Shown here piece after piece: positions 1 to 64,000 of a stretch of DNA of 64,000 nucleotides. The stretch is from a virus. Location of the stretch: positions 1-64,000 of IMG/VR virus record IMGVR_UViG_3300008266_000006. The stretch is one strand, 5' to 3'. The notes under the pieces are model-generated. The model was not told where the DNA came from. It was given only the letters and a program-made list of their open reading frames with translations, and ran no database searches. Position numbers and translations under genes: made by a program. Positions within the stretch are counted from its first letter, which is position 1; each line of letters starts with the position of its first letter.

Positions 1-1008
1 ATGTCCACCACATTCACCCAGAAGTTCAATCTTGACACTTCGCTCTTTGACCAGATTGCCGACAACATCGACAACCTGCAGTCCACCGCACGGACGCAGA
101 TGCTCAGCATCGGTAAGAAGGTCAACTTCAAGGGTTCAATCAACGGTATCGAAGTTCCTGCTTCGGTCACCTTGCGTGAAGCCAGCCTGAGCCGCATTTC
201 GGTTCTACGTCAGCAATCGCCATACACTGGCAAGGAATACTACCTTGTCACTGGTGTGATGAACCCAGTCAAGATGGACTTGAATGTAACCGTCGATGGT
301 GCTGAAATCAGCATTGTTGACCTTCTTCACAAGTTCGTCACCGAGTCTGGCAAAACCGTTGACCGTGACAAGTTCATTGGCTCACTCAAGGGTCTTGGAC
401 TCAACTTCACTGATGGCATGCCGCTGTTCTTCCACCAATTCGGTGCTAACGAAGACGGCTTCAAGCACGCCATCAACGCCTTCAAGTCTGCTGGTGCAGT
501 CGATGTGACGGGTCGTATTGAGAACCCAGGTCGCATCATTGCTGCTTACCAGCACAAGACTGGCGTGCCTGTAACGGCATTTGAGTTGGGCACCACTGAC
601 CGTGACAAGTCCCGCACCAAGCAGGGCTTTGTGAACTTGGTTGACGCTTCGGTTGAAACCTTCCAGCGTGTATATGGACTTCGCCTTCAGGCACATGTCC
701 TTGGCACCAAGATGGAAGGCATGCCACAAGCCAAAATCAAGGAAGCAGAAGAGAAGCGTCAGAAGTTGCTTCAGCTTTCCCGTCAGTGGGTTTCCAACTG
801 GTCGGGTAGCCAACAGCGTATTGAAGTGACGCCTGCTGGTGCATTTGACAAGAAGGACATTTACGATCCAGTGAATGCCCCTTCTGGTCGTTTCACCATG
901 GTAGTCAACGGCACTGAAGTTGCCTGTGACCTGTGGTCAAACTCAGCACAAGCAAACGCTACGGCTTCTGCCCCAGCATCGTCTAACGACGACGAGATGC
1001 CATTCTAA
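1..1008 (+). CDS. Possible ssDNA-binding protein with SSB-like acidic C-terminal tail
   Basis: 335-aa soluble protein beginning with ATG at the first base of the window, so the true start could lie further upstream. No family is recognised over the main body. The last residues are a flexible Ala/Ser stretch followed by SNDDEMPF, which closely resembles the acidic tip (DDxxPF) that bacterial and phage SSB proteins use to recruit partner enzymes. Inference: a DNA replication or recombination protein that binds ssDNA or mimics SSB. A recognisable OB-fold SSB is encoded separately at 35948, so this would be a second protein of that type. Base composition is less AT-rich than most of the window, suggesting high expression. 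A strong terminator follows directly. Confidence 0.5.
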   Translation: MSTTFTQKFNLDTSLFDQIADNIDNLQSTARTQMLSIGKKVNFKGSINGIEVPASVTLREASLSRISVLRQQSPYTGKEYYLVTGVMNPVKMDLNVTVDGAEISIVDLLHKFVTESGKTVDRDKFIGSLKGLGLNFTDGMPLFFHQFGANEDGFKHAINAFKSAGAVDVTGRIENPGRIIAAYQHKTGVPVTAFELGTTDRDKSRTKQGFVNLVDASVETFQRVYGLRLQAHVLGTKMEGMPQAKIKEAEEKRQKLLQLSRQWVSNWSGSQQRIEVTPAGAFDKKDIYDPVNAPSGRFTMVVNGTEVACDLWSNSAQANATASAPASSNDDEMPF

Positions 1009-1078
1009 GGTATCTCACCTCGGTAGTCCCCCCTCATCAGGAACCAACACTGATGGGGGGGTGACACCTCTTTTTTTA
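1007..1078 (+). terminator. Rho-independent terminator after the first gene
   Basis: An inverted repeat (CCCCCC-T-CATCAG against CTGATGGGGGG, one bulged T) is extended by AGGT/ACCT outer pairs and followed by seven T residues. It lies directly after the stop codon at 1008. Confidence 0.85.
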
Positions 1079-1079
1079 C

Positions 1080-1141
1080 TTCATACAAAATAATAATCAC
1101 CTTATCTATACTCTCTCTAGTTACCTATAGTATCTAGAGAA
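1080..1141 (+). promoter_or_regulatory. TTCATACAAAATAAT motif followed by CTAG-stem hairpin
   Basis: The motif TTCATACAAAATAATA directly follows the terminator. It recurs with small changes at 4576, 5097 and 6037, always upstream of a gene. Here it is followed by a hairpin with arms TCTCTAG and CTAGAGA around a 13-nt loop (about 1114-1140). Probable promoter or 5'-UTR element; the function is inferred. Confidence 0.4.
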
Positions 1142-1297
1142 GAATAGATGTTTTTTAATTTAGAGCGGCAACCGCCGAACTTTTAGGTCGGTCTGGTTGA
1201 CGCGAAATATTTATCCTCACGTGTTGCACCTGAAGGATCCTATGTGATAACATATATCCGTCAGATAGTAGCCACACACGAAGGAGAAATACGAGCA

Positions 1298-1513
1298 ATG
1301 CCTCGCCAACATCAATCTTCTAAAATGAAGAAGGTTCTAACCGAACTAAAGCGGTTAGGCTTTGAGGTCACAAGAAATAAGTCAGGCACCTACAGAATAG
1401 TTCCCCCTTCAACTATTCAAGGTCCAACTTATACGACTCACGGAACAGAGTCCGCTCTGCATCCAATGAGACGGGACTTCAAGCGTATGTATAATGTAGA
1501 GCTCCATGTGTAG
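1298..1513 (+). CDS. Small basic protein, HicA-like fold possible
   Basis: 71 aa. The reading frame is open from 1244, but the ATG at 1298 is chosen because AAGGAG lies 8-13 nt upstream. The protein is Lys/Arg-rich; a segment reading KMKKVLTELKRLGFEV followed by a Gly/Tyr turn and a basic tail resembles the small double-stranded-RNA-binding HicA fold, but the catalytic His is not clear. A terminator follows directly, so it is a single-gene unit. The function is unknown; the HicA comparison is from pattern only. Confidence 0.6.
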   Translation: MPRQHQSSKMKKVLTELKRLGFEVTRNKSGTYRIVPPSTIQGPTYTTHGTESALHPMRRDFKRMYNVELHV

Positions 1514-1524
1514 TGCTCTCTGAT

Positions 1525-1573
1525 GGCTGGTATGGGTTTAGTGGTTGGACCCATATCAGCCTTTTTATTTTTG
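1525..1573 (+). terminator. Rho-independent terminator
   Basis: A 13-bp stem (GGCTGGTATGGGT with ACCCATATCAGCC, one G-T wobble) is followed by TTTTTATTTTT. Confidence 0.9.
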
Positions 1574-2140
1574 CCGGCGTAATCTTATAATAAAATCTTA
1601 TTTTTATTTTAGATTGAAAACCGCCGCAAAAACAGAGTATGCATTATACTGTAGAATACAGTAATAACACACATGCCCAACCATACTATACAGGGGTACC
1701 TTTTATTATTATTTTAATTAAAAGATCTCTCTTGTAAAAATTTGTTAACGAAACGTATGTTTAGGACCCTTTTCAAGTGGGGGCCCAGTATAAAACATAT
1801 ATAACTCTGCATATACCCTGTGTACACACACGTTACACCGGTGTACACAATCACCTACGCCCTCAATGCCTAATCTCTCCCTGGGTCCTATGAGATAGGA
1901 ACCTGGTTAATCCTGATGTGGTTATCCTCCCTCTTATTACTTATCCCCTTCCTACTACCCTATAGCACTTTCTTAGTGCGGCCAAAGGAACTATCCTACT
2001 ATGTTTTCTACACCAGTAAAAATACTCTCTATAACCTTCCTAGCCTATGTATTCCTCTTGGGATTACAGACCATAGGAATACTCTAATATTATTAAAAAT
2101 AAAAAAAATAATTGGCGGCGGTTTTCTCTAAGGAGATGAT
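1574..2140. other. Non-coding stretch with palindromes
   Basis: About 570 bp without a convincing gene. It holds two GTGTACAC palindromes (1820-1827 and 1841-1848), a perfect 12-bp palindrome TACACCGGTGTA between them (1834-1845), and small hairpins TCCTATgagATAGGA (1886-1900) and GCACTttcttAGTGC (about 1965-1979). A 71-codon ORF at 1916-2131 has no ribosome binding site and low-complexity content and is not called. The palindromes suggest operator sites for the gene at 2141, but no regulator can be assigned. Confidence 0.5.
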
Positions 2141-2332
2141 GTGTTAAGTTCTGGACAACCTTTAAGTTTGTTAAAACGACAAATCTTGGAAGAAGCTCTA
2201 CAGGATCTCAAATTTAAATACTCTGCGATAGCTGAGAATTCTGAAGACCCTGTCGATAGATTCATGTATAACGATTTGATCAAATACTGTAATGAGCTAC
2301 TTCAAGATCTGGTTGCCGGTATAGTTTCTTAA
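2141..2332 (+). CDS. Hypothetical small helical protein
   Basis: 63 aa with a GTG start; AAGGAG at 2130-2135 lies 5 nt upstream and supports this start over the overlapping ATG at 2136, which stops after three codons. It is predicted mainly helical, with alternating charged and hydrophobic residues (KRQILEEALQDLKFKY). No family is recognised. A terminator follows at 2440. Confidence 0.65.
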   Translation: MLSSGQPLSLLKRQILEEALQDLKFKYSAIAENSEDPVDRFMYNDLIKYCNELLQDLVAGIVS

Positions 2333-2439
2333 AAAATACAGACCATTGGTCTAGTACTTTAATGAAACCAAGATTTACTTAACCTTTCCTCCTTTCAATT
2401 AAGTAGATACCCCGCAATTGGACATTATTGTATTAAACT

Positions 2440-2489
2440 GTGTTCCCCACGGGCGTCCCCTTTTCACGTCCGTGGGGACACTCTTTTTT
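2440..2489 (+). terminator. Rho-independent terminator
   Basis: A long stem (GTGTTCCCCACGGGCGT with ACGTCCGTGGGGACAC) is followed by TCTTTTTT. It isolates the gene at 2141 from the one at 2516. Confidence 0.9.
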
Positions 2490-2515
2490 CAAAAGGCAAC
2501 AGAAAGTCACAGGAT

Positions 2516-2962
2516 ATGTCACTTACAGACGAACAAGCTAAAGAAATACTATACGTACATAACGCTTTATGGAACGCAGTCTATGACTACGATTCCGACA
2601 ATCACGTACTACGCTATAGAGGCACATCCTACCAAATCAATATCCCTCCACACAGAGGCTATGCATCTGTACTACTACCAAATTCTAAAGGAACCAAATT
2701 CCTTTGGATCACACAAAATCTACATAAATCAACCTACGGTACATTAGCCATTCAACGTCACACAAACCAGGATAATGATCACAGAATCACCTGGATTGTT
2801 GACACCAACAATGGTCAATTTAATTACCGTTCAAACATTACCACAACCAAAGATTCTACCGGCACTTTAATTCACGGTGCCATCGAAATCTATGATAGTC
2901 TTGGTAAGGAGACCATCTGGTCGAACAACCAAGCTATCGTCACTCGAAAGGCAGCATTTTAA
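2516..2962 (+). CDS. Hypothetical protein, beta-rich
   Basis: 148 aa. The ATG at 2516 follows AGGAT closely. The predicted content is mostly short beta strands with many Asn/Thr/Tyr residues and no signal peptide or membrane segment. It starts 27 nt after a terminator, and its stop codon touches the next ATG (TAAATG), so the two genes are co-transcribed. No family is recognised. Confidence 0.7.
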   Translation: MSLTDEQAKEILYVHNALWNAVYDYDSDNHVLRYRGTSYQINIPPHRGYASVLLPNSKGTKFLWITQNLHKSTYGTLAIQRHTNQDNDHRITWIVDTNNGQFNYRSNITTTKDSTGTLIHGAIEIYDSLGKETIWSNNQAIVTRKAAF

Positions 2963-3208
2963 ATGACAGAATCAATGGACCTCAACCTCATGAAGCTAGA
3001 CTCAGATATCCTACTAGCTCTCAACTCATATTCAGAAACTCTTCACGCATACATCGGTCAATACCCACTCATAGACTTTGATCCATCAAACCAACATGCA
3101 GTGGAAAAATTTTATCAAGGTTTGTATTCTCTCAGTATAGGTTTTGCCGCCATCGTCGAAGCCTTTCGAGAGATGTGCTATGCAAAAGATATAGTGGTCA
3201 CAAACTAA
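2963..3208 (+). CDS. Hypothetical small protein
   Basis: 81 aa, starting directly at the stop of the previous gene and so translationally coupled to it. Helical, mildly acidic and soluble; no recognisable domain. It is followed by about 200 bp of very AT-rich DNA. Confidence 0.65.
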   Translation: MTESMDLNLMKLDSDILLALNSYSETLHAYIGQYPLIDFDPSNQHAVEKFYQGLYSLSIGFAAIVEAFREMCYAKDIVVTN

Positions 3209-3334
3209 AAATTTGTTGAACCCTCTAATTTATATATGTTACAGCGTATTTATACTATATAATATATATGTTTGTAACAATGGTATTTGAAAAACTTAAG
3301 ATATTTATAGAAATATCCGTTTTTCTATACGATT

Positions 3335-3354
3335 GTTATATACCTTTATATAAC
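3335..3354. promoter_or_regulatory. Perfect palindrome, possible operator
   Basis: GTTATATA-cctt-TATATAAC has perfect 8-bp arms and lies 52 bp upstream of a small HTH-type gene. The surrounding 200 bp are very AT-rich, and a TGTTACA/TGTAACA pair lies further upstream (about 3237 and 3272). Inference: an autoregulatory operator and promoter for the gene at 3407. Confidence 0.4.
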
Positions 3355-3406
3355 ATATTTTATAGTTAAACTACACCAAATAACCTCATAGAGGAGTAAC
3401 ACAAAC

Positions 3407-3655
3407 ATGCCAAGAGGTAAAACAAATGCAATTGAACAGCTTATTAATGGAAAGTACGCAGGCGGAGCTGAAGTTACAATTAGCCAACTTGCGACAGAAG
3501 TTGGTTGCACTGTTCAAAACGTTTACATCTACGTTAGAAAGAATCCTACTCGATTCACTCAAGTACGTAGAGGCGTATATCAAGTTAATCCATCTGTTCC
3601 TTCAAATGCTGGCTCCGTCAACAACGGTAATGCCAACAGTATGACAGCAAATTAA
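3407..3655 (+). CDS. Small helix-turn-helix DNA-binding protein
   Basis: 82 aa. GAGGAG about 10 nt upstream supports the start. Residues around 22-50 (VTISQLATEVGCTVQNVYIYV) read as a helix-turn-helix: a helix, a Gly-Cys turn and a recognition helix. They are followed by a basic segment and a disordered Asn/Ser tail. Likely a transcriptional regulator or DNA-binding accessory protein; a palindrome upstream could be its own operator. Confidence 0.65.
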   Translation: MPRGKTNAIEQLINGKYAGGAEVTISQLATEVGCTVQNVYIYVRKNPTRFTQVRRGVYQVNPSVPSNAGSVNNGNANSMTAN

Positions 3656-3808
3656 TTTGAAATAAACCTATATAAAAGTTATTTTATTTTAACTACTAGG
3701 TTACTATTTATATAAGTTAATTAGAGACTAGTTGTTGAATCCTGTGTTTTGTAGGTGCGGTGTAAAAACCGCACTTACAGAATCACATGGAATTAAACGT
3801 AATAAATG

Positions 3809-3823
3809 TGATATAATTAATCC
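3809..3823 (+). promoter_or_regulatory. Extended -10 promoter, leaderless type
   Basis: TGATATAAT is followed by 6 nt and then ATG at 3824, exactly as at 40551 and 43090. It implies transcription starting at or next to the ATG of a 13-codon mini-ORF and running into the structured region that follows. Confidence 0.5.
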
Positions 3824-4034
3824 ATGATAATTAATGTAATGCCCGTTAGCTCGGGCAGAAGATAGAGTCAAAGAAATACGAAGATACTGTCTAGTATCTA
3901 GGAAGTCGGAGATGGCGATCAACTGCCACAAGATAGGGCATTCGTAAGTCCTTTCGATCTTCGGTTTCTCACCACGCCATACTAATGCGAAGTGTAGTTT
4001 AGCTTCGCAAACCAAGACGAAAGTGAGCAGACTG
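3824..4034 (+). ncRNA. Candidate structured RNA with 13-codon mini-ORF
   Basis: Behind the promoter lies a 13-codon ORF (MIINVMPVSSGRR, 3824-3865) and several stem-loops: GCCCG/CGGGC overlapping the mini-ORF (about 3842-3857), AGATACT-gtct-AGTATCT (about 3883-3900), TGGC/GCCA, and TGCGAAG/GCTTCGCA (about 3986-4009). A long-range CTTTCG/CGAAAG pairing is also possible. Less AT-rich than the flanks. It could be a leader that controls the lysozyme-like gene through translation of the mini-ORF, or an independent small RNA. Confidence 0.4.
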
Positions 4035-4190
4035 ATGAATAGAAACTTATTCAAATCTGTATTATACATAACTATATGCGCATACTTAACTATTGGGGCA
4101 ACTGCAGCTTTTGCTAAGTTTGCTCCAGAACAGACATGGAGATATATCCTGGCTTCCACAGCTAGCCGAACAGGCTGGTTGGCCACGTAA
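4035..4190 (+). CDS. Signal-peptide part of the frameshifted lysozyme-like gene
   Basis: The frame starting ATG at 4035 encodes MNRNLFKSVLYITICAYLTI then GATAAFA, a typical Sec signal peptide with a predicted cleavage after AFA. It continues KFAPEQTWRYI before running to a stop at 4188. The catalytic domain is in the +1 frame (4093-4539). Skipping one base near 4146-4150 joins the two into a single exported enzyme. See the next entry. Confidence 0.55.
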   Translation: MNRNLFKSVLYITICAYLTIGATAAFAKFAPEQTWRYILASTASRTGWLAT

Positions 4191-4539
4191 AACGTGGAAG
4201 AAGCTAGGTAATATTATTCTCCGTGAATCAGGCGGATGCCCCAACCGTATTGGTAGTTCTATCGTAGATAAGAACTGCAATATTACAGGTTGGACTAAAG
4301 CAACCAATAAGTCCGACACAGGACTTCTCCAAATTAACGGAGTTAACTGGGATCCTAAACGATCTGGTACACAATTGCTCTGTGCAGAGCACAAAATCTG
4401 CAAGCAAGAACAATTGCTGGATCCAGTTACTAATCTAGCTGCTGGTTACATTTTGTACCAGAAAGCTGGTTGGGATCCTTGGGACCCATGTGCATGGGGC
4501 CCAGAGTTTGCACACAGATGCAAATCCAGTAGTAATTAA
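4093..4539 (+). CDS. Lysozyme-like / soluble lytic transglycosylase domain (frameshifted 5' end)
   Basis: The coding part runs from about 4146: WLPQLAEQAGWPRKTWKKLG, then ILRESGG with the family's catalytic Glu, a Cys-rich stretch, SDTGLLQING (the active-site-proximal motif of SLT/lysozyme-like domains), and a C-terminal Cys-containing end. It would cleave peptidoglycan between MurNAc and GlcNAc. The nominal TTG start at 4093 has no ribosome binding site and reads an unrelated sequence. The signal peptide lies in the other frame (4035-4190), so the sequenced gene carries an apparent one-base insertion near CCTGG at 4147-4151. Role: lysis or local wall degradation. Confidence 0.7.
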   Translation: MGQLQLLLSLLQNRHGDISWLPQLAEQAGWPRKTWKKLGNIILRESGGCPNRIGSSIVDKNCNITGWTKATNKSDTGLLQINGVNWDPKRSGTQLLCAEHKICKQEQLLDPVTNLAAGYILYQKAGWDPWDPCAWGPEFAHRCKSSSN

Positions 4540-4575
4540 TTTTAATATCATATACTACATATAACATACTTCTAG

Positions 4576-4607
4576 TTCATACGAAAACTTGGAAACCTCT
4601 TCCAAGT
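4576..4607 (+). promoter_or_regulatory. TTCATAC motif plus perfect hairpin upstream of 4634
   Basis: TTCATACGAAAA is followed by ACTTGGAA-acctc-TTCCAAGT (perfect 8-bp stem, 4587-4607). The gene start with its AGGAG is 27 nt further on. Same arrangement as at 6037. Likely a promoter plus 5'-UTR stem-loop. Confidence 0.45.
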
Positions 4608-4633
4608 AACAACGATATATTAGGAGTACCATC

Positions 4634-4891
4634 ATGGCTATCCAGCTCAGCGATGAAACACGTGTCATTCGGTCAAATCCAGTAATCAACAACATTTATT
4701 CTGCTTTGATTACTAACCGCAATCAGTGGGCACACGTCAACATTCAAATCACCAATAAGAAGCAGCTTGCTAGCATTATTGCTTCATTGACATACCGTTC
4801 ATCAAAAGACAATCTTGCATTGTCTACTCGCACTATGATGAACGAGCAGACCAAGACTATCGAGCTCTGGGTCATGCTCACCAATCGCTAA
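4634..4891 (+). CDS. Hypothetical small protein
   Basis: 85 aa, with AGGAG 8 nt before the ATG. Mixed alpha/beta, no membrane segment or motif. The stop codon lies in the loop of a perfect hairpin (AATCGCT-aatc-AGCGATT, 4883-4900). Base composition is less AT-rich than the neighbours, which suggests good expression. No family is recognised. Confidence 0.7.
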   Translation: MAIQLSDETRVIRSNPVINNIYSALITNRNQWAHVNIQITNKKQLASIIASLTYRSSKDNLALSTRTMMNEQTKTIELWVMLTNR

Positions 4892-4907
4892 TCAGCGATT
4901 AATTTCT

Positions 4908-5095
4908 CTACTTTGGGCTAAATTTAATACTGCCCGTATGACAAGTAGCCCCCAATTACTTGGTTTGGCTCAAAGTAGAATAAGTTTATCTCTAGGTAAT
5001 TCGAACGCGAACCCTATTATCTAGAGATAATTAAGTTTACCCCTAGGCGTCAAGACGCGGGAACGTTGCAGCGTCTAGGGGTATCACTTTTTTTT
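4908..5095 (+). ncRNA. Three consecutive long-stem hairpins ending in a T run
   Basis: Hairpin 1 (4908-4978) has a 15-bp closing stem, CTACTTTGGGCTAAA with TTTGGCTCAAAGTAG, and an inner CAAGTA/TACTTG stem. Hairpin 2 (4986-5030) is closed by TTATCTCTAG/CTAGAGATAA. Hairpin 3 (5038-5083) is closed by TACCCCTAG/CTAGGGGTA and followed by eight T. Units 2 and 3 align with each other (both begin AAGTTTA) and differ by paired changes that keep the stem. The last works as a terminator. The others may be small RNAs or mRNA stabilisers. Confidence 0.55.
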
Positions 5096-5129
5096 GTTCA
5101 TTCAAAATAATAAACTACAAGGAGAATAT

Positions 5130-5324
5130 ATGACTAGTCAATTTCGTCCTGCTGAAAAAACACCTCCTGCTGACTACAAGTTTATGCAGTTTGCACCAGA
5201 GGGAGAATGTTCTTATTGTGATCGTGAACGAGCACAGGGGAACAAATTCTTTCCTCCGCATACTGCTAGATGGACTTGCCAGTCTGGCAGATATAACCAT
5301 TGCACATGCGATGGTTGTTTTTAA
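5130..5324 (+). CDS. Small cysteine-rich zinc-binding-type protein
   Basis: 64 aa. The ATG at 5130 is chosen because AAGGAG precedes it by 6 nt; the frame is open from 5094. The pattern CSYC...H...C...HCTCDGC gives six Cys and several His that could hold one or two zinc ions. First of three adjacent Cys-rich genes (5130, 5370, 5830). The function is unknown. Confidence 0.65.
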   Translation: MTSQFRPAEKTPPADYKFMQFAPEGECSYCDRERAQGNKFFPPHTARWTCQSGRYNHCTCDGCF

Positions 5325-5369
5325 GAATAGTTTGTACAAAAAAGAAGGGCTACTAAAAGGAGACCCATC

Positions 5370-5840
5370 ATGACTACTCAAAGATATCCATATACCCGTG
5401 TTCCACCATACGGCACTGAACCCGACCATGACGACAATACTGACAAATGGCGGTGTACAGGTTGTTCTAAACTTTCTCGTATTGAGACTCTTCACAATGG
5501 ATTAGAGAATGGTTTAGAGCTATCTGGTTTTGCCGGCTATTATGGTGGATTCACAGATCAATATCACCAAGATTCACAATCAAAATTTGATGAATACAAT
5601 AAAGCATATTTCTGTCACTCATGCTGCGTAAAGTTGTTTAAAACTTTTCCAGCACTTGCTATTAATGTTGGCATTGACAAGCACTGGGGTCATCATCCTT
5701 GCAATGATGACACTCCTTGCTGTGATTACTCATGGAAGCTTGGCAACAATGTCAACACTAATAATTATAGCACTGTGCTTACTGCAGCACGTGACCAAGA
5801 TCATCAGCTCTATTGGAAAGAAGATCCAGATGCAGGCTGA
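5370..5840 (+). CDS. Cysteine/histidine-rich hypothetical protein
   Basis: 156 aa, with AGGAG before the ATG. It contains CTGC near residue 30, CHSCC near residue 82 and a His/Cys-rich segment HWGHHPCNDDTPCC. It is probably a structural zinc-binding protein. Its 3' end overlaps the next gene's start by 11 nt. No recognised family. Confidence 0.7.
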   Translation: MTTQRYPYTRVPPYGTEPDHDDNTDKWRCTGCSKLSRIETLHNGLENGLELSGFAGYYGGFTDQYHQDSQSKFDEYNKAYFCHSCCVKLFKTFPALAINVGIDKHWGHHPCNDDTPCCDYSWKLGNNVNTNNYSTVLTAARDQDHQLYWKEDPDAG

Positions 5841-6036
5841 ACTTACTCCTTGTGTTATATGTGAAACTTCGGTTCTTCGAGCTGAAGGATCACAGCACCG
5901 TTTGAAGAACGCATGTAAGTTTACCTTACACGCTCATCAACCTTCTAACTTTGAAAATAACACTTATGAAGGAATCATTTGTGATTCCTGTATTGATAAG
6001 TTAATCCAATCTAATAAACTTCTTGCTTACATTTAG
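5830..6036 (+). CDS. Small zinc-ribbon-type protein
   Basis: 68 aa. The ATG at 5830 overlaps the end of the previous gene and is preceded by GGAAAGAAG. Two CxxC knuckles (CVIC near residue 8 and CDSC near residue 54) form a typical zinc ribbon or treble-clef pattern. Likely co-expressed with 5130 and 5370. Confidence 0.6.
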   Translation: MQAELTPCVICETSVLRAEGSQHRLKNACKFTLHAHQPSNFENNTYEGIICDSCIDKLIQSNKLLAYI

Positions 6037-6070
6037 TTCATACAAAATTATAGACTTCAAGTTCTTGAAA
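6037..6070 (+). promoter_or_regulatory. TTCATACAAAATTAT motif plus short hairpin
   Basis: TTCATACAAAATTATAG directly after a stop codon, then TTCAAG-tt-CTTGAA, then AAGGA and the ATG at 6081. Third clear copy of the motif described at 1080. Confidence 0.4.
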
Positions 6071-6080
6071 GGATATTATT

Positions 6081-6509
6081 ATGTTAATTATGACTTTTAT
6101 GCTAGCTATCATGTCAGCTACTTTGGAGCTTATGATTGCTGCACAAGTACCTGCTTGGCGAAGATGGAGTCACAAGAGTAAACTCTTTAATCTTTTGAAT
6201 TCCATGTTCTTGTCATACTTGATTGGTCTTGCTTTCGGTGCCCAAGGTTTGATTGCCATGACCTCTGGTGTATTGTCAACTTTCTTGACAATACCAGGTT
6301 ATGCACTTCTAAACTGGAATTACGACACCGAAAAAGCACAGGCCCAAGGTGGCAACCGCTATAATCACACTAAACAAACTATGAAACCAAAGCTTGAAAA
6401 AGGTAAAGAGCTTGGCTCTGACTTAATCAAGGTTGGTTACATTACAGGCAAAGTAATCACATCACCTATTTGGATTCCACGCAAAGCATATCGTTATTTT
6501 AAATCGTAA
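6081..6509 (+). CDS. Membrane protein with two or three transmembrane segments
   Basis: 142 aa with AAGGA 8 nt upstream. Hydrophobic stretches lie at about residues 1-22, 42-62 and 66-82. The C-terminal third is basic, Lys-rich and soluble. The topology suggests an inner-membrane protein with a cytoplasmic basic tail. No family is recognised. Confidence 0.65.
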   Translation: MLIMTFMLAIMSATLELMIAAQVPAWRRWSHKSKLFNLLNSMFLSYLIGLAFGAQGLIAMTSGVLSTFLTIPGYALLNWNYDTEKAQAQGGNRYNHTKQTMKPKLEKGKELGSDLIKVGYITGKVITSPIWIPRKAYRYFKS

Positions 6510-6538
6510 TATATCATCTATAATTAAAGGATACCATC

Positions 6539-7408
6539 ATGACCTATATCGATAATCCATCACTTCAATCTTTTCACGACTTGACTGACATCGAATTCGA
6601 TGTTCCTCTTTGGTCAAAGCTTAGCAGAGATGTTCGTACTATGTCTGCTTCTTTTGACCAACGTTCAGTTCGTGAACTTGTTTCCACTTATTACCGGATT
6701 CAAGATGACCGCATTGCACTAGCTGCACAAGCCAGAGAACTTCAAAAAGCAGGATCACCTCATGAGCTTGCTGAGTTTCTTGCAGACAATCTTTCATACA
6801 TGGAATCTTCTTTGAAGTATCCACTTGAAAGATTTGCTGAGACCTACGCAGTAGGTCGTTGGGCATTGTCTCAATACGGGATTGGACCAGTAATCACTGC
6901 TGGTCTTATTTCCCATATTGATATCAACAAGGCCCACACTGCAGGATCCATCTGGCGTTATGCTGGTCTTGATCCAACTATCTCGTGGAACAAAGGAGAA
7001 AAGCGTCCATTCAACGCAGAGCTCAAGACTTTGTCTTGGAAGATTGGTCAAAGCTTTATGAAGTTTTCCAATCGTGAGCAATGCTTTTATGGTAAGCTTT
7101 ATCTACAGGACAAGGCTCGTAGACAGAAACTCAACGAAGAAGGCGCTTACTCAGACCGTGCTAAAGAGATTCTTGAAACCAAGAATTGGCGTGTCAACAA
7201 GACAAGCAACCATCTGAAAGAAGGAGTTCTTCCTCCTGCACAGATTGATGCTCAAGCACGTCGTTTTGCAGTAAAGATCTTCTTGTCGCATTTTCATGCC
7301 GTATGGTATGAAGATCACTACAAGAAGCCTGCTCCTCGTCCTTACACAATTGCACACATGGACCATGTCCATGAGATTGCAATTCCTGGCTATACGCCAC
7401 TATCATAG
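6539..7408 (+). CDS. Protein with IS110-type transposase C-terminal (HhH) domain, no catalytic domain
   Basis: 289 aa. Residues ~115-150 (YGIGPVITAGLISHIDINKA then GSIWRYAGLDP) match the helix-hairpin-helix 'GIGP...G...YAGLDP' signature of the Transposase_20 domain of IS110/IS116 elements. The N-terminal RuvC-like DEDD nuclease of those transposases is absent, and no inverted repeats or second transposase gene flank it. It is therefore probably a domesticated DNA-junction-binding protein and not an insertion sequence. AAGGA precedes the start. Confidence 0.7.
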   Translation: MTYIDNPSLQSFHDLTDIEFDVPLWSKLSRDVRTMSASFDQRSVRELVSTYYRIQDDRIALAAQARELQKAGSPHELAEFLADNLSYMESSLKYPLERFAETYAVGRWALSQYGIGPVITAGLISHIDINKAHTAGSIWRYAGLDPTISWNKGEKRPFNAELKTLSWKIGQSFMKFSNREQCFYGKLYLQDKARRQKLNEEGAYSDRAKEILETKNWRVNKTSNHLKEGVLPPAQIDAQARRFAVKIFLSHFHAVWYEDHYKKPAPRPYTIAHMDHVHEIAIPGYTPLS

Positions 7409-7409
7409 G

Positions 7410-7437
7410 TTTAATGCAGCGTGGCTCCTGCATTAAA
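7410..7437 (+). other. Perfect 10-bp hairpin between genes
   Basis: TTTAATGCAG-cgtggctc-CTGCATTAAA directly follows the stop of the previous gene. There is no T run, so it may protect the 3' end or attenuate rather than terminate. Confidence 0.5.
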
Positions 7438-7475
7438 GAAATAATATAAATCCACGTAACTAAGGAATACATAAC

Positions 7476-7760
7476 ATGTATACACTTGCACTTGCAATCC
7501 TCATCGGTTTTGTTGCCGCTCAGGTAACAAACATCGTTGTGGACCTCGTCCCTGCTCTGAACAAGCTTCCTGTTCTGAATAGGGAAAACAACATGTTCAT
7601 CCTTGTCACCACCCTTATCGTGTGGTTGACCGACACTTCGCTGTTGGCAACTTACGGTATGGGCAATGGTGCTCAGTGGGTGGACGTTGTTGGCAGTGGT
7701 CTTGCTATCGTTGGTATCACCAGCGTAGTTGACTCTGCAACTCGTTACTTCGAAAAGTAG
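7476..7760 (+). CDS. Small membrane protein, holin-like size
   Basis: 94 aa, with TAAGGA before the start. Three hydrophobic segments at about residues 2-20, 40-56 and 68-86; short charged C-terminus RYFEK. Higher GC and codon use than the neighbours. A terminator follows. Size and topology would fit a class I holin, but no lysis gene is adjacent, so this is only a possibility. Confidence 0.6.
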   Translation: MYTLALAILIGFVAAQVTNIVVDLVPALNKLPVLNRENNMFILVTTLIVWLTDTSLLATYGMGNGAQWVDVVGSGLAIVGITSVVDSATRYFEK

Positions 7761-7773
7761 TAACCCACCAGGG

Positions 7774-7803
7774 GTGCGTCTGGTCTAACAACGCACTTTT
7801 ATT
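7774..7803 (+). terminator. Rho-independent terminator
   Basis: GTGCGT-ctggtctaaca-ACGCAC followed by TTTT. An alternative ACCAG/CTGGT pairing overlaps it. Confidence 0.65.
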
Positions 7804-7821
7804 ATCTTTTAAGAAGGAACT

Positions 7822-8043
7822 ATGCGCAAACTATTTGCTAAAGTAAAAAACTTTTTTACCCGTAAAGAAACACGATCTTTCTGGCTCATCTCTGCATGGG
7901 CTGTAGAAAGTGTCGTTTTGTTTCAATCATTTGGATTACTAGTTGCTACTGGAGCTATTGCTACTGCATCTTTGCTTGTAGCTGTACAGCTCTATAGCAC
8001 TTATGCTTTGTTTTCACTTATTATTGAAAACAGAGCTGTCTAA
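7822..8043 (+). CDS. Small membrane protein
   Basis: 73 aa with AAGGA upstream. A basic N-terminus (MRKLFAKVKNFFTRKE) is followed by two transmembrane helices at about residues 20-42 and 46-68. Similar in layout to the product at 11205. No family is recognised. The repeat array begins 50 bp downstream. Confidence 0.6.
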   Translation: MRKLFAKVKNFFTRKETRSFWLISAWAVESVVLFQSFGLLVATGAIATASLLVAVQLYSTYALFSLIIENRAV

Positions 8044-8092
8044 TTCTTTTTTTAAAAAGGCATTAGATAATCTTAAATCAAGTGGACTGATT

Positions 8093-8508
8093 TGTAACAC
8101 TCGTCACAAATGAATCAATGGATGTAATTTGTAACACTAAAGAGAAATGAATCATAGATGTTAATGAAATTTAAACACTAAGCTAGAATGAACCAGTGGT
8201 CATGACTTGTACCAGGGATCACAAGTGAAACACATAGACAAAGTCATACCAACGGAAACGATTGAATCACCACACGCGAATGTATCATTGAGAATAAATG
8301 AATCAAATGGACGGACTTGTAACACTTCTTACGAATGAATCAAGATGTGTAAGAGTACCATTATATGGAAATGAATCACCTGCGATAATTTATAACATAA
8401 AGAATGAATGAATCACCGCATTACATTTGTAACATTGAGAACAAATGAATCAACATACTGTATAGTGACAAGACGATAGAATGAATCATTGCGACCTGAC
8501 TTGTAACA
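8093..8508. repeat. Array of alternating 7-bp palindromes, about 12 units of 37 bp
   Basis: TGAATCA (or one-base variants) starts at 8111, 8148, 8189, 8226, 8263, 8299, 8336, 8372, 8409, 8446 and 8482. Midway between them lies a TGTAACA-like heptamer at 8093, 8130, 8171, 8208, 8245, 8281, 8318, 8354, 8391, 8428, 8464 and 8502. Both heptamers are palindromes around one central base, and neighbouring sites are 18-19 bp apart with one 23-bp exception. The first element is more degenerate than the second. Sequences flanking each pair often form a 6-bp inverted repeat (ATTTGT...ACAAAT or ACTTGT...ACAAGT). Likely a multi-site protein-binding region (origin iterons, centromere or large operator), or a series of RNA stem-loops. 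It ends 75 bp before the gene at 8583. Confidence 0.8.
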
Positions 8509-8582
8509 TAAACCGCGAATGTTTTTAAATATAGTTTTTACAGAAAAAAAGGGACCTATAAAACTGAAAAGGAGAAATGCAA

Positions 8583-11123
8583 ATGTCATTTGAGACCTAC
8601 CGTCCAAATGTTCGACTTAAAGCAATGGCCAATGGACCATTGCGTTCTAATAACAATTATCAATTTGGTTTTTATGACATTGGTGTCATGCGTCACGCTC
8701 TTGAGCATTCGGGTGCTTCAGAGTATCGTGTAGCAGCTCTTCCTATCCCAGCAAACGATTTTGATCTTGATGATCTTGAAAAGATTATTTCAAACAAAAA
8801 CGTTCAATATGCCATCGTTGACAAGAATAAAATTGTTGTCACTATTATCGATGGCCAACAAGGCTGGATGAGTGTTCTTAATGACATGGGCTTTAAAGTC
8901 AAAGGTGGTGGCAAAACCGCAAAGCGGATGAAGTCATTTCACCGTGCAACTTTGCTCAATGCTCATTTTGATGATCTCAATATTCAATGGGTAGAGCCAA
9001 CCGATTTTACTCGGTATGATTTTACTGAATCTGCTAGTTGGTCAGACTGGGTTCAGGATGCAATTCCCCGTCTTTTGGACGGTGGTATTGTAATTTCTTC
9101 TCGTCTTGTTCAACAAGCCGTAAAGAATCTTCCTGTATATGAACCACATAATACTCTTGATACTAATGAGTATTATTATGATCCAACTGTTCGTCAACAG
9201 TTAACACAGTATCTGTTAAAGTCCAAAGTATTCAATGGCCGCATTCTTACTTCTGAAGGCGTCTTGAAGGGCAATTTCTTTGTCCGTGACGATCTTCCAG
9301 AGTTCATTGATGTCATCTCCACTCGTGACAACCTTAAGAAGGAAATCACCTATCATGGTGGTTACCGTCTTTTGGCAGAGCCTCAAGGCCCTAAGTCACG
9401 AGTTATTACCGATGACCAGACTGTAATCAACTTGCCAAAGTTGTTTCGTAAGTCTGACATGGAAATGTGGCTTAAAGAAGAATATGATAAGATGTTCCAG
9501 AAAGCAATTGACGGACACCTTATCACCGATTGGAAGTCTGTCTTCATGCGTAACTTCACACGCGATAACCAAGACATGGAAGATATCGAAGCACAGTCTC
9601 GTATCAGCTATGTCGGTTATCGATGGGTGAGCATGGGACTTTCAATTACTCATTCTCCTTGGCTCTTTGAGACTTTGGCTATTTCACACGCTAAACCTCT
9701 TCAAAAGCGTATTCCAATCCCTTGTTCTGTTTATGAGCAAGTCATTCCAGAGTCTTTGGCTCGAATGGCTGGTCATGATATTACAGTTGAAGAAAGTACA
9801 ATCAAGCGAATCAATTCTCTTGGTGTACATGTTGTCAATGACTATGACTGGCTTGAGATGTATGAATCTCATGGCGGTCATGACCAAGACGACTTCTTCA
9901 AGTGTTTCTACCGTACAATGGAAAAAGGTGACCGCTCTGAAAAGGTTGTTATCATTGCCCGTTCACCAAACGGCTATGGTGAGTATTCAGTATTCAACTA
10001 TGTTGAAGGCGAATGGTATCCAACCTGGACTAAAGCTGATGGAGAAGAAGTTTCTTTTCCAGCAGTAAATGGTCGTGGTTGGCCAGAACGTCTTTCCGAG
10101 TCTATTCGTCAACGTAAGGTCAAATATCTTGGCCTTCCCGGAGACACTCGTGAAGACACCACTCGTCCTGAAACTGAAGAATACTCCGTTGCAGATGTCA
10201 TGCATGACGTCAAGATTGCCATGAACGGTGGCAACGTTGGACGATTCGTCAATGCTTCAATGCTCCATTCTATGGTCATTGGCAAGCATAGACCAGTCCA
10301 GCTTTGCTCACTCGAGTCGGCAATTGACGGCTGTACTCAAACCAGTGATCCTGATGATCGTGAAGCCATTGACACAGAAGCACAAGTTATGATCGATGAA
10401 GTGCTTGCTTCTAACAAGCCTATTGATCGTGACTTTTGGTTCGGTCGGTTTCGTGCTCTTGCCCGTAAGCATCCGCAAGTGGAGACTTACGAAGGCAAAA
10501 TCACTCAGCTGAATAGCCTGTGCACCGAATATTATAATCGCTATGTACAGCGTGTTATTCAACATTCACAAGAAAATGTTCGTCCACCAGAAGTTATTCA
10601 CCAACTTGGTCAACGCTTGTATTACCATGCGCTGCCAGTGTTGCGTAACTTCCGTATGAGCATTTTCAATGCGAATGCTGCTGATACCGTTCAAGTGTCT
10701 AATGGCATTAAGCGTAACGAATGGGAATATCTTTACAACAACATTGTTGAAAAGATTGAATCATACGAACGCGTTCAAGATCGTCATGATTTTATCTTGT
10801 CACTCTATTCTGCATCAATCAAAAACCCTACCAGCAATGGTAAGGTTACCGACCAGATCGTGATGAACCGTTTGGTTTATCCGCATCTTGAGGCTGCGTT
10901 GATTCACTATGGTATTGGTAACAAGATCATTATGACATTTGAAGATGGTGAAGTATCGTTGACAGAACGCACCGCAACAACCTGGAGCTATCCAGATGAA
11001 AACGGTGACCTCGTCGAGTTCAACGATGTCTTTGCATATCAAGCATATCATGCTCAGTTCTCTGACATTGTTCATACGACTAGTGCTAAAACCACTGGAC
11101 GTAGAATGAAGGCAGAGTTCTAG
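8583..11123 (+). CDS. Large protein, possible divergent two-barrel RNA polymerase (RdRP/YonO-like)
   Basis: 846 aa. The ATG at 8583 is preferred over 8577 because GGAG at 8571-8574 is 8 nt upstream of it. Not recognised with certainty. Around residues 225-255 a segment GVLKGNFFVRDDLP...ISTRDNLKKE resembles the KG...LP...R-S-x-x-K pattern of the first double-psi barrel in eukaryotic-type RdRPs. About 200 residues later GGHDQDDFF (Asp434, 436, 437) resembles, but does not match, the catalytic DxDGD. The spacing and order fit the two-barrel polymerases, but the key motif is imperfect. Otherwise an uncharacterised phage protein. A strong terminator follows and the palindrome array precedes it. 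Confidence 0.4.
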   Translation: MSFETYRPNVRLKAMANGPLRSNNNYQFGFYDIGVMRHALEHSGASEYRVAALPIPANDFDLDDLEKIISNKNVQYAIVDKNKIVVTIIDGQQGWMSVLNDMGFKVKGGGKTAKRMKSFHRATLLNAHFDDLNIQWVEPTDFTRYDFTESASWSDWVQDAIPRLLDGGIVISSRLVQQAVKNLPVYEPHNTLDTNEYYYDPTVRQQLTQYLLKSKVFNGRILTSEGVLKGNFFVRDDLPEFIDVISTRDNLKKEITYHGGYRLLAEPQGPKSRVITDDQTVINLPKLFRKSDMEMWLKEEYDKMFQKAIDGHLITDWKSVFMRNFTRDNQDMEDIEAQSRISYVGYRWVSMGLSITHSPWLFETLAISHAKPLQKRIPIPCSVYEQVIPESLARMAGHDITVEESTIKRINSLGVHVVNDYDWLEMYESHGGHDQDDFFKCFYRTMEKGDRSEKVVIIARSPNGYGEYSVFNYVEGEWYPTWTKADGEEVSFPAVNGRGWPERLSESIRQRKVKYLGLPGDTREDTTRPETEEYSVADVMHDVKIAMNGGNVGRFVNASMLHSMVIGKHRPVQLCSLESAIDGCTQTSDPDDREAIDTEAQVMIDEVLASNKPIDRDFWFGRFRALARKHPQVETYEGKITQLNSLCTEYYNRYVQRVIQHSQENVRPPEVIHQLGQRLYYHALPVLRNFRMSIFNANAADTVQVSNGIKRNEWEYLYNNIVEKIESYERVQDRHDFILSLYSASIKNPTSNGKVTDQIVMNRLVYPHLEAALIHYGIGNKIIMTFEDGEVSLTERTATTWSYPDENGDLVEFNDVFAYQAYHAQFSDIVHTTSAKTTGRRMKAEF

Positions 11124-11134
11124 TAGATGCAAAT

Positions 11135-11183
11135 TAAGGGGGACTAGCCAGTTGTCAACTACTGGTTAGTCCCCCTTTTTTAT
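11135..11183 (+). terminator. Rho-independent terminator
   Basis: AAGGGGGACTA-g-CCAGT ... ACTGG-t-TAGTCCCCCTT followed by TTTT. Very stable. Confidence 0.95.
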
Positions 11184-11204
11184 ACTTCCTCCCAAAGGCA
11201 GAAC

Positions 11205-11573
11205 ATGGAAACTATTACAGCAGATACCATTTATCAAAATATTAATTTTGTAGTTCAGAATGTAGACAAGATTTATAAAGAAACACATACACGTGGCGAG
11301 TATGTAACTTACAAACTTGCTCAAAAGACTTCTCGATTCTTTAAATTTATGCGTAGTCCACAAATTAAAGTATTAAGTCTTTTAGTGTTTTGGGCTTTCT
11401 TTGTCACATCTTGGTTACTTGCATCATTCGCAATTGGCACACTTGCTGCTTTTATTGTCTTTGGTGTAATGATAGCTCTTTATACCAATGCAACTATGGA
11501 AGCCGTTTCTTCTATAATCAGAAATACGATGTTTAACTACTATTCAGGATTACTTGGGAATGTCAAATACTAA
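11205..11573 (+). CDS. Membrane protein with two transmembrane helices
   Basis: 122 aa. A soluble N-terminal half (about 50 residues) is followed by two hydrophobic segments at roughly residues 55-75 and 77-97, then a short tail. It begins 22 bp after the terminator, so it needs its own promoter or read-through. Its 3' end overlaps the next gene by 14 nt. No family is recognised. Confidence 0.6.
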   Translation: METITADTIYQNINFVVQNVDKIYKETHTRGEYVTYKLAQKTSRFFKFMRSPQIKVLSLLVFWAFFVTSWLLASFAIGTLAAFIVFGVMIALYTNATMEAVSSIIRNTMFNYYSGLLGNVKY

Positions 11574-12243
11574 AGATCAATCTGCTATTAAATTCACAGG
11601 CCAAGATGATTACAACGAACTATGTTCTCATATTCATCCAGATGCCTATGGTGAATTTCAAAAGCTATCCAACTTATTTTCTTCTATTGTTTCTAAAGAG
11701 GGTCCAGACTCTTTTAGCAATACAATGGTAGTTTATAACTCAATGAAGAAACTTGTTGGTGTATTGGCTTGCAGATCAGCAGAAGATAAAAATGATCTTT
11801 ATAAAGCTTTAGCTCAAATGCTATACTTTCCAAGATCTATTAATTCTGAATTGTTTATTATTGCTCAAGATTCAAGAGTTAGACTTTTTAGTAAAGATGA
11901 TCAACAAGAACAATCTGTTTCAGATGCTCTTGTTGTAACTTACGTCACTCCTAGAGACTGTATTATATTTACAGTTCCATATACTATTTTTCAAGATAAC
12001 ACAGTAAACTTTTTGTTTGATGACTCTTGGATTTCCTGTGTTCATGAAGATACACTTACTCCAACAAAAGGCCCTGCTGGAGATATGTTAGAATTATTTT
12101 ATACATTTTCACATGCTTCAACCAGTGGTCCTTTGTCCCCTCATGAAGTATTAGCTTTTCTCAAAGCCAATGATTTTAACTTTGAGATTATAAATCCCAA
12201 CAACATGAACAGTAATCACATAGCACTACCAATTGCTATGTGA
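11560..12243 (+). CDS. Hypothetical protein
   Basis: 227 aa. The ATG at 11560 is chosen (frame open from a TTG at 11554) with AGGAT upstream. Soluble mixed alpha/beta protein with no clear motif. It overlaps the membrane protein gene before it, suggesting coordinated expression. Confidence 0.65.
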   Translation: MSNTKDQSAIKFTGQDDYNELCSHIHPDAYGEFQKLSNLFSSIVSKEGPDSFSNTMVVYNSMKKLVGVLACRSAEDKNDLYKALAQMLYFPRSINSELFIIAQDSRVRLFSKDDQQEQSVSDALVVTYVTPRDCIIFTVPYTIFQDNTVNFLFDDSWISCVHEDTLTPTKGPAGDMLELFYTFSHASTSGPLSPHEVLAFLKANDFNFEIINPNNMNSNHIALPIAM

Positions 12244-12255
12244 TATCTTACCCCT

Positions 12256-12438
12256 ATGATAACACTAGAAAAACCTATACTAAACAATAAAATACAAACA
12301 GATGATGCTCTCATTTGCTGGTATGAATCAGATACCCGTATTTGTGGGCATTTGATTGAATTTGATTATTCTGCTAAAATAGAATCAAAAATGGAATTAG
12401 AACCATTCTATGGTGATATAGATCTATTTGGATTCTAA
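12256..12438 (+). CDS. Hypothetical small acidic protein
   Basis: 60 aa, 12 bp after the previous gene. No ribosome binding site is obvious. Acidic C-terminus (MELEPFYGDIDLFGF). It lies in line between two co-directional genes, which is the main support. Confidence 0.45.
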   Translation: MITLEKPILNNKIQTDDALICWYESDTRICGHLIEFDYSAKIESKMELEPFYGDIDLFGF

Positions 12439-12474
12439 GGCAAACGTTTTTTACAAAGGCAAGAGAGAATCTTT

Positions 12475-14154
12475 ATGACTATAACATTACGCCCCTACCA
12501 ACAAGAGGCGTTAGATTCTATTGTTGCCAGTGAAAACAATGGTGTTTCTAAACAACTTGTAGTTTTACCAACTGGAGCTGGTAAGACTATTTTATTTTCA
12601 CATCTACCTTTAATCAGAAAAAATACTTTGCCCATGTTAGTTCTAGCTCATCGAGGAGAACTACTTGATCAAGCCCGTAATAAAATTATTGCTAGCAATC
12701 CTCATTTAACCGTAGAGATAGAGCAAGCAGAAAGACGAGCTGGTAAGGTAGACGTAGTTGTAGCATCTGTTGCTACACTAGGTCGAAACAATACTCCACG
12801 TATTTTAGAATATCCTCAAGATTATTTTAAATCAATTGTTATTGATGAAGCTCACCATGCTGCTGCAACGACATACCGTCGTATTGTAGATTATTTCAAT
12901 TCACCATTTTTATTAGGTGTTACTGCAACGCCTCAGCGTTCAGATAACACTAGATTAACAGATGTCTTTGAAGAGATTGTTTATTATAAATCTATTCAAG
13001 ATTTAATTGAAGATGGATATTTATGTCCACTTATAGGATACAGAGTTAAAACTAATACTGACATTACGGAAGTAGAGATTCAAAATGGAGACTATAACCA
13101 GTCGCAACTGGAAGATCACATTAATACTCCTGAGCGTAACGCTTATATTGTTGCCAGTTATAATAATCTGGCAGCTTCTACGAAAGCCATTGTTTTCGCT
13201 GCAGGAGTCGCCCACGCAAAAGACTTGGCCACATCCTTTGCGCAAAACGGGACCTCTGTACGAGTAATCGTAGGCACAACCCCTGCTGAAGAAAGATCTC
13301 AAATACTCAGAGATTTTTCTTCAGGTGCCGTTAAAGTCTTAGTCAATGTTGGTGTCCTAACAGAAGGATTTGATGAACCTTCTTTAGAAACTATTATCAT
13401 TGCTAAGCCTACTCGTTCAACTCTTTTGTATACGCAAATAGTTGGTCGAGGTACCCGTTTATATGATGGTAAACCACATTGTACTATCATTGATATTTCA
13501 GACACAACTAAAGGTAAGAAGCCTATTGGCCTTCCATCTTTACTTGGTCTTCCACCTGACTTTGATTTACAAGGTAAGTCTCTTACTGAAGTAGCCAAAG
13601 AGTTTCAAGAACTTGAAACGTATTGCCCAGGTGAAGCAGTTCGTGTTCTTAATCCAGATGATATTCAACTTGCTTATGCAAGAATAAATCTGTTTATGCC
13701 ACCACCTCCAAACCCAATTGTTCAACAATATTCTAAACTTGTTTGGGCTGAGGTTGGCGAAAATAGTTTTCATCTTGGTTTAAATAACAATGAGGCTATG
13801 AGCATACACCAAGATGCTCTTGGTAGATGGTCAGTTGCTCTTCATGATAAACATTCTAAGACTGCTAAAGTGTTAGGCCATGTACTTGATCTCAGAGAAG
13901 CTTTTGTTAGATCAGATAGATGGATTCAAAATAATAGAGCACAATCTATGAACTTGATTGAATCTGATGCTCCTTGGAGAGCTGATTCTCCTACTGATTC
14001 ACAGAAGCGTGTTCTCAAGCGCATGGGCGTTCCACTCACAGCAGATCTTACTAAAGGTATGGCTTCTCAACTTATCTCAAGATATTATGAGAATAATCCT
14101 AAACCTAAATGGTTACAAAACAAAATTGATTATAATAAGAATAGGTATAGATAA
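12475..14154 (+). CDS. Superfamily 2 DEAD/DEAH-box helicase (SSL2/RadD-like)
   Basis: 559 aa ATP-dependent nucleic-acid helicase. The Q-motif-like start LRPYQQEA is followed by Walker A PTGAGKT (Lys37), motif Ia, DEAH (Asp124) and VTATPQR (motif III). The C-terminal RecA domain carries LVNVGVLTEGFDEPSLETII and QIVGRGTRL (motif VI, Arg finger). The ~200 residues after the helicase core are specific to this protein. Related enzymes remodel DNA or RNA during replication and repair; in phages they often sit with replication genes. Start with GAGAG upstream. Confidence 0.9.
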   Translation: MTITLRPYQQEALDSIVASENNGVSKQLVVLPTGAGKTILFSHLPLIRKNTLPMLVLAHRGELLDQARNKIIASNPHLTVEIEQAERRAGKVDVVVASVATLGRNNTPRILEYPQDYFKSIVIDEAHHAAATTYRRIVDYFNSPFLLGVTATPQRSDNTRLTDVFEEIVYYKSIQDLIEDGYLCPLIGYRVKTNTDITEVEIQNGDYNQSQLEDHINTPERNAYIVASYNNLAASTKAIVFAAGVAHAKDLATSFAQNGTSVRVIVGTTPAEERSQILRDFSSGAVKVLVNVGVLTEGFDEPSLETIIIAKPTRSTLLYTQIVGRGTRLYDGKPHCTIIDISDTTKGKKPIGLPSLLGLPPDFDLQGKSLTEVAKEFQELETYCPGEAVRVLNPDDIQLAYARINLFMPPPPNPIVQQYSKLVWAEVGENSFHLGLNNNEAMSIHQDALGRWSVALHDKHSKTAKVLGHVLDLREAFVRSDRWIQNNRAQSMNLIESDAPWRADSPTDSQKRVLKRMGVPLTADLTKGMASQLISRYYENNPKPKWLQNKIDYNKNRYR

Positions 14155-14156
14155 AC

Positions 14157-14615
14157 ATGTCTAGATTCTATTCTCGTTTTGTTGTTGATCCATATTTGGA
14201 TTACAATACAATTGATTATGTTGATGTATCTAAAAATGATATTTCTTTTTTAGCTGTAGCTACTAAACTTGCTGCAACATCTGACAACAGATTTCGTGTT
14301 GGAGCACTAGTCGTAAAATCTGGAAGAGTGTTTGGTGGTAGTGCTAATATTACTAAACGCTCACCAAGTACTCCTCCAAATAGATTTTCAACTCATGCAG
14401 AGATTGCAGCTTTAAAGGTAGCTTCAGAAACAGAAGACTCTACTTTGTATATTTCAAGGTTAAGTTCTTTAAACCTTCCAGCTTTAGCTAAACCATGCTC
14501 ATGGTGTATCCAGAAGATACTTGAAGCTGGAGTCAAACGTGTTGTCTATACTGTTGATAAAAACACATCTAAATATTTTTATACTTCCACTTTAAATTGG
14601 AGCAATTATGCGTAA
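14157..14615 (+). CDS. Cytidine/deoxycytidylate deaminase-like protein
   Basis: 152 aa. Zinc-dependent deaminase signature: HAEIAAL (His zinc ligand and catalytic Glu) near residue 81 and PCSWC near residue 117 (two Cys ligands). It would convert dCMP to dUMP or a related base, feeding dTTP synthesis; a role in nucleotide pools for AT-rich DNA is inferred. The allosteric region of phage dCMP deaminases is not evident, so CMP, tRNA or other substrates cannot be ruled out. It overlaps the protease gene by 8 nt. Confidence 0.75.
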   Translation: MSRFYSRFVVDPYLDYNTIDYVDVSKNDISFLAVATKLAATSDNRFRVGALVVKSGRVFGGSANITKRSPSTPPNRFSTHAEIAALKVASETEDSTLYISRLSSLNLPALAKPCSWCIQKILEAGVKRVVYTVDKNTSKYFYTSTLNWSNYA

Positions 14616-16068
14616 AAAATACCTAGCTATTATTGCGGTTAGTGCAATAGTTTTTTCTTTAATTTCGTACAAAGAAGTTTCTGCACGGTCTTCAACTTAC
14701 AATGATGTGGCTGCTGCTACAACTCCAGTAAAGTTTAGATTTACTTTAGATAAATCAGTCCCATACATTGGTGCAACAAAAGCCTATAACTTAGGCTATA
14801 CTGGCGCAGATCAGTATGTTGTTGTTATTGATACCGGTATAGAAACTGCACATCCATTTTTGCAAGGCAAGGTTGCTTTAGAAGCTTGCTTTGCTGATAA
14901 ATGCCCTAATGGTCAGACTTCAATGATTGGTCCAGGAGCTGCTCGTCCAGTCCACTGGCACGGCACTCACGTAGCAGGTATTGTTGCTGGAAGCAATTCT
15001 AACATGCGCGGAGTTGCTCCAGGTGCTAAGATCATTGCTGTAAACGTATTTGATGTTTACGGTGCTGCTTATGACGACGATATTATCAAGGCTTTAAATT
15101 GGGTTAATACAATATCTTCCCAATATAATATTGTTGCTGTCAACATGTCACTTGGTTCCAGTCAAGTTTTTAGAACTACATGTGATGGATATATTCCAGC
15201 AATGACAGATGCGATTAAAGCTCTTCGTGATAAAAAGATTGCTACAGTAATTTCATCAGGCAACTCATATGCTGTAGGCATGAGTGCTCCTGCATGCATT
15301 ACTTATTCTGTTTCTGTTGCAGCTACAATGTCTACCTCTGATACAGTAACAAACTTTTCAAATATCAGTGAATATACTACTCTTGCTGCTCCTGGAAATA
15401 TGATTAACTCATCATCTTTGATGGGTGCATATCGATATGCTTCAGGCACATCTATGGCTTCACCTCATGTGGCTGGAGCATTTGCAGTCTATACTTCAAA
15501 GTATGGAAAACAAGATGTTTCTAAAGTTATTTCTGATTTTGCAATGAACGCTCCAAAAGCTGTTGACTCTTATAGCGGCATTAAAATACCACGCTTATAT
15601 TTTGATGCTTTATTTAGTGACGGTACTCCAGTTGTTACTACAACAACTACTGTCCCTGTTGTCACTACCACTACACTTCCTGTAACTACTACAACAGTTG
15701 TTTCTCCAACTACAACTGTTCCAGTGACTACTACTGTTCCTAGTCCTACTACTACTTTACCAAAACCTCCTTTTCACCCTACAATGACAAAACCATTACT
15801 TTTGGATATGTATGGTGGCTTTAAAACTTTTGTCTATGTAAAATATCGAGTCCCCGTTGTTGGAAGAAACATTGTTTCTTATTACAATTTATATTGTGAT
15901 GGAAACAATAAATATGTAATTCCACATCAAACTCGATGGACAATTGATACCTATAAATTGGAAGTTCCAGCTTCTCAAATTAACTACTGTTACTTGACAG
16001 CTGTTTCAATTTATGGACAAGAATCATCTCCATCATCCTTTTCCTATATCTATCCTAGAAACAAGTGA
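14608..16068 (+). CDS. Secreted subtilisin-family serine protease with Thr-rich linker
   Basis: 486 aa. Signal peptide at residues 1-27 (MRKKYLAIIAVSAIVFSLI, then cleavage near VSA). The S8 peptidase domain spans about 60-310 with the complete triad: Asp75 in VIDTG, His118 in HGTHVAGI, Ser282 in GTSMASPH; the oxyanion Asn is likely in SSGNS. Then a linker of about 45 Thr/Val/Pro residues and a C-terminal domain of ~100 residues that may bind the cell surface or be fibronectin-like. Exported enzyme, unusual for a phage; it could modify host surface proteins or block superinfection. The linker style matches exported proteins of Acidimicrobiia-type hosts. Confidence 0.92.
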   Translation: MRKKYLAIIAVSAIVFSLISYKEVSARSSTYNDVAAATTPVKFRFTLDKSVPYIGATKAYNLGYTGADQYVVVIDTGIETAHPFLQGKVALEACFADKCPNGQTSMIGPGAARPVHWHGTHVAGIVAGSNSNMRGVAPGAKIIAVNVFDVYGAAYDDDIIKALNWVNTISSQYNIVAVNMSLGSSQVFRTTCDGYIPAMTDAIKALRDKKIATVISSGNSYAVGMSAPACITYSVSVAATMSTSDTVTNFSNISEYTTLAAPGNMINSSSLMGAYRYASGTSMASPHVAGAFAVYTSKYGKQDVSKVISDFAMNAPKAVDSYSGIKIPRLYFDALFSDGTPVVTTTTTVPVVTTTTLPVTTTTVVSPTTTVPVTTTVPSPTTTLPKPPFHPTMTKPLLLDMYGGFKTFVYVKYRVPVVGRNIVSYYNLYCDGNNKYVIPHQTRWTIDTYKLEVPASQINYCYLTAVSIYGQESSPSSFSYIYPRNK

Positions 16069-16072
16069 TCTA

Positions 16073-16450
16073 TTGTATTCTTCAACTTTAATTCAACAAA
16101 AATGTAGAGCCATACATATTCCAATGTATGATCCTCCATCTGTTTTGCAAGATGATATTCATGATATGAAGCGCTATATATTTTATGGCGCTCAAACTTA
16201 TATCAAAAGTTTTGACAATGAGCATTCATTTATATTATCTGCTAACTATGCTTCTGATTATTCAGAAGTAAATTTTTTTGCTACAACTTTAGTTAGAGCA
16301 TTATATCCTACAATATCAAATGGCTCCCTTACTATATACGGGCCAGCCCTTGTTGTCGGCATGGATGAAGACACAAATTATACTTCTGTGTCCTATCATC
16401 TATTAGACGCAACAGTTAATTTGATGAGTAGGTTTAAATATGAAATTTGA
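16073..16450 (+). CDS. Hypothetical protein, possibly DUF3846-like
   Basis: 125 aa from a TTG at 16073; the frame is open from an ATG at 16013 (inside the protease gene), and an ATG at 16124 is also possible. No start has a good ribosome binding site. The C-terminal IYGPALVVGMDED resembles the 'GP.lV.G.DedG' end of DUF3846 proteins, which are common in phages of Gram-positive hosts. Low-confidence assignment; the coding call rests on its position and overlap with the next gene. Confidence 0.5.
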   Translation: MYSSTLIQQKCRAIHIPMYDPPSVLQDDIHDMKRYIFYGAQTYIKSFDNEHSFILSANYASDYSEVNFFATTLVRALYPTISNGSLTIYGPALVVGMDEDTNYTSVSYHLLDATVNLMSRFKYEI

Positions 16451-16598
16451 TTTTAATCATTCAAGATTTCAAAAATCTTTAAAATGTAAAGATTGTTTTA
16501 CATATTCTGACAAAGTGTATCATTCTGTACGTTATGATGTTAATCTTTGTGTGACTTGTTTAATGCTTCGCATAAAAGAAGATATCAAAGAAGATTAA
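16440..16598 (+). CDS. Very small zinc-ribbon protein
   Basis: 52 aa, overlapping the stop of the previous gene. CKDC and CVTC knuckles 29 residues apart form a zinc ribbon; the tail is charged (KEDIKED). Similar in type to the products at 5830 and 20708. A TTGGGC-tttt-GCCCAA hairpin follows at about 16606-16621. Confidence 0.55.
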   Translation: MKFDFNHSRFQKSLKCKDCFTYSDKVYHSVRYDVNLCVTCLMLRIKEDIKED

Positions 16599-16643
16599 TT
16601 CAAAGTATTGGGCTTTTGCCCAACTTATATTAAGGAGTAATAT

Positions 16644-16820
16644 ATGTCTATTGCATTTATGCTAACACCAGAAAACTTAGAACAACTTAAATATATATCA
16701 TTTATTATTAGAGAAAATGGCGATGGTTCTGAAGAAATGCAGACCGCTTTAAGACTTGTACAAAACGCTCTTGATGTTTTGGACGGGTCTTATAACAACG
16801 TTGCTTTTGCAACTGACTGA
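16644..16820 (+). CDS. Hypothetical small protein
   Basis: 58 aa with AAGGAG 8 nt before the ATG. Helical and soluble (EEMQTALRLVQNALDVL). It ends 6 bp before tRNA-Leu. No family is recognised. Confidence 0.6.
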   Translation: MSIAFMLTPENLEQLKYISFIIRENGDGSEEMQTALRLVQNALDVLDGSYNNVAFATD

Positions 16821-16826
16821 CAATTT

Positions 16827-16912
16827 GCCCAGGTGGCGGAATTGGTAGACGCAAGGGGCTTAAAACCCCTCGGTTAGAAATAACCGTACGGGTTCGATTC
16901 CCGTCTTGGGCA
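16827..16912 (+). tRNA. tRNA-Leu (anticodon TAA)
   Basis: Full cloverleaf with acceptor GCCCAGG/CTTGGGC, anticodon stem AGGGG-CTTAAAA-CCCCT, a long variable arm (CGGTTAgaaaTAACCG) as expected for class II Leu tRNA, and T-arm ACGGGTTCGATTCCCGT. No CCA is encoded. It reads UUA, a codon rare in GC-rich actinobacteria. Confidence 0.95.
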
Positions 16913-16933
16913 CAACTCATTACTATAGACACC

Positions 16934-17095
16934 ATGCTTTCATTTCTATTAACAATTATCCTATCATTATCCATTATATTTATCCTTCCAATTATCATGC
17001 TATATTATATAGATAAGATAGTTGAAAAAGATAAATATACAACTAACTTGTACAAACAAGGAGATAACAATGAACAACCTTCAAGTCTTCCGTAA
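16934..17095 (+). CDS. Very small membrane protein
   Basis: 53 aa. One strong transmembrane segment at about residues 2-26, then a charged tail. It starts 22 bp after tRNA-Leu without a clear ribosome binding site and overlaps the next gene by 26 nt in another frame. The hydrophobic composition supports coding, but the overlap keeps confidence modest. Confidence 0.45.
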   Translation: MLSFLLTIILSLSIIFILPIIMLYYIDKIVEKDKYTTNLYKQGDNNEQPSSLP

Positions 17096-17321
17096 GCCTA
17101 AAGCTTCAGAAGTTAACAAAGTTAAAACTGCATTTGCTCAAGCAATATATGATAAAAGAACTGCTGCAGGTATCTCTCAGCAGACTTTAGCTGATATTGC
17201 TGGCATTGACCGTAAGACAATTAATAGAATTGAGAATGGACACTTTTCTCCTAATCTTGATACTATCACTAGACTTGCTATTGTTTTGAAACTTGAAACA
17301 AATAAATATTTTAAAGTTTGA
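17070..17321 (+). CDS. XRE-family transcriptional regulator
   Basis: 83 aa. The ATG at 17070 is chosen because AAGGAG lies 7 nt upstream. Residues about 20-80 form the Cro/CI-type HTH: FAQAIYDKRTAAGISQQTLA then IAGIDRKTINRIENGHFSPN. Its N-terminal basic arm may add minor-groove contacts. Likely a repressor of phage genes; the 19-bp palindrome at 19471 is a plausible operator. It lies between tRNA-Leu and tRNA-Asn. Confidence 0.9.
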   Translation: MNNLQVFRKPKASEVNKVKTAFAQAIYDKRTAAGISQQTLADIAGIDRKTINRIENGHFSPNLDTITRLAIVLKLETNKYFKV

Positions 17322-17332
17322 TCTTTAAACAG

Positions 17333-17405
17333 TGGTGAGTAGCTCAGTTGGCAGAGCAAGGGACTGTTAATCCCTGGGTCGCAGGTTCGAGCCCTGCCTC
17401 ACCAG
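17333..17405 (+). tRNA. tRNA-Asn (anticodon GTT)
   Basis: Acceptor TGGTGAG/CTCACCA, anticodon stem AGGGA-CTGTTAA-TCCCT, T-arm GCAGGTTCGAGCCCTGC. No CCA is encoded. Confidence 0.93.
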
Positions 17406-17407
17406 CT

Positions 17408-17563
17408 ATGACAAAACAAATAACAGACCTTATTGATAATGCCATCAAAAACATTTCTGGAAGACAACTTGTTTCTTCTGCAGAAATGACTGATCTTTTA
17501 TTAGACATTCGTCTACACATTATGATACAAGAAGAACTTTCACTAAAGCCTGAAACAGTATGA
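17408..17563 (+). CDS. Hypothetical small protein starting at the tRNA 3' end
   Basis: 51 aa, ATG only 3 nt after tRNA-Asn. Soluble and helical. No ribosome binding site, so after tRNA processing the mRNA would be leaderless. The stop overlaps the next ATG (ATGA). Confidence 0.5.
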   Translation: MTKQITDLIDNAIKNISGRQLVSSAEMTDLLLDIRLHIMIQEELSLKPETV

Positions 17564-17718
17564 TTGATTTTTTAAAATCTATATTCTTTCCAGGTCCATT
17601 TGATTACGACTTTAGGCCAGTACTCATTGTTTTAATCGTTATGATATCTTCTATAACTTATGCCATTAAACATAATTGGCAAGATGTTAAAGATGATTTT
17701 GATAGTGATTGGGAATAA
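17560..17718 (+). CDS. Very small membrane protein
   Basis: 52 aa, coupled to the previous gene by ATGA. One transmembrane segment at about residues 17-36 (RPVLIVLIVMISSITYAI) and an acidic C-terminus. tRNA-Lys follows 10 bp downstream. Confidence 0.5.
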   Translation: MIDFLKSIFFPGPFDYDFRPVLIVLIVMISSITYAIKHNWQDVKDDFDSDWE

Positions 17719-17728
17719 TTCTTTCTGA

Positions 17729-17801
17729 GCGCCTTTAGCTCAGTCGGTAGAGCACCGGACTTTTAATCCGTTGGTCCTGGGTTCGAGCCCCAGAGGGCGC
17801 A
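17729..17801 (+). tRNA. tRNA-Lys (anticodon TTT)
   Basis: Acceptor GCGCCTT/AGGGCGC, anticodon loop CTTTTAA in a CCGGA/TCCGT stem, T-arm CTGGGTTCGAGCCCCAG. No CCA. It reads AAA. Confidence 0.95.
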
Positions 17802-17867
17802 CAAGTGTTAGAAATAATAACATACAGTGATATGTCTTTCTAATACAGTTCTTAACAAAGGAAAAAT

Positions 17868-18617
17868 ATGAAAACTAAATCTATTTTAGCTTCTAGTATA
17901 TTTATAATTTCTTCATTCTTTTCTACTGCAGTTTATGCAGAAGAAGCTACTCCAGCACAAGAGCCACAAGTATTATATTTTTATGATACTGAACTTGGCA
18001 CTGAGTCTTATGAACTTTTAATTACTTACTCCAATGGTGGACATTCTACTATTGGACAAGCATTAAAAGATGCTGGTGTAGCTGAAGAAGCTCCAGGTAT
18101 TGGATTTGGTGTAGGATCTGGTGGCAATGGTTACCGTCCAAATATTGCCATCTATATTTGGACTAATCAAACTTTAGATCTTACTGCTGCTCGGTCAGCA
18201 ATTAAGTCTTTTGTAAACGTTCCTGTTAATCCAGAAACAACTAATGGAGACTGTGCTATTTCTTGTGATGGTACATATCAAGAAGAAGAACCAGTCGAAT
18301 CAACTACAACTACTGTTGTTTCTACTACAACCATAGTTGTTATTCAGGAACCTCAATCAGATCCAGAACCAGCTTCTTCTCCAGAACCCGTAGTTGTTCC
18401 CACAACAACTACTACCACCACTACTCTTCCTGTAGTTGAAAACTATAACAGTGACACTGAGATTTCTCCTACACCTTTTTATATTACCGCACAACCTTCA
18501 ACCGGCGTTAAAACAATATCATCTTTACCAAAGAAAACAATTGTTAAAAAACCCATTATTAAAAAGAAGGTTGTAATCAAAAAGGTTCCAGCAAAAGTTC
18601 AGTCCAAACTAAAGTAG
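17868..18617 (+). CDS. Secreted protein with Thr/Pro linker and Lys-rich tail
   Basis: 249 aa. Signal peptide MKTKSILASSIFIISSFFST with cleavage near VYA (residue 24). A compact domain of ~120 residues contains two Cys (ISCDG...) and Gly-rich turns. A Thr/Val/Pro/Glu stretch follows (about 140-185), then a highly basic end (KKPIIKKKVVIKKV). AAAGGA precedes the start. Exported; the basic tail could bind acidic wall polymers. No known family. Confidence 0.75.
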   Translation: MKTKSILASSIFIISSFFSTAVYAEEATPAQEPQVLYFYDTELGTESYELLITYSNGGHSTIGQALKDAGVAEEAPGIGFGVGSGGNGYRPNIAIYIWTNQTLDLTAARSAIKSFVNVPVNPETTNGDCAISCDGTYQEEEPVESTTTTVVSTTTIVVIQEPQSDPEPASSPEPVVVPTTTTTTTTLPVVENYNSDTEISPTPFYITAQPSTGVKTISSLPKKTIVKKPIIKKKVVIKKVPAKVQSKLK

Positions 18618-18625
18618 GAGTTAAC

Positions 18626-18964
18626 ATGCCACCACATGGTCAAAAACAAAAGCGTACAGAAGACAAACGTTCTTCTGATGAGATTGCAATAGAGTCAGCT
18701 AAAAACTCTATTTATAATGTATGTACTCCAATGTACAAAGCAGAGCATATTCGTATGCGCAATCCAATCACCGCTTTAGATAAAGTTTATTCTGTTAAAG
18801 ATCCAGCTTTCTTTGAAGCTTTTTATGAACTTGCAAATATGGGTCTTGAAGAAAAACTTATGTCTGAAATTGAATATTTTGCTGCTTCTATTGATCCTGA
18901 TTGGCAATCTGTTTATTCAACACTTTCAGGATATATTAAAGCAAAGAAAACTGCAACTGAATAA
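18626..18964 (+). CDS. Hypothetical protein
   Basis: 112 aa, 8 bp after the secreted protein gene, with AGGAG upstream. Basic N-terminus, then soluble and helical. No recognised family. Confidence 0.65.
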   Translation: MPPHGQKQKRTEDKRSSDEIAIESAKNSIYNVCTPMYKAEHIRMRNPITALDKVYSVKDPAFFEAFYELANMGLEEKLMSEIEYFAASIDPDWQSVYSTLSGYIKAKKTATE

Positions 18965-18972
18965 ATCTATTT

Positions 18973-19305
18973 ATGAACACAAAGCAAATTAAACCAGGTA
19001 GTTCAACTTTGTTAATTTTAAATTATCTTGGCATGCGCAAGAGAAATAAAACTGAGTGGACTACTGATCTTCAAATAGCTCAATTTTTTCCACACAAGTT
19101 TCAACGTCGTAGTTCAAAAGCTGCAGATGTTCGTACTGCTATAAAGTATTTACTTAGCGCTGATTATGTTGTAGCCAAAGAAGTTGATGAAGTAACTTAC
19201 TACTCCATCACTCCTTTGGGTATGAACATACCTTTTCAAGTTGCTCATAGACTAGCTAATAGTCCTACTTATCAGTCTAGATTAAAGAATGAAGATTATA
19301 ATTAA
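18973..19305 (+). CDS. Possible winged-helix DNA-binding protein
   Basis: 110 aa. The pattern of helices with TTDLQIAQFFPH...SSKAADVRTAIKYLL followed by a strand-turn-strand (YVVAKEVDEVTYYSITPLG) is typical of a winged helix-turn-helix. It could be a regulator or replication accessory protein. Its stop overlaps the end of a small gene on the opposite strand. Confidence 0.55.
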   Translation: MNTKQIKPGSSTLLILNYLGMRKRNKTEWTTDLQIAQFFPHKFQRRSSKAADVRTAIKYLLSADYVVAKEVDEVTYYSITPLGMNIPFQVAHRLANSPTYQSRLKNEDYN

Positions 19306-19466
19306 TTAAACTTGTGTTGTTCTTTAATTACATCCCAATACATTCTTCCAACACGATCTTCGTATCTTTTTGGTGTATTGTCGTATTCGTAATTATTAAC
19401 TGCATTCATAATGAATTTATGAAATGTTATTCCAATTGTGCTTAATATTAAAAGTGTTATTATCAT
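19302..19466 (-). CDS. Small protein on the opposite strand
   Basis: 54 aa. One N-terminal hydrophobic segment (MIITLLILSTIGITF), then a charged soluble part (YEDRVGRMYWDVIKEQ). It is the only leftward gene I see before 41 kb. It has no ribosome binding site, but TGATACTAT ends 7 nt before its ATG on that strand, fitting the leaderless promoter type seen elsewhere. Confidence 0.5.
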   Translation of the reverse strand: MIITLLILSTIGITFHKFIMNAVNNYEYDNTPKRYEDRVGRMYWDVIKEQHKFN

Positions 19467-19470
19467 GTTA

Positions 19471-19489
19471 GATATAGTATCACTATATC
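19471..19489. promoter_or_regulatory. 19-bp palindrome in a divergent promoter region
   Basis: GATATAGT-atc-ACTATATC has perfect 8-bp arms and overlaps the -10 box of the leftward gene at 19302-19466. The rightward gene at 19556 starts 66 bp away. It looks like a dimeric repressor site; the XRE protein at 17070 is the obvious candidate. Confidence 0.55.
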
Positions 19490-19555
19490 ACTAATAAAGA
19501 ACACTTAATATATAACTATCTCTAAATTAGATACCACCTATCAAGAAGGTAAATA

Positions 19556-19801
19556 ATGCCATATATTCAACAATCACGACGTGAAGAAATCACTGATTCT
19601 TCACTAGTTGAAACAGCTGGTGAATTAAACTGGCTACTTACAATTCTTATTAATGATTATATTAATAAACATGGGAAGTCTTACCAAACACTTAATGAAG
19701 TAGTTGGTGTACTCGAGTGTGCTAAACTAGAACTTTATCGCAGAGTTGTATCTCCTTATGAGGAAACTAAGATGCAACAACACGGTGACGTTTACAAGTA
19801 A
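19556..19801 (+). CDS. Conserved phage protein (DUF6899-like)
   Basis: 81 aa. It matches, from memory, a small family found in many phages and large viruses: start MPYIxQxxR, then GELNWLLTILINDYI, GKSYQTLNEVVGVLECAKLE and the end YRRVVSPYEETKMQQHGDVY. The function is unknown. Start with AAGG upstream, 66 bp from the palindrome. Confidence 0.85.
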   Translation: MPYIQQSRREEITDSSLVETAGELNWLLTILINDYINKHGKSYQTLNEVVGVLECAKLELYRRVVSPYEETKMQQHGDVYK

Positions 19802-19816
19802 AATTAAGGAACCAAA

Positions 19817-20194
19817 ATGAAAAAGATTATTTTATCAGCTCTTGTTGTTCTTTCTTTGTCCGCTTGCGGTAAAGAAACTGTAAGAGAAGTGCTAGTTACT
19901 ACTCCACCAACTGAAGCACCAGCTGTAGAAGTTAATAAATACGATCAGTATTTAGAAGTTCTTTATAATGAATCAGCTCAAGCTCGTTCTTGGGACGAAG
20001 CTGACCTATTAGAATTCGGTACTGTTGTATGTGAATCATTTGATAATGGCGCAACACTTGATACTGTTCTTACTACTATGTCTAATTACTCATCAGGTAA
20101 ATATGATGATGAGTTATTTGCAGCCGTTATTGCTGCTGCTGTGATGCATCTTTGCCCAGAATGGCAAGCATACGTCAGTGCACAACTTTCATGA
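19817..20194 (+). CDS. Lipoprotein with DUF732-like domain
   Basis: 125 aa. A lipobox (LSAC, residues 14-17) follows a short hydrophobic signal. The mature part has FGTVVCESFDNGAT and AVMHLCPEW, the Cys pair and CP-end typical of DUF732, a small secreted domain of actinobacteria. Likely attached to the outer face of the host membrane. Its last bases form one arm of the structure at 20192. Confidence 0.75.
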   Translation: MKKIILSALVVLSLSACGKETVREVLVTTPPTEAPAVEVNKYDQYLEVLYNESAQARSWDEADLLEFGTVVCESFDNGATLDTVLTTMSNYSSGKYDDELFAAVIAAAVMHLCPEWQAYVSAQLS

Positions 20195-20277
20195 TAGTAG
20201 CGCATCAATCCGTTGGGAATGATAGAAATAAATGCGTACTGTAACTTCCCGTTACGGACCTCTATCACTACTATCAC
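20192..20277 (+). ncRNA. Candidate structured RNA (stacked inverted repeats)
   Basis: TGATAGTAG (20192) pairs with CTACTATCA at the 3' end. Directly inside, TGATAGA pairs with TCTATCA, and GTAAC-ttccc-GTTAC forms the terminal hairpin. The two closing stems are adjacent on the 3' side and separated by a 19-nt bulge on the 5' side. CTTTTAAAGG follows. It could be a 3'-end structure of the lipoprotein mRNA or a leader for 20296. Confidence 0.5.
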
Positions 20278-20295
20278 CTTTTAAAGGCGTTACCA

Positions 20296-20445
20296 ATGAT
20301 TACTTATGAAGACATTATTTCTAAAATAGAACGTTCAATAAAACTTAGAGATGAATCTGAAGCTAATGGTGAAGTCACTTATTATTATTGGGACGGATAC
20401 ATAGACGCTTTAGAGTCTATAGTAGATCAATTTCTTACTGAGTAA
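20296..20445 (+). CDS. Hypothetical small acidic protein
   Basis: 49 aa, with AAGG upstream of the ATG. Acidic and aromatic (YYYWDGYIDALESIVDQFL). It ends 5 bp before tRNA-Met. No family is recognised. Confidence 0.5.
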   Translation: MITYEDIISKIERSIKLRDESEANGEVTYYYWDGYIDALESIVDQFLTE

Positions 20446-20450
20446 TTTAA

Positions 20451-20523
20451 GGGCCGTTAGCTCAGCGGTTAGAGCAGGGCACTCATAATGCCTTGGCCGT
20501 AGGTTCGATCCCTACACGGCCCA
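20451..20523 (+). tRNA. tRNA-Met (anticodon CAT; Ile-2 possible)
   Basis: Acceptor GGGCCGT/ACGGCCC, anticodon stem GGGCA-CTCATAA-TGCCT, T-arm GTAGGTTCGATCCCTAC. It lacks the C1-A72 mismatch of an initiator. A CAT anticodon could be lysidine-modified to read AUA, but a TAT-Ile tRNA is also present. Confidence 0.9.
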
Positions 20524-20525
20524 CT

Positions 20526-20711
20526 ATGAAAAAGAAATCTAAAAAACAAGGACACAAACCTCCTGTTGAAAATGTGTATTCTTTAGAAACACTTGTTTCA
20601 ACTTTTATTCCATCAGCTGATTTTGATTATGACAATGATGGTCAGATCATTATTTATACAAATCTTTATACAGATGATGATGGTAACTTGTTGCAGAAGG
20701 TAGTTTTATGA
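20526..20711 (+). CDS. Hypothetical small protein
   Basis: 61 aa. The ATG lies 2 nt after tRNA-Met, as at 17408. Lys-rich N-terminus, then a beta-rich acidic part (DFDYDNDGQIIIYTNLY). The stop overlaps the next ATG. Confidence 0.55.
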   Translation: MKKKSKKQGHKPPVENVYSLETLVSTFIPSADFDYDNDGQIIIYTNLYTDDDGNLLQKVVL

Positions 20712-20887
20712 ACAAGCGCATAGGTGCAATCACAGAAAACCCTAGTCTTGTTTGTAAAAGATGCGTATTAGATAATAACCATACGGTTACTGTATGGGCT
20801 TGGTCTATTGGTTATCCTAATGGCTATACTTGTGATGATTGTGGAGATGTCTACAATAAACAAGGAAAGGTTGTAGAGCACCCGTGA
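20708..20887 (+). CDS. Very small zinc-ribbon protein
   Basis: 59 aa. The CKRC and CDDC knuckles are about 28 residues apart, a minimal zinc ribbon. It is coupled by ATGA to the previous gene and by GTGA to the next. Confidence 0.6.
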   Translation: MNKRIGAITENPSLVCKRCVLDNNHTVTVWAWSIGYPNGYTCDDCGDVYNKQGKVVEHP

Positions 20888-21042
20888 AGAAGTTAAACAT
20901 TAAACATTTTGTTCGTTTGTACAAAATGAATCGTCTATGGGGCGATGGTGTTTTAGAAGCTTCATACTATGCTTTACGTGGAAAAGCATTTACTGTACAG
21001 TTCCAATCACGTCTTAAAAAAGATGACGAAAAACCTTTATGA
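20884..21042 (+). CDS. Hypothetical small basic protein
   Basis: 52 aa with a GTG start overlapping the previous stop (GTGA). Basic and aromatic (KHFVRLYKMNRLWGDG). Its stop overlaps the next ATG. Supported mainly by the chain of overlapping starts and stops. Confidence 0.55.
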   Translation: MKKLNIKHFVRLYKMNRLWGDGVLEASYYALRGKAFTVQFQSRLKKDDEKPL

Positions 21043-21305
21043 AAAAACTGCTATTGTTTCCTATTGTTATTATATTATCTTCTTGTTCAATTATTTCTGC
21101 TCCTTGGACTCAAGAAAAGATTGATAAGCTTCGTCAAGAGTTCTGCGTTGACCTTATGGGTGAACGTTCAGATTCCCAATCTTGTGATTGTTTCATAGAA
21201 GCAACTAGAAGAGAATATAAAACATTTACCTCTTTTGCTAGATCTAATGGACCATCAGAACAGTACCGTGAAGAACTTTTATGGTGCGGTTATGTGCTCC
21301 AGTAG
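21039..21305 (+). CDS. Small lipoprotein
   Basis: 88 aa. Signal with lipobox (ILSSCS, Cys16) and a mature part of ~70 residues with four Cys (FCVDLM, SCDCF, LWCGY), probably two disulfides. Exported and lipid-anchored. The function is unknown. Confidence 0.65.
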   Translation: MKKLLLFPIVIILSSCSIISAPWTQEKIDKLRQEFCVDLMGERSDSQSCDCFIEATRREYKTFTSFARSNGPSEQYREELLWCGYVLQ

Positions 21306-21350
21306 ATTAGTGTAGCTACAAAATACAAAACTATCTTATAAGGATATGAT

Positions 21351-21575
21351 ATGATAACTTTATCTTTACCTAAAGTCTCAGACAATTATTTTGGACAGTC
21401 TTTATCTGTTGAAAATATTTCTGTTGGCGACATTTTGTTTGTTGGACCAAGTCCAATTGCAACTCCAACACAAGTAAAAGAAATTATTCCTCAGCCAATT
21501 GGTTACACAATCATTACTGATGATTTTAAACTACTTGTTGCTCAAAACACGCGTCTAAGCGTAAAGGCTAAATAA
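21351..21575 (+). CDS. Hypothetical small beta-rich protein
   Basis: 74 aa, with AAGGA before the ATG. The pattern of short strands (SVGDILFVGP...GYTIITDDFKLLV) suggests a small barrel. No family is recognised. Confidence 0.6.
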   Translation: MITLSLPKVSDNYFGQSLSVENISVGDILFVGPSPIATPTQVKEIIPQPIGYTIITDDFKLLVAQNTRLSVKAK

Positions 21576-21615
21576 TAATCTTTTTCACAAAGTTCTTACA
21601 AAAAAGGATATTTTT

Positions 21616-22101
21616 ATGGGAATGGATGTTTACGGTAGAAACCCAAAAAACGAAACAGGTGAATACTTTCGCCGCAACGTATGGGGATGGCATCCTCTAT
21701 GGGAATACTGCCAAGATGCTCATCCTGAAATTGCTAATAAAGTAGAACATGGACATAGCAATAGTGGAGATGGTCTAGGATCTCGTGATTCAGTCAAGCT
21801 TGCTAAACTAATGAAAGAAGATATTCGTTCTGGTTTTGCTGAAAAGTATATTAAAGATCGTCAAGAACATCTTGACGCTCTACCCTTAGAGGATTGTACA
21901 TATTGTAATACTACAGGCAAAAGAACTTGGAAAGCTGGTGAAGGTCCTAATGATACCAGCCAAGTTCAAATTAAAACCTGTAATGCTTGTCATGGAGAAG
22001 GTAAAGTAAAAAACTGGTCTTCTAACTACTACTTAGATTTAGATGACATAAAAGATTTTGCAGAATTTCTGGAAAACTCTGGCGGATTTAATATTCATTA
22101 A
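21616..22101 (+). CDS. Conserved phage protein with DnaJ-type zinc finger
   Basis: 161 aa. The N-terminus MGMDVYGRNP...YFRRNVWGWHPLW matches a phage/bacterial conserved family of unknown function. A DnaJ-like cysteine-rich module follows at about residues 95-135: CTYCNTTGKR ... CNACHGEGKV, binding one zinc. AAGGA upstream. Confidence 0.8.
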   Translation: MGMDVYGRNPKNETGEYFRRNVWGWHPLWEYCQDAHPEIANKVEHGHSNSGDGLGSRDSVKLAKLMKEDIRSGFAEKYIKDRQEHLDALPLEDCTYCNTTGKRTWKAGEGPNDTSQVQIKTCNACHGEGKVKNWSSNYYLDLDDIKDFAEFLENSGGFNIH

Positions 22102-22103
22102 TA

Positions 22104-22119
22104 TGATATAATAGGGACT
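22104..22119 (+). promoter_or_regulatory. Extended -10 promoter, near-leaderless
   Basis: TGATATAAT ends 7 nt before the ATG at 22120; no ribosome binding site is present. Same element as at 3809, 40551 and 43090. Confidence 0.55.
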
Positions 22120-22284
22120 ATGAACATGTCGCAACCTAAAATGGGTTATGAAACCTTGATTTCTGAAACGTTTACATCTGCACAGATTAAACGCATTCGT
22201 GAGCAAGACGCTATTGATCAGCGTCAAAAAGCCAAGGCACAAAAAGCAGCTGCTAAGGCAGCAAAAAGACAAGTTCGAATATAA
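22120..22284 (+). CDS. Small basic helical protein
   Basis: 54 aa, or 52 if the second ATG is used. Ala/Lys/Gln-rich C-terminal helix (KAKAQKAAAKAAKRQVRI). Likely nucleic-acid binding. It is transcribed with the tRNA-Ile that follows 5 bp later. Confidence 0.55.
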   Translation: MNMSQPKMGYETLISETFTSAQIKRIREQDAIDQRQKAKAQKAAAKAAKRQVRI

Positions 22285-22289
22285 AGCTC

Positions 22290-22364
22290 ACCGCACGGGT
22301 GAGCTGGTCGAACACAGATGTCTTATAAACATCCATTTGCTGGGTTCAATTCCCAGGTGCGGTA
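22290..22364 (+). tRNA. tRNA-Ile (anticodon TAT)
   Basis: Acceptor ACCGCAC/GTGCGGT, anticodon stem GATGT-CTTATAA-ACATC, T-arm CTGGGTTCAATTCCCAG. The D-arm is short (GTG/CAC). It reads AUA, rare in GC-rich hosts. The weak D-arm lowers confidence slightly. Confidence 0.8.
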
Positions 22365-22409
22365 CTGTGTTTGAAAAGTACTGTAATATATTTATGATAT
22401 GGAGTATTT

Positions 22410-23045
22410 ATGTATAACGATTTTATGTCTAGCAATGACGATGACTTATTTAGTTCTGAGTCTTCTTCAAAAGAGTCACCTAAAAGTTCAGATGAGATTT
22501 TTAAAGACATTGAGAAAATGCTCAAAGATAAGCCATCTGATTTCTTTAATGAAGTAGAGATAACTTCTAGAATTGTAAACTCTTTTAATGATTCTGCGAA
22601 TCGATATATTTTTGCAACTGATTCTTATAATCGTTCTATATTTGACGAGCTAAACTCTATTACAAGTGGCAAATTCTCTTATCGGGTTTATGCCGATATT
22701 TTAGAAGAGTCACTTGCAAGAAGATTTATTGTATTTGATTTTCTTAAAATTTTAGCTAGCGCAAAAGATGAAAGACTATTAAAGTTTTTCACTCAAAAAA
22801 TGAAACTTAATATTGATTCTCGTTTTGTCAATACTTATGTGACATCTTTAATTGAAATGCTAAATTTTGCTATTGATTACAATATAGAAATTTATATTAA
22901 AGTATGTCAAAAAATTGACAGAACTCCACTGCAACCTATTATTGATAGAGATATTGATAACGTTGATTTAAATCTTTTAGATTCAGATCAATATATTAAT
23001 AAGTATTTTTCTGTTATTCGCACTGAGATAGGATTTGACTTTTAA
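22410..23045 (+). CDS. Hypothetical protein at the start of the ubiquitin-like gene region
   Basis: 211 aa (the ATG at 22425 is an alternative). Acidic, Ser-rich disordered N-terminus, then an all-helical body. No membrane segment or known motif. It is followed closely by whiB and the ubiquitin-like system genes, so it may belong to that operon. Confidence 0.7.
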   Translation: MYNDFMSSNDDDLFSSESSSKESPKSSDEIFKDIEKMLKDKPSDFFNEVEITSRIVNSFNDSANRYIFATDSYNRSIFDELNSITSGKFSYRVYADILEESLARRFIVFDFLKILASAKDERLLKFFTQKMKLNIDSRFVNTYVTSLIEMLNFAIDYNIEIYIKVCQKIDRTPLQPIIDRDIDNVDLNLLDSDQYINKYFSVIRTEIGFDF

Positions 23046-23046
23046 T

Positions 23047-23433
23047 ATGGCTTTAACTTCTAACAGTAATTTTTCTGATCATCAAACTCGAGTTATATTG
23101 CATATGTCTGATTGGCGTTCTGAGGCTAAATGTAAGTCTGTAGATACCCAATCTTTTTATGATACAGAAGAATCTGTTATGAAGAAGCAGGCTGCCAAGT
23201 ATTGCCCTAGCTGTCCTGTACAAAATCAGTGTTTGTATACTGCTATAGTCATTCATGAAAAGCATGGTGTCTGGGGTGGCTTAACCCCTAAGCAAAGAAA
23301 ATCTTTAATAAGAAATTTAAAACTTATTGCTCGTTCCAAAGGACTAGACTTAGACATTTGGAACAAAGATGTTGATAATCTTATTTTTCAACATACGAAC
23401 CTTCAAACGGCTTATAATATAATTAATAATTAG
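23047..23433 (+). CDS. whiB: WhiB-family iron-sulfur transcription factor
   Basis: 128 aa (an ATG at 23104 would give a shorter form). Four cluster ligands are in place: Cys29, Cys53, Cys56, Cys62 (C...CPSCPVQNQC), followed by the G(V/I)WGG turn (HGVWGGLTPKQRK) and basic residues. WhiB proteins bind a [4Fe-4S] cluster, respond to redox or NO, and contact the host primary sigma factor. This family is confined to actinobacteria and their phages and is the strongest host marker here. It could redirect host RNA polymerase to the operon that follows. Confidence 0.95.
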   Translation: MALTSNSNFSDHQTRVILHMSDWRSEAKCKSVDTQSFYDTEESVMKKQAAKYCPSCPVQNQCLYTAIVIHEKHGVWGGLTPKQRKSLIRNLKLIARSKGLDLDIWNKDVDNLIFQHTNLQTAYNIINN

Positions 23434-23444
23434 ATTGGAGTTTT

Positions 23445-23840
23445 ATGACTTCTTATCCAGAGAAGGTCCCCCAATCTGCGCCAATTAAAAACTTTTATTT
23501 CAGTTTAGACGCAGCTGCCGACTCTAAAACAGAGATTAAAAATCAAATTTCTATTTTAGAAGAACGGATAGAAAAAATCATTCAACATTTTACTGTTGAT
23601 GATATGCCAATTATCAGATTCATTTTAAATATGACTCATGATAAAGAGATTATAAAAGGTCTTTCTAAAGCCTTAGATAGAGCTTCAGATCTTGTTGAGC
23701 ATCTCGATAATCTTTCTTCAAAGTTGAAGGTCATCGAGCATGCTGAATCAGACCCTTCTTGGTTTGCTTATACTTTTGGTGATTTTTCTAGTTCTATTGA
23801 TAATGATTTAAAAGATATATTTGGAGATAACAATGGCTGA
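23445..23840 (+). CDS. Hypothetical helical protein
   Basis: 131 aa. Predicted coiled-coil/helical centre (KNQISILEERIEKIIQHF). It overlaps the next gene by 8 nt. No family is recognised; the position suggests a partner in the ubiquitin-like system. Confidence 0.65.
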   Translation: MTSYPEKVPQSAPIKNFYFSLDAAADSKTEIKNQISILEERIEKIIQHFTVDDMPIIRFILNMTHDKEIIKGLSKALDRASDLVEHLDNLSSKLKVIEHAESDPSWFAYTFGDFSSSIDNDLKDIFGDNNG

Positions 23841-25734
23841 TAGCTTTAATTACGCACTTACACTTAATGATAATGGTGTATATGTATTGCGTTCCACAGT
23901 AGAAAGTTTTAATTTACAGCAAGTTACTGATAAAGATATCATTTCTTTTTATCAAAACTTTTCTAACTCAGCTGTATTTGATACTGGTTTATTACCTTTA
24001 GATGGAACTGGTGTTTTGGCTATTCGTGCTGCAGGTAACCACATGCAGGTTACCGTTCAGCACAAGCCAGGTCTTTACTATATCAATTGGGGAGAATATG
24101 AAGGCCAATCCGGTGCTAAAACTTATACTTTAGCTCAGCCTTACCGAATTATTATAGGCGACTTTGTTGATGGTCAACTTCTTGGCGCTAGAATGTTTTA
24201 TTCTCCTTATCCAATTACCCATCCAGACATGCCTTTATACCATGTTAATCTTCCAAACATCAACTGCAAAGGTTACCGTGGCAATGGTGTAGGTTGGATA
24301 TGTTTATATCTAAAAGAAGATTGGTCAAATCTTCCTTTAAATGAAAAGATCTCTCGTTTTATTGAACGCTGTTCTGGTGTCGAAACATACAACGACGCTA
24401 ATATGAGTGAAACAGATGGTCCTCGTTTTTACCAACAAAAACTTGAAGATAATATGGATGAAGATCTTTCTTATCTTTGGAACCCTCAGAAATGGCAAGA
24501 CAAAAGTCTTAATGAGGGCTTTGATTGGACCTTAAATGAAAATCTTTGGATTCCGGTTAAAGTTCAATCTATTGACAATCAAAACAATCACGATGATAAC
24601 GGCATTCCTCTTACTTTATCAGGTGCTTTACTTGGTAATTATAGAGCTTATTATACTGACGATAATATCCCTAAGTTTTATAATGTTGTAGCTCGTGAAG
24701 ATCTTAATCTTTCAAATGAACAAGTTGCTAAGTTTGTTAAGAAGTCTTTTTCACAATCTGCTGCAATCTATAGCTATAATAATCTTTCCAATCCTTTGTC
24801 TTCTACTTTAAAATCTAGAGAAGATAAATCAAATTCTTCACCACAATTACCTTTTGAAGAAGATGAAAGTGAAGATGAATTATTTACTTGTGTTTCATGC
24901 GACAGTACCTATACTGAATCTGATATAACATATGATGTTAATGGTGAACCAGTATGTTCTAGTTGCATAACTGAACATTATGTTTATTTAGAGAGCTTAC
25001 AAGAATATTATCATACTAGTGATGATAATCTTTATTATGATGAAGCTAAATCAACCTATTATCACACGTCTTATGACACAGTAAAGATTTGTGATAATTG
25101 TGATACTGTTTACTGCGAGCAGGGTAATTCAGTAGCAGTTCCTGTTTATGATTTTGCAACTCCTAAAGGTGAGGTATTTCAATACTGCAACAGTTGTATT
25201 GAATCTGTTGCTAAAGATAACAATCTTACCGTTGTTTCTTGCAGTTGTGGTAGCACTAAACATATTTCTGAGTTTATAGAATATACCCTTTCAACCTTGT
25301 ACATTAAGAAGTTTCTTCTTCCTAAACTTATTTGGTCTACAAATTCTAATCCACAAACAGATGAACCAAGCCCTGTAAGTCATGAAGTTGCTTTTGAATA
25401 TACAGATACTACACTTATATATTGCCCTAAATGTGTAGATAAATCCACCATGCTTCACCAGACTTGTCCATGTGGATCTTTGGTTGATTCTTCTGATATT
25501 CTAAAATGCTCTTTAACACCAGTCACTGTTGGTGATTCTCAATATCAAGTTGCAGCTGCTTGTGCATCTTGCATTGGCAATATCAAGCCTACTGATAATG
25601 GATACCATATTGGAGAATATATTCCTAAAGTTTCTTATCAGCTAGATAAAGCTATTGAATCTGGAGTTATTTTAAATTCTCCTTATGTCGTTCCAGATTC
25701 TTTGGTTGACAAAGAAAACAATGAACCATTTTAA
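23833..25734 (+). CDS. E2-like (ubiquitin-conjugating-type) domain fused to multiple zinc ribbons
   Basis: 633 aa from ATG at 23833 (GGAGAT upstream). Residues ~95-180 read like an E2 core: YSPYPITHPDMPLYHVNLPN (compare YP..P...HPN), then GNGVGWICLYLKEDWSNLP (compare G.ICLDIL...WSP) with Cys157 in the active-cysteine position and His137/Asn139 before it. This also resembles the prokaryotic E2 family D of PRTRC protein B. From residue 353 to ~600 there are at least eight CxxC-type knuckles (CVSC, CSSC, CDNC, CNSC, CSC, CPKC, CPC, CASC), i.e. three or more treble-clef or RING-like zinc sites. Inference: a conjugating enzyme with built-in zinc adaptor, possibly combining E2 and E3 roles. JAMM, E1 and Ubl genes follow. 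Confidence 0.6.
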   Translation: MADSFNYALTLNDNGVYVLRSTVESFNLQQVTDKDIISFYQNFSNSAVFDTGLLPLDGTGVLAIRAAGNHMQVTVQHKPGLYYINWGEYEGQSGAKTYTLAQPYRIIIGDFVDGQLLGARMFYSPYPITHPDMPLYHVNLPNINCKGYRGNGVGWICLYLKEDWSNLPLNEKISRFIERCSGVETYNDANMSETDGPRFYQQKLEDNMDEDLSYLWNPQKWQDKSLNEGFDWTLNENLWIPVKVQSIDNQNNHDDNGIPLTLSGALLGNYRAYYTDDNIPKFYNVVAREDLNLSNEQVAKFVKKSFSQSAAIYSYNNLSNPLSSTLKSREDKSNSSPQLPFEEDESEDELFTCVSCDSTYTESDITYDVNGEPVCSSCITEHYVYLESLQEYYHTSDDNLYYDEAKSTYYHTSYDTVKICDNCDTVYCEQGNSVAVPVYDFATPKGEVFQYCNSCIESVAKDNNLTVVSCSCGSTKHISEFIEYTLSTLYIKKFLLPKLIWSTNSNPQTDEPSPVSHEVAFEYTDTTLIYCPKCVDKSTMLHQTCPCGSLVDSSDILKCSLTPVTVGDSQYQVAAACASCIGNIKPTDNGYHIGEYIPKVSYQLDKAIESGVILNSPYVVPDSLVDKENNEPF

Positions 25735-25773
25735 TTATACACAAAAACTAAACCTATTGGATATTGGAGTTTT

Positions 25774-27444
25774 ATGACTGACACAGTAGAAGTACAACCA
25801 CTAAAACTAGAAGATTTAAACTATTTTTGGACTACATCAGGTCTGCCATGTTTTTACGCAAACCGTGATAACATTGAAGATATAGTTGAATCTTTGGGTT
25901 TTAATATATATTATCTTATTTGCAATATTGCAGAAGATAAAAAAGTAACAACTTCCACCACAACTTACACAAATGGAGTTGCCACAACAAGTCCACAGTA
26001 TACAACAGAACTTACAACTGGTATTGTTAAAGTTGTTAATAATATTGTTGGTCGTTCTGTTTCAGCTGTTTCTGATGACATTTCTGAATTGACTCCAATT
26101 CGTGAATCTGGTGCATACCACATGCCAGCAATTCCAAGAATTATAGTTGATAAACTTGATGAGTTTTTCAGACTTGTTGATGCACAACACGGCACAGAAT
26201 CAATTGTATTACTAACTTTTGATCCATCAAAAGATGATTCATCTGGCTGGGGAGTTTTAGTTCCAGACCAGACAAATACTGCTGTGCATTGCAACTACAA
26301 TCCAGATTCTATTGTAGAAGAGAAGCCTGATAATGTTTTGATTGTCGGCTCAGTGCATTCACACCCTGGAATGGCTGCTTATGCATCAGGTACTGATCAT
26401 TCTGATCAAGCAGACTTTGATGGCTTACACATCACTTATGGCTGGCAAAAGACCGTAAATAATGGTGCTACTCAATATCATATTGAAATGCAGATGAGTG
26501 GAACTAGCTGGACATTAAAACCAGAGGATGTTTTTGAAACTTTTAGTATCAAAAAGGAACCGGATCCTGATGTCGTTGAATGGTCTGGTAAAGTAAAAAA
26601 AGCACTCCCCCCGCTGCAGTCGCAGGCGGGGGTTTATACAACAAGCCCAGCTACTCCGCCAGCACCTTATCGTCCAGCCCCTCAAACTACTCCTACTACG
26701 GGTCTTGGTACTCATAAGCAATCTAAGCCAGATATTAAAACAAATGGTAATTACATCTTAGTTGCGGAAATAGATCCAGCAGTAGAAAGTTTGCCATGCC
26801 CAAATTGTGATCATATCAATACTGCATATGATATGCAAGTTGGCTATTGCAAAGTTTGTGATATTCCTTTTGTTTCTGCTGGTGACACTATTGATGAAAT
26901 AATGATTCAAATTAAATGGTATTTGAATTGTCGTTACATCTCTGAAGATACAATTGTTTATCTTTGGTCAAAAGATCCAAGTATCAAAGAAGAAATAGTT
27001 ATGAATGTCGGTACTGTTAAATTCTTAAATGACACAGATACCGAATTTATATATACATCTAAAGAATCTGATAATAAAACTGTTTTAGATTATTCTGAAG
27101 ATAGTTTTTATGATTCAGATCTTGAGTCATTTGATCCAGATTTAACAGTTTGCTGTGGAACAAATATACTAAATGGGAATTGCACTTGTGAACTTCCAGT
27201 TTTATATGAGGACACTGTAGACTTTGAAGATGCTCACGATGGAAAAGATATCTATGATTGGACATCAAAATGTCTTGAATGTAAGTTTTATTCTGGCCCT
27301 GGTTGCAGAGACTATGTTGATGCAGTCATAGATTATGCCACTAATCGTAACTTACTTAAAACAACCATCAAAGAGTGTGATTCTTTTCAAAATTACAGAG
27401 ACTTTGATTCATATGCGGAAACAACTTACAGAGGATATTTATGA
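25774..27444 (+). CDS. JAMM/Prok-JAB metalloprotease (deubiquitinase-like) with zinc motifs
   Basis: 556 aa. A canonical JAMM zinc site, H-x-H-x7-S-x2-D, is complete: His195, His197, Ser205, Asp208 (GSVHSHPGMAAYASGTD). The assisting Glu should lie upstream but cannot be placed surely. Such proteases cleave ubiquitin-like proteins from targets or process their C-termini. A Pro-rich linker (about 280-310) leads to a zinc ribbon (CPNC at 342, CKVC at ~362) and a Cys-rich end (CCGTNILNGNCTC, CLECKF...GPGCRDY). It corresponds to PRTRC protein A by domain. The stop overlaps the E1 gene's ATG. A GC-rich hairpin sits inside the linker. Confidence 0.85.
   Translation: MTDTVEVQPLKLEDLNYFWTTSGLPCFYANRDNIEDIVESLGFNIYYLICNIAEDKKVTTSTTTYTNGVATTSPQYTTELTTGIVKVVNNIVGRSVSAVSDDISELTPIRESGAYHMPAIPRIIVDKLDEFFRLVDAQHGTESIVLLTFDPSKDDSSGWGVLVPDQTNTAVHCNYNPDSIVEEKPDNVLIVGSVHSHPGMAAYASGTDHSDQADFDGLHITYGWQKTVNNGATQYHIEMQMSGTSWTLKPEDVFETFSIKKEPDPDVVEWSGKVKKALPPLQSQAGVYTTSPATPPAPYRPAPQTTPTTGLGTHKQSKPDIKTNGNYILVAEIDPAVESLPCPNCDHINTAYDMQVGYCKVCDIPFVSAGDTIDEIMIQIKWYLNCRYISEDTIVYLWSKDPSIKEEIVMNVGTVKFLNDTDTEFIYTSKESDNKTVLDYSEDSFYDSDLESFDPDLTVCCGTNILNGNCTCELPVLYEDTVDFEDAHDGKDIYDWTSKCLECKFYSGPGCRDYVDAVIDYATNRNLLKTTIKECDSFQNYRDFDSYAETTYRGYL
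26607..26632 (+). other. GC-rich hairpin inside the JAMM gene
   Basis: CCCCCGCTGC pairs with GCA-G-GCGGGGG (one bulged G), then TTTATA. It encodes part of the Pro-rich linker. It stands out in AT-rich coding sequence and could attenuate transcription between the protease and E1 genes. Confidence 0.5.
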
Positions 27445-28196
27445 GCAACAACCCAAAAAGAGTTATAGTTGTAGGAGCAGGCGGCATAGGCACTTGGCTT
27501 TGTGCTGGCTTAGTCAGAATGCTTGAGTGGAAGTTTCCTGGTTCTGCACTTATCATCGTCGACGGTGATAATTATGAAGCCAAAAACTTAGAACGCCAAG
27601 ACTTTACGCAAATTGGCAATAAAGCTTCAGTTAAAGCTTTAGAACTTTCTAAGCAATTTTCAGAGACAAATATATTTCCATTGCCGAAATGGGTTGTTTC
27701 TGATAACTTTGAACAAGCTTCTGATGACAATAGTAATAAAATTAAAGCTTCAGATCTTATATCTGAAAACGATATAGTTATTGCCGTTGTTGATAACTTT
27801 GCTGCTAGAAAAGTATTGTTTGATGCAGCAAGTAAAATTGACAATGTTGATGTTTTTACTGGCGGCAATGATGACAATCTTTTCGGCTCTGTGTATCATT
27901 ATCAAAGACGAAATGGACACGATGTTACTGCTCATCCTGCAACAACACATGACGAGTATCTAAACCCACCAGATAGAAATCCTGGTGAATTGTCTTGTCA
28001 GGAAAGAGCAGAACTTGAAGGTGGCACTCAAGTATTAGCCACTAATATGGCAGTAGCTGCCTTCATTCTTGGTCGGATACAAAAAACCATTGTTTCCGAC
28101 CAAAGTCCTGAAGAAACTGAGATCTACTTTGATCTTGGTTTAGGAATGTCTCAGCCATACAACCGTATGGTTGAACAACAATTAATAACCACATAA
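27441..28196 (+). CDS. E1-like / ThiF-family ubiquitin-like-activating enzyme
   Basis: 251 aa. Rossmann ATP-binding loop VGAGGIGTWLCAG (residues 9-21) and the adenylation motif IIVDGDNYEAKNLERQDF (38-55), with the Asp and Arg/Gln typical of ThiF/MoeB/E1. The likely thioester Cys is Cys186 in ELSCQERAE, followed by the conserved ATNMAVAAFILGRI helix seen in PRTRC ThiF proteins. It would adenylate the C-terminus of the beta-grasp protein encoded next and pass it to an E2-like partner. GAGGAT upstream; ATG overlaps the JAMM gene's stop. Confidence 0.9.
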   Translation: MSNNPKRVIVVGAGGIGTWLCAGLVRMLEWKFPGSALIIVDGDNYEAKNLERQDFTQIGNKASVKALELSKQFSETNIFPLPKWVVSDNFEQASDDNSNKIKASDLISENDIVIAVVDNFAARKVLFDAASKIDNVDVFTGGNDDNLFGSVYHYQRRNGHDVTAHPATTHDEYLNPPDRNPGELSCQERAELEGGTQVLATNMAVAAFILGRIQKTIVSDQSPEETEIYFDLGLGMSQPYNRMVEQQLITT

Positions 28197-28213
28197 ACTT
28201 GGAGGATAATCCT

Positions 28214-28468
28214 ATGGAAAACCAAGCACAATCATCACAGCAGAACATACCTGCTGGTCAGCCAGCAAACGTCCGTTTCGGCGTTTACAGCCAGCCAGCA
28301 CCAGTTTCTGGAAAGACAGTTGGCGAAGTTCGTCAACAGTTTTCTAAAATCTGGGGTATTTCAAACGATGCAGTTGCATACAAGGGTAAAGACAAGCTTG
28401 ATGAGAATTATGTCATCCAGCCTGGTGACAACCTTGAATTTCACCGCCGTTCAGGCGAAAAGGGCTGA
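28214..28468 (+). CDS. Ubiquitin-like beta-grasp protein (PRTRC C / Prok_Ub-like)
   Basis: 84 aa. The ATG at 28214 is chosen for GGAGG 8 nt upstream. A disordered Gln/Ser N-terminus is followed by a beta-grasp pattern: strand RFGVYSQ, strand-turn, helix VGEVRQQFSKIW, strands AVAYKG and NYVIQPGDNLEFHRR. It ends SGEKG. The short tail ending in Gly resembles PRTRC protein C, which ends in a GxKG-type tail. Inference: the modifier protein activated by the neighbouring E1 and removed by the JAMM protease. Higher GC than its neighbours; a hairpin over its stop and a terminator follow. Confidence 0.8.
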   Translation: MENQAQSSQQNIPAGQPANVRFGVYSQPAPVSGKTVGEVRQQFSKIWGISNDAVAYKGKDKLDENYVIQPGDNLEFHRRSGEKG

Positions 28469-28529
28469 TTAGCCCTTTAAGATCGTGGGGGAGAGTGCTT
28501 TGATCGGGCACTTTCCCCCACATTTTTTC
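28460..28529 (+). terminator. Hairpin over stop codon plus Rho-independent terminator
   Basis: AAAGGGCT-gatt-AGCCCTTT overlaps the stop codon. Then GTGGGGGAGAGTGC ... GGCACTTTCCCCCAC followed by ATTTTTT (28484-28529). It ends the first part of the ubiquitin-like operon. Confidence 0.9.
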
Positions 28530-28564
28530 TAAAGGCTATACTTTATAATTATATTGGAGATATC

Positions 28565-30151
28565 ATGTTGTACCAACAAATGCAGTTGGGAGTTCCAGCT
28601 CTTTGGATCCAAACCAAAGATTTTATAAGAGTTTCTGAACTTGTATTAAAATTCAAGTCTAGAAACTATTACACAATCACAAACGGTGCCTTTTCATTAT
28701 ATGCTGACGGTAAATGGAAACCAATTCTAGTAAAACTTACAGATCCAAGTACTTCTGACACTATTGAAACAACAACTGATAATATTGCTGTCGCAATTGA
28801 TTATGTTGAAAATCAACCAAATAAATCATCTTCCACATTCATTATAAACTCTTTAGAAGACCCTAAGAAAACAGCTTCTGAAATATCTGGACTTATAAAC
28901 CATTTGTCTTCTATATATCGTTCTTCTTTTATGAGTGATGATATTTCCGCAATGCCATATCAAGTTATTATTCTTTCTCCACATGTATGTCCAGAAGAGT
29001 ATAGCTTTTTGTTTGTTAGCATTGAAGATACATATCCTTCATTTGAAGATCTCGTTGAAATTGTTACACATATGCATTCTTCAACTAATGGAGAAATTGT
29101 TGACATTACTAAAGCAAAAGAAATTGCGAAAGCAGGTTTGGGTTTAAATGAATTTTCTTTCATTAACTATTGTCTTTTGTCAGTTCTTAATACTGGCAAA
29201 GTTAATCCTGAGTATGTTTACAAATCTAAAATGGCTAATGTCAAAAAGAACGGCATCCTAGAGATTATTAAACCGAAAATTACATTTGATTCTATTGGTG
29301 GTCTTGATAATATCAAGCAAGTAATTGAACGCAATGTATTTTTCTGGCAAAACCCACAAGAAGCCGAACGTTATGGCATAACACCAATTAGAAGAATACT
29401 TACTGTGGGTGTTCCAGGTACTGGTAAGTCTGCAATTTGTGAGGCTACTGCCAACGCTTTAAATCTTGATCTTGCGAGAACTGGTGTTAGCCAAGTTATG
29501 AATTCTTTTGTTGGTCAATCAGAAGCAAACATGCGTGCAGTCTTTCAGCAAATTAAAGTAATGGCTCCACTTTGTGTATGGATTGACGAGTTTGGTCGTG
29601 ATCTTTCAGGTGGTGCTAGCTCTTCTCATGTAGATGGTGGCACCACAGATCGTGTTCACGGTGAATTCTTAACTGGCTTGCAAGAACTTCCAGATAATGT
29701 TTTCTTGATGTGTGCTGCAAATCAGCTTGATAATCTTCGTCCAGAAATGCTTCGTGCAGAGCGTTTCGACAAGATATTCTTTGTTGGATTGCCAGCTTTT
29801 GAAGAACGAATTTCTATTATTAAAATTTATCTTCCTGAAGGTGATTTTAATTATGAGATTATTGCTCGAGCTACAAAGTATTTTACTGGTGCAGAAATCA
29901 AATCTTTGATCAAGCATGTAAAATTTGATGTTGTGTCTACTTTCCGTAGACCAGTTACAACAGAGGATATTGTTTCTCGTGTTCCAACTATGAGAAATAT
30001 TCTTTGGAATAAAGATAAAGAAATGATTAAGAATTTGTATCGATTAGCTTATGACCAATGGGATTGGGCTTCTACTTTACAACTCAATGACATTGATGAT
30101 ATACTTGGTAATCGTGTACAAAACACTGATTCTTGGGAAGTTAAAATATAG
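28565..30151 (+). CDS. AAA+ ATPase, Ycf46-like
   Basis: 528 aa. The N-terminal ~235 residues follow the plan of Ycf46 proteins (VIILSPHVCPEEYS; GLGLNEF; KNGILEIIKPKITFDSIGGL). The AAA+ module has Walker A GVPGTGKS (Lys288), the pore-proximal segment SFVGQSEANMRAVF, Walker B VWIDEFG (Asp341, Glu342), sensor 1 CAAN and the arginine finger in MLRAERFDKIFF. Such ATPases remodel or unfold proteins. It starts 36 bp after the Ubl terminator. Inference: the unfoldase or segregase arm of the ubiquitin-like system. Confidence 0.85.
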   Translation: MLYQQMQLGVPALWIQTKDFIRVSELVLKFKSRNYYTITNGAFSLYADGKWKPILVKLTDPSTSDTIETTTDNIAVAIDYVENQPNKSSSTFIINSLEDPKKTASEISGLINHLSSIYRSSFMSDDISAMPYQVIILSPHVCPEEYSFLFVSIEDTYPSFEDLVEIVTHMHSSTNGEIVDITKAKEIAKAGLGLNEFSFINYCLLSVLNTGKVNPEYVYKSKMANVKKNGILEIIKPKITFDSIGGLDNIKQVIERNVFFWQNPQEAERYGITPIRRILTVGVPGTGKSAICEATANALNLDLARTGVSQVMNSFVGQSEANMRAVFQQIKVMAPLCVWIDEFGRDLSGGASSSHVDGGTTDRVHGEFLTGLQELPDNVFLMCAANQLDNLRPEMLRAERFDKIFFVGLPAFEERISIIKIYLPEGDFNYEIIARATKYFTGAEIKSLIKHVKFDVVSTFRRPVTTEDIVSRVPTMRNILWNKDKEMIKNLYRLAYDQWDWASTLQLNDIDDILGNRVQNTDSWEVKI

Positions 30152-30162
30152 AAAGGACAACT

Positions 30163-30783
30163 ATGTCTTCATTTGATAATTCTGTCGAAGAGTTTTTAGA
30201 GAACTTAACACAGGATCCATCTCAGACTGAAAAGAAAGAATATGATGCTCCACTTTATAAGAAGTGGTTTCGTTCTAAGACGCAAAGCGGCTTTCTTTCA
30301 ATTCGTCCATGGTTTGTTGGTATGAAGTTTAATATTGATATCGGCAAGACATCAGCAGATGGAAAGTTGGAAAGTAGCACTTCTTGTTTTGTTGATGCAG
30401 TTGACTTTGCTGCCTATTTAAAATCTGTAGTTAATGGCACTGCTTCTATCAACTACCCAGCAAATGAACGCACAGGAACAACAACTCCTGAGGGCTTTGT
30501 TTCTTATGGTGGAGCTATTATTAATAATCAACCAGTTAGTAGAATATTAAAGATTCAATACTGGACTTCTAACGATGCTTTTGACACTACTGCTTTTATT
30601 TGGAAGTCTGGTCATTTTAAAGCTCGTAAGTCTGATAGCGGTGCTTTTATTCCAGATATGAAATCACCTATTTCAGTTGATTCTATCAAAGTTTCTCGTC
30701 AAGAAATGGTTGGCATTTCTTATTTACTTGATCTTTGCTTGCAATCACATGTTACAAACAATGTAGATTGGTATGATGTATGA
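30163..30783 (+). CDS. Hypothetical protein linked to the AAA+ gene
   Basis: 206 aa. AAAGGA upstream. Acidic N-terminus, then a beta-rich body with Trp/Tyr/Phe (SGFLSIRPWFVGMKFNIDIG). No family is recognised. ATGA-coupled to the next gene. Confidence 0.7.
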   Translation: MSSFDNSVEEFLENLTQDPSQTEKKEYDAPLYKKWFRSKTQSGFLSIRPWFVGMKFNIDIGKTSADGKLESSTSCFVDAVDFAAYLKSVVNGTASINYPANERTGTTTPEGFVSYGGAIINNQPVSRILKIQYWTSNDAFDTTAFIWKSGHFKARKSDSGAFIPDMKSPISVDSIKVSRQEMVGISYLLDLCLQSHVTNNVDWYDV

Positions 30784-31169
30784 GCGAAGATATAAGTTCT
30801 ATTTTAGGTCCCAAAGATGAAGTAAGTCTTCTTCGTGAACACGTTGAAGAACTTATACTAGCTTTAGCAAATAAATTTGAATCTCGTTTGCAAGACTCTG
30901 AAACTCATATAGAAATGCTAGAAAAGCAACTTGCTCAGATGATCGTCGGTTATGGCGAACAAGCAGTATTTATGGAAGCTTTAATTGCTCAAATAAACTT
31001 TGCTTCTCCTGAAGCTCAAAAAGCGTTTACTGCAAACGTTTCTGAGAATCGTAGAAAAATGTTTCAAGCTATGAAAGAAGGCGCACCTGGAATCCTGGGC
31101 CCAGAAAACGAAGACCTTGCCTCAGCCATTACAAACTTGGCTGATCAAAAGTTATCTGACTCCAACTAA
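30780..31169 (+). CDS. Coiled-coil hypothetical protein
   Basis: 129 aa. Residues ~12-50 form a heptad-patterned helix (LLREHVEELILALANKFESR). Contains two ILGP repeats near the ends. Start overlaps the previous stop. The function is unknown. Confidence 0.65.
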   Translation: MSEDISSILGPKDEVSLLREHVEELILALANKFESRLQDSETHIEMLEKQLAQMIVGYGEQAVFMEALIAQINFASPEAQKAFTANVSENRRKMFQAMKEGAPGILGPENEDLASAITNLADQKLSDSN

Positions 31170-31365
31170 AAATAATTCTTCTTTATTATTAGTTCAACCA
31201 GATTATCTTCCATTAATTAATAATACATACTATCTTTCCCAAATATACCCTTTGGCAAGACAGGTGTATTCTGATTTATTATCCTTACACGTTACTGCCT
31301 CAACTTTGTATGATTTCATCAAAGATGAGACAATACTTTTTGAAGCTTTTGAATTGGAGTTATAA
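31117..31365 (+). CDS. Hypothetical protein, start uncertain
   Basis: Open frame of 82 codons from a TTG at 31117, overlapping the previous gene by 53 nt. No ribosome binding site and no downstream ATG before its conserved-looking part. The end (IKDETILFEAFELEL) abuts the next gene by one base. It may use an unusual start or be the 3' part of a frameshifted gene. Confidence 0.45.
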   Translation: MPQPLQTWLIKSYLTPTKNNSSLLLVQPDYLPLINNTYYLSQIYPLARQVYSDLLSLHVTASTLYDFIKDETILFEAFELEL

Positions 31366-31366
31366 T

Positions 31367-32035
31367 ATGCTTAACGATTTTATTACCATGCGGGCTGCTT
31401 TAACGGATTATAATGTATTTTCTCAATACTATTTAAATCTTATACCAAATCCTGATCAACGGTTATTTAAATTAAATTCAGTTACTGCCTACTGGTTAAA
31501 GAACAAGCAGTTAAGTAATATTGAAAACTGGGATCAAACTACTATTCATTCTTTGACTGATGAGCAAGTTAATGAAGGTTCTCAGTTTATTTCTGACTTG
31601 AATCTTCCATTAGATTATAAGATTTATCCTGCTTCAAGAACTTCTTTCTTTAGAGAGTTTTTTAAAGTTTCACCAGTTCTTGCAAATGCTATTTATTCTG
31701 CAATGAACGATCAAGGTTTGATTATGGGAGTTGGTGCTGGCAGAGGCTATGCTACTTTGTTTAAACATCCTGTTTCTTTAACCGAAGATTATTATAAACA
31801 GTTTATTGTTTCTCACAATAGTGATGTTTATAGATATGCTGTTAATGAGTTATCTTTAACGCGCAAACCAGCTTCTATAACTTCTGCTTTAAATCACGCT
31901 GTTCTTACGCAAGAAGAAATTCAATATTATTTTTCTTATATGGCTGCTCAGCAAGCAGTTATTGAAGAACTGAATGATAAAGTTTTAACTCTTCAAAAAC
32001 AAAACTATATAAATACTCAGCTTACTTGGCGGTAA
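31367..32035 (+). CDS. Hypothetical protein
   Basis: 222 aa; ATG at 31367 with TTGGAG upstream. Helical with a Gly-rich turn (LIMGVGAGRGYATLF). The C-terminal ~35 residues form a coiled coil (QQAVIEELNDKVLTLQKQ). No family is recognised. Next gene begins 1 bp after the stop. Confidence 0.7.
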   Translation: MLNDFITMRAALTDYNVFSQYYLNLIPNPDQRLFKLNSVTAYWLKNKQLSNIENWDQTTIHSLTDEQVNEGSQFISDLNLPLDYKIYPASRTSFFREFFKVSPVLANAIYSAMNDQGLIMGVGAGRGYATLFKHPVSLTEDYYKQFIVSHNSDVYRYAVNELSLTRKPASITSALNHAVLTQEEIQYYFSYMAAQQAVIEELNDKVLTLQKQNYINTQLTWR

Positions 32036-32036
32036 C

Positions 32037-32645
32037 ATGAAACCTATAAATATATTTGATATTGATAATTATATTCAAGATTATCTACCTGTAGTGGAGT
32101 ATATAAATACCAAACAAGGCGCAATGCCTTACTGCTCTCACTTTACAAGTTCTAAGAATCCTATAGAGTATGCTTCTTCAGATTATGCTTTTGCTAATCT
32201 CCCAATTAAAAACAGTTGCAGTTCTTCTGACAGGCTTGCTCAAGTTTCTATGAATAGGATATGGACATGCCCAGATGCTAATGTACAAGTTTCATGCAGT
32301 TATTATCGTGCTGATGTATATAAAATATCTACTACATCTTTATTTGATGCAGTAGGTTCTGAAATTGTTTATGATTTAATTAAACTTAGGAATCAACACG
32401 GTTATACATATTTTATATACAATAAAACTCGCAAGAATATAACTCAGATTTATACAATTTCTTATGAAAATGATTTAATTGACGACAAGGCTATTGAAAT
32501 TTTTAAACAGCATTTGTCTGAGTCGTATGATTCTGTTTCTTCCTTTATTCCTGATTATGCTTTTAATGTAATTGAAAAAGATTTTTCAGTTCCACAAAAT
32601 CAAAAAGAGAATTCATTTCTTCTATCTTTAGTTTCTACTGAATAG
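32037..32645 (+). CDS. Hypothetical protein
   Basis: 202 aa. Mixed alpha/beta and soluble, with scattered Cys (YCSH, SCSSS, WTCP, VSCSY) but no clear knuckles. Tight spacing on both sides shows it is part of the same operon. No family is recognised. Confidence 0.65.
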   Translation: MKPINIFDIDNYIQDYLPVVEYINTKQGAMPYCSHFTSSKNPIEYASSDYAFANLPIKNSCSSSDRLAQVSMNRIWTCPDANVQVSCSYYRADVYKISTTSLFDAVGSEIVYDLIKLRNQHGYTYFIYNKTRKNITQIYTISYENDLIDDKAIEIFKQHLSESYDSVSSFIPDYAFNVIEKDFSVPQNQKENSFLLSLVSTE

Positions 32646-32653
32646 GTATTTTT

Positions 32654-33994
32654 ATGGAAAATATAAGCCATATTAGTAAGTCAATGCACACGCTTATGGT
32701 TGATCCTTTTATGTTCAATTTAAATTGTTTTACTAAAACTTTATCTAGTAATTCAATAAATGATAACACTTACACTTACAATTTTCAGCTATATCCTGCT
32801 GACAAAACTTTTCTTCATAAATCCTATTCTTCTTTTGAGTATTCAAGTTCTTTAAACTCAAATAATGTTGATCTGCTTCCGATGGCTGTTAGGTATGCTG
32901 ATATTAAAAATAAAATTTATGTTATAGAACGACCACCTTTTCAAACTGATATAGATTTTTATCCTAATAAAAAAGTAAACGCTCGATTAGCAAATCATAT
33001 ACCAAATAAAAAAATTTGGATACCTTGGACTGTTTTTGTTGTTTCTTTAGGAGATTCTCCTGAAGAACTTAACGCAATGCTTTTCTTTAATGATAAGCCT
33101 TTAGAGTCATTTGATGACCGTGTTATTAAAGGTTATACTCCAAATTTGTTTGGTGACGCTAGAGTTTGTTTCGGTAATTCTTTGTTTACATTTAAACAAC
33201 GTATTGATCAAGGCGATATAAAATATAATATTTCAAACGTATATAATTATTTATTTAATGATTATTTTACCCAGTGGAATCCTGATATATCTCCAAACTA
33301 TTACTCTCTTTTTTATAATTATTTTAATCAAAACAAATTTATTGAAAGAGTTTTATCTTTAAAAAAATATCCTAAAGGAATTGAAGATTTTTCTTCATGG
33401 AATGCTCGTTCGGCTTCTACACCATGGATATATGTACTTTTCTTACTCAGTACAATGACCTATGAAGAAACAATGAGTCTTGTTTCTTATTTTAAGACTA
33501 CAGTTTTTCAAACTCACCATGTTAGGTATGTTGCTCTTTCTGAAATCATAACCCTTCGTATGCAAAAAAATTGTACTTTTAATTTTCAAGACAACAATTT
33601 TGATTTTAGTGAACGAGATTTCATTGGTCATTATTCTAACTATATGAGCGCTTTTAAGCATGCTATCCAACCATCCCATCGAAGTAAGAAAATTGACGTA
33701 CCTGTTATCGTTGCTTTTAAAGACTTTCCTGAAGATACAAACAAGTCAATTATAATCTCAGAAGATACTTACGCATACATTTATTCTTTTATTTTTGATA
33801 AGATAAATGAGGCTCTAAATGAATTGTCAAACACCCCAACATTAGAGCACGTTATCTTCAATAGCTCTGATGATTTTTATCATTTTTATTCTCGTTTTAC
33901 TAATTTTTTCTCCTATGGTTCTATTCACATAACCATTAATTATAATGATTATATGAATTTTATAGCTCAACCTTTAGAAGGTGTTTATGTCTAA
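32654..33994 (+). CDS. Possible E2-like protein, first of a pair
   Basis: 446 aa. The middle part IPWTVFVVSLGD ... AMLFFNDKPLESFDD ... GYTPNLFGDARVCFG (Cys172) follows the 'PW.VF...; RP/PL.S; PN.....G.VC.G' pattern I associate with prokaryotic E2 family D (PRTRC protein B). The paralogue at 33987 shares this arrangement. The rest is helical and unknown. Inference: a non-canonical conjugating enzyme or an inactive scaffold. Alternative: an unrelated phage protein family. ATG with weak upstream AGG. Overlaps the next gene by 8 nt. Confidence 0.5.
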   Translation: MENISHISKSMHTLMVDPFMFNLNCFTKTLSSNSINDNTYTYNFQLYPADKTFLHKSYSSFEYSSSLNSNNVDLLPMAVRYADIKNKIYVIERPPFQTDIDFYPNKKVNARLANHIPNKKIWIPWTVFVVSLGDSPEELNAMLFFNDKPLESFDDRVIKGYTPNLFGDARVCFGNSLFTFKQRIDQGDIKYNISNVYNYLFNDYFTQWNPDISPNYYSLFYNYFNQNKFIERVLSLKKYPKGIEDFSSWNARSASTPWIYVLFLLSTMTYEETMSLVSYFKTTVFQTHHVRYVALSEIITLRMQKNCTFNFQDNNFDFSERDFIGHYSNYMSAFKHAIQPSHRSKKIDVPVIVAFKDFPEDTNKSIIISEDTYAYIYSFIFDKINEALNELSNTPTLEHVIFNSSDDFYHFYSRFTNFFSYGSIHITINYNDYMNFIAQPLEGVYV

Positions 33995-35348
33995 AATAAT
34001 TCAAACTATTTTGTCTAAGAATTATATATCTGATTTGTCTCCCAAACTTGCAGAAGGATTAGGAAAGAAAGTAAAATCTAGAAATCCTCTTATTAATCCT
34101 CTTATTAATTTAGGAGAAAAAAAAGCTTATTTTGAACATTACACAAGCCATATTGAACCAAGTGCTGTTCAAAGCAGTTTTTCTACTTATGAAGATTATA
34201 TTATTGATTCAAATTATTATTTAAGTATGGCTACAAATAATTCTGCTTATTACGCAGATAAGAATTTTCATAACATTCAAGACCATTGGAAAAAGTTATT
34301 TAAAATTCCTTTTGATATTAATGTTGGTGAAGATAAAGACGAACAAATTTCTAATTCAATAATTTTTCCTGGTGTTCGTCACATTGAAAGCAACATGATC
34401 ATATTTGAAATGCCGCCAGCTTATCGTCATGTTTCTTACCAGCATGCTTATAGGGATAATGCTAGCGGCACATCTTACAGGAAATATTATATTCCTGTTC
34501 CTTGGCAAGTGTATGTAGCTACATTTTCAAATGATATGAAATTAGTTGATGTTCAAATGTATTTTTCTAAAACATCTCTTTATTCGATGGATCAAAAACT
34601 ATATTCTCCACCGCTTTTAAACTTTTATGGCAGTGGTCTTTTATGTCGTCCATTCTTTGAATCTTTAGAAGATGTTGAAAAATATCCAAAAACCATATCA
34701 GGAATTATTTCTTCTGCTTTTGATTGGGTTTGGAACACTGGTTTTAATTGGGATATAACAGAGCCAATTTCACAGTACTTACATTCAAGATTTTATGAAT
34801 CAATGCAGCCTTTTGTTGATCGTAAAACTTATGAATCTTTAGTTCCATATTTTCACGGCTCTGCTCCACACACAAATGCTCAAGTTCATAGCGTTGATGC
34901 TATGTTTACACTTTGGCAAAATGTACCATTAGAAAATGTTCTTGATCTTGACTGGATTGCATTTTGTATATATTCTGATTTCTATTATCAATCAATAGAG
35001 CTTTATTTGAGTAATCATTTTTCTCAAGATTTTAACCAATATATTGAAGATAATAATATTGATTTAATTTCTGAAGATGAAGTAGAAGATGAAGAACAAG
35101 CCGAGTCTAGAGAGCACGATATTCAGTCAATACTTCAGTCTACTCAATTCCATTCATTTATGGCTCCTAAGTTAAATAATTTTAATTCTACTTTAAAACA
35201 CGCTTATGATATTGCTGATCGTAGACTTCATTCTTATAGGTTAAAACCAACAAATAATTATTCTTTTTTTACTAAAAAATCTTATCAAACTGACGCTTTT
35301 ACTAAACACCTTGACGCTAAAATATTAGAGATTACTTCTTCAGTTTGA
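33987..35348 (+). CDS. Possible E2-like protein, second of a pair
   Basis: 453 aa. The ATG at 33987 is chosen over GTG at 33981 because GAAGG is 5 nt upstream. IPVPWQVYVATFSND ... LYSMDQKLYSPPLLNFYGSG then LLC (Cys220) parallels the pattern in the preceding protein (PW, PPL.N, small residues, Cys). Acidic segment at about residues 360-385 (SEDEVEDEEQAES). Likely a paralogue or partner of the 32654 product. End of the operon; a new promoter follows. Confidence 0.5.
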   Translation: MSKIIQTILSKNYISDLSPKLAEGLGKKVKSRNPLINPLINLGEKKAYFEHYTSHIEPSAVQSSFSTYEDYIIDSNYYLSMATNNSAYYADKNFHNIQDHWKKLFKIPFDINVGEDKDEQISNSIIFPGVRHIESNMIIFEMPPAYRHVSYQHAYRDNASGTSYRKYYIPVPWQVYVATFSNDMKLVDVQMYFSKTSLYSMDQKLYSPPLLNFYGSGLLCRPFFESLEDVEKYPKTISGIISSAFDWVWNTGFNWDITEPISQYLHSRFYESMQPFVDRKTYESLVPYFHGSAPHTNAQVHSVDAMFTLWQNVPLENVLDLDWIAFCIYSDFYYQSIELYLSNHFSQDFNQYIEDNNIDLISEDEVEDEEQAESREHDIQSILQSTQFHSFMAPKLNNFNSTLKHAYDIADRRLHSYRLKPTNNYSFFTKKSYQTDAFTKHLDAKILEITSSV

Positions 35349-35377
35349 TTGACTTTAATAGGTTTATATGATATTAT
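35349..35377 (+). promoter_or_regulatory. Sigma70-like promoter with extended -10
   Basis: TTGACT (35349-35354), 17-bp spacer, TATTAT (35372-35377) preceded by TGA. Upstream of the MerR-like gene. Confidence 0.65.
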
Positions 35378-35407
35378 ACTTATATAAACTTTAAAAAAGG
35401 TGGATAA

Positions 35408-35725
35408 ATGCCTAAAAGTAAATCAGCTATCCCTGCTTTCAATAGATCAGAGGTAGCCAAAATCCTTAATGTTTCAACACTTACTGTTGCTAACCGTGAA
35501 AACTCTAAAAGATATCCTAGCCCTAAAAGAGATTTAAATAACTATCGTATTTATACAATAAATGATGTTTTAAATCTTCAACTCATCACATACAATATGA
35601 TAGATCCTAAGCCTATTATATCTGTTTTGTATGATAAAGGCTATAAAGATACAAAGCTTTTAGCTGAAATTATTGACGAAGCAATGTCTAACAGAGTTGG
35701 TGCAAATGTCACAAAACGAAAATAA
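35408..35725 (+). CDS. MerR-like helix-turn-helix protein
   Basis: 105 aa. Residues ~11-60: FNRSEVAKILNVSTLTVANR, then PSPKRDLNNYRIYTINDVLNL, i.e. a MerR-type winged helix ('s..vAk.l.vs..Tv...; R.Y...dl..l'). No effector domain beyond ~45 residues. Probably a regulator or a small DNA-binding recombination factor. AAGGTGG upstream; it starts an operon with ssb. Confidence 0.7.
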   Translation: MPKSKSAIPAFNRSEVAKILNVSTLTVANRENSKRYPSPKRDLNNYRIYTINDVLNLQLITYNMIDPKPIISVLYDKGYKDTKLLAEIIDEAMSNRVGANVTKRK

Positions 35726-35945
35726 CGAAGACATACCGCTTGTTGAAGAAGTAAGCGATTATGTTCCTACTGATGTCATAGTAGATCTAAAGTCTGGCAT
35801 ATATAATCTGTTTGTTTCTTTGCTAAACAACCTTATGTTACACTATGGCCCTATTGAAGCAGTTATACAAGCAACTGCTTTTATAGACCAAATATCAAAT
35901 ACATTTAAAGATACACTACCTAAAGAGAAAAATGAGGAGCAATAA
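35706..35945 (+). CDS. Hypothetical small helical protein
   Basis: 79 aa. ATG at 35706 inside the end of the previous gene (20-nt overlap). Acidic ends and a hydrophobic helical middle (GIYNLFVSLLNNLML) that could dimerise. GAGG of its 3' end serves the next gene. Confidence 0.6.
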   Translation: MSQNENNEDIPLVEEVSDYVPTDVIVDLKSGIYNLFVSLLNNLMLHYGPIEAVIQATAFIDQISNTFKDTLPKEKNEEQ

Positions 35946-35947
35946 AA

Positions 35948-36385
35948 ATGATAGACCCAAAGAACACAGTATCACTTACTGCAGGTGTAATTGCAGATCC
36001 AGAACTTGTTGCTAATGGCAACATCGCTAAATTGCGTATAGCTGTTGATTACGCTGGAAGCGAAAAAGGTTCTGGTATGAGCTCTGGTTACTTTGATGTT
36101 GTTTATTATCTCAAAGATGGCAATGATTTTGCAACCAAGAACGCTGCATTTATATCTAAGCAGATTAATGAAGCTAAGATGAAGAAAGGCGCACAGATTC
36201 AAATCCTTGGCAGACTTGTTCAAGAGCGTTGGCAGCAAGATAACCAGAATCGTTCTAAGGTAGTTATCGTTGCTGAAGCGATTACTTACGCTGGTTCTGC
36301 TTATCAGAAGAATTCTAACTCATCTTCAGATGCTTCTGCTCCAAAGGCAGCTACATCATCAAATTCAGTTCCAGATGAATTCTGA
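35948..36385 (+). CDS. ssb: Single-stranded DNA-binding protein
   Basis: 145 aa OB-fold protein: TVSLTAGVIADPEL, AKLRIAVDYAG, GYFDVVYYLKDG, AQIQILGRLVQERWQQ, KVVIVAEAITYAG give the strand order of bacterial/phage SSB. A Ser/Ala/Asn-rich flexible tail ends in SVPDEF, a shortened acidic tip. It coats ssDNA in replication and repair. GAGGAG upstream. Overlaps the UDG-like gene by 11 nt. Confidence 0.88.
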   Translation: MIDPKNTVSLTAGVIADPELVANGNIAKLRIAVDYAGSEKGSGMSSGYFDVVYYLKDGNDFATKNAAFISKQINEAKMKKGAQIQILGRLVQERWQQDNQNRSKVVIVAEAITYAGSAYQKNSNSSSDASAPKAATSSNSVPDEF

Positions 36386-37121
36386 TTTTGATCCTACTCA
36401 ACTTGATGAGATCATATCAAATGCGCTAGATGATTCCGTTATCCCAATTGATCGTAAATTCGGTCAGTTGGGATATATGGAGTCTCAAGTAATTGAATCT
36501 ATATTTACAGCTTTTGAAGATAGAATTGGCCAAACTGATCTTATCTCTATAATAAAAGATTCTAGAATTCCAGCATTATCTACGCAAAACAATTTTAAAA
36601 TCACAGATTTACACACCATAACTCACAATTGCAAAAAGTGTCAAAAACAGATATCTGTAGATCCACAACTTCCTAAGTGGAATGTAACAAATCCTGATGT
36701 TGTGTTTATTATGGATAGTCCTTCATTAAATCAACAAGCTTCTGCATTATTTATTTCTGCATTAAAGTCTGCTGGTTTTAGTTCTGAAAAAGTATGTTTA
36801 ACATATCTAGTTAGATGCCCTGTTAATTCAAATTCTTTTGATCAGACTATTATTGATACCTGCAGTCCTTACTTGCATCAAGAGATTCAAATAATGAATC
36901 CTAAGCTTATTATACCTGTCGGCAATAACGTCCTTAAAACATTTTTTGGGCCAGACGCCGCAATTAAAACTTATAAAGGAAAGATTACTTGGCTGGGATC
37001 TTGGCCAATATTTCCAGTATATTCTTTATTGTATATTCTAAAAGCCGGAGCTTCTGCTGAAGAAGTTTTTCAAGCAGATATGCTCCAAGCGTACCAATTT
37101 TGCTACAGTAAAGGTAGTTAA
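36375..37121 (+). CDS. Uracil-DNA-glycosylase-superfamily-like protein
   Basis: 248 aa from ATG at 36375. The order HNCKKCQKQI, DVVFIMDSPS, ALKSAGFSSEKVCLTYLVRC, NPKLIIPVGNNVLKTFFG and YKGKITWLGSWPIFPVYS matches type 4-5 UDGs (CxxC...; GExPG; PxxhhhhG..A; HPS). The first active-site motif is MDSPS instead of GEAPG, and the terminal motif is PVYS instead of HPS, so glycosylase activity is uncertain. Only two Cys of the FeS cluster are obvious. Could repair or sense uracil, which fits beside ssb. Confidence 0.7.
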   Translation: MNSDFDPTQLDEIISNALDDSVIPIDRKFGQLGYMESQVIESIFTAFEDRIGQTDLISIIKDSRIPALSTQNNFKITDLHTITHNCKKCQKQISVDPQLPKWNVTNPDVVFIMDSPSLNQQASALFISALKSAGFSSEKVCLTYLVRCPVNSNSFDQTIIDTCSPYLHQEIQIMNPKLIIPVGNNVLKTFFGPDAAIKTYKGKITWLGSWPIFPVYSLLYILKAGASAEEVFQADMLQAYQFCYSKGS

Positions 37122-37126
37122 TTATT

Positions 37127-37504
37127 ATGACAGAGATATTAGATCAAGAACAATTATTAAGATTTAGAGAACTGGTTATTGATGATGTAAAGGATTCTTC
37201 TAGTCAAGATATCTTTGAATATTTGCATCAATCTCCTGATCTTTGGCTTTATACTTTGCAGACTTTGAGACGAGAAGTTGAGCTTCAACTATCGTGTCAA
37301 AATGCAAAGAATAAAATGGATATTTATCAACTTTCAGCTTCTAACGAAGCAACTGATGAATATCTTAGAGAAAATCAAATAATTGACTTGAAGGTTAAAC
37401 ATCATAAATGGCGTATGTCTGTTTTAAAGTTTTTAGCTAATATTGAAAACAAAACACTATATGTCAAAATGTTTTTATCTAACAAACAAATAACAAACAC
37501 ATAA
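37127..37504 (+). CDS. Hypothetical helical protein
   Basis: 125 aa. Almost entirely helical with charged residues. No family is recognised. Follows the UDG-like gene by 5 bp. Confidence 0.65.
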   Translation: MTEILDQEQLLRFRELVIDDVKDSSSQDIFEYLHQSPDLWLYTLQTLRREVELQLSCQNAKNKMDIYQLSASNEATDEYLRENQIIDLKVKHHKWRMSVLKFLANIENKTLYVKMFLSNKQITNT

Positions 37505-37512
37505 GGTAGGTT

Positions 37513-37608
37513 ATGGATCCTTTTGTAGCAGCAGCAATACTAACTGCTTTTGGTGCTATAATTGTAGCCATCATTGAAGGCCTATTTAGCTTATTTGTAT
37601 CGGAATAA
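37513..37608 (+). CDS. Tiny membrane peptide
   Basis: 31 aa: one transmembrane helix (VAAAILTAFGAIIVAII) with few flanking residues; AAGGTAGG upstream. Small hydrophobic proteins like this are common in phages but hard to prove. Confidence 0.45.
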   Translation: MDPFVAAAILTAFGAIIVAIIEGLFSLFVSE

Positions 37609-37613
37609 ATATA

Positions 37614-38054
37614 GTGAACAAAACCATTCTTACCGTTGAAAATATTTCTGATTTAGAAGCCACTTGGTATGAAGAAGATTCATATGGTTTTTTATTGGAA
37701 AATCAATTCGGTGATTGGTATATTTATGATTCTGATAAAATTGGGCTAGATGCCACAAAGGCACTAGCTAATAATTTTATGGCATTTCATGGCACTGTTT
37801 ATTTTCCTCAAAAAAATGAGCTTATTGAAACTTTTTGGACCTCAATTCCACTTGGTGTGTTTAGGTATAAAATGCTTTCTAATGGGCTACCGTATTTAGT
37901 TGATTCATATAAAGATATTCCTGGATACATAGTTGAAGGAGTTTATTGGGTTAATGGCTTTGTTTATCTTGTTAAAGATAACGATTCTATTATCCAAATA
38001 AAACTCTTTATAGATACTAAAACTAAAAATATTCAATTATATCCTGATGTATAA
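37614..38054 (+). CDS. Hypothetical protein, beta-rich
   Basis: 146 aa with a GTG start. Beta-rich, with many Trp/Tyr residues; no signal or motif. It ends 13 bp before tRNA-Arg. Confidence 0.6.
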   Translation: MNKTILTVENISDLEATWYEEDSYGFLLENQFGDWYIYDSDKIGLDATKALANNFMAFHGTVYFPQKNELIETFWTSIPLGVFRYKMLSNGLPYLVDSYKDIPGYIVEGVYWVNGFVYLVKDNDSIIQIKLFIDTKTKNIQLYPDV

Positions 38055-38067
38055 TTGTCTAGTATAT

Positions 38068-38141
38068 GCGTCGGTAGCTCAATCGGATAGAGCAACAGAC
38101 TTCTAATCTGTAGGTTGCAGGTTCGATTCCTGCCCGACGCG
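38068..38141 (+). tRNA. tRNA-Arg (anticodon TCT)
   Basis: Acceptor GCGTCGG/CCGACGC, anticodon stem ACAGA-CTTCTAA-TCTGT, T-arm GCAGGTTCGATTCCTGC. No CCA. It reads AGA, rare in GC-rich actinobacteria. TATAAT about 12 bp upstream may be its promoter. Confidence 0.95.
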
Positions 38142-38179
38142 CTTAATACATATCCTTACCAACTATTAGGAAGGATGCC

Positions 38180-38311
38180 ATGGCACGTTCTGTTATTGTG
38201 CTACACTTATTGCTTATTCTTATCAAGTTCTTATTAATGATATTTGAAAAGAAAGAACCACAAATTTTTGATGAGTATCACGAGGAATTTAAATATGTTG
38301 CAGAATTCTGA
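38180..38311 (+). CDS. Very small membrane protein
   Basis: 43 aa, with AAGGA 5 nt upstream. One transmembrane segment (VIVLHLLLILIKFLLMIF), then an acidic tail. Overlaps the KTSC gene by 17 nt. Confidence 0.5.
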   Translation: MARSVIVLHLLLILIKFLLMIFEKKEPQIFDEYHEEFKYVAEF

Positions 38312-38561
38312 TATGCGGGTTGAGACCCATTCGCCATTGGACAGTTCTTTTATTATTAAAATGTCTTGGTTTGAAGACGGCAATATATTAATGCTTACGT
38401 TTACTACTGGCTCTATTTGGGCATACTATGATGTTCCATTTGAAATATATAGCGGCTTTTGTAAAGCAAAGTCTTACGGTGGATATTTTAATTCTAATAT
38501 AAGAAATGTTTATACTGCTGAAAGAGTCAATTACGTTAAAGTTAATTTAATTGAGGTATAA
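38295..38561 (+). CDS. KTSC-domain protein
   Basis: 88 aa from ATG at 38295 (GAGGAA upstream). The pattern SSFIIKMSWFEDGNILML, TFTTGSIWAYYDVP, FCKAKSYGGYFNSNI matches the KTSC domain (PF13619), a small domain common in phages, thought to bind RNA or protein. Confidence 0.8.
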   Translation: MLQNSDMRVETHSPLDSSFIIKMSWFEDGNILMLTFTTGSIWAYYDVPFEIYSGFCKAKSYGGYFNSNIRNVYTAERVNYVKVNLIEV

Positions 38562-38719
38562 TGTCTAGGAAGAAAAAGAAAAATAAAAAGCTTGCTGCTT
38601 ATAAGCAAAAACAGGCTTATTATGATTCTGTATGGCTTCCAGCCAAATCTAAAGACATTAAAGAAATTGCTTTTAAAGTATTTGGATCAACATATTTTAC
38701 TGTTGACTCAAATAACTAA
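38561..38719 (+). CDS. Small basic protein
   Basis: 52 aa, overlapping the previous stop by one base. Lys-rich start (MSRKKKKNKKLAAYK). Likely nucleic-acid binding. The promoter of the proteasome-like gene overlaps its 3' end. Confidence 0.55.
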   Translation: MSRKKKKNKKLAAYKQKQAYYDSVWLPAKSKDIKEIAFKVFGSTYFTVDSNN

Positions 38720-38724
38720 ATTTG

Positions 38725-38739
38725 TGTTATAATGTATTT
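38725..38739 (+). promoter_or_regulatory. Extended -10 promoter, leaderless, of the proteasome-like gene
   Basis: TGTTATAAT ends 6 nt before ATG at 38740; TTGACT lies 19 bp further upstream (38703-38708). No ribosome binding site, so the mRNA probably begins at the start codon. Confidence 0.6.
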
Positions 38740-39348
38740 ATGACTACGATAGTTGCTATTCAAGGGGACGGTTTTGCCCTTATTTGTTCTGATTCTCGTA
38801 TATCAGACATGGATGGTGATGGCTATGCTTCTCAGGTCAGCACTTTGAGAGAAGGCACTTCTAAGGTTGCTTCTAACGGAAAATACCTTCTTGGTGCTGC
38901 TGGAGATCTTAGAGCTATAAACTTACTGCATCATGCTTTTGTTCCTCCTCCAGCTCCTGCTGGAATAAAAGGAAAGAAGTTAGATCAGTTCTTTACTGTT
39001 AAGTTTATTCCGGCATTAAGAGAATGCTTTGAAGCACATGGCTATGCCACGCCTGATAAAGATGAAAAACGTCATATGGCAGAACATGAATCAATTGTTA
39101 TAGCTTCTATATCTGGCCAAATTTATATAGTTGACGGTGATTACTCTTGGCTTTCAGATACTTCTGGTGTCTATGCCCTTGGTAGTGGGTCTTCTTATGC
39201 CCTCGGTGCTCTTACTGCTTTGCTTCCTAAAGCTCCAATAACAGTCCAAGTAGCTAAGAAGATTGCCCTTAAAGCTATGAGCATTGCCGCTAGATTTGAT
39301 TCTTATACAGGAGCCCCATTTCATACTTTTGTACAAGAGCAGAAATAG
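38740..39348 (+). CDS. Proteasome beta / HslV-like threonine hydrolase
   Basis: 202 aa. Ntn-hydrolase of the 20S/HslV type: Met removal would expose Thr as residue 1 (TTIVAIQGDG). The catalytic Asp17 equivalent is present (ICSDSR), and Lys42 in TSKVASNGKYLLGAAGD probably serves as Lys33 after a short insertion. The GxxGD turn and the YALGSGSSYALGAL motif (conserved Gly-Ser-Gly-Ser near the active site) are clear. No propeptide, as in HslV. Would form a barrel-shaped peptidase fed by an AAA+ unfoldase. Inference: the proteolytic end of the ubiquitin-like system at 23.8-30 kb, 8.6 kb from the AAA+ gene, or an independent anti-host protease. Confidence 0.88.
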   Translation: MTTIVAIQGDGFALICSDSRISDMDGDGYASQVSTLREGTSKVASNGKYLLGAAGDLRAINLLHHAFVPPPAPAGIKGKKLDQFFTVKFIPALRECFEAHGYATPDKDEKRHMAEHESIVIASISGQIYIVDGDYSWLSDTSGVYALGSGSSYALGALTALLPKAPITVQVAKKIALKAMSIAARFDSYTGAPFHTFVQEQK

Positions 39349-39403
39349 TTATTTTTTATGCTATGCTCTTACATATAATTAGTATCATATTTTGGAGAGT
39401 GTA

Positions 39404-39784
39404 ATGGCTAGAGAAAAAATACAATGTCAGTTGTGCAAAAACACTTGGTCACGGAATCGTTCACGTGGTAGAAAGCCACGCTTCTGTCCTGGCTGCATAA
39501 AGAAGAATGCCGTTCAAGTTATGAGCACCAAAGATTATATTGATGAAGTTGATGATTCAGAAGAAATTGAATCGATTGACGATATTATTGATAATACTCC
39601 CAACGAAAAATTAAATCCTAAAAATAAACTTCAATGGGTATGCCCTAAGTGTTCTTCTCAACTAACCACATATGTTCGTTTGAGTGAACCTCCAGTTTGC
39701 AATAATCCATCTTCTCATACATCTAAGTATGTTGAAATGGTTTTAAATATTCGGAAAGAAGAAAAAATAGCTATTTATGCGTAA
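39404..39784 (+). CDS. Zinc-ribbon protein
   Basis: 126 aa; ATG at 39404 with GGAGAG upstream. CQLC and CPGC knuckles (residues ~6-35), acidic middle (EVDDSEEIESIDD), then CPKC and one more Cys. Basic segment RNRSRGRKPRF suggests nucleic-acid binding. Confidence 0.65.
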   Translation: MAREKIQCQLCKNTWSRNRSRGRKPRFCPGCIKKNAVQVMSTKDYIDEVDDSEEIESIDDIIDNTPNEKLNPKNKLQWVCPKCSSQLTTYVRLSEPPVCNNPSSHTSKYVEMVLNIRKEEKIAIYA

Positions 39785-39793
39785 AGAGATTTT

Positions 39794-40024
39794 GTGAAAA
39801 TATCTCCAGATATTTCATACGAAGACTTTCTTGCTTTAGTTGATAAGTATCACCAATCAATTAAAACAAACAGATATGGTCAAACTTATTTTTTGGTTTT
39901 AAGTTCTGCAAAACCTCAACTAGCTGAGCTTTTAAAAGGGTCACTTCATGATCCTTTTCATAAAGATACTATTTCTGAACAAACTCATCAATATGTAAAA
40001 TCTAAGTGGATTTCAAATGGATGA
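39794..40024 (+). CDS. Hypothetical small protein
   Basis: 76 aa with a GTG start. Soluble and helical. Overlaps the next start by 8 nt. No family is recognised. Confidence 0.6.
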   Translation: MKISPDISYEDFLALVDKYHQSIKTNRYGQTYFLVLSSAKPQLAELLKGSLHDPFHKDTISEQTHQYVKSKWISNG

Positions 40025-40340
40025 AGAAGTTATACCTTGTGGGTATTTTGAATGTGACGTCCATATTGTAAGACCTGGAAAATCCCAGTGTTCTCATGAA
40101 AATACTTCTGTTTGTGGTATGAACTATTATAATTTTCCTTCTAACATGGATAAAACTATAATTTCTAAAATGGATATGAAAACATTTCGTGAGATTAAAG
40201 ATTTAGAATATCAAATTCAACAATTAAAAGACGATCTTAAAGAAGCTGACTTTTGTATAGATTATTTGCAAGGTAAAGTTCTTTTACGTGACAATGAAAT
40301 TATTGCACTTCGCAATAAGATTCAAGATTTGCAAAAGTAA
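40017..40340 (+). CDS. Cys/His N-terminus and coiled-coil C-terminus
   Basis: 107 aa. N-terminal Cys8, Cys13, Cys25 and His residues (possible metal site), then a ~50-residue coiled coil (EIKDLEYQIQQLKDDLKEAD and onward). The function is unknown. Confidence 0.6.
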   Translation: MDEEVIPCGYFECDVHIVRPGKSQCSHENTSVCGMNYYNFPSNMDKTIISKMDMKTFREIKDLEYQIQQLKDDLKEADFCIDYLQGKVLLRDNEIIALRNKIQDLQK

Positions 40341-40393
40341 TTAATATATTGTTGCTCAATTATGTGATACAATTTTTTATCACTAACGTACTT

Positions 40394-40468
40394 GCCCGTT
40401 TAGCTCAGTGGTAGAGCTCCGCACTTGTAATGCGGTGGTCCTCGGTTCAATCCCGAGAGCGGGCTCCA
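40394..40468 (+). tRNA. tRNA-Thr (anticodon TGT), CCA encoded
   Basis: Acceptor GCCCGTT/AGCGGGC, anticodon stem CCGCA-CTTGTAA-TGCGG, T-arm CTCGGTTCAATCCCGAG, and an encoded 3' CCA. TGATACAAT at 40365 is a likely promoter. Confidence 0.95.
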
Positions 40469-40510
40469 TTATTGCATTTTTTTGTTTATACAAAAAATAA
40501 CTATTTTAAA

Positions 40511-40534
40511 AGTTTTTTATTTTAGAACCTAAAA
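40511..40534 (+). repeat. 24-bp direct repeat, left copy
   Basis: AGTTTTTTATTTTAGAACCT plus AAAA is repeated exactly at 41338-41361. The two copies flank the oxygenase gene. Each contains a TTTTAG-aac-CTAAAA hairpin. Confidence 0.7.
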
Positions 40535-40550
40535 ACAGATATTAGAAAGC

Positions 40551-40565
40551 TGATATAATATATCT
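40551..40565 (+). promoter_or_regulatory. Extended -10 promoter, leaderless
   Basis: TGATATAAT ends 6 nt before ATG at 40566; no ribosome binding site. Confidence 0.6.
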
Positions 40566-41339
40566 ATGAAAATTAATCATTTAGGTAATGGAATTGTCGT
40601 ATTTGAAGATTTATTATCAAAAGACGAACTTAATGAAATTAATTTGGCTTCAATTGAAAAAAGTATTGAACCTCAAGGTTATAAAAAAGTAGAAGAAAAA
40701 ACTTTTATGGAAGGTGGTCACCACATCCCTGAAGAAGATGTTCCTACAATGCCAGTAAGATACATTAAAGATATTCAATCTTTACCTTTTGTTCAAAACA
40801 TAAACCACGCTATGCATCGAGCTGCAGTTGAATATTGTAAGTTATTTCCTGTAGCAGCAGAGTGCATCACAGACTATAGCGGCATGCATTTTGTTAAGTA
40901 TTTACCCAAAGGAGTTATGGGCCCTCATTCTGATGTTGCTTTAGGCTATAAGCCAAACAGTGTTGAGGCTACATCTACAGTAGCTATAGGAAATACTTTA
41001 ACTGCGTCATTATTATTAAACGATGAATTCACTGGTGGTGGTATTTATTTCAATAACTGGGATATAGAAGTCCATCCAAAGGCTGGTTCAGCTTTATTTT
41101 ATCCTTCTAATTATATTGGTGCCCATGAGGTGCGTCAAATAACTTCTGGATTTCGTTGGATATATTTGGCTTTTTATTCTCATGGTGATCGTACTTACGT
41201 CAGTACAAATTCAAATAATCATTACGCACAGCGTTATGAATGGACAAATAATTTTAGAGATCAAATACGTAAAAAGTTTTCTACAAAACAAGAAAATTTA
41301 AATCATCTACAAAAAAAAGTAGAAAATGGTTATCAATAG
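40566..41339 (+). CDS. 2-oxoglutarate/Fe(II)-dependent oxygenase (prolyl-4-hydroxylase-like)
   Basis: 257 aa. Double-stranded beta-helix with metal ligands HSD (PHSDVALG), His in GAHEV and 2-oxoglutarate Arg in SGFRWIYL; TGGGIYFNNWDIEVHPKAGSALFYP is typical of P4H-type phage oxygenases. It would hydroxylate a protein or small substrate. Flanked by the 24-bp direct repeats and driven by its own promoter, so it looks like an independent insert. Confidence 0.85.
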   Translation: MKINHLGNGIVVFEDLLSKDELNEINLASIEKSIEPQGYKKVEEKTFMEGGHHIPEEDVPTMPVRYIKDIQSLPFVQNINHAMHRAAVEYCKLFPVAAECITDYSGMHFVKYLPKGVMGPHSDVALGYKPNSVEATSTVAIGNTLTASLLLNDEFTGGGIYFNNWDIEVHPKAGSALFYPSNYIGAHEVRQITSGFRWIYLAFYSHGDRTYVSTNSNNHYAQRYEWTNNFRDQIRKKFSTKQENLNHLQKKVENGYQ

Positions 41340-41361
41340 TTTTTTATTTTAGAACCTAAAA
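41338..41361 (+). repeat. 24-bp direct repeat, right copy
   Basis: Identical to 40511-40534; begins inside the stop codon of the oxygenase gene. Confidence 0.7.
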
Positions 41362-41368
41362 CTAGTTT

Positions 41369-41782
41369 TTAACTAAAAAAACCACTAAATGGATTTAGTG
41401 AAGGCCTTCTTTGTGCTGCTTCATAAGCTGCCATTCCCTGTGAAGTAACTCCACCCCCAGCAGCTGGGTTAACAAGCGCCCCTGTGCTTGTTGGTGATGC
41501 TATAGGCAACGCTGTAAGAGATCTGCCGGAACTTCTCGGTGTGCCTCTAGAAATAGCTCTGCCAGTAGAAGCTGCCCTTCTAGACATTCTCCCAGTTCCT
41601 TCTAAAGCCTGTCCGGCAAAACCTACCCCTGATGTAGCAGCTCGTGCTAAATTGCGTTTACCAAGACCCTTAACAGCTAGACTGCCAGCTCCAAATAAAG
41701 AAGCTCCAGCCAAGGCATAACCTCCAGCTGCTCCCATAATATCGCCCTGTTGCTGATTATAAGCACCGGTATCCTGCAGCAC
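41369..41782 (-). CDS. Gly/Ala-rich protein, downstream part (possible frameshift)
   Basis: 137 codons from a GTG. Gly/Ala/Ser/Arg-rich with hydrophobic glycine-zipper stretches (GAAGGYALAGASLFGAG) and a disordered Pro/Ser end. Its start overlaps the end of the next-listed ORF by 26 nt in the +1 frame, and removing one C at a CCGG (about 41767) would join them as GAAGYGAYNQQQ. It lies among rightward genes. Possibly a virion or membrane-active protein. Confidence 0.55.
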   Translation of the reverse strand: MLQDTGAYNQQQGDIMGAAGGYALAGASLFGAGSLAVKGLGKRNLARAATSGVGFAGQALEGTGRMSRRAASTGRAISRGTPRSSGRSLTALPIASPTSTGALVNPAAGGGVTSQGMAAYEAAQRRPSLNPFSGFFS

Positions 41783-42083
41783 CGACCCCTACCACACCAG
41801 CCATTTTTGCTCCTGCAAATCTTCTTGATGCCTGCCCAGAAAGTTTTCCTGAAGCTCTTGCTGTTTCTCTTGCGACACGTTCAAAAGCTCTTGCTGTTGC
41901 ATGCTTTGAAATTCCACGTTTACCTAGAGCCAAAGAACCAACACCTAGTGCTGTTCCCACACCCATGGTACCCATGCCAGCATTTGTGTAACCAGCACCA
42001 GTTGCCTTATAGCCGGCATAGCCTATGCCAGCTCCTGCTGCAACGCCCATTGCTGCTTTTGATCCAATGCTAAAATAACCCAT
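41757..42083 (-). CDS. Gly/Ala-rich protein, upstream part (possible frameshift)
   Basis: 108 codons; AAGGAAA upstream on this strand. Glycine-zipper segments (GVAAGAGIGYAGYKATGAGY; GTALGVGSLALGKR) and a basic helix. GVGSLALGKRGISKHATARA resembles GAGSLAVKGLGKRNLARAA in the downstream part, so the joined protein would carry an internal duplication. Confidence 0.55.
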   Translation of the reverse strand: MGYFSIGSKAAMGVAAGAGIGYAGYKATGAGYTNAGMGTMGVGTALGVGSLALGKRGISKHATARAFERVARETARASGKLSGQASRRFAGAKMAGVVGVGAAGYRCL

Positions 42084-42151
42084 ATTTTTCCTTTAATAGA
42101 TATAACTATAGTACTTTTTTTTGTGATTTTACACACAAATGCTTCTAACTG

Positions 42152-42160
42152 TGCTATACT
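42152..42160 (+). promoter_or_regulatory. Extended -10 promoter
   Basis: TGCTATACT 16 nt before the ATG at 42177, in the divergent region between 42083 and 42177. Confidence 0.45.
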
Positions 42161-42176
42161 TTTCCTACGAAGTCAG

Positions 42177-43088
42177 ATGCTCTTGGTGGGCAAGAACCCC
42201 TTGCCCACTGAGCTGTTTTATTTGGAGGAATATTTGATTGCCCAAATAGAGAATGTTTCTTCAAAAGAAATTCTTTTAAATATAAATAAGTACTTGGATC
42301 TGTTTCTAGCAGATGGAGTGATCCATTTTAAAAAACTTTTTGCCACCACTAAAGAACAGTGGGATATAACATGTGCCATTGGGGAACACTTTGGTTTTTT
42401 GCCAAATTTGACTCTTAAAGAAGAAATGCGTCCACCATTTTATTGTGTTGAAAATGAAGATCATAAAAATACTTTTAATAGACATTTAAGTGGTCCTACT
42501 AATATTTCTCGTAAAAAAAGTATTTTTATTGAATGGCACATGGAAAATATCCATCAAGATAATCCACAAATAGCTGCTTCTTGGAATATGATTAAATTTA
42601 AATGTGATCCAAGTTCAGGTACAACAGGTTTTGTTAATATGGCAAAAATATTTTCAATTATCCCTGAAGAATGGATTTCTTTTTTAAAAAAAATAAAAAT
42701 TAAATCTACTACTCACACTGATAATACTGGCACTATTCTTTTTTTAGACGACCATTCGTCTGGCACTGAGAGACCGATAATACAAAAGCACTATAAGACA
42801 AACGTTCCAGTAGTAAGAATGGGTTTTTACCCTAATGAAAACCTATTATCATCTGTTGATGGATTAGATCCTTCTGAAGAAGACATATTCTTATTTAAGC
42901 AAATAGAAGGATACATCTCAGAAGAAGTACTCAATAATTCTGATATCCAACATTGGATTAGTTGGGATGAAGGAGATTTGGTATTAGTTGATTTATTTAC
43001 CATGGCTCACGCAGTAAGAGGCGGTTTTTCTTTAGGCGAAAGAATATTTTCTAGAGTTTGGTGCTATCAACAAGAACCATTCAATTAA
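42177..43088 (+). CDS. TauD/TfdA-family 2-oxoglutarate oxygenase
   Basis: 303 aa from ATG at 42177 (frame open from 42123). Motif HxE/D: WHMENIH in IEWHMENIHQDNP; distal His and Arg in AHAVRGGFSLGERIFSRVW. This distal signature is very like that of the oxygenase at 60782 (MGGFSLGSRIFNK). Substrate unknown. Many large aquatic phages carry such oxygenases. Confidence 0.75.
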   Translation: MLLVGKNPLPTELFYLEEYLIAQIENVSSKEILLNINKYLDLFLADGVIHFKKLFATTKEQWDITCAIGEHFGFLPNLTLKEEMRPPFYCVENEDHKNTFNRHLSGPTNISRKKSIFIEWHMENIHQDNPQIAASWNMIKFKCDPSSGTTGFVNMAKIFSIIPEEWISFLKKIKIKSTTHTDNTGTILFLDDHSSGTERPIIQKHYKTNVPVVRMGFYPNENLLSSVDGLDPSEEDIFLFKQIEGYISEEVLNNSDIQHWISWDEGDLVLVDLFTMAHAVRGGFSLGERIFSRVWCYQQEPFN

Positions 43089-43089
43089 A

Positions 43090-43104
43090 TGATATAATAT
43101 TCGT
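43090..43104 (+). promoter_or_regulatory. Extended -10 promoter, leaderless
   Basis: TGATATAAT ends 6 nt before ATG at 43105; identical spacing to 40551 and 3809. Confidence 0.6.
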
Positions 43105-43452
43105 ATGGGAATGTTTGATTACGTTGATATAAATTATGATATGCCCATTCCTGATAATGCTACCCAAGAACAAAAAATATTTATTAAAAACTCAATAGCT
43201 GCTGATAATTTTCAAACACAGGATTTACACTGTGTTCTAGATGTTTTTTATATAGATAAAAACGGATACATGTATCAAAAAAATGGTGATGAATATAAAC
43301 AATATTATGTTCATCAGCACGTAGAATGTTACACGTCTATTGAAATACCGTCTGAAAACTTAAAGTATTGGTTATCTTATAATATTAAATTTACAGATGG
43401 TAAAATACAACAGGTTACGATTAATGAGTGGAGACCTTTAATTAAAGGATAA
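43105..43452 (+). CDS. Conserved phage/bacterial protein (MGMFDYV family)
   Basis: 115 aa. Start MGMFDYVDINYDMPIPDN and the central FQTQDLHCVLDVFYI match a widespread small family of unknown function (MGMFDY...FQ(S/T)KD..C.L..Y.I). Leaderless start. Confidence 0.75.
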   Translation: MGMFDYVDINYDMPIPDNATQEQKIFIKNSIAADNFQTQDLHCVLDVFYIDKNGYMYQKNGDEYKQYYVHQHVECYTSIEIPSENLKYWLSYNIKFTDGKIQQVTINEWRPLIKG

Positions 43453-43454
43453 TT

Positions 43455-43673
43455 ATGACATATACTGAGATCTACAAGCAGATACTTGAATCTGTAAAAA
43501 AAGACGGCTACCCAGAAAATGCTCAAGTCATAGCTGCAAAGAATATTACAGACGCACTATGGCAAATGCACATACTTTTTAATAGTCCTAAAAGTGTAGC
43601 CTCTGTAAATACTTTAAATACTATTAAGGATATTATTGAAAATCGGTTTAACGAACCAATCAAATTTGGCTAA
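43455..43673 (+). CDS. Hypothetical small protein
   Basis: 72 aa; AAGGATAATT upstream. Helical and soluble. No family is recognised. tRNA-Gly follows. Confidence 0.6.
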   Translation: MTYTEIYKQILESVKKDGYPENAQVIAAKNITDALWQMHILFNSPKSVASVNTLNTIKDIIENRFNEPIKFG

Positions 43674-43706
43674 TTATTTAAATTCAAACTGGTTTTCTGA
43701 ATAATT

Positions 43707-43781
<75 letters not shown>

Positions 43782-43835
43782 TTTTATAGCATTTGATTAC
43801 TATTTTGATATAACCAAAATATCAAAGGGGTAGTC

Positions 43836-44039
43836 ATGGCCGGCAAAAAACCAGCAAAAGTAAATTCAGGTAATAAAACAGTACAGCCAACCTTACCAGG
43901 TAAAGCTACGTATTATATGGCTGCTTTAAAGGGCGTTTTTCATATTTGCCCTAAGTGTTCTAAAAAAACAGGTCGTGGTATAGTATATGAAGACCAAAAT
44001 CAACTATATTGCTCAAGAAGATGTGTGACAACAGCATAA
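43836..44039 (+). CDS. Small zinc-binding protein
   Basis: 67 aa; AAAGGGG upstream. Basic N-terminus, then CPKC and CSRRC knuckles (FYVE/zinc-ribbon size). The function is unknown. Confidence 0.6.
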   Translation: MAGKKPAKVNSGNKTVQPTLPGKATYYMAALKGVFHICPKCSKKTGRGIVYEDQNQLYCSRRCVTTA

Positions 44040-44058
44040 TTTTTAAAAGGATATTTTA

Positions 44059-45813
44059 ATGGCAAAAACTCCGCATCGTGCAATACAGATAGGTCTTGCT
44101 GGCCAACAATTTCAGAATCCTTCTGGAAAAGTTGATAGTCGTTTTGGTATGGTCGGTGCTAGTGGTATAGATATTAACCATGGTTGGAAAATCCACGCTG
44201 ACTTTGAAAAGCAAATTGCTTTAGACGATTTCTTTTATGCCATGGGTAGATCTGCAACTGGTGAAATAACTGATGCAAAAACTGCCAAAGAAATGGACAC
44301 CTTACTTGGCAAAGTTGGTATGTCTTATGATGAGTTTAAAAATGCTTTTATTGGAAATCCATCTAAAAAACTTGATGGGGCAGGGCTCATTGGTACAATT
44401 GGTGGACAACAAAAATACATGCATCCGTTGCCAGTGCTTGAAACTATGGGCGTCATGGAAGATCTTGGAATGCAGTACAAACTTTCTGGAGGGTATCGTC
44501 AAGGCAGACATCTTACAGCCTATCCACAAACTTTAGAAAGAAGAGATCAAGTTATAACCGCTCTCAATGAAAGAGTAGGCGGAATGCTGCAGTCCCAAGG
44601 AGATCGTACTTATAGGGCTGGGCTTGGATCAACTGGGGCAAAAAATGCACCACTATCTGGTTTTGTTTCTGGTAGATTTACCACAGATTATGCTGATATA
44701 AATCCAGATGGGACTCCAAATTTTCGCGAATCATCATCTGGTCCAACAGAATCCAAATATTCTGTTTCTGGAAAAGTTTCCGAAAGAGAAGCACAAAGGA
44801 TTAATAATGTTTTGGCAGCAGAGCCAGCATTTCAAGAGATTTTGCATGGTTCGCCTGGATATAAGTCACCTTATGCAACAATAGAAGACGTATTTGAAAG
44901 AAGAGTGTCTGGAGCGATACCCCCTAGCCCGTACTCTAAAGAAATGGACGAAGAAATAGTTTATGGCAACACTAGGCCATCTAGAGCTCCTGACCCAATA
45001 ACAACAAAAATTGCAAAAACATCTGAAGAAGCAAAAGCTGTTACTGCAGCTGTAGCTACTCCGGTTAAAAAAGCAGATATAACTGTAACCGGTCCAGTTG
45101 AAAAAGCAGATGTAACTCAACCTGCACCAAAAGCTATTATTGAAACAACAAAAGATGGTAGACCAGTCCTTAAAGTTGGAACACCTGTAAAAAAGGCTGA
45201 AGAACCAATCGCTAAAGAAAGAAAAAGAATACCATTAAAAGCCGGAAAAGTTATTGAAACAAAAGATGCGGCAAAAGGTGGATCAGACATAGATGATAAA
45301 AAAATTGATATGAGTGGCGTTTTAGACGACGCTCTAAGCGTTGCCACTTCACCAAAAGAAGCTTCAGAAGCTTTAGCAGAAAAAGCTAAAGAAAAGATGG
45401 ATCCAACTAAAAAAGTAGAAGAAAGAGTTGAAAAAGAAAAAGAAAAAGCTCAAGAACAATTATTAGAAAATATCATAGAAACAGATAATGCTAGATTTAG
45501 AAGTGCTGCTGGCAAAGCGCCAGTTGATACTGCTTTCAAGAAAAAACTTGTTGAAGGAATAACTAGTGTTACAGGAAAAGCTCCAGGAAGAACTACTATG
45601 GAAATACTTGATGCTAGTGAGGGTTTAGCGGGAAGTGTTATATCAGCAGCAAAAAATGGAAAAAATCTTAGACTTGCAGGAACCGCAGCATTGCTTTCTG
45701 TAGCTGGTTTTGCTATAGGTAAAGGTAGAGATAAAATTGGAAATCAGCCAGATGGCCCAATGGGCCCAGATGAAGCTTCAAATTTGAGAAGAAGCTTAAT
45801 GTCTGATGGTTAA
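44059..45813 (+). CDS. Large hypothetical protein, possibly virion-associated
   Basis: 584 aa. Ordered N-terminal ~280 residues; a long charged, low-complexity centre with repeated TPVKKA/PVKKAD/PVEKAD-like units (about 330-460) and Lys/Glu coiled coil; near the C-terminus one hydrophobic segment (GTAALLSVAGFAIGKGRD). No family is recognised. Length, disorder and C-terminal hydrophobic patch would fit an internal virion or tail-associated protein, but this is guesswork. Confidence 0.6.
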   Translation: MAKTPHRAIQIGLAGQQFQNPSGKVDSRFGMVGASGIDINHGWKIHADFEKQIALDDFFYAMGRSATGEITDAKTAKEMDTLLGKVGMSYDEFKNAFIGNPSKKLDGAGLIGTIGGQQKYMHPLPVLETMGVMEDLGMQYKLSGGYRQGRHLTAYPQTLERRDQVITALNERVGGMLQSQGDRTYRAGLGSTGAKNAPLSGFVSGRFTTDYADINPDGTPNFRESSSGPTESKYSVSGKVSEREAQRINNVLAAEPAFQEILHGSPGYKSPYATIEDVFERRVSGAIPPSPYSKEMDEEIVYGNTRPSRAPDPITTKIAKTSEEAKAVTAAVATPVKKADITVTGPVEKADVTQPAPKAIIETTKDGRPVLKVGTPVKKAEEPIAKERKRIPLKAGKVIETKDAAKGGSDIDDKKIDMSGVLDDALSVATSPKEASEALAEKAKEKMDPTKKVEERVEKEKEKAQEQLLENIIETDNARFRSAAGKAPVDTAFKKKLVEGITSVTGKAPGRTTMEILDASEGLAGSVISAAKNGKNLRLAGTAALLSVAGFAIGKGRDKIGNQPDGPMGPDEASNLRRSLMSDG

Positions 45814-45876
45814 TTTTGCGCAAAAACAAAAACTGTAGTACTATTATTATATAATTTTAACTAAAATGGAGTAAAT

Positions 45877-46209
45877 ATGTCTATTTATTGGCTAGCAGAA
45901 TTTTTAGAAAATCTTGAACAAAAAGAGATGGCAAGCATGCCGCTACCGGAACTTGAGTTTGCCAACGCTTTGTTGTCCATTGCTGCAAAATATGGCAAAC
46001 TTGCTAATAATGACGGTAAGGGCATTTGGGTTGGATACACTCCAGCTGCTGAAAACGACAATGCTGAAATGGGCGTTATGTGCAAAAACTGCTATTTACG
46101 TGAATCAGAAACAACATGTAAAATTGTAGCTCAAGAAATTGAACTTGGTGGTCTTTGCCGCCTTGCAGCAATTCCAGATGGATTAGTTACTCAAGGTGAT
46201 AGAGAATGA
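45877..46209 (+). CDS. Cysteine-motif protein (HiPIP-like half)
   Basis: 110 aa; GGAG upstream. The C-terminal part MCKNCYLRESETTCKIVAQE...LCRLAAIP carries C-x2-C-x8-C-xn-C, the same order as the protein at 46206. Could bind iron-sulfur or zinc. Overlaps the next gene by 4 nt. Confidence 0.65.
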   Translation: MSIYWLAEFLENLEQKEMASMPLPELEFANALLSIAAKYGKLANNDGKGIWVGYTPAAENDNAEMGVMCKNCYLRESETTCKIVAQEIELGGLCRLAAIPDGLVTQGDRE

Positions 46210-46613
46210 AAAATGTTTGGCTCTCAAATTTAGACTACCAAGTCTATAAATTAAAAACAATTAACGAAGCTGCGTACAATAAATCAGATGACGATGAAGA
46301 AATGCCTGAAGACGAAGAAGAAGACGGCGATGAAGAAGAAGGCCCAGAATCAAAGTTAAATAATCGTCAAAAAATGATGTATGAACTCTATGAAGAAGTC
46401 GTAGAGATGCATGGTAAATTTAACCAAACCGCAAAAGCTAATGGTGCACACTATGCGCCAGCATCAGCTAACCCTTTCAAAGATAAAGGAATGGCTTGTG
46501 CTAATTGCGTTTATTTTATCGGTGGTGGCGGATGTGAAATAGTCTCTGGCAAAATAGAGCCAATGGCTATTTGTAAGCTTTGGATTATCCCAGAAGAATT
46601 GATTAAAAAGTAA
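46206..46613 (+). CDS. High-potential iron-sulfur-like phage protein
   Basis: 135 aa. Very acidic N-terminal segment (about 27-48), then MACANCVYFIGGGGCEIVSG ... PMAICKLWIIPEE: four Cys in the C-x2-C...C...C-x-L-W arrangement of small phage HiPIP-like proteins. Next to a ferredoxin gene, which supports an electron-transfer role; a structural role is also possible. Confidence 0.65.
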   Translation: MKNVWLSNLDYQVYKLKTINEAAYNKSDDDEEMPEDEEEDGDEEEGPESKLNNRQKMMYELYEEVVEMHGKFNQTAKANGAHYAPASANPFKDKGMACANCVYFIGGGGCEIVSGKIEPMAICKLWIIPEELIKK

Positions 46614-46858
46614 TGAAAGTTTGGATTGATCAAGACTTATGCACTGGAGATGGACTATGTGCAGAGATAGCGCCAGATGTATTCCATATGATGCCGGATG
46701 GTCTTGCATATGTCAAAGAAGGAACCAAAATTTATGCGGAAGCTGTGGGAAACCCACAAGGAGCCGCTGGTCTGGCATCTTTTTCGGAAGAAAGATTAGG
46801 AGACGTAGTTGAAGCAGCAGAAGAATGCCCAGGAGAATGTATCTTCATCGAACCATAA
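46613..46858 (+). CDS. Ferredoxin ([3Fe-4S] type)
   Basis: 81 aa. Start VWIDQDLCTGDGLCAEIAPDVF and end ECPGECIFIEP: Cys10, Cys16 (x5 spacing gives a 3Fe-4S cluster) and Cys72, Cys76. This is the actinobacterial ferredoxin type that feeds electrons to cytochrome P450s and other oxygenases. It lies directly before oxygenase and acyl-CoA dehydrogenase genes. Its start overlaps the previous stop by one base. Confidence 0.92.
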   Translation: MKVWIDQDLCTGDGLCAEIAPDVFHMMPDGLAYVKEGTKIYAEAVGNPQGAAGLASFSEERLGDVVEAAEECPGECIFIEP

Positions 46859-46958
46859 TGAGTTAGACTATCTAACTCTTCAAGAAAAGCTTGAAGAATT
46901 ATGGAAGAAAGAAAAAGAGTTTTTAGAAAAACTTAATGTAGATCCAGGAACAAAATGA
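46809..46958 (+). CDS. Short coiled-coil protein
   Basis: 49 codons from a TTG at 46809 inside the ferredoxin gene, ending 4 nt into the next gene. The end TLQEKLEELWKKEKEFLEKL followed by NVDPGTK is a clear amphipathic helix. The start is uncertain. Confidence 0.4.
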   Translation: MKQQKNAQENVSSSNHNELDYLTLQEKLEELWKKEKEFLEKLNVDPGTK

Positions 46959-47653
46959 ACACCGTAGAATTCTACGAAAAAAATGGCTATGCTATTTTAA
47001 AAAATGCGATTCCTGAAACTTTAATAAATCAGTATGAAAAACTTTGGTTAGATCACCACTCACAAAATGGGCAGATATTAAATTATCATGGTTGGACTAG
47101 CTCAAGTTCTTACATGAACCATAAAGAAATATTAGATATATTATGTCATGAAAATATATTTAATTTTTTAAAGTTGTTAAATAATAATATTGTCCTTCAT
47201 TTATCTTTTACTAGTTGGGTTTCAACTAGAAAAGCTTGGCATCAGGATTGGACAAAAGCTGATAAACAAGGCGCAAACAACTATTTCGGAGTATGGGTAG
47301 CACTGGATAAAATTGATCCTAATTCTGGCCCATTTCAGTTTATCCCTGGTTCACACAATTGGGATATTGACTACAACCTAATTTATGATAAATCAAATAA
47401 AGATCAAGTTAGCAATCTTTTAATACAAGAGTCTTTAAAGCGAGAAGCTTTAGCATATTCTTTTTTGCCAGATAAAGGTGATTTAATCATATGGAATGGT
47501 CATTTGATACATAGAGGTTCAGACCCAGTAGACGAAAATATTTTAAGAAAGTCTATTATTGGTCATTATGGTATAATTAATGGAAATATTGTAAGTCATA
47601 AAACTGGATTTTATCATTCTGATAAATCTTCTGCTATTGACTTATATAAATAA
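46955..47653 (+). CDS. Phytanoyl-CoA dioxygenase (PhyH)-like oxygenase
   Basis: 232 aa. FYEKNGYAILKNAIPE is the usual PhyH start. Ligands: His-x-Asp in AWHQDWTK, distal His in IHRGSDPV, Arg nearby; IPGSHNWD is typical of the family. Hydroxylates an unknown substrate using 2-oxoglut­arate and O2. Part of a run of metabolic genes from 46206 to 49944. Confidence 0.85.
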   Translation: MNTVEFYEKNGYAILKNAIPETLINQYEKLWLDHHSQNGQILNYHGWTSSSSYMNHKEILDILCHENIFNFLKLLNNNIVLHLSFTSWVSTRKAWHQDWTKADKQGANNYFGVWVALDKIDPNSGPFQFIPGSHNWDIDYNLIYDKSNKDQVSNLLIQESLKREALAYSFLPDKGDLIIWNGHLIHRGSDPVDENILRKSIIGHYGIINGNIVSHKTGFYHSDKSSAIDLYK

Positions 47654-47679
47654 AATTAACACCTTCCTCAAAGGAACAT

Positions 47680-47982
47680 ATGAAGCAGGCACCTAAGCTA
47701 ATAGAAAATACTGATATATCAATTAAAATACAATGGCCCGATAATGGTCATAGCATATATCATTACATCTGGTTAAGAGACAATTGCTCTTGCTGCAGGC
47801 ACTCTCAAACTAACCATAGACTAGTAGAAACATCTAACCTACCTTTAGATATAAAGCCACAAGAAACAATATTTTCTGATAAAGAATTAAAAATTTACTG
47901 GAAAGATGGCCATATAAGTTTATTTTCTTTTGAATGCTTTCTGAAAAAAATTCAAGTTCAAAAGAAAACTTATCAAAAATAA
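47680..47982 (+). CDS. Gamma-butyrobetaine hydroxylase-like N-terminal domain (split)
   Basis: 100 aa. HYIWLRDNCSCCRHSQTNHR and WKDGHISLFSFECFL match the N-terminal DUF971-type zinc domain of gamma-butyrobetaine and trimethyl-lysine dioxygenases. The catalytic domain is in the -1 frame from 47934, and the join is at a run of seven A. Either one gene with a missing A or two polypeptides. Confidence 0.7.
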   Translation: MKQAPKLIENTDISIKIQWPDNGHSIYHYIWLRDNCSCCRHSQTNHRLVETSNLPLDIKPQETIFSDKELKIYWKDGHISLFSFECFLKKIQVQKKTYQK

Positions 47983-48737
47983 TAGAAGGATTTTACCAAT
48001 ACGGAATTATTTTTATAAAAAATATTCCAGTACCACATGTTGACGTATTGGATATAGTTGATTTTTTTGGATACATTAGAGAAACAAATTGGGGTAGGAC
48101 TTATCATGTGAAATCATACGCTGATGCTAATAGTGTTGCATATACAAACCATGCCTTATTTGGACACACAGATGATCCTTATAGGGACCCAATAGCTACA
48201 GCGCAGATAAGTTTATTCACTAAAAATACTACAAAAGGTGGAGAATCTACTTTATGCGATGGTTTTAAAATCGCAGAAGATATGAGAGTTCTGTATCCAG
48301 AACATTTTGAGCTTCTTGCAAAAACTCCAATTCATTTTTATTTAAAAGATAATAACAACATTTTTGAATCTATAAAAACAATAATAGAATTAGATTCTAT
48401 TGGACAAATTAATTGTATTAGATATTCTAATCACTCAAGTCAGCCATTTAATTTGCCTCCAGAAAAAATGTACGATTTTTATGCTGCGTATCAACAATTT
48501 GGGAAAATGCGAGAGCATCAAAAGTACCAATTAAAAATAAAGATGAACCAAGGCGATCTTTATATGATAGATAATACTAGGATCTTGCATGGGCGATCAG
48601 AGTATAGTGCAACTGAAGGTGAGAGAAATATCCATGGTTGCTTCCTTGAAAAAGATCAAATTCTTAGTAATTGGAAAATAAATCGTTTGAAAACAGACTC
48701 CTACTGGTCTTATTGGCTCAAAATGTCGAGGTACTAA
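47934..48737 (+). CDS. Gamma-butyrobetaine hydroxylase-like catalytic domain (split)
   Basis: 267 codons. 2-Oxoglutarate/Fe(II) domain with His-x-Asp in LFGHTDDPYRDP, TKGGESTLCDGFKIAE (family hallmark), distal His in RILHGRSEY and Arg in ERNIHGCFLEKD. With the preceding ORF it forms a complete BBOX/TMLH-like enzyme, which normally hydroxylates a trimethylammonium acid (carnitine pathway). The acyl-CoA dehydrogenase gene follows 1 bp later. Confidence 0.8.
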   Translation: MLSEKNSSSKENLSKIIEGFYQYGIIFIKNIPVPHVDVLDIVDFFGYIRETNWGRTYHVKSYADANSVAYTNHALFGHTDDPYRDPIATAQISLFTKNTTKGGESTLCDGFKIAEDMRVLYPEHFELLAKTPIHFYLKDNNNIFESIKTIIELDSIGQINCIRYSNHSSQPFNLPPEKMYDFYAAYQQFGKMREHQKYQLKIKMNQGDLYMIDNTRILHGRSEYSATEGERNIHGCFLEKDQILSNWKINRLKTDSYWSYWLKMSRY

Positions 48738-48738
48738 A

Positions 48739-49944
48739 ATGAAACCAGTTTATTCTGCTGAAGCAGAAGAATACAGAAATGTAGTTAAAACTTTTTTATC
48801 CAATAACCTCCCAAAAGATTGGGCTGGAATGGGAAAATTAAATGAAAAAGAATTTAATGAATTTGTTTTACAGTGGAGAAAAAAGCTTTCAACTACAACA
48901 TTTTTAGCCCCAACTTGGCCCAAAAAGTACGGGGGGGCCGACGCCTCTCCGATGGAACATGTAATAATTGCTGAAGAATTTACAAAAGCTGGCGTTCCAA
49001 TGGGAAGTATCAATGATTCTATGAGTATCAGAATGTTAGGGAATACACTTCTGCTTCTTGGCACAGAAGCGCAGAAAGAATACTACTTACCAAAAATTAT
49101 ATCTGGAGAACATGTTTGGTCTCAGGGTTTTAGTGAACCAAATGCAGGAAGTGATTTAGCTAATATATCTTTGTCCGCCAAAAAATACGGAGATGCTTGG
49201 ATCTTAAATGGCCAGAAGATATGGACCTCCTCTGCGATGACGTCTAATCATATAATGACCTTAGCTAGAACTGATAGCACTATGGGCAGGCATAAGGGAT
49301 TAACATTTTTTTTAGTTGATATGAATCAACCGGGTCTTGAGGTAAGACCAATAAATATGTTGTCTGGCTATAAAGAATTTAATGAAGTATTTTATAGGGA
49401 CGTTGTAGTAAAAGAGGAAGAGATCCTTGGTGAGATAAACAATGGTTGGGCAGTTGCTATGACTCTTTTGGGCCATGAGAGAGGTGGCAATGCGTCAGTA
49501 CTCCCAATTCTTCTTGAAGAAGAGATCCAAAAATTAATTAGACTAGCACAGCAAAACAAAACTAATTTGAGCCCAATTATACGAGATTCGTTGGCAGCAT
49601 GCTACTCAAAAGTCCAAATTTTAAAATGGTCTGGTCTAAGAACATTATCAAAATATTTACACGGTGCTCAATTGGGTCCAGAATCCGCAATAGCCAAATT
49701 AGCTTGGAGTGAGTATCACCAAGAAGTTTTGGAGCTTTCTACTGAAATACTAGGTGCAGAAGCCATGATCTTAGAGGGAAGAAAGCCATCAAACCTGTTG
49801 ATAACAGATGATATAGGTTCAGAAAACTCTTCGATGAGTTGGATTATGACATTTTTAAACGCTAGATCAGAGATAATCTATGCGGGCTCTTCTGAAATAC
49901 AAAGAAATATCATTGCAGAAAAAGTGTTGGGACTGCCTAAATAA
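48739..49944 (+). CDS. Acyl-CoA dehydrogenase
   Basis: 401 aa, full length for the family. APTWPKKYGGADASPMEH, then QGFSEPNAGSDLANI and IWTSSA (FAD/substrate signatures) and the C-terminal YAGSSEIQRNIIAEKVLG. FAD enzyme that introduces a 2,3-double bond into an acyl-CoA. Very unusual in a phage; together with ferredoxin and the BBOX/PhyH-like oxygenases it implies an acyl or amine-modifying pathway. Codon use and AT content match the neighbours, so it is not a recent transfer from a GC-rich host. Confidence 0.93.
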   Translation: MKPVYSAEAEEYRNVVKTFLSNNLPKDWAGMGKLNEKEFNEFVLQWRKKLSTTTFLAPTWPKKYGGADASPMEHVIIAEEFTKAGVPMGSINDSMSIRMLGNTLLLLGTEAQKEYYLPKIISGEHVWSQGFSEPNAGSDLANISLSAKKYGDAWILNGQKIWTSSAMTSNHIMTLARTDSTMGRHKGLTFFLVDMNQPGLEVRPINMLSGYKEFNEVFYRDVVVKEEEILGEINNGWAVAMTLLGHERGGNASVLPILLEEEIQKLIRLAQQNKTNLSPIIRDSLAACYSKVQILKWSGLRTLSKYLHGAQLGPESAIAKLAWSEYHQEVLELSTEILGAEAMILEGRKPSNLLITDDIGSENSSMSWIMTFLNARSEIIYAGSSEIQRNIIAEKVLGLPK

Positions 49945-49989
49945 ATCGTTACTATATCCCCTATAATACTTTAATTTGAAGGGGATTTT

Positions 49990-50241
49990 GTGGAGCAAAT
50001 AAAGAATATAATAATGCGTATTGTTGCAACTTTTGCAGCGTCTGGTCTTGGCGTAATTGGTGCTGGTACAATAGCCGGAGTGCCACTTTGGAAAGCAGTT
50101 TTTATGGCAGGGATTGCTGGAGTAGCAACCGTAATTGAAGGTCTTTCAAGAGCTTTTTTAGACGACGGGAAACTTTCAGTTGCTGAAATTAATCAGGTAT
50201 TTAATCAAGTAGACAAAAAGGTTAAAAAAGCAGGCGAATGA
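49990..50241 (+). CDS. Holin-like membrane protein
   Basis: 83 aa, GTG start with GAAGGGG upstream. Two hydrophobic segments (residues ~8-30 and 33-55), then DDGKLSVAEINQVFNQVDKK, the pattern of actinophage r1t-type holins. It would make holes in the host membrane for lysis. Followed by a small lipoprotein and another membrane gene, suggesting a lysis cassette. Confidence 0.75.
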   Translation: MEQIKNIIMRIVATFAASGLGVIGAGTIAGVPLWKAVFMAGIAGVATVIEGLSRAFLDDGKLSVAEINQVFNQVDKKVKKAGE

Positions 50242-50366
50242 TGCGTCAAAATCATGAAAAGTCTGAGTGCAAATGCGCACATTGCGATTGTGAAACCTCA
50301 TGTTTGAACAGTTGTACTTGCAACGAATTAATGGGTTATAGTGCATGTACAAGTCATCACGATTAA
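50238..50366 (+). CDS. Cysteine-rich metallothionein-like peptide
   Basis: 42 aa, starting ATGATG over the previous stop. Eight Cys and four His (ECKCAHCDCETSCLNSCTC, then ACTSHHD), i.e. the dense CxC/CxxC spacing of metal-binding peptides. Overlaps the next gene by 22 nt. Confidence 0.6.
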   Translation: MMRQNHEKSECKCAHCDCETSCLNSCTCNELMGYSACTSHHD

Positions 50367-50578
50367 TTAAACTGCTTCCAATCATGCTGATTGCAGTTTC
50401 AGCCTGCGGCTATGACGGAAGCTATAGATATGAGTGTCAAGATCCAGAGAATTGGGAAGCAGAGGAGTGTAATCCACCATTATGTCTAGTAGATGGAATG
50501 TGCACAGAAACATTGCTTGGTTTCGATCCAAGCGAAACAACAATAGAAACACCTACACAAGAAACGGTAGCGCCATGA
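50345..50578 (+). CDS. Small lipoprotein, possible o-spanin-like
   Basis: 77 aa. Lipobox VSAC (Cys21) after a hydrophobic signal; four Cys in the mature part and a Thr/Glu/Pro end. Its position after a holin-like gene and partial nesting recall spanin or lysis lipoproteins, but actinobacterial phages often lack spanins. No family is recognised. Confidence 0.6.
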   Translation: MYKSSRLIKLLPIMLIAVSACGYDGSYRYECQDPENWEAEECNPPLCLVDGMCTETLLGFDPSETTIETPTQETVAP

Positions 50579-50838
50579 AAAAAAGACTAACACCCGAAGA
50601 ACTTGATGCTCGATTAAAATTTGTTGTTGGATGTGTTTTGGCTGGTGTTTTAACACTAACAACAATTGGTGTTTTATACGCATTAGTGTTTGTCACACAG
50701 CCAATTGGCGCTCAAGCTGAAAATGACAAAATGTTTTTTGGAGTTCTTTCTAGCGTTGCCACCTTTATCACTGGAACACTTGCTGGCCTAATGATATCTA
50801 CTGGTCGTAATTCTAAAGAAGAAGAATTAGAAGACTAA
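50575..50838 (+). CDS. Membrane protein, second holin-like candidate
   Basis: 87 aa; ATGA-coupled. Two transmembrane segments at about 15-37 and 52-74, charged ends (MKKRLTPEELDARLK; SKEEELED). Fits a holin or anti-holin beside 49990. It ends facing the leftward oxygenase gene, with overlapping stops. Confidence 0.6.
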   Translation: MKKRLTPEELDARLKFVVGCVLAGVLTLTTIGVLYALVFVTQPIGAQAENDKMFFGVLSSVATFITGTLAGLMISTGRNSKEEELED

Positions 50839-51467
50839 GAGTACGGCTTATTTAGCCATTTTTTTACAACCCAAAAAGTTGTTGTGACATAACGATCACC
50901 AGATGTTACTGGATTTACGCCATGAGCGTAATTTCCACCTGCTGGGAATATTAACACTGAACCAGCTTTTGGCTTGAATTCAAGATCGTACTGGCTAAAA
51001 AATATTTCTCCACCAGTGTAGTTATCATTATAATATAGTATATTGCTGACATCTCTCCAAGATTCACAGATCTTATCTGCGTGCTCATTTAGCATAGAGC
51101 CTGTTCTATATTCGGTAATGCTGTTTATTTCAGATTTTTCTAATTCACATTCAAATGTTTCTTCCAGAAGAAGTTGAACCTTGTCCCTATACTTAATAAG
51201 TACTTCTAGTAAGTCTCTGGTATTTTGATTAAAGTTTGGATCGTCTGGATGACAATCTTGGACCAAATAGGCCCTTAAAGGGTATTCATGCATTTTATAT
51301 TTATCTATGACAAAGTTTCCATCTTTAATTCCTTTGTCAATAGTGAGTAAATCTTCTTCTGAGATAAAATTTTCAATTAAGTAAATATTTTTAACATCGT
51401 CAGTATCTATGAGTAGATCTTTGCTGCCTTCATAGATATATCCACTTTTATTTGGAATAATTGCCAT
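50835..51467 (-). CDS. 2-oxoglutarate/Fe(II) oxygenase (P4H-like)
   Basis: 210 aa. Ligands His-x-Asp in LNEHADKI, distal His in YAHGVNPV and Arg in SGDRYVTTTFW; TGGEIFFSQYDLEFKPKAGS matches the oxygenase at 40566 (TGGGIYFNNWDIEVHPKAGS), so the two are paralogues. Substrate unknown. Confidence 0.85.
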   Translation of the reverse strand: MAIIPNKSGYIYEGSKDLLIDTDDVKNIYLIENFISEEDLLTIDKGIKDGNFVIDKYKMHEYPLRAYLVQDCHPDDPNFNQNTRDLLEVLIKYRDKVQLLLEETFECELEKSEINSITEYRTGSMLNEHADKICESWRDVSNILYYNDNYTGGEIFFSQYDLEFKPKAGSVLIFPAGGNYAHGVNPVTSGDRYVTTTFWVVKKWLNKPYS

Positions 51468-51485
51468 ATTTATATAATACCATAT

Positions 51486-51571
51486 TTCATTTTAAAATTC
51501 CTATATAGGGTTAAAATGAGAAAAAATTTTTAAGGGGGTTTTCCATTTTTGAACTTTTTCCCTATATAGGG
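51486..51571. promoter_or_regulatory. Two CCTATATAGG palindromes
   Basis: CCTATATAGG at 51500-51509 sits within a longer inverted repeat (CATTTTAA...TTAAAATG). CCCTATATAGGG lies at 51560-51571, 60 bp on. They lie upstream of the leftward oxygenase gene and just after the gene at 51576. Likely operator sites, or part of a terminator on the right side. Confidence 0.45.
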
Positions 51572-51575
51572 ATTT

Positions 51576-51737
51576 TTATTTTTTTATTAGATTATATAGA
51601 TCTAATAACATGTTCTCCACTTCTTGGTGAGAAAATAACTCTCTTTCAGCTTTAGATACTTCTTTTAAAAAATTTTCAACAGAAAGTTTTATCTCTTCTG
51701 TTTTAGGATCCTTTACTGCAGAAAGTATTCTACTCAT
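51576..51737 (-). CDS. Small helical protein
   Basis: 53 aa starting directly at the stop of the large surface-protein gene. Charged and helical (KLSVENFLKEVSKAERELF). Likely co-transcribed with it. No family is recognised. Confidence 0.55.
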   Translation of the reverse strand: MSRILSAVKDPKTEEIKLSVENFLKEVSKAERELFSHQEVENMLLDLYNLIKK

Positions 51738-54700
51738 TTAAGCCTCGTCGTTTTTTAAAAGAACATGTATGTAGTGGACAGCTAGGGCAACGCCTGTTGC
51801 TATCATGGCTGTCTTTCTTGTGTCGCCGGACAATGTAATGAATACAACAACGCTACCAGCTAACGTGAATGATAGTGCAGCTGTTTCATTAACGAACTTT
51901 CTTACTAGTCCGAACCAACTTATTTTTCTCTTCCATGTACCCTCCTCCAGGTAATAATTAAATATGCTGTTTCTTGTATATTCTTCGTCGTCTTCGTCAT
52001 CCAAGCCTGCTATTTCTCCAGCTGGCTCTTCTCCCTCTTCTTCTCTCCTACTGCGTCCTTCTGGGCTAGAACTACCAGATCCTCCAGAACCGCTTCCAGA
52101 GCCTCCTGTAGAGCCTCCAGAAGGCCCCCCAGTGGCTGCAGCTGCAGCAACGCCAGCAACCGCTGTGGTGGCTGCTATAAGCGTTCTACGAGCTCCTACG
52201 TCAACCTGTGAGCCGACTGGCACGTAATCATCCAGACCCTCACCATACACGTCAATGGTCTCTTCAAAAGTTTCTTTAATTTCCTCAGGAGCATTAGTTA
52301 CGGCTTCAACGAGAGCTGCTTCTTCTGTTGCGGTTAAGTCTTCAACTGGGATGGTTTCGAACACAGCCTCTGCTTGAGTGGTGTCAATACTTTCGAGAAC
52401 TTTAGAACTGCTAGCAAGGGCGGTTGCCTGGTCTTCTGTTACACCGTTTTCAAGTACTGCATCAACAGCTTCAGCAACTTGTTCTTCAGATACAGTATCG
52501 GATTCAAGAACATTCAAAACTTCAGTAAATTGTTCGTCTGTTATATCTTCTGTGATAATAGAATCTATAACTGCAGTAAACTGTTCGTCAGATAATGGCT
52601 CATCAAACACAGCGTCAAGAACTGCAGCAAATTCTTCTACAGAAACGTCAGCTGACAACACTGTATCAAGAGCTGCCACTAATACTTCTGCATCTGCATC
52701 TGCAGTAAACACAGTATCGAGTACCTCTGTTAATTGTTCAGCAGATATATCAGAAGCAAAAATGTCTTCTAGTACTGTGGCCACTTCCTCCGAAGAAGTA
52801 ATATCTATGTCTTCAATAATATTATTTATTTCTTCGTCAGTGAAATCAGTTGTTTCATCTGGTATAGTGTCTACAGGAGGTTCAGTTGATTCTGTTTCAG
52901 GTTCTGTCGTCGTTGTATCTTCTTCTACAGTTGTTGTTTCTGTTTCTTCAGGCAGCGTCTCTTCTGTGGCTGGGGTGGTGTCTTCTGGGACTGTGGTCTC
53001 TGGCTCAGGCGATACAGGGACGACTACTACCACTGGCTCTGTGGTTGTTGTCCCTGGTTCTGGTTCCGGTGCTACTGAACTACTCGTAGGAACTGAACTG
53101 CTAGTTGGCACTGAACTGCTAGTAGTCGTAGTGCTTGAAGAAACACCAACCTGGATTGACACAGTGTTTGAATTAGCTGAATACTTACCGAATGTGTCGT
53201 TGTCAGAGCGAATATGAAAAAGCCAAGTAGTTCCGCTTGGCATCAAACTTTCGAGCAGTGAATAGCCAATTGTGTAGTTTGTATTTAAAGCATTTGTATC
53301 ACCGACATTCCCAGTTGCAACACCCCAACCGCTCTGTCCTGCCGTATTTAAACTGATGGCATATCTTTCAGGTAGATATCCACCAGTAGTTGGCGCATCC
53401 CAGTCAAGTAGGATTTCAGAGCCGGTATCAGTTACTGTTAGGTTTGATGGGGCACCAATTGTGTCTGGAAATGTATTAGAACTTTGTGTAAACACTGTTC
53501 CAGTTGTGTATGGGCGAGCAGTTCCCTCAACCTGGGTCGTTCCATTCCATTGATAGTGACGAATCCAAACACCTGAAGCATCCCAGGAGTTGCCGGTTAC
53601 TGTTGACCAACTTTGGTTCTTTTGACCATTATTGTATGTGTCGTCAAGATAAATAGCGATTGCATTTGTTGTGAATGTATTGCCACTAATGAGACGGTTG
53701 TCGGTTCCCATGTTGAAAGTCGGTGGAATCCAGCCGTTGTGATAAACACCAATTCCATTGTTTGTAAATGTGGAATTTAGAACCTGCCCACGATTTAGTC
53801 CTTGGATGTTTACTGCATAAGAGTTATTTGTAAATGTTGAGTTCTGCACTTTTGTAAAGCGCTGGGTATTGATACCAGAACCGTTATTGCTAAATACGCA
53901 ATTATTTACATATGTTTTGTTTTGGAAAGCAGAATCCGTTTGGTCTGCCCATGTTGTAACTCCAGCAGGAAGTTGTGGGGTTGAGCCGTGGTCTCCACCA
54001 ATACCAATACTTAGGTAGTCAAATGTACAGTTGGTATATGTTGCTGTTGATCCAGCAGCATTATTCCAAACAGCACTACCACCAGTCATTGCTGTGAATC
54101 TAATGTTTGTTGCAACAACCGTTCCTTGGGAGTTGTAAATAAGACCACCGTAAACATTTTGCCCTTGTTTAAGGGTCATGTCAGAGACCGTAAGGCTCTT
54201 GCCAGATGGAACGTTAAATATTCGGTACAGGTTATTTCCATCAATTATGGTTTGCGTTCTTCCGTTACCAGTAATTGTCACATTTTGAGTTATCTGTGGC
54301 AGTGCGCTAGCCAGAGTTATCGTTCCATCAACGCTAAATGTGATTGAGTCGTATATACCGCCAGCAGTAGCGTTTGCTTGAGTTATTGCCCAACGAAGAG
54401 TCCCGTTTGCGGTCGTATCTTCAAGGCTTGTTACCACTAGGGATGTTGGTGCAGGGATGTCATTAGGGACAAACGAAAGAGTTGAACCATACGCCGAACC
54501 TGAAGCATTGGTTACTTTTAGCCTGAAGTAATAAGTGGTTGAGCCAGTCAAGCCAGAAACAACAGTCGATACAGTTGAAAGCGAAGTTCCAGTAAATGTT
54601 CCAGATACCGGAATGTCAACGACAGTTCCAGAGAAGTCAGCCGTAGTGCTGTACTGGAATACTGCTGTTGAACTAAATCCATTAGGGTTTAACGTTCCAG

Positions 54701-56039
54701 AAAGTGTTACAGGGCCGTCATCAACAGTTACTGTTGGTTCCTCTGATGAAACTATTGGTGCAGTAGCAGCAAGTGTGTCAAAGTCAAATACAGCAGACTC
54801 TGTTGTTCCAGTTTCGTTAGTTGCAACAATCTTTGCGTAGTAGGTTTGGCTTGGATCAAGACCAGTAATTTCTGCACTGGCTGCTAATTCATCGGAGCCC
54901 GTGAAAGTTCCCATTGATACTGAACTAGAAGTAGTAAAGCTTGAGTCAGTTGAGTAAACAAGTTCTGCTGTAGTCGAGAACCCCTTGGGGTTCACTGTTG
55001 ATGCAACGGTTGCAGAGGTCTGTCCAATGCCGCTTACTACTGGTGCGCCTAGAACTGGAGCGTTATTTCCATCAGCTGAAAGCACATAGCTAATACGAAA
55101 AGAAGTTGATGCACCAGCACCAAGTGTTGGAACATTTAGTGCTACGTAGATTCCAGCGTCGGCGTATATTTCTCCAATATTGCCAAGGTACGCTCCGCTT
55201 GTTGCAAGAGTGTTTCCAGCATTCCAAATGTCTGCAGGGTCTGGAGAAGAGAATCCACCAGTTTGTCTGGCTACACGAGCACGAGCATCAAATGATTGTA
55301 GAGCGATGAATGCACCGTTACCCCATCTTGCTGTTGCTTGCGCTTCTGCTCCTTGACCAGTTACGGCATTGCATGATTGAAAAGTTGTTGTATTACCAGT
55401 ACTACCTGCACATGTCATTGAGCCAGAACCAGTTGCATTGTCTGGGTCAAATCCACGACCAAAGAAAACATCGCTAATCGCAGAGCTAGTTGTGTTGGTG
55501 AGAGTAACGTCGGTATGGAGTGCTTGCCCTGCTGTTGGCACACAATACCTTTGGGAAACGCTTACGCCGTTATAGGGACTTGCGCTGCTCCAAGATACAC
55601 ACTGAGAGGAGCCAGAGTTTTGGATGTCTGAAACTGCACCTGCGATACCTGTTTGGCCATTGTCATTTTTGCCTACGCTCCCAGCAACCTTCATTTGCCA
55701 GCCTTCAAACGGTGAGCCAGGGCAGAAGAAGTCTCCGTCATCTGTAGTGACGCCCCAGCCGTCCATTTCTCTGTCAACGCGAAAGCCAAGACAGTTTGAT
55801 GGGTTCTGGTTGAATCCAGAGGGAACACTCGTAGAGCCAAAAGCTCCGTTTGCTCGCACACCAACTTCAGCAAACTCGCCCTGCAGGAATGCCTGGTCCC
55901 CAGAAATCTTCGTATTTGTAGAAAATGTGGCTTGAGCAGGACCAGACGGCGGAACAAAAGATCCTATTAAAAATAGAGGAACAAAAATCCATGCTGCCTT
56001 ACGCGTAAAAGCGTAGCGTAATCTATTAAGTATATTCAA
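51738..56039 (-). CDS. Giant membrane-anchored surface protein (beta-helix, FN3-like domains, repeats)
   Basis: 1433 aa; TTG start supported by AAGGGG 7 nt upstream. Signal/anchor at residues ~15-38 (WIFVPLFLIGSFVPPSG...QA). Then a Cys-containing domain (40-310), two FN3-like modules (~320-530), a parallel beta-helix (~540-860; CSLREA-like start NGTLRWAITQANA, Asn-rich rungs such as NSTFTNNGIGV), another FN3 (~865-960), a Ser/Thr/Pro/Glu stalk, six to seven 17-residue acidic repeats (LDxVxxxDxSxEEFxAV), a Gly/Ser linker, and two C-terminal transmembrane helices (~1385-1428). Host-type surface adhesin or glycan-binding protein; it may change the infected cell's surface. GC is higher than average here. 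Confidence 0.85.
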   Translation of the reverse strand: MNILNRLRYAFTRKAAWIFVPLFLIGSFVPPSGPAQATFSTNTKISGDQAFLQGEFAEVGVRANGAFGSTSVPSGFNQNPSNCLGFRVDREMDGWGVTTDDGDFFCPGSPFEGWQMKVAGSVGKNDNGQTGIAGAVSDIQNSGSSQCVSWSSASPYNGVSVSQRYCVPTAGQALHTDVTLTNTTSSAISDVFFGRGFDPDNATGSGSMTCAGSTGNTTTFQSCNAVTGQGAEAQATARWGNGAFIALQSFDARARVARQTGGFSSPDPADIWNAGNTLATSGAYLGNIGEIYADAGIYVALNVPTLGAGASTSFRISYVLSADGNNAPVLGAPVVSGIGQTSATVASTVNPKGFSTTAELVYSTDSSFTTSSSVSMGTFTGSDELAASAEITGLDPSQTYYAKIVATNETGTTESAVFDFDTLAATAPIVSSEEPTVTVDDGPVTLSGTLNPNGFSSTAVFQYSTTADFSGTVVDIPVSGTFTGTSLSTVSTVVSGLTGSTTYYFRLKVTNASGSAYGSTLSFVPNDIPAPTSLVVTSLEDTTANGTLRWAITQANATAGGIYDSITFSVDGTITLASALPQITQNVTITGNGRTQTIIDGNNLYRIFNVPSGKSLTVSDMTLKQGQNVYGGLIYNSQGTVVATNIRFTAMTGGSAVWNNAAGSTATYTNCTFDYLSIGIGGDHGSTPQLPAGVTTWADQTDSAFQNKTYVNNCVFSNNGSGINTQRFTKVQNSTFTNNSYAVNIQGLNRGQVLNSTFTNNGIGVYHNGWIPPTFNMGTDNRLISGNTFTTNAIAIYLDDTYNNGQKNQSWSTVTGNSWDASGVWIRHYQWNGTTQVEGTARPYTTGTVFTQSSNTFPDTIGAPSNLTVTDTGSEILLDWDAPTTGGYLPERYAISLNTAGQSGWGVATGNVGDTNALNTNYTIGYSLLESLMPSGTTWLFHIRSDNDTFGKYSANSNTVSIQVGVSSSTTTTSSSVPTSSSVPTSSSVAPEPEPGTTTTEPVVVVVPVSPEPETTVPEDTTPATEETLPEETETTTVEEDTTTTEPETESTEPPVDTIPDETTDFTDEEINNIIEDIDITSSEEVATVLEDIFASDISAEQLTEVLDTVFTADADAEVLVAALDTVLSADVSVEEFAAVLDAVFDEPLSDEQFTAVIDSIITEDITDEQFTEVLNVLESDTVSEEQVAEAVDAVLENGVTEDQATALASSSKVLESIDTTQAEAVFETIPVEDLTATEEAALVEAVTNAPEEIKETFEETIDVYGEGLDDYVPVGSQVDVGARRTLIAATTAVAGVAAAAATGGPSGGSTGGSGSGSGGSGSSSPEGRSRREEEGEEPAGEIAGLDDEDDEEYTRNSIFNYYLEEGTWKRKISWFGLVRKFVNETAALSFTLAGSVVVFITLSGDTRKTAMIATGVALAVHYIHVLLKNDEA

Positions 56040-56086
56040 CCGACATCCCCTTCAGTTAGACACTCCTAATAGTAACAACTAAAATA

Positions 56087-56126
56087 AAAAAAAATCCCCA
56101 TCTCTAAATAAGCTGGGGATTTTTTA
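56087..56126. terminator. Bidirectional terminator
   Basis: AAAAAATCCCCA ... TGGGGATTTTTT. With A and T runs on both sides it can stop transcription on either strand; it separates the glycan operon from the surface-protein gene. Confidence 0.85.
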
Positions 56127-56167
56127 CGCTATAGAGCGTCGGTTTCCGTAGACAAAGTATACCAGAA

Positions 56168-56804
56168 CTAAATGTATTCTCCAAATTTTTTTATTTCTCT
56201 TCCTGGAACACCAACGACTGTAGCACCATCGCTTATATGCTCTATAACAACAGTGCCTGCTCCAAGTGTACAGTTGCTTCCTACATTTTTGAAGTTGATA
56301 ATAACACTTCCTGCACCTATTGATGTAGCTTCACCAACATTCACATCTCCACAAATTCTGGCCCCAGGACTAACAGTACAGAAATCTCCTATTGAACTAG
56401 ATTGGTTTATTGATGCAGCGGTGTTGATGTGTACATGCTTGCCTAAATGTACTCGTGTGGTTAAAACTGAGTAAGGGCCCATAGTTAAGCCATTCCCGTA
56501 ACTGCAGTAAGTTCCTATTAAGGCTGTTTCATGTATAAGATTCGCTGCTTGGTTGATTCTATTAATTTTTGATTCTATTTCTTTTCTTATCTTTGATGAA
56601 TTAATTGCAATAGTATATTTCAAATTAGGATATTTATCCAACAAAGAATTAATAAGAGATACACTGCCGAGTAAAGAAGAGTTTTCAACAGAAGAATTAT
56701 CATCTAGATAACCTATTATATTCCAGGCCTGATACTTATCGGATGAGCATAAATACTCTAGATCCTTAGAATGACCACCAGCTCCGAATTACAACTAAGT
56801 CCAT
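56168..56804 (-). CDS. PglD-like sugar acyltransferase (frameshifted near the 5' end)
   Basis: About 211 aa if repaired. Left-handed beta-helix acyltransferase with hexapeptide repeats (GNGLTMGPYSVL, VHLGKHVHINTAA, IGDFCTVSPGARICG, SNCTLGAGTVV) and the end VVGVPGREIK. The N-terminal PglD nucleotide-sugar-binding part (GAGGHSKDLEYL...WNIIGYLDDN) is intact, but the first codons (MDLVVI, ATG at 56804) are in another frame: one extra base in ATTCGGAGC near 56784-56786. As sequenced only 56168-56644 opens with a usable TTG. Would acetylate an amino-sugar. Confidence 0.75.
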
Positions 56805-56809
56805 AAAGG

Positions 56810-57520
56810 CTACCAAGTAAAAAGGTATGATCCAAAGTTGCTGGTGATGTCTTTGTTAGAAATCTGCTCACCGTTTTCAGTTAAAATATTATTAACTTTA
56901 TCTAGATCTTTTACTAGTTGGCTAGTTAGTGCATCCCCGTTTGTAAAAAACGGACCATGTAGAGATAATAAAAGTGGGATTTTATAGTCTTGTAAAATTT
57001 CTGCGTAATGATTAATTAAACTAAATTCGTGTCCTTCTATATCTATTTTTATCAGAGAAAAATCTCCCATTGATAAAAGGGCATCTAATCCAATTGTTTC
57101 TGCACTAATCCCAGTCGTATTTTTTTCAGAAACTCTTGTCATTGAATCGCCTAAAAAGTTATTTGACTGTAAATAAACTTCCTTAACTCCTGAAGCAGCT
57201 TTGTGTATTACGTTAATATTTTTAATGGAATTTAAAGATATATTTTTCTGCAGTATCTTATGCGCAATTGGATCTGGCTCAACGGCTACTACATTTCTTG
57301 AAAAGAAAGAACCATATATTGCAGTTGGTCCGATCCAAGATCCTATATCTAAATAATCTTTATCTTTTGATAAAAATCTATCTAAAAAATTGAAGGTGCC
57401 CGGTTCCCAGGAAGAATACTTTTCTGACCAAAAATTATAACCTATATCTTGATGTAGCTCTTTACTGTCTTCTACAGTAAATGATACGTTATTTTTACTT
57501 ACCAATAAATTATTAGTCAT
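56810..57520 (-). CDS. FkbM-family methyltransferase
   Basis: 236 aa. SAM-binding motif I LDIGSWIGPTAIYGS, VAVEPDPIAHKIL (motif II), and FSLIKIDIEGHEFSLI, the hallmark of FkbM enzymes, which O-methylate sugars or lipids. In a leftward operon of glycan genes with 1-nt overlaps. Confidence 0.88.
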   Translation of the reverse strand: MTNNLLVSKNNVSFTVEDSKELHQDIGYNFWSEKYSSWEPGTFNFLDRFLSKDKDYLDIGSWIGPTAIYGSFFSRNVVAVEPDPIAHKILQKNISLNSIKNINVIHKAASGVKEVYLQSNNFLGDSMTRVSEKNTTGISAETIGLDALLSMGDFSLIKIDIEGHEFSLINHYAEILQDYKIPLLLSLHGPFFTNGDALTSQLVKDLDKVNNILTENGEQISNKDITSNFGSYLFTW

Positions 57521-58176
57521 TACAAAAACCAGTCTTCACTTCTTCTTCCACCAATGTGTGTAACTATTGGCTTATCATATATGTCGCCGTAAAAACCAAA
57601 TCTGTATTCTTTATTTAGAGAATGAACCTTTGAAGTAAATTCAGACTCTCCGCCATGATCTGGCCAACCAATTTTTACTGTTGACATAGGGTAAATGCAT
57701 GGGTTTAGTGTAAATAAACGACCATGTTCAAACCAACCATTTTTTTGGTGGTAATCCTCAAGATGTTGAAAAACAAATCCTCCAACCTGTTCTTCTGGTG
57801 GATTTACCGGTGCTCTAACCATAGCCATTTGTACCAAATAAGTATTTTCTAAAAGAATATTTATCATGTGATCAATATTGATTGATGTGTTAAATAAAAA
57901 ATCATCCTCTAAATGGAAAATGTATTGAGTTTCTTGAGAAACTGAATCCCACGCAGATTGGACAGCTCCAGCTAATCCTCTTCTTTGTTCATGGGAAACA
58001 ACTTTAAATTTTGGAAAACGGCTTACTAAAAAGTTATGATACCTTATATCTCCTGAATCATTTATTATAATTCTTTCAACAAAAGGATATGATACAGTTG
58101 AATCAAACTGGTCAATAGTTCTCTGAATACAATCTTGTCTACCATCTGTTATTACAACTAAAGAAACTCTATGCAT
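57520..58176 (-). CDS. GT-A-fold glycosyltransferase
   Basis: 218 aa. RVSLVVITDGRQDCIQRTID start, IIINDSGD, and FHLEDDFLF (DxD-like metal site). Nucleotide-sugar transferase of GT2-like type; substrate unknown. Overlaps both neighbours slightly. Confidence 0.8.
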   Translation of the reverse strand: MHRVSLVVITDGRQDCIQRTIDQFDSTVSYPFVERIIINDSGDIRYHNFLVSRFPKFKVVSHEQRRGLAGAVQSAWDSVSQETQYIFHLEDDFLFNTSINIDHMINILLENTYLVQMAMVRAPVNPPEEQVGGFVFQHLEDYHQKNGWFEHGRLFTLNPCIYPMSTVKIGWPDHGGESEFTSKVHSLNKEYRFGFYGDIYDKPIVTHIGGRRSEDWFL

Positions 58177-59056
58177 GGGGTAACCCCACTAAAGGAGCTG
58201 GATCATTTATTAATGATCCAGTATTGCCAGTGACTAATATATTTTTATGGAAATAATCTTCCAATCCTTTAGTTCCATAAGCTTCATAAATTTTAAAGTG
58301 CTCTGCCCAAGCTGCCCCATTGTATAAGTCAGCACCTGGACCTAAAGCTCTGCACGATTCATAAGCGTTTAATATTTTTCTCATGAAATGATCAAGTGAT
58401 CTCCATTGAAAGTGTCTAATTTGGACAGTCTGTGGACCAAAGACAATTTTGTCATCACCATAATCATCTATAGCAACTTTAGCACCAGCATTGAAACCAG
58501 CACCGTTGTAATTAACTAAATGGTTCCCATTAGAAATCGAAACAAATCTATCTGATGGTCTAAATCTAAACGCACTTTTATGATTAGTCGGTAGGTTCCA
58601 TTTCCAAACCATGGAATGGAATGGGGATTCACCAATGGGATCAAATTCTGTTATAGAATGGTTTGTATATAGAGTTCTATACACATCATAATTTTGATTG
58701 TCAAGATCTATAAAAGCTTGCTTTAAAGAACTATTTGGGGAATACCAAATCTCATCTATATCAAATGGGATAATCCATTGCGCCCCATTTTTTCTAGCCA
58801 TTTCTCCTAGCGTAGTCATCTTCTGAGACTGAGTATATGCCAATACATTGTCTTCTAAAAGAATTACTTCTATATTTGGATAAGCTTTATTTATTTTTTC
58901 TTTGGCGGCTTCCATTTTATCTAAGGTATTATCTTTAGATAAATTATTTGCGACAATTAAACCATCAATTCCATTTGCTGCCAAATGGCACATAGTGTGC
59001 TCAATAATGTCACCCTCATCTTTAGCCATAGCTATGGCCCATAGGTTAATTGTCAT
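58169..59056 (-). CDS. Glycosyltransferase (GT2/GT92-like)
   Basis: 295 aa. WAIAMAKDEGDIIEHTMCHL with LIVANNLSKDNTLDKM and IPFDIDEIWY (DxD) match the 'KNE..y..EWl.yH...G' glycosyltransferases. C-terminal region includes QVQIRHFQWRSLDHFMRK. Cytoplasmic; builds part of a surface or virion glycan. Confidence 0.85.
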   Translation of the reverse strand: MTINLWAIAMAKDEGDIIEHTMCHLAANGIDGLIVANNLSKDNTLDKMEAAKEKINKAYPNIEVILLEDNVLAYTQSQKMTTLGEMARKNGAQWIIPFDIDEIWYSPNSSLKQAFIDLDNQNYDVYRTLYTNHSITEFDPIGESPFHSMVWKWNLPTNHKSAFRFRPSDRFVSISNGNHLVNYNGAGFNAGAKVAIDDYGDDKIVFGPQTVQIRHFQWRSLDHFMRKILNAYESCRALGPGADLYNGAAWAEHFKIYEAYGTKGLEDYFHKNILVTGNTGSLINDPAPLVGLPHA

Positions 59057-59775
59057 ATTAATTTTGTTCCTCCGTCTGGATTTAAATTATTGGCCATATT
59101 CCATTGAACAGATTTTTCTCTATAGACTTTAGCTTGAAGAGGCTGTACATAATTAATTGGATAAAATATGAATCCATTTTTTTCAAGTCTATCAAAAAAA
59201 CCTGCGTCTGCTCCACTCCACCACCAAGGACTATCATCCCAACCACCAACTACATCGAAAGACTTTCTTGTAGTCATAACTTGATTGTGATCAAGCTTAT
59301 CCGCTCCTCTAACAAGAGGGGTACCAAAAAAACGAACACCCACACCAGGTGCACCTCCACCATCTATATTTCCATCAATATCTCTGATGTGTTGCGCACA
59401 AAAACAAACATCGTAGGAGTATTTTTCAGCCGTTTCTACAAGCTTTTCCAGCATCTCGGGGTAGTAGTAGTCGTCATCAGCTAAGTAGCAAATATACTTA
59501 CCACCTGAGTATTCTTTAACGGCCTTGTTTATTTGTGTAGCATAGCGCGCTGTCTTTAAGCGGTCTTCATCTTTAACAAAAGAATTAAAAAACTTTACAT
59601 TTTTAATGTCCTGATACTTCGCAATAACTTCAAATACTTTAACATTATCTGAGTTGTCATCTGCAATAATTAATTCATAATTATCATATGTTTGAGATAA
59701 AACAGATTTAATTGCCTTTTCTAAAAAGGCAGGCTTATTATAACTTGTTAGAATAACAGAAACTTTTGGGTTCAT
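59053..59775 (-). CDS. Family 2 glycosyltransferase
   Basis: 240 aa. KVSVILTSYNKPAFLEKAIK, IIADDNSDN and CYLADDDYYYPEML (DDD motif) are classical GT2 features, with GGWDDSPWWWSGADAGFF as acceptor region. ATGA-type overlaps with both neighbours. Confidence 0.9.
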   Translation of the reverse strand: MNPKVSVILTSYNKPAFLEKAIKSVLSQTYDNYELIIADDNSDNVKVFEVIAKYQDIKNVKFFNSFVKDEDRLKTARYATQINKAVKEYSGGKYICYLADDDYYYPEMLEKLVETAEKYSYDVCFCAQHIRDIDGNIDGGGAPGVGVRFFGTPLVRGADKLDHNQVMTTRKSFDVVGGWDDSPWWWSGADAGFFDRLEKNGFIFYPINYVQPLQAKVYREKSVQWNMANNLNPDGGTKLI

Positions 59776-60563
59776 TGGTTAACCATATCTTTTAGTTCTA
59801 CATTAATAATATTATTATACATCAAAAAATCTTTTGGTGGCAAAGTTTTACGCACTAGTAATCTTTGCAGCCACCTATCTGTTCCATCATATCTTGCCTT
59901 AAATGGTTTTCTACCATGAACAGCCTTATGATTATTGATTAGTAAAAGATCTCCAGTTTTTAAAATTACTTCTTTTGTTGCAAAAGAAATTGCTTTTCTC
60001 AAAAAAGATAAAGCTTCAGCCGCATCTTCATTTGTGGGTCTTATGACAGTTTCGTCATATATAAAAGATAAACCATCTATTTCGTCTTCCTTAATAATTG
60101 AAACAGGTATTTCAATATCTTCTTCGCCATTAGTTCTAAAACTAATGTCAACTCCAGTTACAAACCAATTTTGTTTTAGTACATCTATATATTTTTGCGG
60201 GATGTGCGTTAGGATATCATCAATTTTTGCGTAGGTTGTGGCTGCATTTGGGTCACCCCTTAAGCATAAAAGAAGTATATAGTCAGGCTTATAAGGATGG
60301 AAAGCTGTTTCCGTATGAAGGCCAAGTGTTACTTTGGATGAAGTGGATATTTGCTCAAGTTCTGTTTTATAAACAGGAAGAATATTTTGTATTAAAGATC
60401 CATTTTGTTCTTGGATATAACCAACAGGAGTTCCATAGTCTTGTCCATGCTCAACCAAAAGCTCCGCTATATGTGGTAGATAAGCAGATGGATCATTTGG
60501 ACTAGATGGAGTTGGTGGAACATCTCCTAAAAAAATATTCTTTCTAATATAGACCGAACTCAT
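59772..60563 (-). CDS. TauD/clavaminate-synthase-like oxygenase
   Basis: 263 aa. Ligands His-x-Glu in LGLHTETAFHPYKPDYILL and distal His/Arg in HKAVHGRKPFKARYDGTDRWLQRLLV. This is the CAS-like subgroup that often hydroxylates free amino acids (Arg, Asn). In the glycan operon; product may be a decorated amino acid or sugar. Confidence 0.85.
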   Translation of the reverse strand: MSSVYIRKNIFLGDVPPTPSSPNDPSAYLPHIAELLVEHGQDYGTPVGYIQEQNGSLIQNILPVYKTELEQISTSSKVTLGLHTETAFHPYKPDYILLLCLRGDPNAATTYAKIDDILTHIPQKYIDVLKQNWFVTGVDISFRTNGEEDIEIPVSIIKEDEIDGLSFIYDETVIRPTNEDAAEALSFLRKAISFATKEVILKTGDLLLINNHKAVHGRKPFKARYDGTDRWLQRLLVRKTLPPKDFLMYNNIINVELKDMVNQ

Positions 60564-60769
60564 GACATTAAAACCTTAAGAATCAGGAAGTGAAGTTTTT
60601 GTAAATCGTTTGGAAGCACACTGAAAACATATTCTTTTTCAAGAGTTTTTATCGTCAAACAATATACATCAACAAGTTGACCATCGGAAGTAATTGATGC
60701 GGTTTTTCCTGATATAACTACATCAGTAATCATTGGCATAAAGCCATCAAATGGACCACCCGTTTGCAT
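60560..60769 (-). CDS. Hypothetical small protein
   Basis: 69 aa. Beta-rich first part (TDVVISGKTASITSDGQLVD) and a helical end. Between two oxygenase genes, overlapping the next by 4 nt. Unknown. Confidence 0.55.
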   Translation of the reverse strand: MQTGGPFDGFMPMITDVVISGKTASITSDGQLVDVYCLTIKTLEKEYVFSVLPNDLQKLHFLILKVLMS

Positions 60770-60781
60770 TAGATAATTATA

Positions 60782-61573
60782 TCACATCACTTCATTGTAA
60801 AATGGTTTTGATTTTCCGATCTCTATTTTATTAAAAATTCTGCTACCCAAACTAAAACCGCCCATCAAACAGTGGGCTGTACAACGGTTATCCCATATAA
60901 CCAAATCGTCCTTTTTCCAGTCTAACATAAAAATATTATTGTGATCTTCAAATAGTTTAAATAAAACTTCGTTATACTTAGACCATTTATCTTGGTCTTT
61001 TCCAAGAGTAGTGAGACCAGGGTAAAAAATAGAAGTTTTACCAGTTTGTGGATGAGTTCTTAACGCAGGGTGGTAAATGTTTTCTGATTCTTCTCTGTAG
61101 AGAGGATCATTTATATCATCTGCGTTCCATTGTTTTTTAACTTTTACACTTTTTACAAAAGAAAGAGTTTCTTCATCTAGCAATGTGTAAATTTTTTCTA
61201 AATCAACCCATCTAGTTTGACCGCCAGTGACATCATCTAAATGATACATATGGATACAGTCAATATCTACTGGCTCTTGTAGCCAACTATCATCGGTATG
61301 CCATCTAGCAAAATGATCACCTTCACCTGGCATTGGTTGTGCGTTTCTTGAAAAGAGATCAAACAACGGAGCATGGTCTACGTCTTTAAGAATTCGCAAG
61401 TGATTACTTGATGGGTATAAATGTTCCATCAATTTAATTTGATCTTCTAAGGATGTTTTTATATTTCTAAAAACTAAAACCTTGTGTTCTAGAAGATGTT
61501 GGCGAACTCTATCAGGATTATCCCAGATATCTTGGTATGACGTATTTGTATAGTAAGTGCCAAAATCGCTCAT
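60782..61573 (-). CDS. TauD/TfdA-family oxygenase
   Basis: 263 aa. HTDDSW in ARWHTDDSWLQEP (His-x-Asp), GGQTRWVDLEKIYTLL, WDNRCTAHCLMGGFSLGSRIF (distal His and Arg). Typical taurine-dioxygenase length. First gene of the leftward oxygenase/glycan operon. Confidence 0.88.
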   Translation of the reverse strand: MSDFGTYYTNTSYQDIWDNPDRVRQHLLEHKVLVFRNIKTSLEDQIKLMEHLYPSSNHLRILKDVDHAPLFDLFSRNAQPMPGEGDHFARWHTDDSWLQEPVDIDCIHMYHLDDVTGGQTRWVDLEKIYTLLDEETLSFVKSVKVKKQWNADDINDPLYREESENIYHPALRTHPQTGKTSIFYPGLTTLGKDQDKWSKYNEVLFKLFEDHNNIFMLDWKKDDLVIWDNRCTAHCLMGGFSLGSRIFNKIEIGKSKPFYNEVM

Positions 61574-61588
61574 GTAAAAAGTATACCA

Positions 61589-61873
61589 CTATTTCTTTTT
61601 TGATCCTTTTTTAAAGGTAGAAATATTTTTTGGAGCTTGTCCTTTTACGCCCTTTTTTGCTGCACCCTGTGCTCTTTTTCTTTGCACTGCGCTTTTTCTT
61701 TGTGATGATGACATTGAGTTAGCTTTTGCAACTGGCACACATTTAGCGTATCCTGAACCACCTGCTCCAGATGTTCCACACGGCTGCCATTTTCCCTTTT
61801 TTTTAGGCGCACCAATGTTGACCCACTTTTGATCAAACCACTTGGTTAAGCCAACACCTTTTGGACCAGGCAT
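61589..61873 (-). CDS. Small basic DUF5872-like protein
   Basis: 94 aa. TKWFDQKWVNIGAPKKKGKW, PCGTS...YAKCVPVAKA and SSSQRKSAVQRKRA match a family common in phages and giant viruses. Cys pair plus Lys-rich tail; likely packaged or DNA-binding. Confidence 0.75.
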   Translation of the reverse strand: MPGPKGVGLTKWFDQKWVNIGAPKKKGKWQPCGTSGAGGSGYAKCVPVAKANSMSSSQRKSAVQRKRAQGAAKKGVKGQAPKNISTFKKGSKKK

Positions 61874-61882
61874 AGAGTTTTA

Positions 61883-62062
61883 TTACTTTTTTCTTTTAGC
61901 TTTTTTTGTGGAAACTGTTTTCCAAGTTCCACCCATAGCTTTATATTTTTTTGCAGCCCATGCATTTGCATAAGCGGATGGATAAACATCAAACTTTGCT
62001 TTAGCTTGTGACTTAGCCGAAGACCACAGAGCTGGTTTTGTGGGTTTGTTTACTTTAGCCAT
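61883..62062 (-). CDS. Small basic protein
   Basis: 59 aa; ATG at 62062 is preferred (the frame is open to 62134). KAKFDVYPSAYANAWAAKKY, then GGTW...KKAKRKK: the 'A...F...PSAYAN.wA.k.Yk..GG.W' pattern of small phage basic proteins related to the previous gene's family. Confidence 0.7.
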   Translation of the reverse strand: MAKVNKPTKPALWSSAKSQAKAKFDVYPSAYANAWAAKKYKAMGGTWKTVSTKKAKRKK

Positions 62063-62064
62063 AA

Positions 62065-62286
62065 TTAAACCAACTTTATAATTAAGTAAATTTCCACAGC
62101 GTGGAGACCAAGATACAAAGCATTCATCAACCAAGCACGAACGGCATATTTGTTTATATGGTAGTGGGCATCGTGTGGATTTGGGCCCTCTGGACCGTTG
62201 TGGTGATGTGACTCACAACAGTGTTCACGGTTATCGTGGCATGGTTCGCCGTTTGGCTTATGATGTTCGTGATTATTGCAATGCAT
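62065..62286 (-). CDS. His/Cys-rich small membrane protein
   Basis: 73 aa. The first ~45 residues hold 12 or more His and three Cys (NNHEHHKPNGEPCHDN, CCESHHHNG), then one transmembrane helix (AWLMNALYLGLHAVEIYLII). Probably metal-binding at the membrane. Adjacent to lysis genes. Confidence 0.65.
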   Translation of the reverse strand: MHCNNHEHHKPNGEPCHDNREHCCESHHHNGPEGPNPHDAHYHINKYAVRAWLMNALYLGLHAVEIYLIIKLV

Positions 62287-62495
62287 TATTTGCTCTTCCT
62301 CTTTTTGCTAATTTTTCTAAGCGTTTTTGCAAGGTTAGCTTGGCGGACTGTTGTTGCACTATACTTGCTAGGATTCTTTGTAACTGCAGCAGCCATTGCT
62401 GCTACTGATTTGTTAGCCTTTTTTGCCTTAGCAGTAAAAGCCCCAGGTCTTTTAATTGCTTTTTGAATCCATTTCTTATCTTTTTTTGCTGCCAT
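62286..62495 (-). CDS. Small basic phage protein
   Basis: 69 aa; KKWIQKAIKRPGAFTAKAKK then Ala-rich helix and TVRQANLAKTLRKI. The K(K)WIQ.AI..PG sequence recurs in small phage basic proteins. Likely nucleic-acid binding. Confidence 0.7.
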   Translation of the reverse strand: MAAKKDKKWIQKAIKRPGAFTAKAKKANKSVAAMAAAVTKNPSKYSATTVRQANLAKTLRKISKKRKSK

Positions 62496-62712
62496 TTGCT
62501 ATTTCCTTTTTCTTTGTATTAGTTTTCTTTTTAATAAAATCAAAAGAAGCTACAGCATGATCATTGATGTGATCATCAATTTTATATTCTATTCTAGTTA
62601 AATGATCTCTAACATAACCATGATCTTCTTTATTTTCTCTTCTACTTTTTTCTAAAAGAGTAACAAGAATAGCACCGACAACGCCAATGAGAGCAACAGT
62701 AATCTGCTCCAT
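62476..62712 (-). CDS. Holin-like protein (one membrane helix plus coiled tail)
   Basis: 78 aa. MEQITVALIGVVGAILVTLL is a transmembrane helix, followed by EKSRRENKEDHGYVRDHLTR and IDDHINDHA. This matches the DUF2746/holin-like proteins next to endolysin genes in actinophages. Directly downstream of the endolysin gene, so a lysis function is likely. Confidence 0.75.
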   Translation of the reverse strand: MEQITVALIGVVGAILVTLLEKSRRENKEDHGYVRDHLTRIEYKIDDHINDHAVASFDFIKKKTNTKKKEIANGSKKR

Positions 62713-62716
62713 GGCA

Positions 62717-62968
62717 CTATGCTTTAATTCCCAAGAGTTCCATGACCTTAGGCCCAGGAACAGAATCTGCTGGCAATTTGTTAGCTACCTTAAAAGCTTT
62801 AATTGCTTCTTTGGTTGCTGCGTCCATTTCTCCGTTAATTGGACCAGCATAAATCCCTTTTTTCTTTAGTGCTTCTTGAATTGATTTTGTTTTTGCGTTT
62901 CCGCCAGCAGGTGTATTATTTAGATTTGCAACACCAGCTTCTGGTTTTTTGACACCATTTCTTTCCAT
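62717..62968 (-). CDS. Endolysin C-terminal part: peptidoglycan-binding domain (split)
   Basis: 83 codons from an internal ATG. SIQEALKKKGIYAGPINGEM...KEAIKAFKVANKLPADSVPGP is a PG_binding_1 repeat. The frame is open upstream through the second half of the M15 domain (EPWHIRYVCGD) to about 63130, where it meets the N-terminal ORF. One protein broken by a one-base shift. Confidence 0.8.
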   Translation of the reverse strand: MERNGVKKPEAGVANLNNTPAGGNAKTKSIQEALKKKGIYAGPINGEMDAATKEAIKAFKVANKLPADSVPGPKVMELLGIKA

Positions 62969-63116
62969 CCATGCAGCAACTGCTGGTGGTGGGTTGTCTC
63001 CACATACATAGCGTATGTGCCAAGGCTCTTCGGGAACTACTTCCCATGACCAACCAAAATCTTTTACGTTTGCAATGAGCCAGTTAATGCGCTTTGGTTC
63101 AGCAGCATTGGCAATG

Positions 63117-63497
63117 TCAACTGCAATTCCGCAAGTTGTGCTGTGATGAACCAGGAGCTGCCAAAGGCGCCATGCCCTTTTTTAGATACCATTTCTTGCC
63201 TTCAAATGTACGAGTACTTTGACCAGCAATTTCTTCAAGCTGATAGCGCTGCCTAAAGCCAGCAAGTTGTGATTCATAGGTTCTATAAGTATCACCAGCA
63301 GAAGTTGGCTTGAGCTCAACTCCATCTGCTTTTGCCTTCTCATCCATGGCGCAATAAGCCGCTGCAGCTAGCCAATGAAGCTTGCCACCACCCTCTATAC
63401 CAACCAACAGATTAGCTGGAAGCTTACCAGGTGTAACACCTTTTAGGTCAGCTGGTAGTTTTACGGGAACAATATAGTCCCAAGCAACTTTGCCCAT
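63117..63497 (-). CDS. Endolysin N-terminal part: M15 (VanY-type) peptidase (split)
   Basis: 126 codons. YRTYESQLAGFRQRYQLEE and PGSSQHNL give the first half of the M15 zinc site (S-x-H-x2-G-x-A-x-D); the next bases in the other frame read GIAVDIANAAEPKRINWLI and EPWHIR, completing it. An extra C in CTTGCGGAATT near 63129-63131 ends this ORF early. Repaired length ~260 aa with a C-terminal wall-binding domain: a phage endolysin cutting peptide cross-links (L-Ala-D-Glu or D-Ala-D-Ala type). Confidence 0.85.
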   Translation of the reverse strand: MGKVAWDYIVPVKLPADLKGVTPGKLPANLLVGIEGGGKLHWLAAAAYCAMDEKAKADGVELKPTSAGDTYRTYESQLAGFRQRYQLEEIAGQSTRTFEGKKWYLKKGMAPLAAPGSSQHNLRNCS

Positions 63498-63511
63498 GAT
63501 ACTTTCTCCTA

Positions 63512-63685
63512 TTATTTTTTCTTAGATCTTTTTTTTCTTTTACTTGCGACAGAAAGAGCTATAGCTATAGCCTGCTTTCTACTCTTGACTACTGGACCTT
63601 TTTTGCCAGAATGAAGAGCCCCTTTTCCATACTCATCCATTACTTTAGTAACTTTTTTTTGAAAAAGGGACTTCTTCTTAGCCAT
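63512..63685 (-). CDS. DUF6496-like small basic protein
   Basis: 57 aa. KVTKVMDEYGKGALHSGKKG followed by VVKSRKQAIAIALSVASKRK matches the phage/bacterial DUF6496 family (KVMxEFKxGxLxSGxxGxxVKSRKQAIAIALSEA). The function is unknown; likely DNA-binding. Confidence 0.8.
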   Translation of the reverse strand: MAKKKSLFQKKVTKVMDEYGKGALHSGKKGPVVKSRKQAIAIALSVASKRKKRSKKK

Positions 63686-63690
63686 AATTA

Positions 63691-63828
63691 TTACTTCTTT
63701 TTCTTCTTCTTAGCAATAGCTGCTTGAATAAAAGGTGGTAATTTCTTTTGAGCTGGTGTAAGGCCACTCGTGCTAGCTGCTGCCTTCTTTGCAGGAGCCT
63801 TTTTCTTTGCCATTTTTTTGGAAGCCAT
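63691..63828 (-). CDS. Small Lys/Ala-rich protein
   Basis: 45 aa. Lys-rich ends around a short ordered centre (SGLTPAQKKLPPFIQAAI). Possible histone-like or packaged peptide. Confidence 0.6.
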   Translation of the reverse strand: MASKKMAKKKAPAKKAAASTSGLTPAQKKLPPFIQAAIAKKKKKK

Positions 63829-63830
63829 GA

Positions 63831-63956
63831 TTACATCATCTTCTTTTTTGAATAGCCGCCCATTTTCTTTTTGCTGCCCATCTTCTTTGAGCTGCTCATT
63901 TTCTTTGATGACATCTTTTTACCAGCCATCATCTTATCTTTTTTCATCATTGCCAT
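63831..63956 (-). CDS. Small Met/Lys-rich protein
   Basis: 41 aa made largely of Met, Lys, Ser and Gly with repeated KKM units (KKMSSKKMSSSKKMGSKKKM). Low-complexity, but located between two similar genes with tight spacing. Confidence 0.5.
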   Translation of the reverse strand: MAMMKKDKMMAGKKMSSKKMSSSKKMGSKKKMGGYSKKKMM

Positions 63957-64000
63957 TATTTTTCATCCTTTTTTTTGGAAGTTGTTTTTGTTTTAGCATT
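63956..64000 (-). CDS. Partial gene, Lys-rich C-terminus
   Basis: Last 14 codons and stop (NAKTKTTSKKKDEK) of a leftward gene cut by the window end. Stop overlaps the next start by one base. Confidence 0.45.
   Translation of the reverse strand, partial: NAKTKTTSKKKDEK

Follow-up and report, generated by a model that had tools for sequence, protein, structure and literature searches.

Whether a virus of bacteria can conduct ubiquitin-like (Ubl) protein conjugation with enzymes of its own, and what such tagging would serve, is the question raised by a gene block in the 171-kb record IMGVR_UViG_3300008266_000006, a large freshwater bacterial virus, of which the first 64,000 nucleotides (the window) were analysed; the window also holds eight tRNA genes. 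Five genes encoding an E2-like protein with a zinc-type tail (E2z), a JAMM/JAB metalloprotease, an E1, a Ubl and an AAA+ ATPase follow each other in fixed order, which is kept in approximately 40 related IMG/VR loci or contigs, and because identical gene order repeats to this extent the block is not a product of chance. The five genes are located where the initial annotation of the sequence had placed them, but two further E2-like genes, p446 and p455, and a gene for an HslV-like peptidase had been overlooked. Mean pairwise identity is highest for E1 and Ubl (74% and 67%) and lowest for p446 and p455 (23% and 27%). The reading that we prefer, with a probability of roughly three in four, is a virus-run system for Ubl conjugation and deconjugation of the PRTRC/Prok-E2_D type, as predicted from the sequence features set out below.

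Activating enzyme, Ubl and JAMM protease

The E1/ThiF-like Ubl-activating enzyme (251 aa; 27441..28196, + strand) matches the Pfam family ThiF with 5.7e-15 and aligns with PRTRC ThiF-type proteins over 227 columns (hhalign 99.7%, 2e-25). Besides the nucleotide-binding motif GAGGIG, it possesses the candidate thioester Cys186 (codon 27996..27998, + strand) already pointed out in the initial annotation, which is the only invariant Cys of the E1 and coincides in alignments with the Cys that PRTRC-type E1s keep invariant. Based on these residues, the enzyme would adenylate the C-terminal Gly of the Ubl and subsequently carry the Ubl on Cys186.

The Ubl itself (84 aa; 28214..28468, + strand), which had been described as beta-grasp-like with the end EKG, terminates in FHRRSGEKG. 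Its AlphaFold model shows the bb-a-bbb topology of a beta-grasp fold, and Foldseek retrieved ubiquitin-family matches with a probability of 1.0, the Caldiarchaeum ubiquitin among them, while the likeness to the Prok_Ub profile is limited to the C-terminal motif (hhalign 16%, 0.0016). FHR(R/K)xGEKG is common to all Ubls and GEKG is found in all orthologues, four of which extend two residues beyond it (SL, SL, NI and SK). As the Gly is internal by two residues in these four relatives, processing is implied, and an archaeal JAMM protease, that of Caldiarchaeum, is known to trim a Ubl precursor (PMC6043591).

A candidate for such a function is the JAMM/JAB metalloprotease of 556 aa with a Cys-rich C-terminal extension (25774..27444, + strand), the gene of which overlaps E1 by 4 nt. 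The protein matches Pfam Prok-JAB above the cut-off (1.2e-5) and the A-type JABs of PRTRC systems (hhalign 97.3%, 2.5e-11). Its JAMM site, proposed previously from the sequence, can be upheld, as the motif H195-S-H197-x7-S205-x2-D208 (26356..26397, + strand; HSHPGMAAYASGTDHSD, which holds all four residues) is conserved in nine of nine proteins. The enzyme would thus be suited to trim Ubl precursors and to strip Ubl from its targets.

Three E2-like proteins

E2z (633 aa; 23833..25734, + strand) combines an N-terminal Prok-E2_D-like domain with a Cys-rich zinc-type tail. Residues 39-143 align with the Prok-E2_D superfamily (hhalign 97.0%, 8.4e-11; controls <1%), followed by a Cys loop, the active-site-like segment LPNINCKGYRGNGVGWICLY (24250..24309, residues 140-159, + strand), the motif of which is present in 28 of 28 relatives. 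Cys157 (codon 24301-24303), around which an E2-like segment had been suspected, is invariant in all 28, and the conserved loop contains Cys145 as a second invariant Cys. Thus Cys157, the E1 Cys186 and the Gly of the Ubl are all conserved. The profile similarity that assigns E2z to the Prok-E2_D superfamily is significant only via p446 and p455, with direct alignment to eight known Prok-E2_D proteins being weak (hhalign 8.3%, 0.0041) and Pfam scans of E2z members retrieving no E2 family. Since the E2z model found no match among solved structures of the PDB with Foldseek, the predicted E2 fold rests on profiles; among viral models (BFVD), only uncharacterised phage proteins were matched.

The zinc-type tail of E2z bears six strict CxxC motifs (24889..25572, residues 353-580, + strand) and not the eight knuckles counted initially. 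Related tails mostly carry four to eight CxxC motifs, with none in the open reading frames of L010, L011, L047, L048 and L051; in L047 the tail is found out of frame 3' of a short E2, and in L051 it is absent.

The second E2-like protein, p446 (32654..33994, + strand), and the third, its paralogue p455 (33981..35348, + strand; hhalign 99.5% to p446), align with Prok-E2_D at 92.9% (3.6e-7) and 96.4% (1.2e-9), respectively. In p446, Cys172 (codon 33167-33169) in PNLFGDARVC is invariant in 22 of 22 sequences, and Cys222 of p455 (codon 34644-34646) in NFYGSGLLC is equally invariant in the alignment. Single-sequence Pfam scores of p446, p455 and E2z are under the cut-off or absent, a sub-threshold Prok-E2_D match being seen in 8 of 24 members of the p455 family, so it is by profile similarity (hhalign 92.9-97.0% including E2z, controls <1%) that all three are placed in the Prok-E2_D superfamily. 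The virus encodes three divergent E2-like proteins, with a candidate thioester Cys kept invariant in each. A function as E3-like adaptor may fall to the zinc tail of E2z, and p446 and p455, as fast-evolving paralogues, could be a source of target specificity.

Relatedness to known Ubl systems

With the PRTRC systems of plasmids, on which the initial interpretation had been modelled, the phage block shares homologous E1, JAB and E2_D proteins, the JAB adjoining the E1 in both, and the C-terminal end F-x-R-x-A-G-x-K-G of the PRTRC Ubl is common to the phage Ubl. This interpretation has gained support, which comes from profiles in the case of E1, JAMM and the E2 domain, and from predicted fold and C-terminal motif in the case of the Ubl. 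Of the two outcomes named in advance as counter-evidence, a lack of E2 resemblance in the 23833 product and a Ubl other than beta-grasp, neither was obtained. In contrast to PRTRC systems, however, the phage E2 carries a fused zinc tail and is accompanied by two additional E2s, and AAA+ and HslV-like genes are located nearby. The curated cut-offs were missed (PRTRC_ThiF 34.5 versus 144.75; PRTRC_A 15.5 versus 101.8), E2z and Ubl matched no PRTRC or Pfam model and no match to ParB, protein E or protein F was observed among the ten block genes scanned; with those proteins not seen nearby and the cut-offs missed, the block is not considered a PRTRC member.

A simpler Ubl-E2-JAB-E1 set is already known in Vibrio phages. 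The D69-type set (OZ195729) and MT835919, a 15.8-kb fragment, likewise include phage-borne E1, JAB and Prok-E2_D genes, but one E2 was seen in each, with no relative of the AAA+ or HslV-like proteins, and the Ubl-like protein of D69 consists of three tandem repeats ending in GTKG, unlike the single Ubl of the cassette. With the MT835919 E1 as query, no relatives were retrieved. Ubl repeats ending in AGTKG, Prok-E2_D, JAB and E1 in this order are encoded by the Firmicute plasmid Cytobacillus pN497-ZHONG, which differs by a double Ubl, a single E2 and its plasmid location. The ubiquitin operon of Caldiarchaeum follows the same E1-E2-Ubl-JAMM logic, but is cellular and archaeal, includes E3 proteins and has a JAMM of the Rpn11 type, and its E2 is not known to belong to the Prok-E2_D type. 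Bil, Bub and type II CBASS are also bacterial E1/E2/JAB cascades, although of host immune or putative immune function and of other architectures; PADLOC retrieved no Bil, CBASS or Bub architecture and no model match beyond generic E1 and AAA domains. Annotations of PRTRC-type Ubl genes go back years, but our literature search found no work showing what they do. What distinguishes the present locus is an expanded PRTRC-type set that comprises three E2-like enzymes, lies near candidate unfoldase and peptidase genes and has been kept intact in many related environmental viruses; it also bears on how E2 families multiply and on what a virus gains from protein tagging in a bacterium.

Possible fate of tagged proteins and alternative explanations

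The AAA+ ATPase (528 aa; 28565..30151, + strand) is, by its aromatic pore loop SFVGQSE and arginine finger, assigned to the CDC48/PAN type. Walker A and B motifs are present, and pore loop and full ATPase motifs are found in nine of nine proteins. The assignment as AAA+ (Pfam 8.5e-24) agrees with the initial annotation, but CDC48 (2.2e-31) and proteasome-activating nucleotidase (5.7e-30) are closer than the Ycf46 named there. Further downstream, a protein of 202 aa starting with MTTIV (38740..39348, + strand) matches Pfam Proteasome above the cut-off (1.7e-7) and HslV in the PDB (1.5e-5), and Thr1, Asp17 and Lys41 (the Lys33 equivalent) are conserved after Met removal in a 13-sequence alignment, features that place it in the HslV/proteasome family. 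The Thr1-Asp17-Lys signature of Ntn hydrolases is common to HslV and bacterial proteasome homologues (BPH), whereas for the phage protein no HslU was found: its own, incomplete record gave no AAA_2 match and no HslUV pairing, and the AAA_2 ATPase of relatives was rejected as HslU, being of the ClpA/B type and located in the structural-gene region. ClpP was also searched for and not found, the remainder of the 171-kb record having been covered by searches with individual families.

The likeness of the viral gene set to the ubiquitin system of animals and plants suggests that protein tagging gives the virus control over the cell it infects. Host or viral proteins tagged with Ubl might be pulled apart by the neighbouring CDC48/PAN-like ATPase and, where a lineage encodes the HslV-like peptidase, broken down by it, by which the virus might remodel or defend itself in its host, probably an actinobacterium. 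That Ubl tags feed the unfoldase, and perhaps the peptidase, is however doubtful, and we are just as hesitant about a whole ubiquitin-proteasome-like route in which Ubl, E1, three E2s, zinc module, JAMM, unfoldase and HslV-like peptidase would destroy chosen host or viral proteins. The cassette provides a compact system in which a link between Ubl tagging and degradation could be sought outside cellular life.

A real contender, though short of even odds, is that the Ubl cassette regulates or assembles proteins without degradation and that AAA+ and HslV-like proteins are functionally unrelated neighbours. A strong terminator-like hairpin with a 16-bp stem and T-run (28485..28521, + strand) separates Ubl from AAA+, leaving their functional coupling tentative, and similar hairpins are found at the equivalent site after Ubl in most relatives. 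AAA+ relatives, present in 86 phage records, also occur alone in other phages, as do HslV-like proteins, apart from Ubl genes; and Vibrio phage D69 has Ubl, E2, JAB and E1 without a relative of either, the three E1-match records checked (ME3, D69 and MT835919) containing no AAA+ of the CDC48/PAN-like cassette kind. The HslV-like gene, approximately 10 kb downstream of the cassette in 19 of 31 records tested, is absent from six cassette-bearing records; one more record without it, G024, ends close to the cassette. Against functionally unrelated neighbours stands that AAA+ adjoins Ubl in every complete viral locus but L060, in which three genes intervene.

As E1/E2/JAB enzymes are used by bacterial immune systems (PMC10097602, PMC13373217), the cassette could mainly be directed at counter-defence, removing, hijacking or competing with host Ubl immunity (Bil, type II CBASS, Bub), and the JAMM protease would then be the key enzyme. 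The fast evolution of p446 and p455 is what an arms race would predict, but deconjugation needs no complete E1-E2-Ubl set, the viral genome supplies a highly conserved Ubl of its own and the PADLOC models match generic domains only, which makes this explanation unlikely. Very improbable is a sulfur carrier function in the manner of ThiF-ThiS or MoeB-MoaD, in which E1 and Ubl would serve to thiolate tRNA, nucleotides or a cofactor, with thiol transfer left to the E2-like proteins, since, although the E1 matches ThiF and MoeB models too and tRNA genes are present in the window, classical pathways have neither three E2-like proteins nor a JAMM with E2s, neither a rhodanese nor a cofactor gene turned up in the genes scanned and the E1, with one invariant Cys only, is without the CxxC zinc pairs of MoeB/ThiF.

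Returning to the preferred conjugation system, further genes accompany the block. A promoter scan gave no result clearly above shuffled sequence, and none of p241, p202, p131, p206, p129 and p211 matched the profiles for E2, JAB, Ubl or AAA. The gene p206 (30163..30783, + strand), which follows AAA+, has no family match in Pfam and other profile searches and was rejected as a conserved AAA+ partner in other phages, as it is not kept beside AAA+ there; in the related loci it is syntenic with approximately 66% mean pairwise identity. Conserved and syntenic as well is p129 (30780..31169, + strand), and p131 (131 aa; 23445..23840, + strand), which overlaps the start of E2z, is syntenic in nearly all related loci.

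A conserved gene block

The initial annotation had proposed a virus-encoded ubiquitin-like system made up of an E2-like protein with a zinc-type tail (E2z, 633 amino acids, 23833-25734), a JAMM protease (25774-27444), an E1 (27441-28196), a Ubl (28214-28468) and an AAA+ protein (28565-30151), and all five genes were confirmed at these positions. Pfam matched the JAMM protease to Prok-JAB (1.2e-5), E1 to ThiF (5.7e-15) and AAA+ to AAA (8.5e-24), and NCBIfam related, below threshold, E1 to PRTRC_ThiF (1.2e-8) and JAMM to PRTRC_A (0.0095) of the plasmid PRTRC cassettes. E2z and Ubl were not recognised as such by any profile library scanned, Pfam and NCBIfam among these. Two scans of IMG/VR gave 13 and 42 loci, with contigs partly shared between both sets, and the order p131-E2z-JAB-E1-Ubl-AAA-p206-p129 is conserved in every relative with a sufficiently long contig. 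Among the viral members L060 diverges most (E1 54%); its gene set is complete, but JAB is split and Ubl and AAA are separated by three genes. A soda-lake MAG contig (L069, E1 61%) carries p131, E2z, a split JAB, E1 and Ubl, then an HNH-like gene; binned to an Ectothiorhodospiraceae MAG, this contig is probably viral and misbinned. IMGVR_UViG_3300042868_009074 (267,766 bases) contains two differing copies of the whole cassette (L031, L052) and two HslV-like genes, either as two viruses joined or as a genuine duplication. A distant E2, JAB, E1 set is found in a 188-kb virus (L071 5748-8606; E1 33% to L060).

Probable conjugation components

Profile-profile comparison relates E1 to PRTRC-type E1s (99.7%, 2e-25), with Cys186, the sole invariant cysteine, aligned with their invariant cysteine, and JAMM, its motif conserved in 9/9 sequences, to the PRTRC A-type (97.3%, 2.5e-11). 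The Ubl match to the PRTRC C-type (16%, 0.0016) is confined to the C-terminal motif; the predicted model (pLDDT 79.5) matched ubiquitin-family structures (probability 1.0, TM about 0.55-0.64). FHR(R/K)xGEKG is present in every Ubl, followed in four by further residues (L042 and L044, SL; L049, NI; L069, SK), as PRTRC C likewise extends past its terminal motif (AGAKG-AHA), and tandem Ubls of plasmids and phages have GTKG in each repeat. Extensions of this kind require a peptidase; an archaeal JAMM trims such a tail from its own ubiquitin precursor (PMC6043591).

Searching 3,325 ORFs with an HMM from known Prok-E2_D proteins recovered the families of p446 (32654-33994) and p455 (33981-35348), tandem, fast-evolving E2-like genes 3' of the reported block (together 32654-35348), each with one invariant cysteine C-terminal to an Asn-containing motif. 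In profile-profile comparison p446 and p455 matched Prok-E2_D (92.9%, 3.6e-7 and 96.4%, 1.2e-9, respectively) and each other (99.5%), and p455 matched E2z (94.1%, 1.2e-7); the controls, nine unrelated profiles and one reversed, all stayed below 1%. E2z matched the combined Prok-E2_D family profile (97.0%, 8.4e-11), a figure which hinges on the p446/p455 assignment, as that profile was built from our own hits. The alignment stops at the LPN motif, short of Cys157, because the E2z loop is longer there. LPN-x-NC...GWxCLY is conserved in 28/28 sequences with both Cys145 and Cys157 invariant, and the position of Cys157, compared with G-x-I-C-L of E2 enzymes, would favour it over Cys145. The N-domain model is confident (pLDDT 86.5, pTM 0.84) and matched no solved structure; among viral models it matched one phage protein at 61% identity and two uncharacterised ones (3.7e-9, 3.9e-6).

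The E2z tail, which may have an E3-like role, contains six CxxC motifs in the window and 4-8 in most relatives, and L069 has sub-threshold IBR/RING matches. In L047, L048, L010 and L011 the short E2 is complete, and the Cys-rich stretch that follows is out of frame with it and has no ordinary start codon (L047 6200-7180, immediately 3' of the short E2, CCTTTTTAG), an arrangement for which a frameshift, an assembly slip or a rearrangement could each account in L047; L051 is without the stretch.

AAA+ protein and HslV-like peptidase

In NCBIfam, the models nearest to AAA+ are those of CDC48 and proteasome-activating nucleotidase. An aromatic pore loop is conserved in 9/9 sequences, together with Walker A, Walker B and arginine finger. 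Pfam Proteasome, searched in 17 viral records, matched window ORF 38740-39348 (1.7e-7 from the ATG, above cut-off; N-terminus MTTIV), a HslV/proteasome-like peptidase which in the PDB matched HslV (1.5e-5) and BPH (6e-5). Met1-Thr-Thr, Asp18 and Lys42 (ORF numbering), corresponding to Thr1, Asp17 and Lys, are invariant in 13 sequences. Of 31 records, 19 have the gene, and wherever it and AAA+ could both be placed, the distance between them is 9-11 kb. Cassette-bearing G010, G011, G012, G015, G019 and G025 lack the peptidase gene, as does G024, in which the contig stops a short way from the cassette. ClpP was sought and is absent.

Downstream of Ubl stands a strong terminator-like hairpin (28485-28521; 16-bp stem and T-run), with comparable hairpins in most relatives, not every one of them carrying a T-run, so that AAA+ is probably on a transcript of its own. 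Many relatives share the outer arms GTGGGGGAG...CTCCCCCAC around a variable inner stem. As 86 GenBank phage records contain an AAA+ relative and 13 an HslV-like gene, and a separate transcript is probable, we only hypothesise that both act in one pathway with Ubl. Phages in which HslV-like relatives stand alone include DSL-LC01 (48%) and Pumpernickel (32%). Cassette-bearing L089 and L090 encode a single-ring ATPase of ClpA/B type, with a terminase gene about 9 kb away, and DUF1257 and DUF2997 genes lie near an AAA+ relative in Rhizobium phage RHph_I4 (L020 8181-8891).

Known phage relatives and likely host

E1 relatives are found in six GenBank phage records (Vibrio D69, D181, D148, MT835919, ME3 twice), and D69 encodes, near E2_D, JAB and E1, a three-repeat Ubl-like protein with GTKG ending each repeat (L016 4385-5176), a putative polyubiquitin-like precursor. 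Thus, PRTRC-like sets on phages already exist in public data, and what is new here is the expanded architecture of the cassette; no description of phage-borne sets was found in the literature searched, which covered few subscription journals and preprints.

The viral record (171,197 bases, 36.6% G+C) has eight tRNA genes within the window. A WhiB-like protein, recognised by sequence pattern (23035-23433), makes an actinobacterial host likely, as WhiB is an actinophage indicator described for phages of freshwater Actinobacteriota (PMC10202952). Auxiliary genes unusual in phage, a subtilase, two 2OG-Fe(II)/TauD-type oxygenases and an acyl-CoA dehydrogenase, are located at 14608-16068, 40566-43088 and 48739-49944.
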